The notes: a model not told the origin generated them from the letters alone. DNA of 41,849 bases from Ichthyobacterium seriolicida (GCF_002369955.1 NZ_AP014564.1:1-41849), one strand, 5' to 3'. Counted from the stretch's first letter, positions 1 through 41,849 are shown. A program made the numbers and translations.

Positions 1-1425
1 ATGGGTAAAAAAAAAGAAGATATTACCAAAGAAACAATATGGAATAACTGTTTATCCTTTATAAGAGATAACTTACAATCTCAACAGAGTTTTGAGACGT
101 GGTTTAAGCCTATAAAAGCCATAGACATGTACGATAACGTACTGGTAATACAGGTTCCTAGCAAGTTTTTTTATGAATGGTTAGAAGAACACTATATAAA
201 ATTATTAAAGTCTGCTATAACTAGAGAATTAGGCCCAGGGGCTAGTTTACGTTATAATATAGCTGAAGAATCTGATATCTATGATAATCCTAATATTCTA
301 GAGATTTACAATCTCAATAGATATCAAACAAAAACCGACACTAAAAATAGTCTGAAAGACCCTTTTAACCCTATAGAGGGTAGAGAGAGAATAGTTATAA
401 ATTCCCAATTGAACGATAATTATACGTTTGATAATTTCGTAGAAGGAGAATGCAACTCTACTGCTAGAATGGCTGGCATTACTGTGTCTAAAAGACCTGG
501 GAATAACCCTTTTAATCCTTTGTTTATATACGGCGGGGTTGGCATGGGCAAAACCCATCTAGTAAATGCAATTGGTCTTGAAGTAAAGAAGAATAACCCA
601 GAAAAAAACGTACTTTACATCTCGGCAGAACAATTCACCCGCCAGTACATAGATTCAGCCATAAGAAATAACGATGTGAATAACTTTATTTATTTCTACC
701 AGATGATAGATGTTCTAATAGTAGATGATATTCAATTTTTTTCGGGAAAAACAAAAACTGTAGAAGTATTTTTTGGAATATTCAATCACCTTCACCAGAT
801 GAAAAAGCAGATTATATTAGCTTCAGACAGACGACCCTCTGATATAAAAGATGTGGAAAGCAGACTTTTATCTAGATTTCAATGGGGAGCTTTGATAAAT
901 ATCACAAAGCCAGGAATAAATACACGAATAAATATTTTGAACAACAAAGCTCATAGAGATGGGTTGTCTATATCAGATAAAGTAATAGAATACATAGCTC
1001 ATAGAATTACTACAAATATAAGGGATATAGAAGGTGTTTTAACCTCATTGATAGCACAATCCCTAATACACAAACAAGAGATAAGTATTGCTTTAGCAAA
1101 AGAAATAACATCTGCATTTATAAATAACAACTCCGAAAAAATCACCATAGTTCATATACTAAACACTGTTTCTAATCATTTAGGAATATCTATAGATGAT
1201 ATAAAATCTAAATCTAGACGACGAGAAATAGTACAAGGTCGACAGATATCTATGTATTTATGTAAAAAATACACTCAGCAATCTCTTCACACAATTGGTG
1301 AAAAAGTAGGGAATAGGAATCACACCACTGTGGTCCATTCGTTCAAGACTGTAAATAATTTAAAAGATACAGATTCTCATTTTAGAAATACCTTAGAAAA
1401 GATAGAAGAAATATTAACCTCCTAG
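1..1425 (+). CDS. dnaA: Chromosomal replication initiator protein DnaA
   Basis: DnaA is the AAA+ ATPase that binds DnaA boxes at oriC, melts the origin and loads the replicative helicase. All domains are visible in 474 residues, a normal length. Domain I covers about residues 1-90 and a variable linker follows. The ATPase domain has Walker A GGVGMGKTH (about 178-186) and Walker B VLIVDDIQFF (about 238-247). The C-terminal helix-turn-helix carries the signature NRNHTTVVHS (about 438-447), which contacts the DnaA box. The ATG is the first base of the window, so the chromosome was probably numbered from this gene and any upstream oriC lies outside the view. It converges on xerD with only 4 bp between the stop codons. 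Identification is by family motifs and is very secure. Confidence 0.98.
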   Translation: MGKKKEDITKETIWNNCLSFIRDNLQSQQSFETWFKPIKAIDMYDNVLVIQVPSKFFYEWLEEHYIKLLKSAITRELGPGASLRYNIAEESDIYDNPNILEIYNLNRYQTKTDTKNSLKDPFNPIEGRERIVINSQLNDNYTFDNFVEGECNSTARMAGITVSKRPGNNPFNPLFIYGGVGMGKTHLVNAIGLEVKKNNPEKNVLYISAEQFTRQYIDSAIRNNDVNNFIYFYQMIDVLIVDDIQFFSGKTKTVEVFFGIFNHLHQMKKQIILASDRRPSDIKDVESRLLSRFQWGALINITKPGINTRINILNNKAHRDGLSISDKVIEYIAHRITTNIRDIEGVLTSLIAQSLIHKQEISIALAKEITSAFINNNSEKITIVHILNTVSNHLGISIDDIKSKSRRREIVQGRQISMYLCKKYTQQSLHTIGEKVGNRNHTTVVHSFKTVNNLKDTDSHFRNTLEKIEEILTS

Positions 1426-1429
1426 AAAA

Positions 1430-2341
1430 TCAAAGAAATCGTTTGGAACGAGGGTGATATTTCTCTATAGTTTTTTTTAGTTTTTCTCGATTTAGATGCA
1501 TATATATTTCCGTTGTGGTGATGTTTTCATGTCCTAACATCTGTTGTATCGAGCTAATATCGGCTCCTCCATTTAAAAGAGCCGTAGCAAAGGAATGTCT
1601 AAAAGTATGTGGGCCTATATTTTTTTTTATGTTGGATTTTTGCGCCAAGTCCTTTATGATATTGAAAATCATGACCCTGCTCAACCTCCCTCCTCTTCTA
1701 TTTAAAAATAAAATATCTTCATCTCCTTTTTTAGGTCTTATATGGACTCTGATATCGTTTAAGTAAATATTTATAAGTTTTATCACATGCCTATTTACAG
1801 GCACAAACCTATGTTTATTGCCCTTGCCTACTATCTTCAAAAACTCTTCTTCCATAAATAGATCTGATATTTTCAATTCTGTCAATTCCGAAACTCTGAG
1901 ACCACATCCGTAAAGTGTTTCTAAAATGGCTTTGTTTCTATATCCCTCATCAGTCATTTCTATATTGTTTATAAGTATATCTATTTCCTCTCCACTTAGA
2001 ACACTAGGCAGAGTTCTACTTATTTTTGGAGTTTCCAATAATTCTGCAGGGGATGTTTCTAAATGCCCTTCATAGAGCACGTAGTTGAAAAAACTTTTTA
2101 TACTGGAAATTATTCTAGCTTGAGTTCTAGGATTCAAACCTATATCTGAAACCATCTGCTCTATAAATAACTGTAAATCTTCACGACAAACTTCTCTTAT
2201 ATCTTGTATTTCTAAGTCTTCTATCATATAATTAGATAACTTTTTTATATCACTTATATAAGAGATCACAGTGTTTTTAGACAATCCTTTTTCCAATTCT
2301 AGAAATAATTTATAATCTATCAATATAGTTTTCCACTTCAT
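1430..2341 (-). CDS. xerD: Tyrosine recombinase XerD-like (site-specific chromosome dimer resolution)
   Basis: This 303-residue protein is a tyrosine recombinase of the XerC/XerD group, which resolves chromosome dimers at dif during division. An N-terminal SAM-like DNA-binding domain spans about 1-100. The catalytic set is visible: R149 (GCGLRVSEL), K173 (VGKGNKHR), H245 and R248 (HTFRH), H271 (LGHE) and nucleophile Y280 (EIYMHL). Length and the housekeeping setting favour Xer over a phage integrase, and no att sites or phage genes adjoin it. XerC and XerD cannot be separated with certainty by eye; XerD is the usual flavobacterial annotation. It is divergent from aroQ, and a well-formed promoter (2361-2393, minus) precedes its ATG by about 15 nt. 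Confidence 0.93.
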   Translation of the reverse strand: MKWKTILIDYKLFLELEKGLSKNTVISYISDIKKLSNYMIEDLEIQDIREVCREDLQLFIEQMVSDIGLNPRTQARIISSIKSFFNYVLYEGHLETSPAELLETPKISRTLPSVLSGEEIDILINNIEMTDEGYRNKAILETLYGCGLRVSELTELKISDLFMEEEFLKIVGKGNKHRFVPVNRHVIKLINIYLNDIRVHIRPKKGDEDILFLNRRGGRLSRVMIFNIIKDLAQKSNIKKNIGPHTFRHSFATALLNGGADISSIQQMLGHENITTTEIYMHLNREKLKKTIEKYHPRSKRFL

Positions 2342-2360
2342 TTTAAATTACTTATTTTGC

Positions 2361-2393
2361 CAAAAATATATATTTCCATTTTTTTATTCACAA
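2361..2393 (-). promoter_or_regulatory. Bacteroidota-type promoter for xerD
   Basis: On the minus strand TTG (complement of 2391-2393) is followed 22 nt later by TATTTTTG (complement of 2361-2368). This matches the Bacteroidota sigma-A consensus TTG-N17-23-TAnnTTTG. It would start transcription a few bases downstream, leaving a leader of roughly 15 nt before the xerD ATG at 2341. Motif match only. Confidence 0.55.
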
Positions 2394-2398
2394 GGTGA

Positions 2399-2812
2399 AT
2401 GAATATATCTATAATAAACGGTCCTAATTTAAATCTCTTGGGTAAGAGGGAGCCCGAAATATACGGCGCAGAAGACTTCGATAATTTTCTAGAGAGGTTA
2501 AGAAATAAATACACCAATGTAGATATCGATTATTTTCAATCTAATAGCGAGGGTGAAATAATAGATAAAATCCATAAAGTAGGATTTTCTAAAGACGGGA
2601 TCATACTCAATGCTGGGGCCTATACACATACGTCTATAGCTATATCTGATGCCATAAAAGCTATAAATACTCTGGTGGTAGAAGTGCATATTTCCAATGT
2701 ATACAACAGAGAAGATTTTAGAAAAAAATCTTATTTATCAGGAGTTTGCAAAGGTACTATATCTGGATTTGGATTAAAATCTTACGAATTGGCAATAGAC
2801 AGTTTTTTATAA
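2399..2812 (+). CDS. aroQ: 3-dehydroquinate dehydratase, type II
   Basis: Type II dehydroquinase converts 3-dehydroquinate to 3-dehydroshikimate, the third step of the shikimate pathway, in the cytosol as a dodecamer. The 137-residue length is typical. The N-terminal signature GPNLNLLGKREPEIYG holds the catalytic tyrosine (Y22). NAGAYTHTSIA (71-81) and EVHISN with H97 form the rest of the active site, followed by a basic substrate-binding segment (YNREDFRKKS). The ATG at 2399 gives the standard family start. The gene lies back to back with xerD, and its stop codon overlaps the start of the next gene (TAATG), so the two are probably translationally coupled. Confidence 0.96.
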   Translation: MNISIINGPNLNLLGKREPEIYGAEDFDNFLERLRNKYTNVDIDYFQSNSEGEIIDKIHKVGFSKDGIILNAGAYTHTSIAISDAIKAINTLVVEVHISNVYNREDFRKKSYLSGVCKGTISGFGLKSYELAIDSFL

Positions 2813-3333
2813 TGAATACAAAATTAAAATCGGCAATAATACTATTGTCATGTTTGTTTTGCTTGGGTTTTTACAAACACAAATTTTATGTCAGCATAAC
2901 AGACATAAATTACGATAGTGACTTGAAATATTTAGAAGTTTCTATAAAGGTCTTTACCGACGATTTAGAAAATTCCTTGAACGCGTATTTTCCATCTGAA
3001 GATATTAGATTGAACCTAGGGATAGGCCAAAAAAATGAAAAAGAAATATTCACAACATATTTAAATTCATGCTTCTCTATAGGTATAAATGACAAAAAAA
3101 AAGAATCTGAATACATAGGGAGGGAAACTACAACAGAAACCACCACATGTTATATTGCAGTAAATGAAGTGTTTTTAGAAGAAATAGATCGAATTAAGGT
3201 GCATCAAAGTATTCTAAATAACTTTCTAGACAAACAACAAAATATAGTTAATATTGTGCTGGGTAAACACAGAAAAACTTTGTTGTTAAACAAACAAAAA
3301 TCTGAGGAAGTATTTGTCATAGACAAAACCTAA
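2812..3333 (+). CDS. DUF6702 family protein (exported, unknown function)
   Basis: This 173-residue protein begins with a basic-hydrophobic export signal or membrane anchor (MNTKLKSAIILLSCLFCLGF). It continues with the Bacteroidota pattern HKFYVSITDINY...KVFTDDLE typical of DUF6702. The molecular function of the family is not known; members are usually small exported proteins next to peptidase or housekeeping genes. I chose the ATG at 2812, which overlaps the aroQ stop by one base, because it gives a proper signal sequence. An upstream in-frame start at 2746 would bury the signal inside a non-hydrophobic extension overlapping aroQ. Three later cysteines could be disulphide-bonded if it is periplasmic. 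The family call is moderately sure. Confidence 0.75.
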   Translation: MNTKLKSAIILLSCLFCLGFYKHKFYVSITDINYDSDLKYLEVSIKVFTDDLENSLNAYFPSEDIRLNLGIGQKNEKEIFTTYLNSCFSIGINDKKKESEYIGRETTTETTTCYIAVNEVFLEEIDRIKVHQSILNNFLDKQQNIVNIVLGKHRKTLLLNKQKSEEVFVIDKT

Positions 3334-3363
3334 TCTAATTAACCTTTTTATATCTGCATATAA

Positions 3364-4890
3364 ATGAAAAAAGCTAAGAGTGCTCTAGTTTCTGTATTTG
3401 ACAAAGAGGGCCTAATACCTGTAATAAAAAAATTAGATGAACTAGGTGTTATTATTTATTCTACAGGAGGAACCGAAGTCTTTATAAGACAACAAGGTAT
3501 AAATACAATCCCAGTAGAAGAGTTGACTTCTTATCCTTCTATTTTTGGGGGAAGAGTAAAAACCTTACACCCTAAAATTTTTGGGGGAATATTACACAGA
3601 AGGCACGAAGAAGAAGATCTAAAAGATGTAGATAATTTTAAAATTCCAGAGATCGATATACTACTAGTAGACTTATATCCTTTCGAAAAAACATTGGCTT
3701 GTGGTGCAAATAATCAAGATATAATAGAGAATATAGATATAGGAGGAGTGTCTCTCATTAGAGCTGCAGCCAAAAATTTTGAAGATGTATTAGTAGTTCC
3801 CTCCAAAGACCAATACGCTGAATTCTTAAATATTATGGAAGAAAATAAGGGCCTATCTTCTTTAGAAGACAGACAGATATTCGCTGCAAAAGCCTTTCAA
3901 ATAACTTCTCATTACGATACTGCAATATTTAATTTTTTCAATAGAACAGCTGAGATATCAGCATTCAAAAAGAGCGAAACAAAATATAATACTTTAAAAT
4001 ACGGTGAAAATCCACACCAAAAGGGTATGTTTTTTGGAGATCTAAACAAAGTGATTGAAAAATTACAAGGCAAAGAACTATCTTATAACAATCTATTGGA
4101 TTTAGATTCCGCTGTAAGTATTATTTCAGAGTTTAGAAATCAACCTCCTACGTTCATTATAATAAAACACAACAATGCTTGTGGAATCGCTACGAGACAA
4201 TCTTTAAAAGAAGCTTATATAAATGCTTTGTCTAGTGATCCAGTATCTGCTTTTGGTGGGGTTTTAATATCAAATACCTCTGTAGATGTAGAAACTGCAA
4301 AAGAGATTGTCAATATTTTCTGTGAAATTCTCATAGCTCCTCATTTTGATTCTGAAAGTTTGGAGATATTAAAATCTAAAAAGAATTTAATCTTGATAAG
4401 AATGTTAGATGTAGATCATCTTCCAAAAAAACAATTTAGAAGCATATTAAACGGTGTCTTAGAACAAGAGGTAGACTACATTACAGATGATATAGAAAAA
4501 ATAAAGTGTGTAACTTTAAAAGAACCTTCAAAAGGAGAGTTAGATGATTTGATATTCGCTTCTAAGGCTTGTAAGCACATGAAGTCTAATGCTATAGTTA
4601 TAGTTAAGGATAATAAATTATTGGCATCTGGCATTGGTCAGACCTCTAGGGTAGATGCTTTAAAACAAGCTATAGAAAAAGCTCATAATTTTAAATTAGA
4701 TATAAATGGAGCTGTAATGGCATCTGATGCTTTTTTTCCATTTCCAGATTGTGTGGAAATAGCTAAAGAATCTGGTATCGGTGCCATAATACAACCAGGA
4801 GGCAGCATAAGAGATAATCTCTCTATAGACTTTTGTAATAAAAATGATATGGCGATGGTCTTTACAGGATTAAGACATTTTAAACACTGA
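3364..4890 (+). CDS. purH: Bifunctional AICAR transformylase / IMP cyclohydrolase PurH
   Basis: PurH carries out the last two steps of de novo purine synthesis, formylating AICAR with 10-formyl-THF and closing the ring to IMP. The N-terminal cyclohydrolase domain (about 1-195, MGS-like fold) shows STGGTEVF and GGRVKTLHPKIFGGIL. The C-terminal transformylase domain has KYGENPHQKG, the catalytic segment IIKHNNACG and SDPVSAFGGV. At 508 residues it is full length. It is followed 20 bp later by mreB, an adjacency often seen in flavobacteria. The 18 nt ending in its start codon (3349-3366) are identical to those of mreC. No canonical promoter is evident in the 30-bp gap upstream. Confidence 0.97.
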   Translation: MKKAKSALVSVFDKEGLIPVIKKLDELGVIIYSTGGTEVFIRQQGINTIPVEELTSYPSIFGGRVKTLHPKIFGGILHRRHEEEDLKDVDNFKIPEIDILLVDLYPFEKTLACGANNQDIIENIDIGGVSLIRAAAKNFEDVLVVPSKDQYAEFLNIMEENKGLSSLEDRQIFAAKAFQITSHYDTAIFNFFNRTAEISAFKKSETKYNTLKYGENPHQKGMFFGDLNKVIEKLQGKELSYNNLLDLDSAVSIISEFRNQPPTFIIIKHNNACGIATRQSLKEAYINALSSDPVSAFGGVLISNTSVDVETAKEIVNIFCEILIAPHFDSESLEILKSKKNLILIRMLDVDHLPKKQFRSILNGVLEQEVDYITDDIEKIKCVTLKEPSKGELDDLIFASKACKHMKSNAIVIVKDNKLLASGIGQTSRVDALKQAIEKAHNFKLDINGAVMASDAFFPFPDCVEIAKESGIGAIIQPGGSIRDNLSIDFCNKNDMAMVFTGLRHFKH

Positions 4891-4910
4891 AAATGTAATA
4901 TTATATAAAA

Positions 4911-5936
4911 ATGAATCTTTTCAACTTTTTATTAGAGGATATAGCCATAGATTTAGGCACTGCTAATACTCTTATAATTCATAAAGATAAAATAGTGCTG
5001 GACACTCCCTCAATAGTAGCTATAGACAAAACTACTAATGAGGTTATCGCAATAGGAGAAGAAGCTAATATAATGCAAGGGAAAACTCATGAAAACATAG
5101 CTACCATAAGACCTCTAAAAGACGGTGTCATAGCTGATTTCAATGCTTCAGAGTTTATGATAAGGGAAATGATAAGACAAATTCCTGGCCTTAAAAAGAG
5201 ATTTTTTCCTCCTAGTTTAAGAATGTTAATTTGTATCCCTTCGGGGATTACAGAGGTAGAAAAAAGGGCTGTAAGAGATTCAGCTGAGCACGTAAATGCA
5301 AAACAAGTACATTTGATATATGAGCCTATGGCGGCGGCTATAGGTGTAGGTATAGACGTACAAGAGGCTAAGGGCAATATGGTAATAGACATTGGAGGAG
5401 GAACCACTGAAATAGCGATTATAGCTCTTGGAGGAATAGTCTGTAATAGGTCTATAAAAATAGCTGGGGATATATTCAATGGTGATATAGCCTACTATAT
5501 GAGAGAAATACATAATTTATATGTAGGTGAGGGAACTGCCGAACGGATAAAAAAAACTGTGGGATCTGCCATAATGGACTTAGATAATCCTCCAGAAGAC
5601 ATGAATATATATGGAAGGGACTTAATAACTGGAAAACCTAAAGAGAAATGCGTCTCATATAAGGAGACCGTTACCGCATTAGAAAAATCTCTTCTTCGTA
5701 TAGAAGATGCCATAATGGACGCTCTTGCAAATACTCCGCCTGAACTATCTGCTGATATATATTTATCTGGCATACACTTAGCTGGAGGAGGTGCTCTTTT
5801 GAGAGGACTAGACAAACGTATAGTCAGAAAAACTGGTTTAGATGTTCACATAGCAGAAGATCCTTTGAGAACGGTTGTTAGAGGAACTGGAATAGCCTTA
5901 AAAAATATAGATAAACTAAAGTTTATAATGTCTTAA
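4911..5936 (+). CDS. mreB: Rod-shape-determining actin homologue MreB
   Basis: MreB is the bacterial actin whose membrane-bound filaments orient the elongation machinery (MreC, MreD, RodA, PBP2). The 341-residue sequence has the actin-fold ATP-binding loops: IDLGTANTLI near residues 11-20, DIGGGTTEIA in the middle, and the adenosine motif LAGGGALLRGL near the C-terminus. The N-terminus MNLFNFLLEDIAIDLG has the short amphipathic segment that often anchors MreB to the inner membrane. It is the first gene of the mreB-mreC-mreD-mrdA-rodA run. A weak hairpin (about 5934-5951) lies after its stop, too poor to call a terminator, so read-through into mreC is likely. Confidence 0.98.
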   Translation: MNLFNFLLEDIAIDLGTANTLIIHKDKIVLDTPSIVAIDKTTNEVIAIGEEANIMQGKTHENIATIRPLKDGVIADFNASEFMIREMIRQIPGLKKRFFPPSLRMLICIPSGITEVEKRAVRDSAEHVNAKQVHLIYEPMAAAIGVGIDVQEAKGNMVIDIGGGTTEIAIIALGGIVCNRSIKIAGDIFNGDIAYYMREIHNLYVGEGTAERIKKTVGSAIMDLDNPPEDMNIYGRDLITGKPKEKCVSYKETVTALEKSLLRIEDAIMDALANTPPELSADIYLSGIHLAGGGALLRGLDKRIVRKTGLDVHIAEDPLRTVVRGTGIALKNIDKLKFIMS

Positions 5937-6045
5937 TTCTTCTTAAGGAATTATTTTACATCTCCGTATAAATTGGACATTAGTCAAATGAAAATATTAA
6001 AAGGTCATCTAGATAAAAATATTGAAAGTTTATATCTGCATATAA

Positions 6046-6834
6046 ATGCGAAGTATTATATCTTTTTTATTTAGAAATATTTTTTACATACTTTTTGTAT
6101 TTCTACTGTGCATATCTATTTATCTAATAGATGTAAAAAAGCAATACACTATATCCAAATCTAGAAACAGCTTAGATAATATTGGAAATTATATTAAGGA
6201 TATTTTTTTCTCGTTGAAAAAAATATATTATTCTAGCGAGTATAACACACTTCTTTTAGAAGAAAATTCTAATCTGAAATCAAAAATACATCATCGGGAA
6301 TATACTACAGATCAACGAGAATGCCAATACAATTATATCGGAGCGGAAATTATAAGTAATACTTATAAAAACAACAACAACTACTTAGTACTAAACAAAG
6401 GATATGTAGATGGTATAAAGCCGTATATGGGAGTAGTCACCCAAGAAGGAGTAGTTGGGATAATAAATGCTGTTTCTAAGAATTATTCTAGAGTTATGTC
6501 TATTCTCAATAGAGATATAAAAATAAGCTCTGGAGTAAGTAGTAATAATTTTTTTGGAATCACCACATGGAATGGCAATGATTATAAAACAGCTCAAATT
6601 GATGATATTCCTAAAGAAGCATCTGTAAACATAGGAGATACAATATCTACTAATGGATTTTCTTTTATTTTTCCAAAGAACATTCCTATAGGTATAATTA
6701 TGGATTATTCTCTGAATAAAAAAACAGGTCTGTATGAGATACAAATATCCCTATCAAACGATTTTAGAAGAATAAAATACGTGTACGTAATAAAAAATAA
6801 TTTAAAAGAAGAAATAGAAAAATTAAAGCTTTAA
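6046..6834 (+). CDS. mreC: Rod-shape-determining protein MreC
   Basis: MreC is a bitopic scaffold linking MreB filaments to periplasmic PBP2/RodA. The 262-residue protein has a short cytoplasmic start, one membrane helix (about 6-27), a short coiled-coil-prone stretch (about 60-85), and a beta-rich periplasmic domain. That domain contains the family-typical NNNYLVLNKGYVDGIKPYMG and GVVGIINAVSKNYSRVM. Sequence conservation in this family is low, so the order and neighbours (mreB before, mreD after) carry part of the assignment. The start ATG is preceded by the 18-nt stretch 6031-6048 that is also found at purH. The 109-bp gap from mreB could hold a separate promoter, but I see no clear TAnnTTTG. 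Confidence 0.94.
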   Translation: MRSIISFLFRNIFYILFVFLLCISIYLIDVKKQYTISKSRNSLDNIGNYIKDIFFSLKKIYYSSEYNTLLLEENSNLKSKIHHREYTTDQRECQYNYIGAEIISNTYKNNNNYLVLNKGYVDGIKPYMGVVTQEGVVGIINAVSKNYSRVMSILNRDIKISSGVSSNNFFGITTWNGNDYKTAQIDDIPKEASVNIGDTISTNGFSFIFPKNIPIGIIMDYSLNKKTGLYEIQISLSNDFRRIKYVYVIKNNLKEEIEKLKL

Positions 6835-6888
6835 CCCTTTGTCGACGATATTCTATCAGTTGAGAGAATTTTAAGAATCTATAGTATT

Positions 6889-7407
6889 ATGAATAGGATT
6901 TTGAAATATTTATTGTCATTTATTTTTCTAATAATAGTGCAAGTTGTCTTATTAAAGACAGATTCTGTATTGATTTACACTGTGCCATTTATATATATAT
7001 ACTCAATAATCTATCCCCTTAGGATATCTTTTACTTTACAATTAATCCTATCTTTTGTAATAGGACAGATGATAGATAATATTCAAGACACAGGCGGGAT
7101 ACACTCCTTAGCATGCATTACACTTATACTAGTTAAAAAAGGTCTGTACAAATATTTTTTGAGTTCAAGTGAAGTAGAACACGATAATTTCTTTAGTATG
7201 ATTTTTTACAAGATGTATATATTTGTTTTCATCTTGTCATTAGTTCACTGTTTTGTAATAACCTATTTGAAATCAAATGAATTTGATTCTTTATCATTCA
7301 TAATCTATACATCTGTTGTTTCAGCTTTTTTAAACTCATTATTGTTAATTTTATTTATATCTCTGACTAGAAAAGTCAACACTAAAAGGAATATAATTGA
7401 AAGATAA
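6889..7407 (+). CDS. mreD: Rod-shape-determining protein MreD
   Basis: MreD is a small polytopic inner-membrane protein of the elongasome. The 172-residue sequence is almost entirely hydrophobic, with about five or six predicted membrane spans separated by short loops. The conserved GQMIDNIQDTGGIHSLACI segment matches the family pattern (D-x2-GG-x-HSLA). The position between mreC and PBP2 is diagnostic. Its last 11 bp overlap the next gene, implying translational coupling. Confidence 0.92.
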   Translation: MNRILKYLLSFIFLIIVQVVLLKTDSVLIYTVPFIYIYSIIYPLRISFTLQLILSFVIGQMIDNIQDTGGIHSLACITLILVKKGLYKYFLSSSEVEHDNFFSMIFYKMYIFVFILSLVHCFVITYLKSNEFDSLSFIIYTSVVSAFLNSLLLILFISLTRKVNTKRNIIER

Positions 7408-9214
7408 AATTGTAATATCATTTTTTTCTATTACATGCTTGATCATACTATCTAGATTATTTTTCATTCAAATCATAGATGATAAACTCAAACCTCTTTC
7501 AAAAGAAATATATCTAAAAAAAGTACAGGATTATCCCAGTAGAGGATATATATACGACAGGAACCAAAAACTCATAGTGAGCAATCAGTTTATATACGAT
7601 TTGATGGTGATTCCAAATAAGATGAAAAATATAGACACTACTCTCCTATGTAAAATTTTAGATATCGACAAAGATTATTTCATAAAAAAAATAAAGAATA
7701 TTAAGAGTTATTCCAGTTATAAGCCTTCAGTATTTAAAAAGCATATCGACAATGAAAAAGCGAGTTATCTAAGAGAATTATTGTTTCACTTCAAAGGCTT
7801 TTCTCTAGAAAAAAAATTTATACGCTTCTACCCCATCAAAGCAGCTCCTAATGTGTTAGGGTTTACAGGAGAAGTATCTCAAAATTTCATCAAAAAAAAC
7901 ACTTATTACGAAAGTGGAGATATAATAGGTAAAACTGGAATAGAAAAATCATATGAAGAACAACTGAGAGGCAAAAGAGGTCTTAAGTATATAGTAGTAG
8001 ATAAATTCGATAGAATTCTTCGTAAATATGAAAATGGATCTTTTGACATATCACCTGTGCATGGCAAAGAGCTAACATCTACTTTAGATATAGAACTCCA
8101 AAAATATGGAGAACTCTTAATGACGAATAAAAAAGGAAGTATAGTAGCTATAGAACCTAGTACAGGAGAAATACTATCGTTGGTATCATCACCTTCATAC
8201 GATCCAAATTTATTGGTGGGGAATAATAGAAACTACAATTACAGTAACTTAGAAAAGGATGTCATATTAAAACCCTTATTTGACAAAAGCGTATTGGCAG
8301 AATACCCTCCAGGATCTACATTTAAAATAGTGACAGCACTCATAGGTCTGCAAGAGGGAATCATAACAGAAAACTCAATGTACAAATGCAATAATGGATT
8401 TAGATACAAAAATCTACACATACAATGTCATTGTGGAAATTATTATCAATATGTAGATTTAAATAAAGCCATTTACACCTCTTGCAATAACTATTTCTTA
8501 AACGTATATATAGAAACTATACATAAATATTTATCTGCAGAAAAAGGTTATGAAATATGGAAAAATCACGTCAATAGTTTTAACTTGGGGTCTTATTTAA
8601 ATAATGATTTGCCAACGGGCAGAAAAGGTTTTATTCCAAGTGCTAATTTTTACAACAAAAGTTTTGGGAATAACAAATGGACTGCTCTTTTTAATGTTTC
8701 AAATGCCATAGGTCAAGGAGAAATCTTGACTACTCCCATTCAACTGGCTAATATGACGGCAATAATAGCTAATAGAGGTTTTTATTACACTCCACATATA
8801 ATCCGAAATAGAAATGATAAGTACGAAGAAAAGAAATACACCTCAATAAATTCTAAACATTTTGAAACTGTTATAAAAGGCATGAACAATACGGTAAAAA
8901 ATGACAGAGGGACTGCAAATAATATGTTTATGAAAGATTTAGACATTGCAGCCAAAACGGGGACATCACAAAATTATGGAATGCCAGATCACTCTATTTG
9001 TATAGCCTTTGCTCCAATAGACAATCCTAAAATCGCCATTTGTGTAATAGTGGAAAACGGTTATTGGGGATCTAGATGGGGTTCCCCTATTGCTAGCCTT
9101 ATGATAGAAAAATACATAAATAATAAAGTAAATAGAACATATCTAGAAGATAGAATGATAAAAGGTAGTCTGCTAGATGTTTACAATAAAACCAAAAAAC
9201 CAGAACAAAAATGA
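7397..9214 (+). CDS. mrdA: Penicillin-binding protein 2 (elongation transpeptidase)
   Basis: PBP2 cross-links new peptidoglycan during lateral wall growth and works with the glycosyltransferase RodA. After one N-terminal membrane helix (about 4-24) come the class B dimerisation domain and the transpeptidase domain. The latter has active-site S307 in PPGSTFK (K310), S362 in the SCN motif, and K520 in the AKTGTS box; all three penicillin-binding motifs are intact. Length (605) is normal. The frame is closed by a TAA (7394-7396) just before codon 7397, so no upstream ATG exists. TTG at 7397 is therefore the likely start, inside the end of mreD. The stop overlaps the rodA start (ATGA). Confidence 0.95.
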   Translation: MKDKIVISFFSITCLIILSRLFFIQIIDDKLKPLSKEIYLKKVQDYPSRGYIYDRNQKLIVSNQFIYDLMVIPNKMKNIDTTLLCKILDIDKDYFIKKIKNIKSYSSYKPSVFKKHIDNEKASYLRELLFHFKGFSLEKKFIRFYPIKAAPNVLGFTGEVSQNFIKKNTYYESGDIIGKTGIEKSYEEQLRGKRGLKYIVVDKFDRILRKYENGSFDISPVHGKELTSTLDIELQKYGELLMTNKKGSIVAIEPSTGEILSLVSSPSYDPNLLVGNNRNYNYSNLEKDVILKPLFDKSVLAEYPPGSTFKIVTALIGLQEGIITENSMYKCNNGFRYKNLHIQCHCGNYYQYVDLNKAIYTSCNNYFLNVYIETIHKYLSAEKGYEIWKNHVNSFNLGSYLNNDLPTGRKGFIPSANFYNKSFGNNKWTALFNVSNAIGQGEILTTPIQLANMTAIIANRGFYYTPHIIRNRNDKYEEKKYTSINSKHFETVIKGMNNTVKNDRGTANNMFMKDLDIAAKTGTSQNYGMPDHSICIAFAPIDNPKIAICVIVENGYWGSRWGSPIASLMIEKYINNKVNRTYLEDRMIKGSLLDVYNKTKKPEQK

Positions 9215-10482
9215 TCAGAAACAATAATTATCCATTAGATATAGATTGGATATTAGTTTTGTTGTACCTATCGTTTGTAGTTTTTGGATGGATGAACATT
9301 TATAGCTGTTCTAATTATGGTGTAAGTAACGAGATATTAGATTTTTCTAAACAATATGGTAAACAGATCATATGGATAGGTATTAGCCTTGTGATATCTA
9401 CAATAATTTTATTTTCAAATATTAAGATCATAGAGAATTTATCAATAGTGATATATATAGTATCTGTACTTTCTCTTATTCTTTTGTATTTCTTCGGAAA
9501 AAAAATGGGAGGTGCAACCTCTTGGTATTCTATACAAAACATATCGATTCAACCCTCTGAATTCGCTAAAGTAGCTACGGCTTTATTAGTATCAAAATAT
9601 TTGAGTGTTGCTCATATTAATTTTAATAGACTTAGAGAGCAGTTGTATCTCATGTTTATAATATTATTACCTGCATCTATTATATTCATTCAACCTGACC
9701 CAGGTTCTGCTCTAGTTTTTTCATCCTTTTTTATAGTCTTATACAGAGAAAATATAGCTTCACGTCTTATTGCTTTTATAATTTATTCAGGTATAGTGTT
9801 TATCTTGGCAATAGTTATTAATAACTATGTTTTGATAGGAATTTTACTTTTGATATATTCGATATATGTATATTTTAATAGGAAAAATAGATTTATCAGT
9901 ACGCTAATTTTAGTTTATTCCTTTTTGTTGTTGCCGACAACTAATTTTCTAGTTGAAAACGCCTTTGGGAAAAGGCATATAGATAGGATAAATGTGGTAT
10001 TAGGGATAGATGAAGATATTAGGGGAATAGGATATAACGTATATCAATCTAAAATTGCAATTGTATCTGGAGGACTGACAGGTAAAGGATATTTAAAAGG
10101 TCCTCATACTATTGGAAAATTTATACCTAAGCAGAGTACAGATTTCATATTTTCTACAATAGGTGAAGAATGGGGTTTTATTGGAAGTAGTGTATTTATA
10201 GTAGCTTATTTGTTATTACTGATAAGGATAGTTATGAATTCTGAGTTACAGAAAAATATGTTTAGTAAAATATATGGTTATTGTGTAGCATCCATTTTAT
10301 TTATACACTTCTGTATAAATATCTCTATGAGTATGAATCTTATCCCAGTTATAGGGATACCTTTGCCCTTTATAAGTTATGGTGGGTCTTCTCTTATTAG
10401 TTTTACCGTATTACTATTTATTTTTATAAAACTAGATGCTAATAAATCTAATATTTTAAAAGAGTGCACTACACTTCATTAA
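9211..10482 (+). CDS. rodA: Peptidoglycan glycosyltransferase RodA (SEDS family)
   Basis: RodA polymerises lipid II into glycan strands in the elongasome and is partnered by PBP2 just upstream (4-bp overlap). The 423-residue protein has about ten membrane segments. SEDS-family landmarks are present: GGATSWYSIQNISIQPSEFAK, FIQPDPGSALVF, KGPHTIGKFIPKQSTDFIFS, GEEWGFIGS, and the C-terminal PLPFISYGGSSL. FtsW is the alternative SEDS member, but the mre/PBP2 neighbourhood points to RodA. It converges on hsdR; the 87-bp gap contains only weak hairpins and no convincing terminator. Confidence 0.95.
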   Translation: MIRNNNYPLDIDWILVLLYLSFVVFGWMNIYSCSNYGVSNEILDFSKQYGKQIIWIGISLVISTIILFSNIKIIENLSIVIYIVSVLSLILLYFFGKKMGGATSWYSIQNISIQPSEFAKVATALLVSKYLSVAHINFNRLREQLYLMFIILLPASIIFIQPDPGSALVFSSFFIVLYRENIASRLIAFIIYSGIVFILAIVINNYVLIGILLLIYSIYVYFNRKNRFISTLILVYSFLLLPTTNFLVENAFGKRHIDRINVVLGIDEDIRGIGYNVYQSKIAIVSGGLTGKGYLKGPHTIGKFIPKQSTDFIFSTIGEEWGFIGSSVFIVAYLLLLIRIVMNSELQKNMFSKIYGYCVASILFIHFCINISMSMNLIPVIGIPLPFISYGGSSLISFTVLLFIFIKLDANKSNILKECTTLH

Positions 10483-10569
10483 TGACCAATAACAAGAGAG
10501 GCTTTTAAAGATATTGATAGCCTTACCCTAAAGGGATGTGAAACTCATATTCTTTTTATGATAAATTAA

Positions 10570-13500
10570 TTAACTCAATAATTCTGGCAAAAACCTGGCC
10601 TGATTTAAAATAATTCTAGTTATCAGTTTTTGCTGATCTATTGGATATCCATATTTTCTAAGTCCACGTTTTAGCAATACCTTTAATTTAGCTCTTACAC
10701 TTTCTTTTACAACCCAATCTACAGATATATTATTTTTAAACGTATCGGCTAAATACACAGCCAAATCTCTTAGCTGCTCATCTCCCAAAACTTCTTTTGC
10801 ACCTTGACCTTGAGAAATTATATCATAAAATATCAATTCATAATCTGTCAATCCTAAGAAATCACGCGGGCCATATAATTCTTTTATCTGTTTGGCTAAG
10901 GATGCTAGTCTTTCAATAGCATCAGTATTAGTGAGTGTTTTATTTCTATACTCATCAACAGTATTTTCTAAAATCTCCCTTAGTGACTCTCCTTGAACTG
11001 TATTTATTTTAGCTATGTATTTTATTTCTTCTCTCAGTATTTTTTTCAATACTTCTAAGGCCGTATTTTGATGTTGCATTTGTTTTATTTGAATCAAAAA
11101 TTCCTCTGAAAGAACAGATCCCTCAGGTTTTTTAATCCCAGCTGCATCAAAAACATCAACAATTTCCTCTGAAAATAAATCCTCATTTGACAACATATGT
11201 ATTAGGGATTCTGATTCATAATCAGTTTTATCAACTATCTCGGAAATGTATTTGGACAATCTAACTTTTAATGCCTGAAACAAAGCAATCTCATCTTTTA
11301 ATTCTATCACCTTACTATGCATCATAGTATTCACATATAGTTTAGATAATGAGGTAACCTCATCTATAAAGCGTTTCTTTCCATTGTCCAAACTGAGAAT
11401 ATGCTCTTGGGCTGTCAAAATAATTTTTAGTCTTTCACTTTTTTTAGAAGAGAAAAAATCTTTATAATTCACAAAGGCATGCTCCAATGATTTTAAATTT
11501 CCTAGTTCTGGTTTTTCCAAAAACATTTGCGATACCACTTTTATCTTTTCTAAAAATAAATCTTCCGCTTCCTTTTCGAAAATAACAGGATTGCCTTTGC
11601 CTCTACTATTACCATAAAAATCTAATGACTTTTTAAAGTCTGATGCTAAGCCTAAATAATCGACGACTAAACCACCTGGTTTATCCTTATAAATTCTGTT
11701 TACTCTAGCTATTGCTTGCATTAGCTTATAACCTTTCAAAGGCTTATATATGTAGAGAGTGTGCATAGAAGGCACATCGAATCCAGTCAGCCACATATTT
11801 GTAACAATCACGATTTTTAGCTGATCGTATGGATCTTTCATGCGCAATGCCAATGTCCTACGCTGTTGTTTTTTTGCGTGATATTTAATCTTCTCCGTAT
11901 TAGATGAGCCCACAGAAGGTGAAATAGCCACAACCGCTTTAATAACTCCTTTATATACATCATTGTCATGCCACTCTGGCATTATAGCAATAATTTCATC
12001 GTACAACTGCATGACAATCCTTCTTGACATGGCCACTACAATTGCCTTTCCTTCAAATACACTCTGCCTCTCAATAAAATGATCGACTATATCTTTGGCT
12101 ATGTTTTTAATCCTACTTTCACTACCTATCGAAGCCTCTAACCTAGCCCAATTCGATCTCGGTTTTTGGATTTCAACTAATTCCTGACTTACTGATTTTT
12201 CATCTAATTGCCCTACTAATTCTCTGTCTTGTTCACTTAAGTTTACCTTACCGAATCTACTCTCATAAAAAACTGGTAATGTTAAACCATCATTTATTGA
12301 TTGTTCTATGTCATACGTATCTACGTAATTGCCAAAAACACCAAAGGTGTTTATATCTTTAGAATCAATTGGAGTTCCTGTAAACCCCAAATAAGTAGCA
12401 TTTGGCAAAGCATCACGCATATATTTTGCAAAACCATACACTATAGGTTGACCTTTTATAACATTGCCATTCTCATCTATATCATCAGTTTTTTTAGACC
12501 TAAAACCATATTGTATTTTATCGGCTTCATTTGCTATTACAATCACATTTTTGCGATCGGTTAATCTCTCATACTCATTTCCTTCCTTTATTTGAAATTT
12601 TTGTATAGTCGTAAAAATAACACCACCAGAAGTCACTTTTAAAAGTGTTTTTAAGTGTTGTTTATCATTTGCTTTTACAGGTGTTTGCCTCAGTAATTGT
12701 GATGCAGAAGTAAAGGTGTGAAATAATTCACCAAAGTCGTTCTTATCTATTATTACTAAAACAGTTGGGTTATTTAGCTCTCTAACTATCTTTCCAGCAT
12801 AAAAAACCATTGATAGAGATTTGCCAGAACCTTGGGTATGCCATATTACTCCAGCTTTTCTATTTCCATTTTCCAAAGAGGCTATTTTACTGCTCTCTAC
12901 TGCTTTGTTAACACCATAGTACTGATGATAAGAGGCTACTCTTTTAACAATATTAATAGTTGTAATACCTCTTTTAGGATCTTCTATTTTAGATTTATCA
13001 AATAATGTGAAATGTCTTATAATATCTGTAAGGGTAGCTTTATTTAACTGCCCTTGAATTAGAATTTCAATAGAAGAGTCTAAGTTAGGAGCTAGGGTTT
13101 TTCGATCTTTTGTCTTCCAATTCAAAAACCTAGAAAAAGCTGCTGATAAGGATCCCGATTTCGCTTCTATACCATCTGAGATTACGCAAAGACTATTGTA
13201 GATAAATAATTTTGGTATGGAATTTATATATGCTTGTAACTGATTATATGCAGATTTTATAGTCTCCTTTTTGTAAAGGGAATTTTTTAGCTCTATAACT
13301 ACCAATGGCAACCCATTGACAAATAGTATAATATCTGGTTTTTTTATATCGTTATGCTCTACTACTGTAAATTGATTTACTACTGTAAAATCATTTTTTT
13401 TAATATTATCAAAATCTATGATCCGAACTAAATCTCCACGAGTAGTACCATCTTTATAATAAGACACCCTAATGCCTTGAGTGAGCATCTTATGAAATGC

Positions 13501-13770
13501 TTCATTACCTGATAACAGATCTTCTGATGCAGATATATTTGAAACCTGACTGAATGCATCTTGTATGGCCTCTTCGGGAATATTAGGATTTAACTGCGAT
13601 AAAGCTCGCCTGAAACGCTCACGTAACAATACATCACTATAGCTCCTTCTCTCTGAAAATTCACCCTCTGCTGATATTTGCTGACCGTACAAATAGTTAT
13701 AGCCCAAACTCTGTAATTTTTCTACTATAAGTCGTTCTATATTATTTTCAAAAAACTTATTTTCACTCAT
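10570..13770 (-). CDS. hsdR: Type I restriction enzyme R subunit HsdR with altered Walker B
   Basis: HsdR is the motor and nuclease subunit of type I restriction enzymes. It translocates DNA with its superfamily 2 ATPase and cuts far from the recognition site. The 1066-residue protein has an N-terminal PD-(D/E)xK nuclease (KPDIILF near 145, VIELKN near 160), Walker A HTQGSGKS (about 312-319), motif III FTGTP, and late helicase motifs TGFDVPS and QAIARVNR. Helicase motif II, normally DEAH(R), reads NEADK at residues 414-418 (codons 12517-12531), so the Mg-binding aspartate is asparagine. The motif Ia region (IIDKNDFGELF) also looks one residue short. The reading frame is intact, so this is either a functional variant or an early loss of activity. 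It is last in the hsdM-hsdS-hsdR order, 220 bp after hsdS. Confidence 0.95.
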   Translation of the reverse strand: MSENKFFENNIERLIVEKLQSLGYNYLYGQQISAEGEFSERRSYSDVLLRERFRRALSQLNPNIPEEAIQDAFSQVSNISASEDLLSGNEAFHKMLTQGIRVSYYKDGTTRGDLVRIIDFDNIKKNDFTVVNQFTVVEHNDIKKPDIILFVNGLPLVVIELKNSLYKKETIKSAYNQLQAYINSIPKLFIYNSLCVISDGIEAKSGSLSAAFSRFLNWKTKDRKTLAPNLDSSIEILIQGQLNKATLTDIIRHFTLFDKSKIEDPKRGITTINIVKRVASYHQYYGVNKAVESSKIASLENGNRKAGVIWHTQGSGKSLSMVFYAGKIVRELNNPTVLVIIDKNDFGELFHTFTSASQLLRQTPVKANDKQHLKTLLKVTSGGVIFTTIQKFQIKEGNEYERLTDRKNVIVIANEADKIQYGFRSKKTDDIDENGNVIKGQPIVYGFAKYMRDALPNATYLGFTGTPIDSKDINTFGVFGNYVDTYDIEQSINDGLTLPVFYESRFGKVNLSEQDRELVGQLDEKSVSQELVEIQKPRSNWARLEASIGSESRIKNIAKDIVDHFIERQSVFEGKAIVVAMSRRIVMQLYDEIIAIMPEWHDNDVYKGVIKAVVAISPSVGSSNTEKIKYHAKKQQRRTLALRMKDPYDQLKIVIVTNMWLTGFDVPSMHTLYIYKPLKGYKLMQAIARVNRIYKDKPGGLVVDYLGLASDFKKSLDFYGNSRGKGNPVIFEKEAEDLFLEKIKVVSQMFLEKPELGNLKSLEHAFVNYKDFFSSKKSERLKIILTAQEHILSLDNGKKRFIDEVTSLSKLYVNTMMHSKVIELKDEIALFQALKVRLSKYISEIVDKTDYESESLIHMLSNEDLFSEEIVDVFDAAGIKKPEGSVLSEEFLIQIKQMQHQNTALEVLKKILREEIKYIAKINTVQGESLREILENTVDEYRNKTLTNTDAIERLASLAKQIKELYGPRDFLGLTDYELIFYDIISQGQGAKEVLGDEQLRDLAVYLADTFKNNISVDWVVKESVRAKLKVLLKRGLRKYGYPIDQQKLITRIILNQARFLPELLS

Positions 13771-13990
13771 TTAATTTGACACAATAATTTTTTTTCTACT
13801 AATTTATAATCAACACTTCTATAAGGATATCTTATTGATAAGATAAAAACTGTCAAAACTCATAAAAGACTCAAGAAATATTTTCAAATTCTCCTTTTTT
13901 GAGAATTATAATGTTAAACCACTATTAATTCAACAATTCTGAGTTTATCCCCATGTGATAAATTATTTCTCTATTAGTTAAATTTGATTT
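13771..13990. other. hsdS-hsdR intergenic region with two inverted repeats
   Basis: This 220-bp AT-rich gap separates hsdS and hsdR. It holds an 18-bp near-perfect palindrome at 13828-13845 (arms TATCTTAT / ATAAGATA). It also holds a 7-bp-arm hairpin at 13887-13907 (AATTCTC / GAGAATT). Neither is followed by a T-run on the minus strand, so I do not call a terminator. The palindrome sits about 60 bp before the hsdR start and could be an operator; no regulator gene adjoins. No TAnnTTTG promoter was found. Confidence 0.4.
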
Positions 13991-15175
13991 TTAAAATTTT
14001 ACTCTCACCTCTCCATTTATCAGTTTTGGCAAGAGCAAATCTCTAAGCCTTTCCAATGCCTGTATCTGAAAAACATTATTTGTGATTTTATCAAACATGA
14101 TTGATATAGATTTCATACCCCTTTCTAAATAGTCTTTATCGGGCACGATTATGTAGTTTTGTCCAATATCACTTTTATTTATATGTGACTGAGCTACGCC
14201 TGTTTGGCTAGAAATAATTTTTCCTATTATATGGTTTATCCACAAAAAAATAAATTCTTTTGAATATTGTTCATTTGGAATAATTCCCACAACAGACTGA
14301 TTTGTACAAGTATCTATTTCTAATAGACTGACTTTACCTAAAGTAGCACCTGTTATGGCAATAACAGTAGTTCCTTTGGGAAACAACTTAGTGCTGGATT
14401 GTTTCAAACCTAATTCTGTGATAAATTTAATCCCATTTGTTATCCTAAAATTATTTACCTCACCTGAGTTAATCCAAGGAATATTACCATTCCAATAATC
14501 TTCATTAGAAGTGTCAGGGGTCCCCCCTATCTCTATTTTTAGAACGTCCTTGATTTTGACTAATCCCCAACTATCGTTAGGCGTATCTGTAAATAACTTT
14601 CTAAATAATACTTTTGATAAATCCTCTAAAGTTGTGTTTTGCCTGTGTAATAAATCTATCTTATCATCCAAACTATTTAAAACATTTGCTATGGCTTTTT
14701 GTTCTTTAAGCGGAGGGAGATCAACTGAGATTCCTTCAAATGTATTTCTGGTTATAGTGTCGAATATACCTCCATAAGACACTTGTAATAAATCTGACAG
14801 TTTATGTTTTAATAGATAAAACACATAATCATTAGTCGAAAATAATGGGTCAGCTTTTATACCGTAACAAGACTGATTAAAAGACATAGGTATACTCAAT
14901 ACACCTAAAGATCCAACTGTACCACGAGCCGAAATAACAATATCGCCTTTTTCCAACATCTTAGCAGAACTCTCGTTTAATCCTCTCTCTGTAATACATT
15001 TTTCTGTTATATCTATGTATTTACGTCCAGGTTTCAAATCTCTTATAGAAATCCAATGTATGTTGCCATTCCAATAATCTTTTACCTCTGTCTTTGGAGT
15101 GCCTCCCCCAACAATATGTATTATTTGAGATAATTTTGTTTTATCCCATCTCTTATTATCACTATTATTGATCAC
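13991..15175 (-). CDS. hsdS: Type I restriction-modification specificity subunit HsdS
   Basis: HsdS gives the type I enzyme its bipartite DNA recognition. The 394 residues contain two target-recognition domains, each beginning with a similar edge strand (GGGTPKTEVKDYWNGNIHW near 25 and GGTPDTSNEDYWNGNIPW near 215). Each TRD is followed by a conserved helical spacer: LPPLKEQKAIANVLNSLDDKI after TRD1, and a related helix ending LRDLLLPKLINGEV at the C-terminus. This is a complete two-TRD subunit. No second hsdS, invertible repeat or recombinase lies beside it, so phase variation by inversion is not indicated here. The target sequence cannot be predicted by eye. It follows hsdM by 73 bp, probably in the same transcript. 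Confidence 0.95.
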   Translation of the reverse strand: MINNSDNKRWDKTKLSQIIHIVGGGTPKTEVKDYWNGNIHWISIRDLKPGRKYIDITEKCITERGLNESSAKMLEKGDIVISARGTVGSLGVLSIPMSFNQSCYGIKADPLFSTNDYVFYLLKHKLSDLLQVSYGGIFDTITRNTFEGISVDLPPLKEQKAIANVLNSLDDKIDLLHRQNTTLEDLSKVLFRKLFTDTPNDSWGLVKIKDVLKIEIGGTPDTSNEDYWNGNIPWINSGEVNNFRITNGIKFITELGLKQSSTKLFPKGTTVIAITGATLGKVSLLEIDTCTNQSVVGIIPNEQYSKEFIFLWINHIIGKIISSQTGVAQSHINKSDIGQNYIIVPDKDYLERGMKSISIMFDKITNNVFQIQALERLRDLLLPKLINGEVRVKF

Positions 15176-15248
15176 AGTATCACACCTTTTATAAAGTAGA
15201 TTTTTTGTAGATTCTCCTCTCCTAAATTATACATCATCATTCAAATTG

Positions 15249-16790
15249 CTAAGTATTCATATCAATCTTAGAAAGATTAGTTATTATAGATTTGTTAATC
15301 TTATCTTCGTCTTTTAGCTGCATCTCCAATATGGTTTTCAGACTCATAAAACGTTCAGAAAAATCGAATTCTTTTTCTTCATTATTTGCTAAACCCACAT
15401 AACATCCTGGCATTAGTACACAGTCTAGCTCCTTTACTCGTTCTATGTTTTCAGATTTGCAAAAACCAGGGATATCTAAATAATTCCCATCTATATTACG
15501 CCAGTTGTGATAGGTGTCTGATATTAAGGATATATCATCTCGACTCAATTGTCTATTCCTACGGCTGATCAAGTTTCCTAAATAGCGAGCGTCTATAAAT
15601 AAAATCTCATCTTTTCTATTTCTAAACTTGCCATTATTTTCTCGATCACGAGATATAAACCACATACAAGCTGGTATTTGAGTGTTCAAAAATAGTTTTG
15701 TAGGCAGATTTACAATACAATCTACTAATCCTGCCTCTACCAAATTTCTACGAATGTCATCTTCACCTGAAGCTTTTGTGGTCAATGAACTTTTAGATAA
15801 TACAAAGCCAGCTTGACCAGATGGTGACAAGTGATGTAAAAAATGTTGTATCCAAGCGTAATTAGCATTAGATGCAGGAGGAACACCATATTGCCATCTA
15901 CAATCTTTATTGAGCGAACTATCGCTCCAATCATCGTCATTAAAAGGTGGGTTAGCGACAATATAATCTGCTTTTATATCTTTGTGTTCATCTCTTAAAA
16001 ATGAACCTTCATTATTCCACTTGACTTGAGAACTATCTATACCACGAATGGCTAAGTTCATTTTTGCTAAACGCCAAGTCGTCTGATTGCTCTCTTGGCC
16101 ATAGACAGAGATATCACTTAACTTACCTCGGTTTTGTAATACAAATTTTTCACTTTGTACAAACATTCCACCACTACCACAGCAAGGATCCATAATACGA
16201 CCTTTATACGGCTCCAACATTTGAACTAACAATTCCACCACACTAGAAGGAGTATAAAACTGACCGCCTTTTTTCCCCTCTGCCAATGCGAACTCTCCCA
16301 ATAAATATTTGAACACATAACTCAAGACGTCTGAATTACTACCTGTAGCATCACCTAAGTCTATATTGCCTATCATATCTATCAATATTCCCAAGCTTGA
16401 AGTGTCCAAGTTTTCTTTTACGTATACCTTAGGTAATACGCCTTTAAGTCTTGAATTCTCTCTTTCAATATCTTCCATAGCCGAGTCAATCAGCTTACCT
16501 ATCTCCACGTTTTTAGCATTGTCTTGAATAAAACTCCAACGCGCTTTTTGGGGAACAAAAAATATATTTTCCCCTTTATACTCATCTTTATCCTCTGGAT
16601 CTGCACCTTCGTATTCGCCTTTACCTTCTTTTAATTTTGAATGTAAATTGTCAAATGCATATGATATATAACGCAGAAATACCAATCCTAATACTACGTG
16701 TTTATACTCTGCTGCATCTACATTTTTCTTTAACCTATTAGCGGTTAGCCACAATACTTTTTCTAAAGACTCTTGCTTTTTTCTTGCCAT
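15249..16790 (-). CDS. hsdM: Type I DNA methyltransferase subunit HsdM
   Basis: HsdM is the N6-adenine methyltransferase of the type I complex. It protects host DNA as M2S and is needed for restriction as R2M2S. The 513-residue protein has the helical HsdM N-terminal domain (about 1-150), the segment GEFALAEGKKGGQFYTPSSV, and SAM-binding motif I DPCCGSGGMF. The catalytic motif IV is NPPF, within IVANPPFNDDDW. All key residues are present, so methylation should work even if HsdR does not. It is first in the operon, with a candidate promoter at 16841-16848 (minus). Confidence 0.96.
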   Translation of the reverse strand: MARKKQESLEKVLWLTANRLKKNVDAAEYKHVVLGLVFLRYISYAFDNLHSKLKEGKGEYEGADPEDKDEYKGENIFFVPQKARWSFIQDNAKNVEIGKLIDSAMEDIERENSRLKGVLPKVYVKENLDTSSLGILIDMIGNIDLGDATGSNSDVLSYVFKYLLGEFALAEGKKGGQFYTPSSVVELLVQMLEPYKGRIMDPCCGSGGMFVQSEKFVLQNRGKLSDISVYGQESNQTTWRLAKMNLAIRGIDSSQVKWNNEGSFLRDEHKDIKADYIVANPPFNDDDWSDSSLNKDCRWQYGVPPASNANYAWIQHFLHHLSPSGQAGFVLSKSSLTTKASGEDDIRRNLVEAGLVDCIVNLPTKLFLNTQIPACMWFISRDRENNGKFRNRKDEILFIDARYLGNLISRRNRQLSRDDISLISDTYHNWRNIDGNYLDIPGFCKSENIERVKELDCVLMPGCYVGLANNEEKEFDFSERFMSLKTILEMQLKDEDKINKSIITNLSKIDMNT

Positions 16791-16840
16791 TGGACACTCA
16801 GATTAATTCTATTATTTATAATGCTCACTTAGGTTAATTT

Positions 16841-16848
16841 CAAAAATA
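16841..16848 (-). promoter_or_regulatory. Candidate -7 element for the hsdMSR operon
   Basis: The minus-strand sequence TATTTTTG fits the Bacteroidota -7 consensus TAnnTTTG and lies about 50 bp before the hsdM start. I do not see a TTG at the expected upstream distance, so this is only a half-supported call. Confidence 0.35.
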
Positions 16849-17108
16849 CAGCCCGAATGTAATTAAAATAATCTTAAAAAAAAGACTATTTAAATCACAA
16901 CCTATTCAAACTCTACTTTTTTAGCTCTAAAAAACACAAATTTAGTAAAGACTTACACTAAAATGCAACTTTAAATCATATTATTTTTAGGTGGATTAGA
17001 TTATTAAATCGCTTAATAACCATACTTAAATACCTTGAAAATAAATCCATTGAAAATGCAATCATAGCTGCAATAAATCAAACTCAGATTATTATCTAAA
17101 AAACTAAA

Positions 17109-17136
17109 CAAAAAAAGAGGCTAAAAAACCCCTTTT
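17109..17136 (-). terminator. Rho-independent terminator of the lipoprotein array
   Basis: Read on the minus strand, AAAAGGGG, an 8-nt loop and CCTCTTTT form an 8-bp stem with one G-U pair. A run of T follows (plus-strand A-run 17110-17116). It begins about 31 nt after the stop codon of the last lipoprotein gene, so it plausibly ends the whole eight-gene transcript. Confidence 0.7.
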
Positions 17137-17167
17137 GATTCTAAATAAGTTTCTGAATTATTCTAAA

Positions 17168-18286
17168 TTAAGACACAGGAGCTTCAGCATTAATTGTTAA
17201 CTTATAGTGTTTTTTAGTAACACCATCTTGAGCTACTACAGTGAATTTGTATTCGATTTTTGCGTTACTAGAAGCTCCTTTAAGGTCTGTTGTAGTAGTG
17301 CTAGCAGTGCCGCCACTTTTAATTCCAGTAATTGGATTGACATTATTGCAATCAGTACCGCTGCAAGCAGTAGTGGTAGCATCAACTTCAATAAAAGCAC
17401 CATTTGGAAGTTTTAATGCATCTGCTTTGAAATAATCAGTATCTACAACTCCATTTTCCTTAAGCTCTCCAGGAGTTTTTCCACTTGTACTCTTTCTAAG
17501 TTGAAATTCAAATGGTTTAGCCTCTGTACCGTCTTTTTTATCACTTTCAGTAGGAGCAACATAATGAGCTTTTATTGTGCTGTTAGATGTAGGAGTAACA
17601 GCTCCTGTTCCCACTGGAGTAAGGTTGGTAATAGTATTAATTCCAGTATCAGCAACTGTAAATTTAAAATCATCTGGTCCTATAGTACAATCCTTTGATG
17701 GTTTATCATGAACAAAAACAATTTTAAATACTTTTTCAATAGGGTTAGAGTCTTTTTCTTTTCTACTGAGTTTAAAACTGTGGCTAATTCCTTCAGGTTT
17801 TATCAGCTTACTGTGAATTAATTCAGTTGTAATATCATAATCAAAGGAAGTAATGGTAGAATCAAGTGGAGTTGTACTATCACCTAAATAAATATTTGGT
17901 CCAATTTTCCCATTAAAAGTAATAGTAGCCTTTAGTGTCGCAGCAGTACTTATATCTAAGGTTTTATCAAATGGTACAAGCACTTTAATAACACCATCTG
18001 CTTCTATTCTTGCTTCAAACTTATCATATGATTTATCAGTATACGCAAGAGCAGGAGTCTTTTTGATAAATAGAGCTGCATAAGTCTCAGTAGCAGAAGT
18101 GTTTCCTGTCACGCTATTTTTATACTTTGTAAAAGCTATACTTTTAATATTTGCAATTGCTTTCTGTATATCTGCTTTAGCATCTTCTTCTGTCTTAGGC
18201 CCTTCAGTTGGTTTAGCACATGAGAAAACCACCAACCCAAGAGTTAGTAGTGATAATGTATTTTTAAATAAAATATTTGTTTTCAT
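17168..18286 (-). CDS. Short-type (A) array lipoprotein, copy A1
   Basis: This 372-residue predicted lipoprotein is the last gene of the array. Its signal ends in a lipobox-like VVFSC (Cys about 23), followed by AKPTEGPKTEED. The first module (about 45-200) contains TYAALFIKKTPALAYTDKSY and YLGDSTTPLDSTITSFDYD. The second module (about 200-370) starts CTIGPDDFKF and ends VVAQDGVTKKHYKLTIN, a closing strand like that of cadherin-like or DUF5018-type beta-sandwiches. Its variable loop before NPITG has a cysteine pair (ACSGTDC). No function is known to me. It is probably tethered to the outer membrane and possibly surface exposed. Downstream lies the terminator at 17109. Confidence 0.85.
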   Translation of the reverse strand: MKTNILFKNTLSLLTLGLVVFSCAKPTEGPKTEEDAKADIQKAIANIKSIAFTKYKNSVTGNTSATETYAALFIKKTPALAYTDKSYDKFEARIEADGVIKVLVPFDKTLDISTAATLKATITFNGKIGPNIYLGDSTTPLDSTITSFDYDITTELIHSKLIKPEGISHSFKLSRKEKDSNPIEKVFKIVFVHDKPSKDCTIGPDDFKFTVADTGINTITNLTPVGTGAVTPTSNSTIKAHYVAPTESDKKDGTEAKPFEFQLRKSTSGKTPGELKENGVVDTDYFKADALKLPNGAFIEVDATTTACSGTDCNNVNPITGIKSGGTASTTTTDLKGASSNAKIEYKFTVVAQDGVTKKHYKLTINAEAPVS

Positions 18287-18341
18287 AATTTATAATGATT
18301 AATAATAAAAGAACAACAGCCTATAATTGTGATTTTGAATT

Positions 18342-19475
18342 CTATCCAGCAGGAGCAGCAGGAGGCGCATCTGCATTAATAGTTAATTTGTAATATTTCT
18401 TACTTGTTCCATCTTGAGCTACTACTATGAATTTATATTCGATTTTTTGTCCAGATGTAGAAGGGCCTTTAAGATCTGTAGTGCTACTGTTAGCAGATCC
18501 ACCAGTCTTAATTCCAGTAATTGGATTGACGTTGTTACAATCATTACTGCCGCAAGCAGTAGTCTCAGTAGAAACCTCAATATAAGCCCCATCGGGAAGT
18601 TTTAAGGCATCTGCTTTGAAATAAGCACTAGCATCAACTCCATCAGTCTTAAGCTCTCCAGGAAGATTACTGGTGCCAGAAGCACTCTTCCTAAGCTGAA
18701 ATTCAAATGGCTTATCCTCTGTACCATAGTCAGTATCAACACTAGCAACATAATGAGCTTTTATTGTGCTGTTAGCTGTAGGAGCAGTAGGGCTTCCTGA
18801 TCCTACTGGAGTAAGGTTAGTAACTGTATTAATGTTACTGGTATTAACTGTAAACTTAAAATCATTTGGTCCTATAGTACAATCCTTTGATGGTTTATCA
18901 TGAACGAAGACAACTTTACATACTTTTTCAATAGGGTTAGAGTCTTTTTCTTTTCTGCTGAGTTTAAAACTGTGGCTAATTCCTTCAGGTTTTATCAGCT
19001 TACTGTGAATTAATTCAGTTGTAATATCATAATCAAAGGAAGTAATGGTAGAATCAAGTGAAGTTGTACTATCACCTAAATAAATATTTGGTCCAATTTT
19101 CCCATTAAAAGTAATGGTAGCCTTTAGTGTCGCAGCAGTTATATTTAATGTTTTATCAAATGGCACAAACACTTTAATAACACCATTTGATTCTATTCTT
19201 GCCTCAAATTTATCATATGATTTATCAGTATACGCAAGAGCAGGAGTTTTTTTGATAAATAGAGCTGCATAAGCCTCAGTAGCAGAAGTGTTTCCTGTCG
19301 CGCTATTTTTATCCTTTGTAAAAGCTATAGTTTTAATATTTGCAATTGCTTTCTGTATATCTGCTTTAGTATCTTCTTCTGTCTTAGGCCCTTCAGTTGG
19401 TTTAGTACATGAGAAAACCACCAACCCAAGAGTTAGTAGTGATAATGTATTTTTAAATAAAATATTTGTTTTCAT
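18342..19475 (-). CDS. Short-type (A) array lipoprotein, copy A2
   Basis: This 377-residue paralogue of A1 has lipobox VVFSC, then TKPTEGPKTEED, the same two-module layout and a short proline-alanine tail (ADAPPAAPAG). Its C-terminal ~80 residues are identical to those of the neighbouring long protein B2. The first module instead follows A1 closely (FVPFDKTLNITAATLKAT, GDSTTSLDSTITSFDYD). The protein is therefore a mosaic of two neighbours. The cysteine loop before NPITG is TTACGSNDCNNV. The 55-bp spacers on both sides are identical to each other. Function is not recognised. Confidence 0.85.
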   Translation of the reverse strand: MKTNILFKNTLSLLTLGLVVFSCTKPTEGPKTEEDTKADIQKAIANIKTIAFTKDKNSATGNTSATEAYAALFIKKTPALAYTDKSYDKFEARIESNGVIKVFVPFDKTLNITAATLKATITFNGKIGPNIYLGDSTTSLDSTITSFDYDITTELIHSKLIKPEGISHSFKLSRKEKDSNPIEKVCKVVFVHDKPSKDCTIGPNDFKFTVNTSNINTVTNLTPVGSGSPTAPTANSTIKAHYVASVDTDYGTEDKPFEFQLRKSASGTSNLPGELKTDGVDASAYFKADALKLPDGAYIEVSTETTACGSNDCNNVNPITGIKTGGSANSSTTDLKGPSTSGQKIEYKFIVVAQDGTSKKYYKLTINADAPPAAPAG

Positions 19476-19530
19476 AATTTATAATGATTAATAATAAAAG
19501 AACAACAGCCTATAATTGTGATTTTGAATT

Positions 19531-21273
19531 CTATCCAGCAGGAGCAGCAGGAGGCGCATCTGCATTAATAGTTAATTTGTAATATTTCTTACTTGTTCCA
19601 TCTTGAGCTACTACTATGAATTTATATTCGATTTTTTGTCCAGATGTAGAAGGGCCTTTAAGATCTGTAGTGCTACTGTTAGCAGATCCACCAGTCTTAA
19701 TTCCAGTAATTGGATTGACGTTGTTACAATCATTACTGCCGCAAGCAGTAGTCTCAGTAGAAACCTCAATATAAGCCCCATCAGGAAGAATTAAGGCATC
19801 TGCTTTGAAATAAGCACTAGCATCAACCCCACTACTCTTAAGTTCACCAGCAGGGTTACTGGTGTCAGAAGGACTCTTTCTAAGTTGAAATTCAAATGGC
19901 TTATCCTCTGTACCCTTACCTTCTTCACTAGAAGGAGTAACATAATGAGCTTTTATTGTGCTGTTAGCTGTAGGAGTAACAGCTCCTGTTCCCACTGGAG
20001 TAAGGTTAGTAACAGTGTTAATACTGCCAGTGGCATTAACTGTAAATTTAAAATCATTTTGTCCTATAGTGCACTCCGTAGATTTAAGATCTAAAAACTT
20101 AAAATGCATAGTATATACCTTATCAGCAAATCCCTCTTTAGAGAATTTAATAACTTGTTTGATAGGAGTTGGAACAGTAGTAGCAGGCACTGATAAGTTT
20201 TCTTTGGTGAAAACATCTTTACTTATTTGAAAAGAAATATCTGCAGTATTGCCTGTAATAGCAGTCTTAGAAGTATCAGAATCTCCTAAAACTGAGGAAA
20301 CCCCATCGACAGCAGTTTTAAACCCAAGAGTAACTATAACAGTAGCGTCTGCCGTTAAAGGCTGATGCTGTGAGTTATAAGGAAGTTTTACGTAAACATC
20401 ATTTTCAACTATATCTGCAGTTTGAATTGTAAACTCAGCTGGATAACCGTTAGAACTAGCATCTACAGCAACATCTTTTCCTTTAGCTCTAGGAGGAGTT
20501 TTAGCAATAAAGAGTTTTTCGTAAAACTCAGAGATATTATCATCAGTTAGATTATTACTCTTCTCAAACTCTACAGAGCTGATCTCTAATTCTAGTTGTG
20601 GTATAGAAACCGTTACGGTATAGGTTTTTGCTTCTCCTTTTTCAGGAGTAACTACATAATTTACGGGGTTTGTAAAGTTTTGTGCTGCTAGAGAAAGTGG
20701 ATCTATTGTTTCTCCTACAAACTCTATTGTAGGAATTAAACTTGATATTAAACTTTCTTTATCAACAGGTAAAACAACAGATATCTTAGTAGAATCCGCA
20801 GGATTAATAACTCCTTTTATATCTTCACTCAGACTGGTATTCTTAGCGGCCTCAAATTTGAAAGACAATATTTTATTCTCTGAGCTTGGTTCTGATACAG
20901 ATACCGTTACGATATAAGTTTTAGCTTCTCCTTTTTCAGGAGTAATTGTAAAAGCTACAGGCTTAGAAAAATCTGTAATTGTATCAGGGGATGGAGTTAT
21001 TTTTTTTCCTATAAATTGTATTGTAGGAACTAACTTGGTTATTAATTCTCTTTTTTTATAAGCTAAAACAACAGATATCTTAGTAGAATCCGCAGAATCA
21101 ATACTAATATTTATGTCTTCTTTATCTAAACCTTCATTCTTGAAGGGCTCAAAGTTTAAACTGAAAGAAAGTAAAGAATCAATATCCGAACCATTTTCTA
21201 CTCCTTTTGTACAAGAAGTAAATGATATAATTTGAAAAACAAATAAATAAAACAGTAAAATTTTTGACTTCAT
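19531..21273 (-). CDS. Long-type (B) array lipoprotein, copy B2
   Basis: This 580-residue predicted lipoprotein has signal sequence and lipobox-like SFTSC (Cys about 21). Four modules follow. Two tandem beta-sandwich repeats (about 30-115 and 116-210) share DSTKISVVL and end in TPEKGEAKTYxVTVS, resembling DUF5018 or cadherin-like folds. The third module (about 215-400) corresponds to the first module of the short type (EKLFIAKTPPRAKGK, SVLGDSDTSKTAIT, VYTMHFKF). The fourth is the shared C-terminal module (CTIGQNDFKF to YYKLTINADAP). Nucleotides 20094-20391 are identical by eye to 27681-27978 in B4, and its 3' end is shared with A2. Role unknown; adhesion or ligand binding is inference from the folds. 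Confidence 0.85.
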   Translation of the reverse strand: MKSKILLFYLFVFQIISFTSCTKGVENGSDIDSLLSFSLNFEPFKNEGLDKEDINISIDSADSTKISVVLAYKKRELITKLVPTIQFIGKKITPSPDTITDFSKPVAFTITPEKGEAKTYIVTVSVSEPSSENKILSFKFEAAKNTSLSEDIKGVINPADSTKISVVLPVDKESLISSLIPTIEFVGETIDPLSLAAQNFTNPVNYVVTPEKGEAKTYTVTVSIPQLELEISSVEFEKSNNLTDDNISEFYEKLFIAKTPPRAKGKDVAVDASSNGYPAEFTIQTADIVENDVYVKLPYNSQHQPLTADATVIVTLGFKTAVDGVSSVLGDSDTSKTAITGNTADISFQISKDVFTKENLSVPATTVPTPIKQVIKFSKEGFADKVYTMHFKFLDLKSTECTIGQNDFKFTVNATGSINTVTNLTPVGTGAVTPTANSTIKAHYVTPSSEEGKGTEDKPFEFQLRKSPSDTSNPAGELKSSGVDASAYFKADALILPDGAYIEVSTETTACGSNDCNNVNPITGIKTGGSANSSTTDLKGPSTSGQKIEYKFIVVAQDGTSKKYYKLTINADAPPAAPAG

Positions 21274-21338
21274 AATATTATAATGATTAATAATAAAAGG
21301 GCAACAGCCTAAATAATTAATTGTGATTTTGAATAATA

Positions 21339-22529
21339 CTAATTACTAGCAGGAGCAGTAGGAGCCTCCGCATTAATTGTTAACTTATAGTGTTTTTTAG
21401 TCTTCCCATCCTGAGCTACCACTGTGAATTTATATTCTACTTTTGCTTGACCAGAAGTTCCTTTAAGATCTGTTATAGCTCCAGTAGCACCACCAGTTTT
21501 TTTCAATCCAGTAATTGGGTTAACATCACAACAAACAGTAGCAGCACCTCCACCTCCATTGGGAGTAGTACAAGCGGTATCACCAACCTCAATAAAAGCC
21601 CCATCTGGAAGTTTTAATGCATCTGCTTTGAAATATTTACTAGCATCTGCTCCTTGCTCAAGCTCACCATCTGTAGCATCAGTAGCTGGACCTGGAGTAG
21701 TAGCAGTGCTTTTCTTTATTCTAAGCTGAAATTCAAATGGTTTAGCTTCCGAACCATCATTAGGACCACTACCACTGCTAGCAGTATTAGCAGCAGCATA
21801 ATGAGCTCTAACTATTGAGTTAGCTGCTCTAGCTGTGCTATTAATAGTTCTAAAATTACCGATTGCATTAATTCCACTCTCAGCAACTATAAATTTGAAA
21901 TCATCTTGTCCTATAGTACAATCAGCTGATGGTTTATCATGGACGAAGACAACTTTACATACTTTTTCAATAGGGTTAGAACCTTTTTCTTTTCTGCTGA
22001 GTTTAAAACTGTGACTAATTCCTTCAGCCTTTATTAACTTACTGTGAATTAATTCGGTTGTAATATCATAATCAAAGGAGGTAACGGTAGAATCAAGTGG
22101 AGTTTTTTCATCACCTAAATAGATATTTGGTCCAAGTTTTCCACTAAGAGTAATGATAGCCTTTAGTGTTACAGGAGCACTTATATTTAAAGTCTTATCA
22201 AATGGGACAAGTACCTTAATAATACCATCTGATTCTATTCTTGCTTCAAATTTATTATATATATCATCGGTATATGGAAGAGCTGGGGTCCTTTTAATAA
22301 AAAGAGCTTTATAAGCCTCAGAGGGAGTAGCAGCACTAGCAGGGGTTCCTGTGCTATTTGCAGCCTTTGTAAACACAAAACTTTTAATGCTAACAAATGA
22401 TTTTTCACTTGCCCCTGCCTCATATTCTTCCTTTGTTTTAGGGCCTTCAGTTGGTCTAGTACATGAGAAAACCACCAACCCAAGAGTTAGTAGTGATAAT
22501 GTGTGTTTAAATAAAATATTTGTTTTCAT
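21339..22529 (-). CDS. Short-type (A) array lipoprotein, copy A3
   Basis: This 396-residue short-type member has lipobox VVFSC and TRPTEGPKTKEE. The segment after the signal differs from A1/A2 and instead pairs with A5 (SIKSFVFTKA, STGTPAS..TPSEAY). The C-terminal module is the most divergent in the array. FRTINSTARAANSIVRAHY replaces the usual TNLTPVG stretch, and the cysteine loop is long and glycine-rich (TACTTPNGGGGAATVCCDV). The protein ends in a short Pro-Ala-Ser tail. It lies between B3 and B2 with about 60-bp conserved spacers. Function not recognised. Confidence 0.85.
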   Translation of the reverse strand: MKTNILFKHTLSLLTLGLVVFSCTRPTEGPKTKEEYEAGASEKSFVSIKSFVFTKAANSTGTPASAATPSEAYKALFIKRTPALPYTDDIYNKFEARIESDGIIKVLVPFDKTLNISAPVTLKAIITLSGKLGPNIYLGDEKTPLDSTVTSFDYDITTELIHSKLIKAEGISHSFKLSRKEKGSNPIEKVCKVVFVHDKPSADCTIGQDDFKFIVAESGINAIGNFRTINSTARAANSIVRAHYAAANTASSGSGPNDGSEAKPFEFQLRIKKSTATTPGPATDATDGELEQGADASKYFKADALKLPDGAFIEVGDTACTTPNGGGGAATVCCDVNPITGLKKTGGATGAITDLKGTSGQAKVEYKFTVVAQDGKTKKHYKLTINAEAPTAPASN

Positions 22530-22590
22530 AATTTATAATGATTAATAATAAAAGAGCAACAGCCTAAATAATTAATTGTGATTTTGAATT

Positions 22591-24558
22591 CTATCCAGTA
22601 GAAACAGGAGGAGAGGCAGGAGCAGGAGCAAGACCAGTAGGAGTAGAAGTACCAGCAGAACCAGTAGCAGCAGCAGTAGGATCAGAAGTAGTACTGATAG
22701 CAGGAGGAGCAGCAGAACCATCAGGATCAGCAGCAGCAAGATCAGTAGAAGCAGGAGCATCACGAGAAGGAGTAGTAGAAGTAGAAGTGGTAGGAGCAGG
22801 AGTAGCAGGAGCAACAGGAACGACAGGAGCAGCAGAAGCAGTAGAAGCAGTAGAACCAGGAGCAGGAGCAGAAGCAGAAGCGGTAGGCGCATCCGCATTA
22901 ATAGTTAATTTATAGTACTTCTTACTTATTCCATCTTGAGCTACTACTGTGAATTTATATTCGACTTTTGCTTGACCAGAAGCTCCTTTAAGTTGCTGAC
23001 CATCAGTACCTGAGCTGCTATTTCCAGTAATTGGATTAACATCATCATCATTTTCTAATACAATATAAGCCCCATCAGGAAGTTTTAAAGCATCTGCTTT
23101 AAAATAATCAGCAGCTCCAACCCCATCAGTCTTAAGCTCTCCAGGAGGATTACTGGTGTCCGAAGGACTCTTCCTAAGCTGAAATTCAATTGGGTTAGTA
23201 CTCGTGCCAGGGTTAGCATCAGCACTAGTAACATAATGAGCCTTTACTATTGTATCAGCCAAAGGAGCAACAGGGCTTCCTGATCCAGTTGGAGTAAAGT
23301 TAGTAACAGTGTTAATACTGCCAGTAGCAGCAACTGTAAATTTAAAATCATCTGGTCCTATAGTACCTAGATCAGATCTAGTTTCTGAAAACTTAAAATG
23401 CATAGTATATACCTTATTAGCAAATCCTTCTTTGGAGAATTTAAAAGCCAGTTTAAAAGGAGTAGCAGACTCTAATTTATCCTTTGTAAGATCTGTTGTA
23501 GCTACTTTAAAAGTGATATCTGTAGTATTGCCTGTAATAGAAGTATTAGAATTCTCAGAATCTCCTAAAACTAAGGAAACACCGTCAACATCAGATTTAA
23601 ACCCAAGAGTAGCTGTAACAGTAGCTTCTGACGTTAAAGGCTTTAACTGCGAGTTATAAGGAAGTTTTACATAAATATTATTTTCAACTATATCTGTAGT
23701 TTGAATTGTAAACATAAACTCAGCTGGATAACCGTTAGTGGCATCACCTTCAGCAATATCTTTTCCTTTAGCTCTAGCAGGAGTTTTTGTGATAAATAGC
23801 TTTTCATAAAACTCCGAAATATCATCTCCATTTAGATTCTTACTTTTCTCAAACTTTACAGAGCTAATCTCTAATTCTAGTTGTGGTATAGATACCGTTA
23901 CGGTATAAGTTTTAGCTTCTCCTTTTTCAGGAGTAACTACATAATTTACTGGGGTTGTAAAGTTTTGTGCTACTAGAGAAAGCGGATCTATTGTTTCTCC
24001 TACAAACTCTATTGTAGGAATTAAACTTGATATTAAACTTTCTTTATCAGCAGGTAAAACAACAGATATCTTAGTAGAATCGACAGGATTGATAACTCCA
24101 AGGATATCTTCACTTAGACCAGTATTCTTAGCAGCCTCAAATTTGAAAGACAATATTTTATTTTCAGAGCTTGGTTCTGATAAAGATACCGTTACGGTAT
24201 AAGTTTTAGCTTCCCCTTTTTCAGGAGTAATTGTAAAATCTACAGGTTTAGAAAAATCTGTAATTGTATCAGGGGATGGTGTTATTTTTTTTCCTATAAA
24301 TTGTACTGTAGGAACTAACTTGGTTATTAATCCTCTTTTTTTATAAGCTAAAACAACAGATACCTTAGTAGAATCCGCAGAATCAATACTAATATTTATA
24401 TCTTCTTGGCTTAATCCTTCATTCTTGAAGGGCTCAAAGTTTAAACTGAAAGAAAGTAAAGAATCAATATCCGAACCATTTTCTACTCCTTTTGTACAAG
24501 AAGTAAATGATATAATTTGAAAAACAAATAAATAAAATAGTAAGATTTTTGACTTCAT
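22591..24558 (-). CDS. Long-type (B) array lipoprotein, copy B3, with long Ala/Pro/Ser/Thr tail
   Basis: At 655 residues this is the largest array member. It has the signal, SFTSC lipobox, two tandem DUF5018-like modules, the third module and the shared C-terminal module. It then carries a tail of about 100 low-complexity residues rich in Ala, Pro, Ser and Thr (from about 555), encoded by imperfect triplet repeats at 22594-22890. Module 3 lacks the tract shared by B2 and B4 and has its own version (SQLKPLTSEATVTATLGFKS). The C-terminal module has lost its leading cysteine (GTIGPDDFKF), and its loop before NPITG is only ENDDDV without cysteines. Tails like this often act as flexible wall- or surface-spanning spacers; here that is inference. 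Confidence 0.85.
   Translation of the reverse strand: MKSKILLFYLFVFQIISFTSCTKGVENGSDIDSLLSFSLNFEPFKNEGLSQEDINISIDSADSTKVSVVLAYKKRGLITKLVPTVQFIGKKITPSPDTITDFSKPVDFTITPEKGEAKTYTVTVSLSEPSSENKILSFKFEAAKNTGLSEDILGVINPVDSTKISVVLPADKESLISSLIPTIEFVGETIDPLSLVAQNFTTPVNYVVTPEKGEAKTYTVTVSIPQLELEISSVKFEKSKNLNGDDISEFYEKLFITKTPARAKGKDIAEGDATNGYPAEFMFTIQTTDIVENNIYVKLPYNSQLKPLTSEATVTATLGFKSDVDGVSLVLGDSENSNTSITGNTTDITFKVATTDLTKDKLESATPFKLAFKFSKEGFANKVYTMHFKFSETRSDLGTIGPDDFKFTVAATGSINTVTNFTPTGSGSPVAPLADTIVKAHYVTSADANPGTSTNPIEFQLRKSPSDTSNPPGELKTDGVGAADYFKADALKLPDGAYIVLENDDDVNPITGNSSSGTDGQQLKGASGQAKVEYKFTVVAQDGISKKYYKLTINADAPTASASAPAPGSTASTASAAPVVPVAPATPAPTTSTSTTPSRDAPASTDLAAADPDGSAAPPAISTTSDPTAAATGSAGTSTPTGLAPAPASPPVSTG
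22594..22890 (-). repeat. Imperfect triplet-repeat tract encoding the B3 tail
   Basis: About 300 bp are built almost entirely from variants of GCA/GGA/GTA/GAA-type triplets on the plus strand (for example gcaggagcaggagcaaga). They encode an Ala/Pro/Ser/Thr-rich C-terminus on the minus strand. The strong triplet periodicity also creates a spurious leucine-rich frame. Length changes by slippage in multiples of three would keep the gene open. Confidence 0.75.
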
Positions 24559-24620
24559 AATATTATAATGATTAATAATAAAAGGGCAACAGCCTAAATA
24601 ATTAATTGTGATTTTGAATT

Positions 24621-25733
24621 CTATCCAGTAGGAGCAGCAGTAGGAGCATCCGCATTAATTGTTAATTTATAATATTTCTTAGTCTCCCCATCTTGAGCTA
24701 CAACTCTGAATGTATAACCCTGAGCTGTACTTGTGTTTGCTCCTCCTTTAAGGTCTGTCTGATTAGCCGTAGTAGTAGCTCCAGTTTTTTTCATTCCAGT
24801 GATTGGATTAATATCATCCCCAGCAGTAGTGCTGACCTCAATAAACGCTCCATCTGGAAGAATTAAAGCATCTGCTTTGAAATAATCGGTATTGCCAACT
24901 CCACCTTCCTTAAGTTCGCCAGCAGGCTTACTACTTTCACTCTTTCTAAGCTGAAATTCAATTGGGTTTGTACTTGAACCATAATCGGTAACGTTAGCAG
25001 TAGGAGCAACATAATGAGCTTTTATTGTGCTGTTAGATGTAGGAGTAACAGCTCCTGTTCCCACCGGAGTAAGGTTAGTAACTGTATTAATGTTACTCGC
25101 ATTAACTGTAAATTTGAAATCATCTGGTCCTATAGTACAATCAGCTGATGGTTTATCATGGACAAAAACAATTTTAAATACTTTTTCAATAGGGTTAGAA
25201 TCCTTTTCTTTTCTACTGAGTTTAAAACTGTGGCTAATTCCTTCAGCCTTTATTAACTTACTGTGAATTAATTCAGTGGTAATATCATGATCAAAAGAAG
25301 CAGCATTAGAATCAAGTGGAGTTGTACTATCACCTAAATAGATATTGGGTCCTATTTTCCCATTAAAAGTAATGGTAGCCTTTAGTGTCGCAGCAGTTAT
25401 GTTTAATGTTTTATCAAATGGCACAAACACTTTAATAACACCGTCTGCTTCTATTCTTGCTTCAAATTTATCATATGATTTATCAGTATACGCAAGAGCT
25501 GGAGTCTTTTTTATAAAAAGAGCTGCATAAGCCTCAGTAGCAGAAGTGTTTCCTGTCGCACTATTTTTATCCTTTGTAAAAGCTATACTTTTAATATTTG
25601 CAATTGCTTTCTGTATATCTCCTTTAGCATCTTCTTCTGTCTTAGGCCCTTCAGTTGGTTTAGTACACGAAAAAATCACTAAAGCAAGACTTAATAATGA
25701 CAAAGCGTTTTTAAATAAAAAATTAATTTTCAT
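24621..25733 (-). CDS. Short-type (A) array lipoprotein, copy A4
   Basis: This 370-residue short-type paralogue has a slightly divergent signal (MKINFLFKNALSLLSLALVI, lipobox VIFSC), then TKPTEGPKTEED and two modules. Module 1 resembles A1/A2, with changes DSNAASFDHD where others have DSTITSFDYD. The C-terminal module keeps the leading cysteine (ADCTIGPDDFKF). Its loop before NPITG is short and cysteine-free (STTAGDDI), and the end of the module is unusual (TAQGYTFRVVAQDGETKKYY). The A4-A5 spacer has minor indels relative to the others. Function not recognised. Confidence 0.85.
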   Translation of the reverse strand: MKINFLFKNALSLLSLALVIFSCTKPTEGPKTEEDAKGDIQKAIANIKSIAFTKDKNSATGNTSATEAYAALFIKKTPALAYTDKSYDKFEARIEADGVIKVFVPFDKTLNITAATLKATITFNGKIGPNIYLGDSTTPLDSNAASFDHDITTELIHSKLIKAEGISHSFKLSRKEKDSNPIEKVFKIVFVHDKPSADCTIGPDDFKFTVNASNINTVTNLTPVGTGAVTPTSNSTIKAHYVAPTANVTDYGSSTNPIEFQLRKSESSKPAGELKEGGVGNTDYFKADALILPDGAFIEVSTTAGDDINPITGMKKTGATTTANQTDLKGGANTSTAQGYTFRVVAQDGETKKYYKLTINADAPTAAPTG

Positions 25734-25793
25734 AATTTTGATGATTAATAATAAAAGGGCAATAGCCTAAATAATTAATTGTGATTTTGAATT

Positions 25794-26945
25794 CTATCCA
25801 GCAGGAGCAGCATCCGCATTAATAGTTAATTTGTAATATTTCTTACTTGTTCCATCTTGAGCTACTACTGTAAATTTGTATTCGATTTTATTTCCAGATG
25901 TAGAATGTCCTTTAAGATCTGTTGTAGTAGTGGCGCTAGCAGTTCCGCCAGTTCTAACTCCAGTAATTGGATTGACATTGGCACATGTAGCAGGAGTGCT
26001 ACTGCCAGGACAAGCATTAGTGTCAGTAGAAACCTCAATATAAGCGCCATCGGGAAGTTTTAAGGCATCTGCTTTGAAATAAGCACTAGCATCAACTCCA
26101 CCTTGCTTAAGTTCGCCAGCAGGCTTACTACTTTCACTCTTTCTAAGTTGAAATTCAGCTGGTTTACCAGCCTCTAAACCATATTTAGCATCAGTACTAG
26201 CAACATAATGAGCTTTTATTGTGCTGTTAGCTGTAGGAGCAGTAGGGCTTCCTGATCCTACTGGAGTAAGGTTAGTAACTGTATTAATGTTACTCGTATT
26301 AACTGTAAATTTAAAATCATCTGGTCCTATAGTACAATCCTTTGATGGTTTATCATGAACGAAGACGACTTTACATACTTTTTCAATAGGGTTAGAGTCT
26401 TTTTCTTTTCTGCTGAGTTTAAAACTATGACTAATTCCTTCAGATTTTATCAGCTTACTGTGAATTAATTCAGTTGTAATATCATAATCAAAGGAAGTAA
26501 TGGTAGAATCAAGTGGAGTTGTACTATCACCTAAATAAATATTTGGTCCAATTTTCCCATTAAAAGTAATAGTAGCCTTTAGTGTTACAGGAGCACTTAT
26601 ATTTAAAGTCTTATCAAATGGCACAAGCACTTTAATAACACCATCTGCTTCTATTCTTGCTTCAAATTTTTCATATGATTTATCAGTATACGCAAGAGCA
26701 GGAGTCTTTTTTATAAAAAGAGCTGCATAAGCCTCAGAGGGAGTAGCAGTACTAGCAGGGGTTCCTGTGCTATTTCCAGCCTTTGTAAATACAAAACTTT
26801 TAATGCTAACAAGTGATTTTTCACTTACCCCTGCCTCAGATTCTTCCTTTGTTTTAGGGCCTTCAGTTGGTTTAGTACATGAGAAAACCACCACCCCAAG
26901 AGTTAGTAGTGATAATGTGTTTTTAAATAAAATATTTGTTTTCAT
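25794..26945 (-). CDS. Short-type (A) array lipoprotein, copy A5
   Basis: This 383-residue short-type member is the second gene in transcription order. It has lipobox VVFSC and TKPTEGPKTKEE. Its N-terminal module begins like A3 (SIKSFVFTKA, TGTPASTATPSEAY) but continues like A1/A2 (TFNGKIGPNIYLGDSTTPLD). Its C-terminal module begins as in A2 (NTSNINTVTNLTPVGSGSP) but has its own loop with two cysteines (NACPGSSTPATCANV). This switching of affinity along the gene suggests recombination among copies. Function not recognised. Confidence 0.85.
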   Translation of the reverse strand: MKTNILFKNTLSLLTLGVVVFSCTKPTEGPKTKEESEAGVSEKSLVSIKSFVFTKAGNSTGTPASTATPSEAYAALFIKKTPALAYTDKSYEKFEARIEADGVIKVLVPFDKTLNISAPVTLKATITFNGKIGPNIYLGDSTTPLDSTITSFDYDITTELIHSKLIKSEGISHSFKLSRKEKDSNPIEKVCKVVFVHDKPSKDCTIGPDDFKFTVNTSNINTVTNLTPVGSGSPTAPTANSTIKAHYVASTDAKYGLEAGKPAEFQLRKSESSKPAGELKQGGVDASAYFKADALKLPDGAYIEVSTDTNACPGSSTPATCANVNPITGVRTGGTASATTTTDLKGHSTSGNKIEYKFTVVAQDGTSKKYYKLTINADAAPAG

Positions 26946-27006
26946 AATTTATAATGATTAATGATAAAAAGGCAACAGCCTAAATAATTAATTGTGATTT
27001 TGAATT

Positions 27007-28860
27007 CTATCCAGTAGGAGGAGTTACAGAAGGAGAAGGAGAAGCAACAACAGGAACAGCAGCAGGAGCAGCAGCAGGAGCAGCAGCAGGAGCAGCAACA
27101 GGAGCAGAAGCAGAAGCAGAAGCAGAAGCGGTAGGCGCATCCGCATTAATAGTTAATTTATAGTACTTCTTACTTGTTCCATCTTGAGCTACTACTGTGA
27201 ATTTATATTCGACTTTTGCTTGACCAGAAGCTCCTTTAAGTTGCTGACCATCAGTACTTGAGCTGCTATTTCCAGTAATTGGATTGACATCACAACAAAC
27301 GGTAGCACCACTCCTATCAGGAGTAGTACAAGCAGTATTACCAACCTCAATATAAGCCCCATCTGGAAGAATTAAAGCATCTGCTTTGAAATAAGCACTA
27401 GCATCAACTCCATCAGCCTTAAGCTCTCCAGGAGGATTACTGGTGTCAGAAGGGCTCTTTCTAAGCTGAAATTCAAATGGGTTAGCCTCTGTACCTTTTT
27501 CATCACTAGAAGAGGTAATATAATGAGCTTTAACTATGGCTCCAGCCGCAGGAGCAGCAGGAGCAGGAGTCCCTGATCCAGTTGGAGTAAGATTAGTAAC
27601 AGTGTTTATACCAGTAGTTTGGTCAACTGTAAATTTAAAATCCTCTTCTCCTATAGTGCACTCTGTAGATTTTTCATCTGAAAACTTAAAATGCATAGTA
27701 TATACCTTATCAGCAAATCCCTCTTTAGAGAATTTAATAACTTGTTTGATAGGAGTTGGAACAGTAGTAGCAGGCACTGATAAGTTTTCTTTGGTGAAAA
27801 CATCTTTACTTATTTGAAAAGAAATATCTGCAGTATTGCCTGTAATAGCAGTCTTAGAAGTATCAGAATCTCCTAAAACTGAGGAAACCCCATCGACAGC
27901 AGTTTTAAACCCAAGAGTAACTATAACAGTAGCGTCTGCCGTTAAAGGCTGATGCTGTGAGTTATAAGGAAGTTTTACATAAATATTGTTTTCAACTATA
28001 TCTGTAGTTTGGATTGTAAACTCAGCTGGATAACCGTTAGTGGTATCACCTTCAGCAATATCTTTTCCTTTAGCTCTAGAAGGAGTTTTTGTAATAAATA
28101 GCTTCTCGTAGAACTCAGAGATATTATCGTTAGTTAAATTTTTACTCTTCTCAAACTTTACAGAGCTAATCTCTAATTCTAGTTGTGGTATAGAAACCGT
28201 TACGGCATAAGTTTTAGCTTCTCCTTTTTCAGGAGTAACTACATAATTTACGGGGGTTGTAAAGTTTTGTGCTACCCCAGAAAGCGGATCTATTGTTTCT
28301 CCTACAAACTCTATTGTAGGAATTAAACTTGATATTAAACTTTCTTTATCAGAAGGTAAAACAACAGATATCTTAGTAGAGTCTGCAGGATTGATAATTC
28401 CAAGGATATCTTCACTTAGACCAGTATTCTTAGCAGCCTCAAATTTGAAAGACAATATTTTATTTTCAGAGCTTGGTTCTGATAAAGATACCGTTACGGT
28501 ATAAGTTTTAGCTTCTCCTTTTTCAGGAGTAATTGTAAAATCTACAGGTTTAGAAAAATCTGTAATTGTATCAGGGGATGGTGTTATTTTTTTTCCTATA
28601 AATTGTACTGTAGGAACTAACTTGGTTATTAATTCTCTTTTCCTATAAGCTAAAACAACAGATACCTTAGTAGAATCGGCAGGGTCAATACTAATATTTA
28701 TATCTTCCTTATTTAAACCTTCATTCTTGAAGGGCTCAAAGTTTAAACTGAAAGAAAGTAAAGAATCAATATCTGAACTATTTTGTACTCCTTTTGTACA
28801 AGAAGTAAAAGAGATAATTTGAAAAATAATTACAGAAAATAGTAAAATTTTTGATTTCAT
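27007..28860 (-). CDS. Long-type (B) array lipoprotein, copy B4 (first gene of the array)
   Basis: This is the first gene in transcription order, 617 residues from the ATG at 28860. An in-frame ATG 18 nt upstream would add six residues ahead of the signal and is less likely given its paralogues. It has the SFTSC lipobox, two tandem DUF5018-like modules, a third module sharing 298 identical bp with B2, and the common C-terminal module with a CTTPDRSGATVCCD loop. It ends in an Ala/Pro tail made of a 12-bp repeat (27054-27128). The last module is closest to B3. The 242 bp upstream should hold the array's main promoter, but I found no canonical TAnnTTTG there. Function unknown. Confidence 0.85.
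   Translation of the reverse strand: MKSKILLFSVIIFQIISFTSCTKGVQNSSDIDSLLSFSLNFEPFKNEGLNKEDINISIDPADSTKVSVVLAYRKRELITKLVPTVQFIGKKITPSPDTITDFSKPVDFTITPEKGEAKTYTVTVSLSEPSSENKILSFKFEAAKNTGLSEDILGIINPADSTKISVVLPSDKESLISSLIPTIEFVGETIDPLSGVAQNFTTPVNYVVTPEKGEAKTYAVTVSIPQLELEISSVKFEKSKNLTNDNISEFYEKLFITKTPSRAKGKDIAEGDTTNGYPAEFTIQTTDIVENNIYVKLPYNSQHQPLTADATVIVTLGFKTAVDGVSSVLGDSDTSKTAITGNTADISFQISKDVFTKENLSVPATTVPTPIKQVIKFSKEGFADKVYTMHFKFSDEKSTECTIGEEDFKFTVDQTTGINTVTNLTPTGSGTPAPAAPAAGAIVKAHYITSSSDEKGTEANPFEFQLRKSPSDTSNPPGELKADGVDASAYFKADALILPDGAYIEVGNTACTTPDRSGATVCCDVNPITGNSSSSTDGQQLKGASGQAKVEYKFTVVAQDGTSKKYYKLTINADAPTASASASASAPVAAPAAAPAAAPAAVPVVASPSPSVTPPTG
27040..27130 (-). repeat. 12-bp and 6-bp tandem repeats encoding the B4 tail
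   Basis: The plus strand shows about three to four copies of a 12-bp unit (gcagcaggagca) followed by about four copies of gcagaa. They encode the alternating Ala-Ala-Pro and Ala-Ser tail of B4. All units are multiples of three. Confidence 0.75.
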
Positions 28861-29152
28861 AATATTTAAAATAATCAAACTAAAAGCCTATTTTATAGAT
28901 AAATCACGCACAATCTTCAAGCTTTCTAGTCTCAGTTGATAAATATGCTAAATTAGTAGTTTATATAAAACTAAAAAGAAATATTATTCTTTGCAGTTAA
29001 ACCAAAATGCTTTATTAAACTCTTTTTTTTGACGCGTTTAGCACCCATTTTATTGCAAGATATCAGCGGAATCATGTTAAAAGCTATTTGAGATTTAGCT
29101 CTAAAGTTTTGATATTTTTGCTTTGATTTTTTTTAACTGTGAAATCGATACG
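28861..29152. other. Divergent intergenic region between the lipoprotein array and the DUF457 gene
   Basis: This 292-bp AT-rich region must hold start signals in both directions. On the plus side there is a good promoter at 29087-29120. On the minus side, towards the lipoprotein array, I see no clear consensus element. No RNA gene or mobile-element remnant is recognisable. Confidence 0.5.
29087..29120 (+). promoter_or_regulatory. Bacteroidota-type promoter for the DUF457 gene
   Basis: TTTG at 29087-29090 is followed after 22 nt by TATTTTTG at 29113-29120, a full match to TTG-N17-23-TAnnTTTG. Transcription would start about 29126, some 27 nt before the ATG at 29153. This also supports the later start codon. 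Confidence 0.6.
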
Positions 29153-30175
29153 ATGGATTCGTTTACACAAATAGTATTAGGGGCTGGAGTAGCTGAGGTC
29201 ACCTCGGGGCGCAAAATAGGCAATAGAGCTTTGCTTTGGGGCGCTGTATGCGGAACTATCCCTGATTTAGATGTATATATTCCCACCTCTAACATAATAG
29301 AGTTTTATCAAGTTCATAGAGGATTTTCGCACTCAATAGCATTTGCTGTGTTAATAACACTTCCCTTGGGATGGATCTTAAATTCTTTTTATAAAAAACT
29401 CAATCACGGAATTTCAACTTGGATGACTCTAGTTTTTTTCTCTACAGTTACCCATCCTATTTTAGATTGTTTTACCACTTTCGGAACAGAACTATTTTCA
29501 CCTTTTTCTGATTATAGAGTAGCGCTTAACAGCGTGTTTGTAGTAGATCCATTTTATACTTTGCCATTTTTTATATGTGTTTTTTCTTTGCTTTTTCTTA
29601 AAAAGTCTAATCCCAATAGAAGAACATTGGCAAAAACAGGAATTATCTTGAGCACTTTGTACTTGTTTTGGAGCTTAAGCATAAAGCTTTACATAAATAA
29701 TGTATTCGAAGATGAATTAAATAATCAAAATAAAAAATACTTTGATTATATCACCTTGCCTAGCCCTTTAAACACATTTTTGTGGCGTGTAGTAGCACAA
29801 GGTGAAAAGGGATTTTGGGTGGGGCACTACTCTATTTTCAGCCCTAAAAAAATAGATTTTATATATGTAGATCACAATAGAGATATCTTGCCTGAAGATC
29901 TGTTAGAAAACAATCAGTTTAAAAGATTAGACAAAATAACCAAAGGACAGTATATAGTTTCCAAAAAAGGAGAAAACTTCGTTTTTACAGATATGAGATT
30001 TCAAGTTTTTTTAGGGTGGGAACAAGTCTCTTATAAGAGCGATAGATTCTCTATAGAATTGATTAAAAAAAATGATGATTACCATTTTCAAAGACTTAAA
30101 GAAAATCAAAATTATTTTAATTTGGAATCTGTAGTGGAGATACTAGACGTTTTGTACAAAAAAATATTCTATTAA
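29153..30175 (+). CDS. Membrane-bound metal-dependent hydrolase (DUF457/YdjM-like)
   Basis: This 340-residue protein begins MDSFTQIVLGAGVAEVTSGR. It has the metal-site motifs of the DUF457 family: GTIPDLDVY (about 34-42), HRGFSHS (about 55-61) and VTHPILDCFT (about 98-107). Several membrane helices fill the first ~180 residues. Family members are inner-membrane proteins of poorly defined function, predicted to hydrolyse phospho- or lipid substrates. The C-terminal ~150 residues are soluble and not recognised. A TTG 30 nt upstream would lie at the transcription start of the promoter at 29087-29120, so the ATG at 29153 is preferred. The next gene begins 11 bp after its stop. Confidence 0.8.
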   Translation: MDSFTQIVLGAGVAEVTSGRKIGNRALLWGAVCGTIPDLDVYIPTSNIIEFYQVHRGFSHSIAFAVLITLPLGWILNSFYKKLNHGISTWMTLVFFSTVTHPILDCFTTFGTELFSPFSDYRVALNSVFVVDPFYTLPFFICVFSLLFLKKSNPNRRTLAKTGIILSTLYLFWSLSIKLYINNVFEDELNNQNKKYFDYITLPSPLNTFLWRVVAQGEKGFWVGHYSIFSPKKIDFIYVDHNRDILPEDLLENNQFKRLDKITKGQYIVSKKGENFVFTDMRFQVFLGWEQVSYKSDRFSIELIKKNDDYHFQRLKENQNYFNLESVVEILDVLYKKIFY

Positions 30176-30186
30176 TCGGAGATTAT

Positions 30187-31038
30187 ATGTTGATAAACTA
30201 CAACGGCGAGATTATTTCAAAAGACGATTTATACCTAGATATAGACAATAGGGCTTTTAAATTCGGGGATTCTGTCTTTGAAACCATGAAGGTGATAGGT
30301 ACTAAGATAATTTTCGGCAACGACCACTATTTCAGGCTTATGTACTCTATGAGAATATCTCGAATGGAGATTCCTAGTTTTTTTTCTCCAGACTATTTAA
30401 GAGGAGAAATTCTAAAAATAATTTCTAAAAGAAAATTATCCGGAGCGGTCAGAGTTAGGTTGACAGTATACAGGAAAGAAGGAGGATTATACACTCCTAA
30501 AAATGACGATGTGAACTTCATAATAGAGGCCATGCCCCTCGAAAGTGTAAAATACCTGATTCCCCAAGGAGATTATCAAGTAGATGTGTTTAAAGATCAT
30601 TATAAATCAAAGGGATTGTTATCTAATATAAAGACGAATAATTCGCTAATACACGTGGTAGCTGGAGTATTTCAAAGAGAAAATGATCTAGATAATTCAA
30701 TTTTAGTCAATAGCGATAGGCATTTAGCAGAGGCTAACAATGGGAATATTTTTTTAGTTAAAAATAACCAAGTGAGGACACCCTCTTTAGAAGAGGGCTG
30801 CGTAAAGGGAATCATGAGGATGAATCTGATAAAATTACTTTTAGATGAAGGTTATAAAGTCACAGAAGAATCTATATCTCCCTTCGAATTACAAAGGTGT
30901 GACGAAGTGTTTATAACTAATGTGATTATAGGCATACAACCCATAACTAAATACAGAAAAAAAACATTCAAAGTAGACTTAGCTCATCACTTAATAAATA
31001 GGATTAACAGTATCGTTAGCGACCGAGTAGTAATCTAA
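30187..31038 (+). CDS. PLP-dependent class IV aminotransferase (PabC/IlvE-like)
   Basis: This 283-residue fold-type IV PLP enzyme has the N-terminal segment FKFGDSVFETMKV, the lysine motif SNIKTNNSLIHVVA (PLP Schiff-base lysine about 146), and phosphate-binding FITNVIIGIQPI near the C-terminus. The family includes branched-chain aminotransferases, D-amino-acid transaminases and 4-amino-4-deoxychorismate lyase (PabC). Length and the GDSVFETM pattern lean towards PabC-like, which would make p-aminobenzoate for folate. I cannot settle the substrate from the sequence, so no gene symbol is given. It is 11 bp downstream of the DUF457 gene and likely co-transcribed with it. Confidence 0.88.
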   Translation: MLINYNGEIISKDDLYLDIDNRAFKFGDSVFETMKVIGTKIIFGNDHYFRLMYSMRISRMEIPSFFSPDYLRGEILKIISKRKLSGAVRVRLTVYRKEGGLYTPKNDDVNFIIEAMPLESVKYLIPQGDYQVDVFKDHYKSKGLLSNIKTNNSLIHVVAGVFQRENDLDNSILVNSDRHLAEANNGNIFLVKNNQVRTPSLEEGCVKGIMRMNLIKLLLDEGYKVTEESISPFELQRCDEVFITNVIIGIQPITKYRKKTFKVDLAHHLINRINSIVSDRVVI

Positions 31039-31070
31039 TCTTTTATAAAAAAGTAGAGCCATTAAATTAT

Positions 31071-31078
31071 TACCTTTG
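31071..31078 (+). promoter_or_regulatory. Candidate -7 element of the pyrG promoter
   Basis: TACCTTTG matches TAnnTTTG and lies 37 nt before the pyrG ATG. The upstream TTG is missing at the usual distance (a TTTTA is there instead). It gives pyrG-yidC a start independent of the preceding genes. Confidence 0.5.
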
Positions 31079-31115
31079 GCGTTTAAAAAATCTCTCCTTT
31101 TGTTTAAAAAGAAAA

Positions 31116-32732
31116 ATGTCTAAAAACACAAAGTATATTTTCGTCACGGGCGGAGTAACCTCTTCCTTGGGCAAGGGTATTATTTCTTCTTCACTGGCTC
31201 TCTTGCTTCAAGCAAGAGGATATTCTGTAACTATACAAAAATTGGATCCTTATATAAATATAGATCCTGGAACTCTCAACCCATACGAACACGGAGAGTG
31301 CTACGTAACTCAAGATGGTGCCGAAACGGATTTAGACTTAGGACACTACGAGAGATTCTTAAATATAAATACTTCTCAGGCGAATAATATAACTACAGGG
31401 AGAATCTATCAATCTGTAATTCAAAAAGAGAGAAATGGAGATTTTTTAGGCAAGACAGTCCAAATTATACCTCATATAACCGATGAGATAAAGAGTTCCA
31501 TAAAAATCTTAGGAGATACAGGCAAATACGACATTGTAATAACAGAGATAGGAGGAACAATAGGAGATATAGAATCCCTACCCTATATAGAAAGCGTAAG
31601 GCAGCTCAGATGGGAGTTAGGAGCGAAAAACAGCATGGTAATACACCTAACTCTAATCCCTTATCTGTCTATTGTAAGTGAACACAAGACCAAACCCACT
31701 CAACACTCTATCAAGACACTTATGGCTAGCGGAATACAAGCAGATTTTCTAGTTTGTAGAGCAGAGAGGCCTCTTCCCTTAGAGACAAAGAAAAAGTTAG
31801 CCCTATTTTGCAATGTAGAATTACAAGCCATAATAGAGTCTCTAGATGTAGAGACTATATACGATGTTCCAAAGATGATCTCCAAGCAGAAATTAGACGA
31901 AAAAGTATTGGATCATTTTGTTCTATCCACAGAAAAAAAACCCGATTTACAAAGGTGGAATTCTTTTTTAGAGAAATACAAAAATCCCAAAAACACTGTT
32001 GTAATAGCTTTGGTGGGTAAATATACAGAGGTTAAAGATTCTTATAAATCTATAATAGAATCTTTTATACACGCTGGGGCTGAATCCGAAACTAAAGTGA
32101 TTATAAAATGGATTTCATCTGAAACCATAACACAAGAGAATGCAAAAGAAAATCTATCGGATGTAAATGGTGTCTTGATTCCTCCTGGGTTTGGAAACAG
32201 AGGGATAGAAGGCAAAATACAGGCTGTTAAATACTCTAGAGAAAACGGCATTCCCTTATTTGGGATATGCTTAGGAATGCAAATATGTTTGATAGAATTT
32301 GCTAGAAATGTCTTAAAACTCAAAGATGCTCACTCTATAGAGATGATGAGTGACACCCCGCATCCAGTGGTAAACCTCATGGAAGGGCAGAAAAACATAA
32401 AAAACAAAGGGGGGACCATGAGATTAGGGGCATGGGATTGCAAAATCTTAGAAAACACCAAAGCCATGGAAATATATAAAAGTGATATAATATCAGAGAG
32501 ACATAGACACAGATACGAATTCAACAGTTCTTATATAGATGATTTTACTAAAAATGGCATGGTAATCTCTGGTGTCAATCCAAATACAAATCTAGTGGAG
32601 ATAATAGAGTTGGCTCAACACCCTTGGTTTATAGGCGTACAGTTTCACCCAGAATACAAGAGTACAGTTACTACACCTCACAAATTGTTTTTATCCTTTG
32701 TAGAGGCTTGTTTAAAATATTCATCGAACTAA
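31116..32732 (+). CDS. pyrG: CTP synthase
   Basis: CTP synthase aminates UTP to CTP using ATP and glutamine-derived ammonia. The N-terminal amidoligase domain (about 1-270) begins with the P-loop region GGVTSSLGKGIISSSLALLL and contains LDPYINIDPGTLNPYEHGE. The C-terminal class I glutaminase domain has the oxyanion segment IPPGFGNRG, nucleophile C385 in FGICLGMQ, and the HPE of GVQFHPEY. The 538-residue length is normal. It is followed 8 bp later by yidC, the common flavobacterial order pyrG-yidC. Confidence 0.98.
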   Translation: MSKNTKYIFVTGGVTSSLGKGIISSSLALLLQARGYSVTIQKLDPYINIDPGTLNPYEHGECYVTQDGAETDLDLGHYERFLNINTSQANNITTGRIYQSVIQKERNGDFLGKTVQIIPHITDEIKSSIKILGDTGKYDIVITEIGGTIGDIESLPYIESVRQLRWELGAKNSMVIHLTLIPYLSIVSEHKTKPTQHSIKTLMASGIQADFLVCRAERPLPLETKKKLALFCNVELQAIIESLDVETIYDVPKMISKQKLDEKVLDHFVLSTEKKPDLQRWNSFLEKYKNPKNTVVIALVGKYTEVKDSYKSIIESFIHAGAESETKVIIKWISSETITQENAKENLSDVNGVLIPPGFGNRGIEGKIQAVKYSRENGIPLFGICLGMQICLIEFARNVLKLKDAHSIEMMSDTPHPVVNLMEGQKNIKNKGGTMRLGAWDCKILENTKAMEIYKSDIISERHRHRYEFNSSYIDDFTKNGMVISGVNPNTNLVEIIELAQHPWFIGVQFHPEYKSTVTTPHKLFLSFVEACLKYSSN

Positions 32733-32740
32733 TTATAAAG

Positions 32741-34531
32741 ATGCAACAACAAAAAACAGATATCAATTCATTAATAGGATTTATACTGATAGGGCTGATA
32801 ATGGCTTGGTTTATATATAATCAACCACCTGTAGAACAGACCTCTCAACCTCAAGCAAACATCTCTTCTACCCAAGAAAATAAAATAATACAAAAGGGAG
32901 TTTCTTGGGATTCTGCAGATCAGACAAATAAAAAAGAGCATAGCAGAGTAGAAAAAAAAGAAGTTATTTCGACTATAGAAAACGAATTGTTAGAGATAAA
33001 AGTCAGTAACAAAGGAGGTCAAATAGTTGAAGTTAGGATGAAAGAGTACAGCACTTTCGATAAGACTCCCCTATTTCTCATAAAAGACAATAGTAGCCAT
33101 TTTGATATATCCCTTGTTGACAAGGACAACGAGATTATAAAAACCTCGAATATGTATTTCGAACCAGAGTTAAAGAAAAACACTCTTTTTATGAAATCTC
33201 ATATCTCTGAAACCGAATACATAGAATATGTATACAATATAAAGCCCGATGATTATACGATAGATTTAAGTGTCAAATCAAAAGGACTAGGCAGAGTATT
33301 AATGCCTCAAAAAGAAATAGAGTTAGATTGGAAAATGAAGGCCATCGTACATGAAAAAGATAAAGTCTATGAAAATGATCATACAGAGATGTATTACAAA
33401 AAAGAGGATGATCAAATAGATTATCTATCCACAAGAGGTGTAGATGAGATAAAAGAAAACCAAGTGAATTGGATAGCCTTTAAGCAACATTTCTTCAGTA
33501 CTGTTTTACTCTTAGATGATGAAAAATTTGAGAGGGCATCTCTGAAATCAGAGGTATTAGAAGACGATCTAAAACACACCAAACTCTTTTCTGCACAAAT
33601 GCCTATAAAGCCATCTGAAAATGGTGAAATAAATAAATCATTGAAATGGTATTTCGGGCCAAATAAAATAGAAGTTTTAGAAAAATACGATACTCATTTA
33701 GGGGAGTTAGTACCTCTTGGATGGGGAATTTTTGGTTGGGTAAATAGCTTGTTGATCTATCCCGTATTTCTATTTTTCAAAAATATGGGCTTTAGTGTTG
33801 GGTTATCTATTTTGTTTCTCACTATAATAGTCAAGTTATTACTCTCACCTATTAGTTATAAGAACTTTTTATCTAGTTCTAAGATGCGTGTCATCAGGCC
33901 AGAGATCGATGAATTAAATAGAAAATTCAAAGATGCAGATCCTATGAAAAGGCAACAGGAAACCATGAATTTATATCGCAAGGCAGGTGTGAATCCTATG
34001 GCTGGGTGTCTTCCCATGTTATTACAGATTCCTATATTATTTGCTATGTTCAGGTTTTTTCCGGTAGCCTTTGAGCTCAGACACGAATCCTTTTTATGGG
34101 CAACTGATTTAGCTTCTTACGACAGCATATTCGATTTTGGTTTTTATATTCCTCTGTATGGAGATCATATAAGTCTGTTTGCCATACTAATGGCTATATC
34201 TACTCTTTTATATACTAAACTGTCTGGTACAGCAGGCATGGGGCAACCTACACAACCGGGCATGCCTAATATGAAAGTTATGATATATGTAATGCCTTTT
34301 ATGATGATTTTATTTTTCAACAATTATGCTTCTGGATTGAGTTATTACTATCTGACTGCCAATGTAATTAGCATATTACAGATTTTTGTAATAAAGAAAT
34401 TTTTTATAGATGAAGAGGCTATACATGCCAAAATGCAAGAAAATAAAAAGAAACCTCTAAAAAAATCTAAATGGCAGACCAGAATAGAAAACATCTCCAA
34501 GGAAATGGAGAAAAACAAGGGTAAGAAATAA
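32741..34531 (+). CDS. yidC: Membrane protein insertase YidC
   Basis: YidC inserts and folds inner-membrane proteins, alone or with Sec. The 596-residue protein is the long Gram-negative form. It has an N-terminal membrane helix (about 9-27), a large periplasmic beta domain (about 70-340), then the conserved five-helix insertase core. The core shows GWGIFGWVNSLLIYPVF, LSPISYKNFLSSSKMR, AGVNPMAGCLPMLLQIPILF and NVISILQIF. A lysine-rich cytoplasmic tail follows. The ATG at 32741 places the first helix at the N-terminus as expected. Upstream in-frame starts would overlap pyrG and add an unrelated segment. Confidence 0.97.
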   Translation: MQQQKTDINSLIGFILIGLIMAWFIYNQPPVEQTSQPQANISSTQENKIIQKGVSWDSADQTNKKEHSRVEKKEVISTIENELLEIKVSNKGGQIVEVRMKEYSTFDKTPLFLIKDNSSHFDISLVDKDNEIIKTSNMYFEPELKKNTLFMKSHISETEYIEYVYNIKPDDYTIDLSVKSKGLGRVLMPQKEIELDWKMKAIVHEKDKVYENDHTEMYYKKEDDQIDYLSTRGVDEIKENQVNWIAFKQHFFSTVLLLDDEKFERASLKSEVLEDDLKHTKLFSAQMPIKPSENGEINKSLKWYFGPNKIEVLEKYDTHLGELVPLGWGIFGWVNSLLIYPVFLFFKNMGFSVGLSILFLTIIVKLLLSPISYKNFLSSSKMRVIRPEIDELNRKFKDADPMKRQQETMNLYRKAGVNPMAGCLPMLLQIPILFAMFRFFPVAFELRHESFLWATDLASYDSIFDFGFYIPLYGDHISLFAILMAISTLLYTKLSGTAGMGQPTQPGMPNMKVMIYVMPFMMILFFNNYASGLSYYYLTANVISILQIFVIKKFFIDEEAIHAKMQENKKKPLKKSKWQTRIENISKEMEKNKGKK

Positions 34532-34604
34532 ACCTTATATAATTTATCCTAATATTTTCTATTTTAGTAGTTGACTAGCGTCGGTCTCTGTGAAAGATAT
34601 AAAG

Positions 34605-34942
34605 GCAGCTGTCTCATTAATGAAATAAGGTAGTTTTTTTAATTTTTGATCTTTAGCACTAGATTTTACTTTCCTTTTAAAGGAAAATTATTTACACCAC
34701 AAATTTGATTGAAAATATCAATGGGAAAATCAGAAAGCATACCAAAAACAAATTATCATTCCCAACTGATGATGCTGTTATAAAATCTACTTTTTTAGCT
34801 CTTGGGGAGGCTACAAAAAAAATGGTCTACGCCTACACTGAATTGGGAAATAATCCTGAATCAATTTTTAATTATTTTTGACAAAAGAGTTCGACTATGG
34901 ATAAACCCCAAAAAAAAGCTGCCTCGGTTTTGAGACAACTTC
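34605..34942 (+). mobile_element. Internally deleted IS256-family element
   Basis: A transposase C-terminus lies between imperfect inverted ends. Both ends share TGTCTCA and a (G/C)(C/T)AG(C/T)TTTTTTT block: left about 34607-34640, right about 34912-34942 in reverse. With about 340 bp instead of the usual ~1.3 kb, roughly three quarters of the element is missing. No target duplication is obvious. It cannot be autonomous, but its ends might still be recognised by an intact relative elsewhere in the genome. Confidence 0.6.
34684..34912 (+). pseudogene. IS256-family (mutator type) transposase C-terminal fragment
   Basis: From 34684 the frame reads [20 protein letters not shown] and continues [18 protein letters not shown], the typical C-terminal part of IS256 transposases (TTNAIE...RK.TK....FP.DDA). 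At an A8 run (34815-34822) the frame shifts by one. The match then resumes as [20 protein letters not shown] and DKRVRLW. All DDE catalytic residues upstream of this region are absent. It is a relic with both a truncation and a frameshift. Confidence 0.8.
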
Positions 34943-35123
34943 ATTTACAAACTTTAAGGAATAATCTTAGGTAAGATCAAGTTTTATTCTACCTCTCCCC
35001 TACTACCGAGTTTTAATGTTTTTTTTCATTATACGGAGCCTAACTTACGATATAAAATTCTAAGCCTATTTCTACAATACCATATTCAGAGCGTTTGACA
35101 ACAAACCGCCTAAATGGATTTTA

Positions 35124-38100
35124 CTAAATATTGTCTATCAAACCCTTAATATCTTCATCAGAGAGAATATCTGATTTACTTAATGCTTTGATTAAAACAT
35201 CCACTTTTTCTTTAGTAGTAGAAAGCTCCTCTTTAATAGTACTATTATCCCTCTTAAGAATATCATTCTCTTTTTCTAGTTCTACCATACGATCGTAAAC
35301 AGCTTGTGTGGCTGAGATATTCAATGTAGTGAGACCATCGTAATCTACTGATCGTAAATCATCTACCTCCTTACCATATACAAATACTTTATTTAAAGAT
35401 GAATGACCTCCTAAATCTACCACAAAAGTATTATCGCTTTTTATCTCTTTTACTTCAACGGAAGTATCTTGATCATCATCCAAAACTAATCTTACCATGT
35501 CCCCCTTAGAAAAACCGTGAGATTTCTTTGTAGTAATTGATGTCATATTATCAATAGTTTTTACCGATTTCGAAAATTCATAGACGCTAGGAATAACACC
35601 ACTATTCTTTTGTACAATATTTGGAACTATACCTTCTATCTGCTGAGCTATTACCTTCTTAAAATGCTGATTACCTAGTTTATTAGTATCTCTCATACTG
35701 TAATCCGTGATTTCTATATCTAAAAGTTTTTTAAGGTCTGATTCTTTATCTGAAATGCCTATTATGCTCTTGAGACGTTTATCAGAAGAGATTAGTGTAG
35801 TATTTGCAAAAACTGCTCCTTTTAAGTGTGTTTGAGTAATCCTATTATTACCGATGGTTACAGTATTATCCCCTTTTCCTATCGCACCAGCCCCTATAAC
35901 TATTTCGTTAACGCTGTTATTTGCTTTAGCTCTAACACCATTTCCTATGAAAGTAGATTTATTTGATATCTGGAGAGGTGTTACTCCGTTATCAATATAA
36001 TAACCAGCTTCACTTCCTATAGCTATATTATCATCACCTGTAGTTATTTCATATAAAGCATATGGACCTATAGCTACATTATTATTCCCCGTAGTCATTT
36101 CATATAAAGGATGTGAGCCTATTGCTACATTTTTTCCTCCATCTGCTAATTTGTATAAAGAAGAGTATCCAATTGAAGTATTCCTATCACCTATAGTGTT
36201 ATCAGCTAGAGAATATGCGCCAATAGAAGTATTCCTATGACCTGCAGTATTATTTCTCAAACTTTCAAAACCAAAAGCCGTATTAAAATCGCCAGAGGTT
36301 ATGGCATTACCAGAGCTTATACCTAAAAAACTATTTTCTTTACCAGTACCGGTAACAGCACCAGTCCCAGTAATAGTACCAGGAGTACCTCCATTAGTTC
36401 CATTACTGCCCTTTCCTGACCATTTAGTTATGAGATTATTAGTCCCTACTTTTCGCAGGTTATCAGAACTAATATCTTCCCAATTAGGATCAGAAGGTGG
36501 GGTAGGCGTGGTGCTAGTGATAGTGATAGCAGATCCAGTTCTCTTATAAAAAACCCAATCGTAAAGAACTACATCACCTACATTATAAGTAAACCCGCTC
36601 ATTTTACTTCTTTTGTTAAAACCTGCACTGTGCAATATACCTCCTAAATGAGTAGATATAATACTATTTTCCTTACCTATGACTACCGTATTATTTCCTT
36701 TTCCTGTAGCGTCATTACCTATAACTATCTCATTAAGGCTGTTATTTGCTAGCGCTTTAGCATTATCTCCTATAAAAATAGAATTATTTGACGCCTGGAG
36801 AGCTGTTGATCCATTAGCAATATAAAAACCAGCGTCACTTCCTATAGCTATATTTTTACTCCCTGTAGTTACACCATATAAAGCATTTGCTCCTATAGCT
36901 GTGTTTTCACTCCCTGTAGTTATTTTATGTAAAGTAAATGACCCTATAGCTATATTTTTACTCCCTCTAGTTATTTCATATAAAGGATGTGAGCCTATTC
37001 CTACGTTTTTTTCTCCGTCTACTAATCGGTATAAAGAAGCGTATCCAATTGAAGTATTCAGATCACCACTAGTGTTAAAAGCGAGAGAATATGCACCAAT
37101 AGAAGTATTCCTATAACCTATAGTATTATCTCTCAAACTTTCAAAGCCAAAAGCCGTATTCTGATAGCCAGTGGTTATGGCATTACCAGATTTTATACCT
37201 AAAAAACTATTTTTTTCACCAGTGCCGGAAACAGCACCAGCAACACCTCCACTAGTTCCATTACTGCCCTTTCCTGACCATTTAGTTATGAGATTATTAG
37301 TCCCTACTTTTAGCAGGTTATAAGAACTAATATCTTCCCAATTAGGATCAGAAGGTGGGTTAGGGGTGGTTTTAGTGATAGTAACAGAAGATCCAGTTCT
37401 CTTATAAAAAACCCAATCGTAAAGAACTACATCACCTACATTATAAGTAAACCCTATCATCATTTTACTTCTTTTGTTAAAACCTGCACTGTGCAATATA
37501 CCTCCTAAATGAGTAGATGTAATACTACCTTCCTTACCTATGACTACCGTATTATTTCCTTTTCCTGTAGCGTCATCACCTATAACTATCTCATTAAGAC
37601 TGTTATCTGCTAGCGCTTTAACATTATCTCCTATGAAAATAGAATTAGTTGATTCAGTGAGAACTGTTGATCCGTTAGCAATATAAAAACCAGCATCATT
37701 TCCTATAACTATATTACTATTACCTGTAGTCACATTAAATAAAGCAGATGTCCCTACAGCTATATTTTTATTCCCTGTAGTCATTTCATATAAAGGATGT
37801 GAGCCTATTCCTATATTTTTTCCTCCATCTGCTAAGTTGTATAAAGAAGCATATCCAATAGAAGTATTCCTGTAACCTCTAGTGTTAAAAGCGAGAGAAT
37901 ATGCGCCAATGGAAGTATTTCTATAACCTATAGTATTATCTCTCAAACTTTCAAAGCCAAAAGCCGTATTCTGATAGCCAGTGGTTATGGCATTACCAGA
38001 GCTTATACCTAAAAAAACATTTTCTCTACCAGTATAAGCAGCAGTACCAGCAGTACCTCCACTAGTTCCATTACTGCCCTTTCCTGACCATTTAGTTATA

Positions 38101-39686
38101 ATATTGTCTCTTGGGTCTTTTATAAGAATCTTGTTTTTATTTATCTTTTCGTCTAATTTCTTCCCCTGAGCTGCTGATAAGGCCTTAGCAGGATCATTAG
38201 TAACTAAATCATCTACTATATCAAATATATTTAATTTAGTACCTAGTTCTGTCTTAAGAACTTTGCCTTGTGCCGCTGATAAGGCCTTAGTGGCATCATT
38301 AGTGGTTAAATTATTTACTACATCAGATATATTTAATTTAGTACCTAGTTCTGTCTTAAGAACTTTGCCTTGTGCCGCTGATAAGGCCTTAGTGGCATCA
38401 TTAGTGGTTAAATTATTTACTACATCAGATATATTTAATTTAGTGCCTATTTCTGTCTTAAGAACTTTGCCTTGTGCTGCTGATAATACCTCTGTAACAT
38501 CAGTGCTATTTAAATTATTTATTATCTTACTCTTATCAATCTTGTTTTTTAATCCATCTGACAATACTTTGCCTTGTGCTGCTGATAAAGCCTTATTAGG
38601 ATTATTAGTGGTTAAATTATCTGCTATATCAGATATATTTAATTTAGTATCTATTTCTAACTTAAGAACTTTGCCCTGTGCCGCTGATAAGGCCTTAGTG
38701 GCATCATTAGTGGTTAAATTATTTACCACATCAGATCTATTTAATTTAGTGCCTATTTCTGCCTTAAGAACTTTCCCTTGATTTGCTGATAAGGCCCTAG
38801 TGGCATTATTAGTGGTTAAATTATCTGCTATATCAGATATATTTAATTTAGTACCTATTTCTGCCTTAAGAACTTTGCCTTGTGCTGCCGACAATACCTC
38901 TGTAGCATCAGTGCTATTTAAATTATTTACTATCTTACTCTTATCAATCTTAGTTTGTATCCTTTCAGACAATATTCTGCCCTGGTTCGCTGATAAGGCT
39001 TTACTCGCATCAGTAGACGTTAATTCATCTAACACATCTACTTTGAAACTGGAATCTAACTTATTGTCTATTTCTACCTTAAGTTTCTTCCCTTGCGCTG
39101 CCGATAATACCTCTGTAGCATCAGTGCTATTTAAATTATTTACTATCTTATTCTTATGGATCTTAGTTTGTATCCTTTCAGACAATATTCTGCCCTGATT
39201 AGCTGATAGAGGAATGGCACTACTATGAGAACTTAGATTATTTACAACAATAATTTTTCTAGCAGTATTAGCATATATAGCATATGGAACACTAAGCAAA
39301 TCACCACTTTTCTTTATATCGTATTGTCCATTATTATTCAGATCTAATTCTGTTTTAATCATATGAGGAACTTCCCAATCTAAATCTGTTAATTTGAGAG
39401 CGTTATAATCTTGAGTTCTATCTCCATCGCCTATCTTTAAAGACGCTACGCCGTCACTACTAGTCCTAACTCTATGGATTTCGCTATATACAGTCTTCTC
39501 GCCAAGGGAAGCGTCATTAATAAATAATGATATTCGTATTTTGATAAAACTATCCCTCAATACATTACCTTTATCATCTCTTACTAGAATTTGATAACTC
39601 AATCTATCGGGAAAAGTCTTAGAGAATAATGATTCGCTAACTACTGTGAGTAAACAAAATGATATAAAAAAAATATTTCTTTTCAT
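35124..39686 (-). CDS. Giant phage-tail-spike-like surface protein with YadA-like heads and S74 chaperone domain
   Basis: This 1520-residue secreted protein has a signal peptide (about 1-22), then an N-terminal domain common in Bacteroidota tail-fibre-like proteins (LSYQILVRDDKGNVL, about 28-140). Eleven ~34-residue repeats with core LSAAQGK follow (about 145-525). Next come three YadA-like beta-roll heads made of NTAFG / NTSIG / NIAIG turns (about 530-735, 800-1025 and 1085-1295). They are joined by linkers with YNVGDVVLYDWVFYKR...PPSDPNWEDIS, resembling chitin-binding CBM5/12 modules. The C-terminus (from about 1300) is an S74 intramolecular chaperone: SSDKRLKS, VIAQQIEGIVP, SATQAVYDRM, then a coiled coil. 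Such proteins fold as trimers, and the chaperone often cleaves itself off. Binding of host glycans is inference. No phage genes adjoin it. Confidence 0.85.
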   Translation of the reverse strand: MKRNIFFISFCLLTVVSESLFSKTFPDRLSYQILVRDDKGNVLRDSFIKIRISLFINDASLGEKTVYSEIHRVRTSSDGVASLKIGDGDRTQDYNALKLTDLDWEVPHMIKTELDLNNNGQYDIKKSGDLLSVPYAIYANTARKIIVVNNLSSHSSAIPLSANQGRILSERIQTKIHKNKIVNNLNSTDATEVLSAAQGKKLKVEIDNKLDSSFKVDVLDELTSTDASKALSANQGRILSERIQTKIDKSKIVNNLNSTDATEVLSAAQGKVLKAEIGTKLNISDIADNLTTNNATRALSANQGKVLKAEIGTKLNRSDVVNNLTTNDATKALSAAQGKVLKLEIDTKLNISDIADNLTTNNPNKALSAAQGKVLSDGLKNKIDKSKIINNLNSTDVTEVLSAAQGKVLKTEIGTKLNISDVVNNLTTNDATKALSAAQGKVLKTELGTKLNISDVVNNLTTNDATKALSAAQGKVLKTELGTKLNIFDIVDDLVTNDPAKALSAAQGKKLDEKINKNKILIKDPRDNIITKWSGKGSNGTSGGTAGTAAYTGRENVFLGISSGNAITTGYQNTAFGFESLRDNTIGYRNTSIGAYSLAFNTRGYRNTSIGYASLYNLADGGKNIGIGSHPLYEMTTGNKNIAVGTSALFNVTTGNSNIVIGNDAGFYIANGSTVLTESTNSIFIGDNVKALADNSLNEIVIGDDATGKGNNTVVIGKEGSITSTHLGGILHSAGFNKRSKMMIGFTYNVGDVVLYDWVFYKRTGSSVTITKTTPNPPSDPNWEDISSYNLLKVGTNNLITKWSGKGSNGTSGGVAGAVSGTGEKNSFLGIKSGNAITTGYQNTAFGFESLRDNTIGYRNTSIGAYSLAFNTSGDLNTSIGYASLYRLVDGEKNVGIGSHPLYEITRGSKNIAIGSFTLHKITTGSENTAIGANALYGVTTGSKNIAIGSDAGFYIANGSTALQASNNSIFIGDNAKALANNSLNEIVIGNDATGKGNNTVVIGKENSIISTHLGGILHSAGFNKRSKMSGFTYNVGDVVLYDWVFYKRTGSAITITSTTPTPPSDPNWEDISSDNLRKVGTNNLITKWSGKGSNGTNGGTPGTITGTGAVTGTGKENSFLGISSGNAITSGDFNTAFGFESLRNNTAGHRNTSIGAYSLADNTIGDRNTSIGYSSLYKLADGGKNVAIGSHPLYEMTTGNNNVAIGPYALYEITTGDDNIAIGSEAGYYIDNGVTPLQISNKSTFIGNGVRAKANNSVNEIVIGAGAIGKGDNTVTIGNNRITQTHLKGAVFANTTLISSDKRLKSIIGISDKESDLKKLLDIEITDYSMRDTNKLGNQHFKKVIAQQIEGIVPNIVQKNSGVIPSVYEFSKSVKTIDNMTSITTKKSHGFSKGDMVRLVLDDDQDTSVEVKEIKSDNTFVVDLGGHSSLNKVFVYGKEVDDLRSVDYDGLTTLNISATQAVYDRMVELEKENDILKRDNSTIKEELSTTKEKVDVLIKALSKSDILSDEDIKGLIDNI
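35790..38100 (-). repeat. Three long direct repeats encoding the YadA-like head modules
   Basis: The modules lie at about 37480-38100, 36610-37291 and 35790-36430 (first to third in the protein). Each begins ITKWSGKGSNGT, passes through FLGI.SGNAIT.G and FGFESLR.NT, and ends with an (I/V)VIG repeat series; the first two end GGILHSAG. The period is roughly 0.82-0.88 kb. Nucleotide identity looks high in the first ~100 bp and in the linkers. Confidence 0.75.
38110..39255 (-). repeat. Eleven tandem ~102-bp repeats in the tail-spike-like gene
   Basis: The repeat unit encodes about 34 residues of the form NNLTTNDATKALSAAQGKVL plus LKTEIGTKLNISD. Units 9 and 10 (from the N-terminus) are almost identical, and the outer ones are more diverged (for example LSANQGRILSERIQTKI). 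The LSA.QG core is a motif of phage tail-fibre shafts, suggesting a fibrous stalk before the heads. Near-identical neighbouring units point to recent expansion or homogenisation. Confidence 0.8.
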
Positions 39687-40058
39687 AGAACTTTGGATTT
39701 TAGATTAGACAATTTTTGCCGTCCAGTTATCTACTTATGTTTGAATGCGAAATGCGCCGATGCGGGTATAGAAACATGAAAATTTTAAGCTTGCAAGTAT
39801 ACAATTTTTTTTTTACATGATTTAACCTGGATTATTCATAGTCGTATCAATTTTTCAGATAGAATCTATCGCTTTATCCAGTATTTATAAATAGTCATTG
39901 ATGAACTCAGAGTTATAAATGGTATATTTTTATTCCTCATTTTTGGGGAATATCTAAAATGGTTATTTTTGGTTGAAACCCTTTAAAAATAACACTTTAT
40001 GTTCAAATTGAAATATAACAATGAATAATCTGGATTAAAATTTCACACTCTTTACACT
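39687..40058. other. Intergenic gap with an inserted short IS1380-derived element
   Basis: This 372-bp gap between the tail-spike-like gene and batE is mostly the MITE-like element at 39822-40038. The remaining 135 bp (39687-39821) is the upstream region of the tail-spike-like gene. It contains only a near-match to the -7 element (minus-strand TATACTTG) and no clear promoter. Confidence 0.55.
39822..40038. mobile_element. MITE-like non-autonomous derivative of an IS1380-family element
   Basis: This 217-bp element has terminal inverted repeats TTAACCTGGATTATTCATAG (left) and, read in reverse, TTAATCCAGATTATTCATTG (right). Its right half (39927-40038), read on the minus strand, matches the left end of the IS at 41507. 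The match includes the AACACTTTATG block and the transposase start ATGAGGAATAAAAA (39927-39940), at nearly the same distance from the end (93 versus 96 bp). The remainder of the transposase is deleted. It could be mobilised in trans. Confidence 0.75.
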
Positions 40059-40814
40059 CTAAATATCTTCTAGGTCTTTAGATGTTGCCCACCCTGTTTT
40101 ACCATCTGGTAACTCGATTTTTTTCCAATCTATTATCTCATCCAACACACATACTTTAGCCCCTTCGTGTAACATAAAAACATCTTTAGCATGTGAACTA
40201 GGAGCTCCTTTTATATAAGTGTTATTCACCATTACTATAGCTTGTTTTTTTAGAAGCATGTTATTCTTTATATAATCACTAATAGCAACAGACAATACCA
40301 TAACAACTAAACTCATTATAGATATTATAAAAGCAGTTTTTTTTATATTAGGTTCACTTCTTAGATAGAATAAAGAAAAAAGCACAGCAAATAAAAAACT
40401 AGATATTACCGATATGTATCCCCACTCTTCATATTGCATCACACTCGTGAGACTATCCCATAATTTAGAAGTGATAGGTATCGGCAATTCTTCTATATTA
40501 TCTACGGTCTTATTTTTTGATAATTTCAAATTGAATAGGATATCCGAATCATCTCTATTTAATTTTATAGCTCTTTCATAGTACAATATAGCCTTACCTA
40601 TGTTTCCCAATTTATAATAACTATTCCCCATATTGAAATATATAGCATCAGATATAAAGTCTTCATCTAATATTGATTCATATATTTTTATAGCTTCCGT
40701 GTATTTTTTTTCATCATATAATGAGTTAGCTCTTTGGAATTTGCTTTCCTTTTCATCGGCAAAAACCATTATGCCTGATAACAAGAGGTATGTCAAAAAA
40801 AGATATTTTTTCAT
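40059..40814 (-). CDS. batE: BatE-like protein (TPR and SH3-like domains, membrane)
   Basis: This 251-residue protein begins with a signal peptide (MKKYLFLTYLLLSGIMVFA), then TPR repeats (about 24-100, FQRANSLYDEKKYTEAIKIY and NMGNSYYKLGNIGKAILYYE). Two membrane helices follow (about 133-152 and 162-180). A C-terminal SH3-like domain (about 192-250) ends DGKTGWATSKDLEDI. This order matches BatE of the Bacteroidota aerotolerance (bat) locus, thought to form a membrane complex with the von Willebrand-domain proteins BatA and BatB. The other bat genes are absent beside it; downstream is only the IS1380-derived element. A -7 element TACTTTTG (minus, 40846-40853) precedes it. Confidence 0.85.
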   Translation of the reverse strand: MKKYLFLTYLLLSGIMVFADEKESKFQRANSLYDEKKYTEAIKIYESILDEDFISDAIYFNMGNSYYKLGNIGKAILYYERAIKLNRDDSDILFNLKLSKNKTVDNIEELPIPITSKLWDSLTSVMQYEEWGYISVISSFLFAVLFSLFYLRSEPNIKKTAFIISIMSLVVMVLSVAISDYIKNNMLLKKQAIVMVNNTYIKGAPSSHAKDVFMLHEGAKVCVLDEIIDWKKIELPDGKTGWATSKDLEDI

Positions 40815-40845
40815 GGTTACTTTTTTAAAATGTGAAATACGCCCA

Positions 40846-40853
40846 CAAAAGTA
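40846..40853 (-). promoter_or_regulatory. Candidate -7 element for batE
   Basis: The minus-strand TACTTTTG matches TAnnTTTG and lies about 32 nt before the batE ATG at 40814. No TTG is present at the expected upstream distance. It faces away from the tRNA promoter about 43 bp to the right. Confidence 0.45.
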
Positions 40854-40878
40854 ACTTATAAGTTTATTATTTTCTTTT

Positions 40879-40903
40879 TTTGTAAAAAAATGTATTATCT
40901 TTG
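40879..40903 (+). promoter_or_regulatory. Promoter of the initiator tRNA gene
   Basis: TATCTTTG at 40896-40903 is a perfect TAnnTTTG element, 12 bp before the mature tRNA 5' end. TTTG at 40879-40882 could be the upstream element, although the 13-nt spacing is shorter than usual. Confidence 0.55.
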
Positions 40904-40915
40904 CACAGAAGTTAT

Positions 40916-40987
<72 letters not shown>

Positions 40988-40998
40988 CTGTATTAAGG

Positions 40999-41031
40999 TG
41001 GATTACCAAAATTTGGTGATCCATTTTTTTA
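40999..41031 (+). terminator. Rho-independent terminator after the initiator tRNA
   Basis: TGGATTACCA and TGGTGATCCA pair around a short loop, and seven T residues follow (41024-41030). This is the best-formed terminator in the window. Confidence 0.85.
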
Positions 41032-41182
41032 TTCCGAGAGATGGCCACAAAATCTATTTTATCTCTTCTTTGATAATTGTTGTAGCTCTAGATATAGCTA
41101 GCATATTTACTGGCTCAGTGATGGCTAAGAAAACCAGCCACAGCATCCTAAGTTTAGAACTACAGACTAATTGTACCTCTAC
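41032..41182. other. Short non-coding remnant between tRNA terminator and ABC pseudogene
   Basis: About 150 bp has no recognisable gene. One plus-strand frame reads through a hydrophobic stretch (ISSLIIVVALDIASIFTGSV) that could be the relic of a membrane protein, but I cannot assign it to a family. Confidence 0.3.
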
Positions 41183-41420
41183 CTAAAGTTGCTCCAGATT
41201 TTTATCCCTAATAGGATCTAGATTAGCAAACGGTTCATCTAAAACTAATACTTTGGGATTCCACATCATATCCGCTGTGATTCCAACTTCCTTTTGATTA
41301 CCTTTACTTAAATCTCTCAAATATTTTTTTCTACCTAGAACTTCCCCATTAAGATAATTCTTCAAATTGAACTAAAAAAGATTCTATATCAGCTCTGTCC
41401 ATCGCTATTAAATACCCTAT
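41183..41420 (-). pseudogene. ABC transporter ATP-binding protein, fragment
   Basis: On the minus strand the sequence has the ABC signature region YLRDLSKGNQKEVGI and Walker B plus D-loop VLVLDEPFANLDP. A stop soon after (DKNLEQL*) cuts off the C-terminus. Upstream the match continues in another frame as DRADIESFLVQFEE, so there is a frameshift near 41355-41375. Similarity ends where an IS1380-type end begins (41422). Walker A and the Q-loop are missing. It is a dead gene, probably broken by element insertion. Confidence 0.75.
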
Positions 41421-41421
41421 A

Positions 41422-41455
41422 AAATTGAAATATATCCATGAATAATCTGAGTTAA
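41422..41455. mobile_element. Isolated IS1380-type terminal sequence
   Basis: AAATTGAAATATA...ATGAATAATCTGAGTTAA matches the right end of the MITE-like element (40005-40038). It is the inverted counterpart of the IS start at 41507. Only about 34 bp remains, so it is the end of an element that has otherwise been lost. Confidence 0.6.
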
Positions 41456-41506
41456 ATCGCCTCATAAGCATAAAAGACCCCAAAACTAAAGGTAAGGGGT
41501 ATTTAC

Positions 41507-41849
41507 TTAACCCAGATTATTCATAGTTACCCTTTAAATATTGCGCATAAAGTGTTAATTTTAAGGCATTAAAGTCCAAAGAAACATACTTTAATATAGC
41601 CCAAAAATGAGGAATAAAAACACATTATTTTATAGAGGGAAAACTTCTGTTGAGTTAACTTTTTCATCATCAGAAATTAGCTCTGATGGATCTTTAATCA
41701 TGCTTGAAAAACTAGAAAGAGATCATAGATTGATTCATTATTACAGTAAACTTTTGCCTGATACTCGAGACTCTAGATTTATTACTTATACCAGAAAGCA
41801 ACAGTTAAAACAAAGGGTTTATATGATCATGTTAGGCTATGAAGACGCC
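41507..41849 (+). mobile_element. IS1380-family insertion sequence, left part (continues beyond the window)
   Basis: The element begins with inverted-repeat sequence TTAACCCAGATTATTCATAG at 41507 and carries a transposase gene from 41607. Its right end is outside the window, so completeness is unknown. The 51 bp between it and the isolated end at 41455 include a small GC-richer inverted repeat (ACCCC/GGGGT, 41477-41500). Confidence 0.75.
41607..41849 (+). CDS. IS1380-family transposase, N-terminal part
   Basis: Eighty-one codons are visible before the window ends. The N-terminus has the IS1380 layout: a short beta region (VELTFSSSEISSDGSLIMLE), a helix with LIHYYSKLLPDTRDSR, and the motif LKQRVYMIMLGYEDA. 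The last corresponds to the family's L-RQRVY-LA-GYED segment before the DDE core. Catalytic residues lie beyond the window. The start ATG is set by homology to the same start preserved in the MITE-like element (39938-39940). Confidence 0.85.
   Translation, partial: MRNKNTLFYRGKTSVELTFSSSEISSDGSLIMLEKLERDHRLIHYYSKLLPDTRDSRFITYTRKQQLKQRVYMIMLGYEDA

Follow-up and report, generated by a model that had tools for sequence, protein, structure and literature searches.

The window, the 41,849-nucleotide stretch of the Ichthyobacterium seriolicida chromosome analyzed here (NZ_AP014564.1:1-41849), has dnaA at position 1 and carries on its minus strand, between 17168 and 28860, an array of eight complete ORFs, each predicting a lipoprotein with a signal peptide and a lipobox cysteine. 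The five A proteins have 370-396 aa and the lipobox VFSC or IFSC; the three B proteins have 580, 617 and 655 aa and the lipobox FTSC. In the order of transcription the genes are B8-A7-A6-B5-A4-B3-A2-A1, that is B-A-A-B-A-B-A-A, and they are separated by seven near-identical spacers of 55, 55, 65, 61, 62, 60 and 61 bp (from the A2/A1 spacer upstream). An earlier sequence-only reading had described eight paralogous same-strand lipoproteins of two size classes in this order, with near-identical spacers of 50-65 bp; the ORFs, signal peptides and lipoboxes were confirmed, and the spacers measure 55-65 bp. It had also placed the array near the origin, which would agree with dnaA in the same window. 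The genes and spacers, with one example of the two modules described below, are as follows.

27007-28860, minus strand: B8, first gene; lipoprotein SP-Ig-Ig-Nb-C with a 43-residue Ala/Pro-rich tail
26946-27006, minus strand: spacer B8/A7, 61 bp
25794-26945, minus strand: A7; lipoprotein SP-Na-C
26337-26855, minus strand: near-constant Na module of A7, by module assignment
25812-26336, minus strand: variable C module of A7, with hypervariable islands between conserved frame blocks
25734-25793, minus strand: spacer A7/A6, 60 bp
24621-25733, minus strand: A6; lipoprotein SP-Na-C
24559-24620, minus strand: spacer A6/B5, 62 bp
22591-24558, minus strand: B5; lipoprotein SP-Ig-Ig-Nb-C with a 99-residue Ala/Pro/Ser/Thr-rich tail
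22530-22590, minus strand: spacer B5/A4, 61 bp
21339-22529, minus strand: A4; lipoprotein SP-Na-C
21274-21338, minus strand: spacer A4/B3, 65 bp
19531-21273, minus strand: B3; lipoprotein SP-Ig-Ig-Nb-C
19476-19530, minus strand: spacer B3/A2, 55 bp
18342-19475, minus strand: A2; lipoprotein SP-Na-C
18287-18341, minus strand: spacer A2/A1, 55 bp, identical to the spacer at 19476-19530
17168-18286, minus strand: A1, last gene; lipoprotein SP-Na-C

Downstream of the array lie the type I restriction-modification genes hsdM, hsdS and hsdR (10570-16790), and upstream, in divergent orientation, a gene for a YdjM-type membrane protein. A tyrosine recombinase gene of Xer size adjoins dnaA (1430-2341). 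A 108-aa ORF at 22572-22898 was rejected as a gene because it arises from reading the repetitive tail of B5. The Ala/Pro/Ser/Thr-rich carboxyl-terminal tails extend over 99 residues in B5 (22591-22890) and 43 in B8 (27007-27138), compared with 4-8 residues in the other proteins; the length of the B5 and B8 tails may differ through repeat slippage.

The proteins are built from three types of shuffled module: Ig-like pairs, N modules (types a and b) and C modules (long and short). An A protein consists of a signal peptide, an N module of type a and a long C module, and a B protein of a signal peptide, two Ig-like modules, an N module of type b and a long C module, with an Ala/Pro-rich tail in two of the three. 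The two N types are homologous (hhalign probability 99.7), as are the long and short C modules (99.4). All four N and C combinations are present in the genome, outside the window array without Ig modules, and the B form (Ig-Ig-N-C) is confined to the window array. Profile searches of the modules, which the earlier reading had proposed, matched the Ig modules of B5 and B8 to DUF5018 (E about 1e-7) with scores of 31.0 and 31.6 against a gathering cut-off of 38.2, and matched the B proteins weakly to DUF6242; every Pfam match in the window proteins falls under the gathering score, and no family was assigned. A related gene at 1772137 scores 48.2 with DUF5018, over the cut-off. DUF5018, DUF6242 and cadherin-like beta-sandwich domains are the nearest known domains. 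The claim that no family or function has been described for this combination of modules was upheld by comparisons with Pfam and NCBIfam and by a search of solved structures, which gave no relative (best E 0.88). AlphaFold2 models were too poor to assign a fold, with a mean pLDDT of 37 for A7 (5 window sequences) and 42 for B8 (8 window sequences), from alignments of window proteins alone that are shallower than the full paralogue set.

The origin of the B form is suggested by its amino terminus. DUF285-repeat lipoproteins that have no N-C part share with the B proteins the signal peptide, the Ig modules and an upstream sequence of about 130 bp; the upstream region of B8 is common to six such genes. 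Because amino terminus and upstream region are common to both, the B form is a fusion of two lipoprotein families, in which the Ig modules, signal peptide and upstream region were presumably taken from the DUF285 lipoprotein superfamily. Likeness to the DUF285/PARCEL repeat lipoproteins of Mycoplasma and others extends to the B-like signal peptide, Ig-like pair and upstream region of the DUF285 lipoproteins in this genome; however, none of the eight window proteins has a DUF285 repeat, and their carboxyl-terminal half is N-C instead. Matches to PF03382 number 78 in this genome, mostly in lipoproteins with a B-type amino terminus, and none in 14 control genomes.

Two features at the ends of the array bear on its transcription.

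28948-28961, minus strand: conserved upstream element AACTACTAATTTAG (pattern ARCTACTANNTTAG), candidate promoter or regulatory site before B8
17113-17136, minus strand: terminator-like hairpin AAAAGGGGTTTTTTAGCCTCTTTT followed by a T-rich tail, visible by eye, past A1

A genome search with ARCTACTANNTTAG gave 29 exact matches, and one with the reversed control gave none; since the pattern was chosen after these upstream regions had been viewed, the count illustrates its breadth and is not an independent test. Nineteen of the 29 matches are upstream of genes of this family or of DUF285 lipoprotein genes, usually 73-101 nt before the start, and six precede a paralogous family of large proteins with collagen and fibre repeats. 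Within the window the single site is that before B8, and the array spacers have none. The pattern resembles the -7 box of Bacteroidota, TAnnTTTG, and has a putative promoter function. A standard scan for sigma-70 promoters found sites no commoner than in shuffled sequence. Terminator-like sites in a scan were fewer than in shuffled sequence; the one hairpin past A1 agrees with the single terminator claimed earlier, although its fold is just slightly better than that of shuffles (z -1.32, a modest value). Hairpins in the spacers were considered as attenuators and rejected, being weak and not conserved across all spacers. Co-transcription, as the earlier reading had proposed, is suggested by the common strand, the short conserved spacers, the sole upstream element before the first gene and the one terminator, and the array is probably an operon. 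With all eight genes complete, they are more probably expressed together, as a mixture, than subject to switching.

Ichthyobacterium seriolicida is a fish pathogen and the sole species of its family. The chromosome of strain JBKA-6T is 1,921,407 bp long (PMC5331501), and when it was searched with one A protein and one B protein, 73 and 91 matches, respectively, were obtained. Module assignment identified 59 genes that are intact and combine one N with one C module, spread over several arrays, so that what had been taken for a stand-alone locus is actually one of several arrays of a 59-gene family. ORFs with any module number 87 and occupy about 104 kb, about 5.4% of the genome, a count that takes in weak Ig-like matches and fragments; the genome-wide statistics are based on arrays fetched around family matches. 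The largest cluster is at 1462-1488 kb, and further ones are at 182-190, 242-252, 986-996 and 1566-1573 kb. Orphan fragments of the family are few, and some are IS-interrupted.

Some members and neighbors of these clusters deserve mention. The seven lipoproteins encoded at 242776-252384 form a divergent sub-family; their N modules are weak and their C modules short, and most of the proteins have CDKDPDD after the lipobox. An IS-like sequence at window positions 41505-41849 is repeated exactly at 1473759 and 1574501; the first of these copies (1473759-1475159) is inside the large lipoprotein cluster, between gene fragments at 1473293-1473757 and 1475350-1475919.

Searches of other genomes found no members of the family. 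A collection of 84,980 species, from which the source genome itself was possibly omitted, gave no relatives with a single sequence or with a 32-row profile; a search with one protein found no member in 98 other Flavobacteriales; and 395 sampled genomes of the phylum gave no relative, the five weak matches there being confined to the signal peptide. Because the phylum search is a sample of 395 genomes, rare relatives may occur elsewhere. Within the searched genomes, the family is restricted to I. seriolicida.

The two halves of these proteins vary to very different degrees. Measured over 15 residues at a time, identity among N modules is mostly 80-95% in four gene sets, which come from three arrays; the type-b set of the large cluster is more variable in N because it is a mixture of two N subtypes. 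In the C module, the conserved blocks FEFQLRK, YFKADALKLPDGAYIEV, NPITG and YKFTVVAQDGT.KKYYKLTINA form a frame around four to five hypervariable islands, where identity drops to 34-60% and in-frame length changes are concentrated, as seen in the four gene sets. Within the window, N modules separate A from B (42-51% DNA identity) and C modules cross the two classes, A2 and B3 being 91% identical and A2 and A4 66%. The ratio dN/dS is below 1 throughout (0.16-0.66), and no overall positive selection was detected.

Exact repeats within the array indicate exchange between its genes.

19407-19782, minus strand: 376-bp exact repeat, copy 1; last 252 nt of B3, spacer and first 69 nt of A2
18218-18593, minus strand: 376-bp exact repeat, copy 2; last 252 nt of A2, spacer and first 69 nt of A1
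20094-20391, minus strand: 298-bp exact tract in the N module of B3, also present in the N module of B8 (27681-27978)

In the runs test of Sawyer, z was 29 for the A genes and 79 for the B genes, and none of 3000 shuffles scored as high; the test also rejects independent evolution of sites in the large cluster. The summed statistic on silent codons gave p values of 0.0005-0.0013 (about 0.001 for A and for B), and the maximum-fragment statistic on silent codons was weaker in two of the four sets. Among 106 pairs of the same array and module type, which have genes in common and thus yield non-independent statistics, dS was greater in C than in N in 93; a strong upward change point in dS was found in 56, and in 46 of these it fell within 25 residues of the N/C boundary. 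In hand-picked pairs, dS rises from 0.008-0.18 to 0.38-0.63, for example from 0.014 to 0.38 or from 0.008 to 0.63. Since silent sites also jump at the boundary, selection on the protein cannot be the sole cause, and recombination is needed. We consider it highly probable that the genes of this family recombine and in doing so trade N and C halves; the variability among paralogues that the earlier reading had suggested is, within one genome, borne out by these statistics. Because the assembly was made with 454 reads and short mate pairs (PMC5331501), halves of near-identical copies may here and there have been joined wrongly.

The window array also retains a record of its growth. Within its genes, distances between N modules and between C modules are uncorrelated (r 0.14, p 0.16), and this holds for all three arrays compared, the window array included. 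A correlation does exist in the window between the C module of one gene and the N module of the next (r 0.73, p 0.001, seven pairs); no significant correlation of this kind was found in two other arrays tested. The similar C modules of B8 and B5 (85%) each precede similar N modules, those of A7 and A4 (90%), and A7, B3 and A2, with similar C modules (83-91%), are followed by A6, A2 and A1, with similar N modules (92-96%). The window array thus appears to have grown by duplicating units that extend from the C module of one gene into the N module of the next, and its order can be divided into (B A A)(B A)(B A A).

Such a history would be accounted for by unequal crossing-over and gene conversion between paralogues, which would duplicate units and place new C halves behind the same N. 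Homology for the exchange could be provided by the conserved N module, the frame of the C module, the 3' end and the spacer, and the outcome would be the amplification and loss of units along with novel N-C pairings. RecA and MutS are present in the genome, a search for serine recombinases (PF00239) found none, and the only two tyrosine recombinases (PF00589) are not beside an array promoter. Exchange probably takes place by general homologous recombination of the RecA type. As all copies are complete, the archive and the expressed set would be the same genes.

A lysine at position +3 after the cysteine is found in 70 of 72 family proteins and an acidic residue at +6 in 48, counts made on the family proteins alone. 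In Capnocytophaga canimorsus, the surface-export signal is K-(D/E)2 just after the cysteine (PMC5080379). The strict motif and its variants are found in 6 of the 72 family proteins, and the strict motif in no window protein. The lysine at +3 recalls the Capnocytophaga signal and suggests that these proteins may be exposed at the surface. There they would most likely be displayed to the host as binding or shielding proteins under diversifying pressure. The variation of one half only, the restriction to one species and life in fish all suggest a host-facing role, as a binding or shielding protein or as an antigen, for which we see about an even chance. In our preferred reading, which we hold with some reserve, the eight complete genes of the array form an operon for outer-membrane lipoproteins whose C half is diversified by recombination among paralogues, and which are most likely host-facing.

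Other explanations would give the genes a different history or use. Phase-variable surface proteins are common in the phylum, and the single conserved element before the first gene might be expected if an invertible promoter or slippage allowed just one gene of the set to be expressed at any time. However, no serine recombinase is encoded, there are only the two tyrosine recombinases, one of them Xer-like in size and beside dnaA, and all eight reading frames are intact with no element before the inner genes; we find such switching very improbable. According to a review, I. seriolicida is clonal and survivors of infection have strong antibody-mediated immunity (PMC11429256), which argues against effective or rapid antigenic switching. 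It is also improbable, on present indications, that the array provides immunity against the polymorphic toxins of rivals. The type VII immunity strings of Firmicutes have a similar anatomy: their genes stand in tandem, recombine and in part encode lipoproteins, and a variable middle separates conserved 5' and 3' blocks (PMC9484751). However, no toxin gene was recognized beside any array, and members of the family are found at many loci. The arrays are flanked by housekeeping genes, a type I restriction system and IS elements, as judged for most flanking ORFs by inspection of their sequence and not by profile. TssC, of the T6SS sheath family, gave no match, but the controls were silent too, so that this has no weight either way.

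Ordinary tandem duplication with concerted evolution comes closer to the observations. The proteins would then have a fixed role, for example in envelope structure or nutrient binding, and the C half would be less constrained and less homogenized. Values of dN/dS below 1 in both halves, the clonality of the species (PMC11429256) and the presence of conversion tracts in both halves (298 bp in N of B3 and B8, 252 bp in C of A2 and B3) are all in agreement with this. Relaxed constraint alone, however, is insufficient to explain the jump at silent sites, and neither 59 copies within a 1.9-Mb genome nor a strict C frame, which in four independent gene sets restricts in-frame indels to the islands, is readily accommodated. 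We consider a fixed role possible but rather unlikely. Diversification of the C half in complete, host-facing lipoproteins remains our preferred reading, and its extension to the whole genome is more speculative. There, every copy in a genome-wide repertoire would be complete and expressed, and continual exchange of C halves would present the fish host with a changing mixture of lipoproteins without silent cassettes or switching; the promoter element common to the DUF285 and collagen/fibre families would make these one surface-diversity regulon. We offer this only tentatively, as a doubtful proposal.

The array is of a known kind, tandem surface-protein paralogues diversified by recombination, and is a member of no named family tested. 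Among its closest parallels are the lpl genes of Staphylococcus aureus in the nuSa-alpha island, which are likewise tandem same-strand lipoprotein paralogues, the largest paralogue group of that genome, and whose recombination unit reaches from the 3' part of a gene across the spacer into the 5' part of the following one (PMC4470592, PMC9484751). In the window, such a two-gene unit is suggested by the 376-bp tract and the r of 0.73; it was not significant in two other arrays. Unlike lpl, the present family belongs to a Bacteroidota outer membrane and has three exchangeable module types and many dispersed arrays, and no Pfam or NCBIfam match linked the window proteins to the staphylococcal family. 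The VlsE lipoprotein of Borrelia alternates variable and invariant regions between conserved ends and changes by segmental gene conversion (PMC4534519). The array lipoproteins similarly alternate variable islands with conserved blocks, but VlsE has one expression site and silent cassettes, whereas here there are 59 complete genes, each with its own signal peptide; no sequence relation to VlsE was found. In the p28/map1 array of Ehrlichia, intact surface-protein paralogues generate diversity through expression of intact copies and recombination (PMC4534519); these belong to another phylum and are outer-membrane proteins, not lipoproteins of the module type of the array. A search of the literature found no variable-antigen gene family of this kind described for the order.

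The observation is more interesting as a family than as a single locus. A reduced genome gives several per cent of its length to one species-restricted mosaic lipoprotein family, which is built like the best-known systems of antigenic variation but out of complete genes only, and which offers a tractable case for the origin of constant/variable gene families. If the proteins are host-facing, they bear on the design of vaccines against bacterial hemolytic jaundice of yellowtail, and the choice of antigen should favor the constant N half or unrelated proteins.

A second paralogous family is found at 1608-1664 kb and consists of large secreted proteins of 676-1416 aa with collagen and phage-fibre repeats, some of them with an S74 chaperone domain. 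In the window itself, positions 35124-39686 encode a 1520-aa protein with 11 fibre-repeat stretches, the start of which is similar to that of the large collagen/fibre family.
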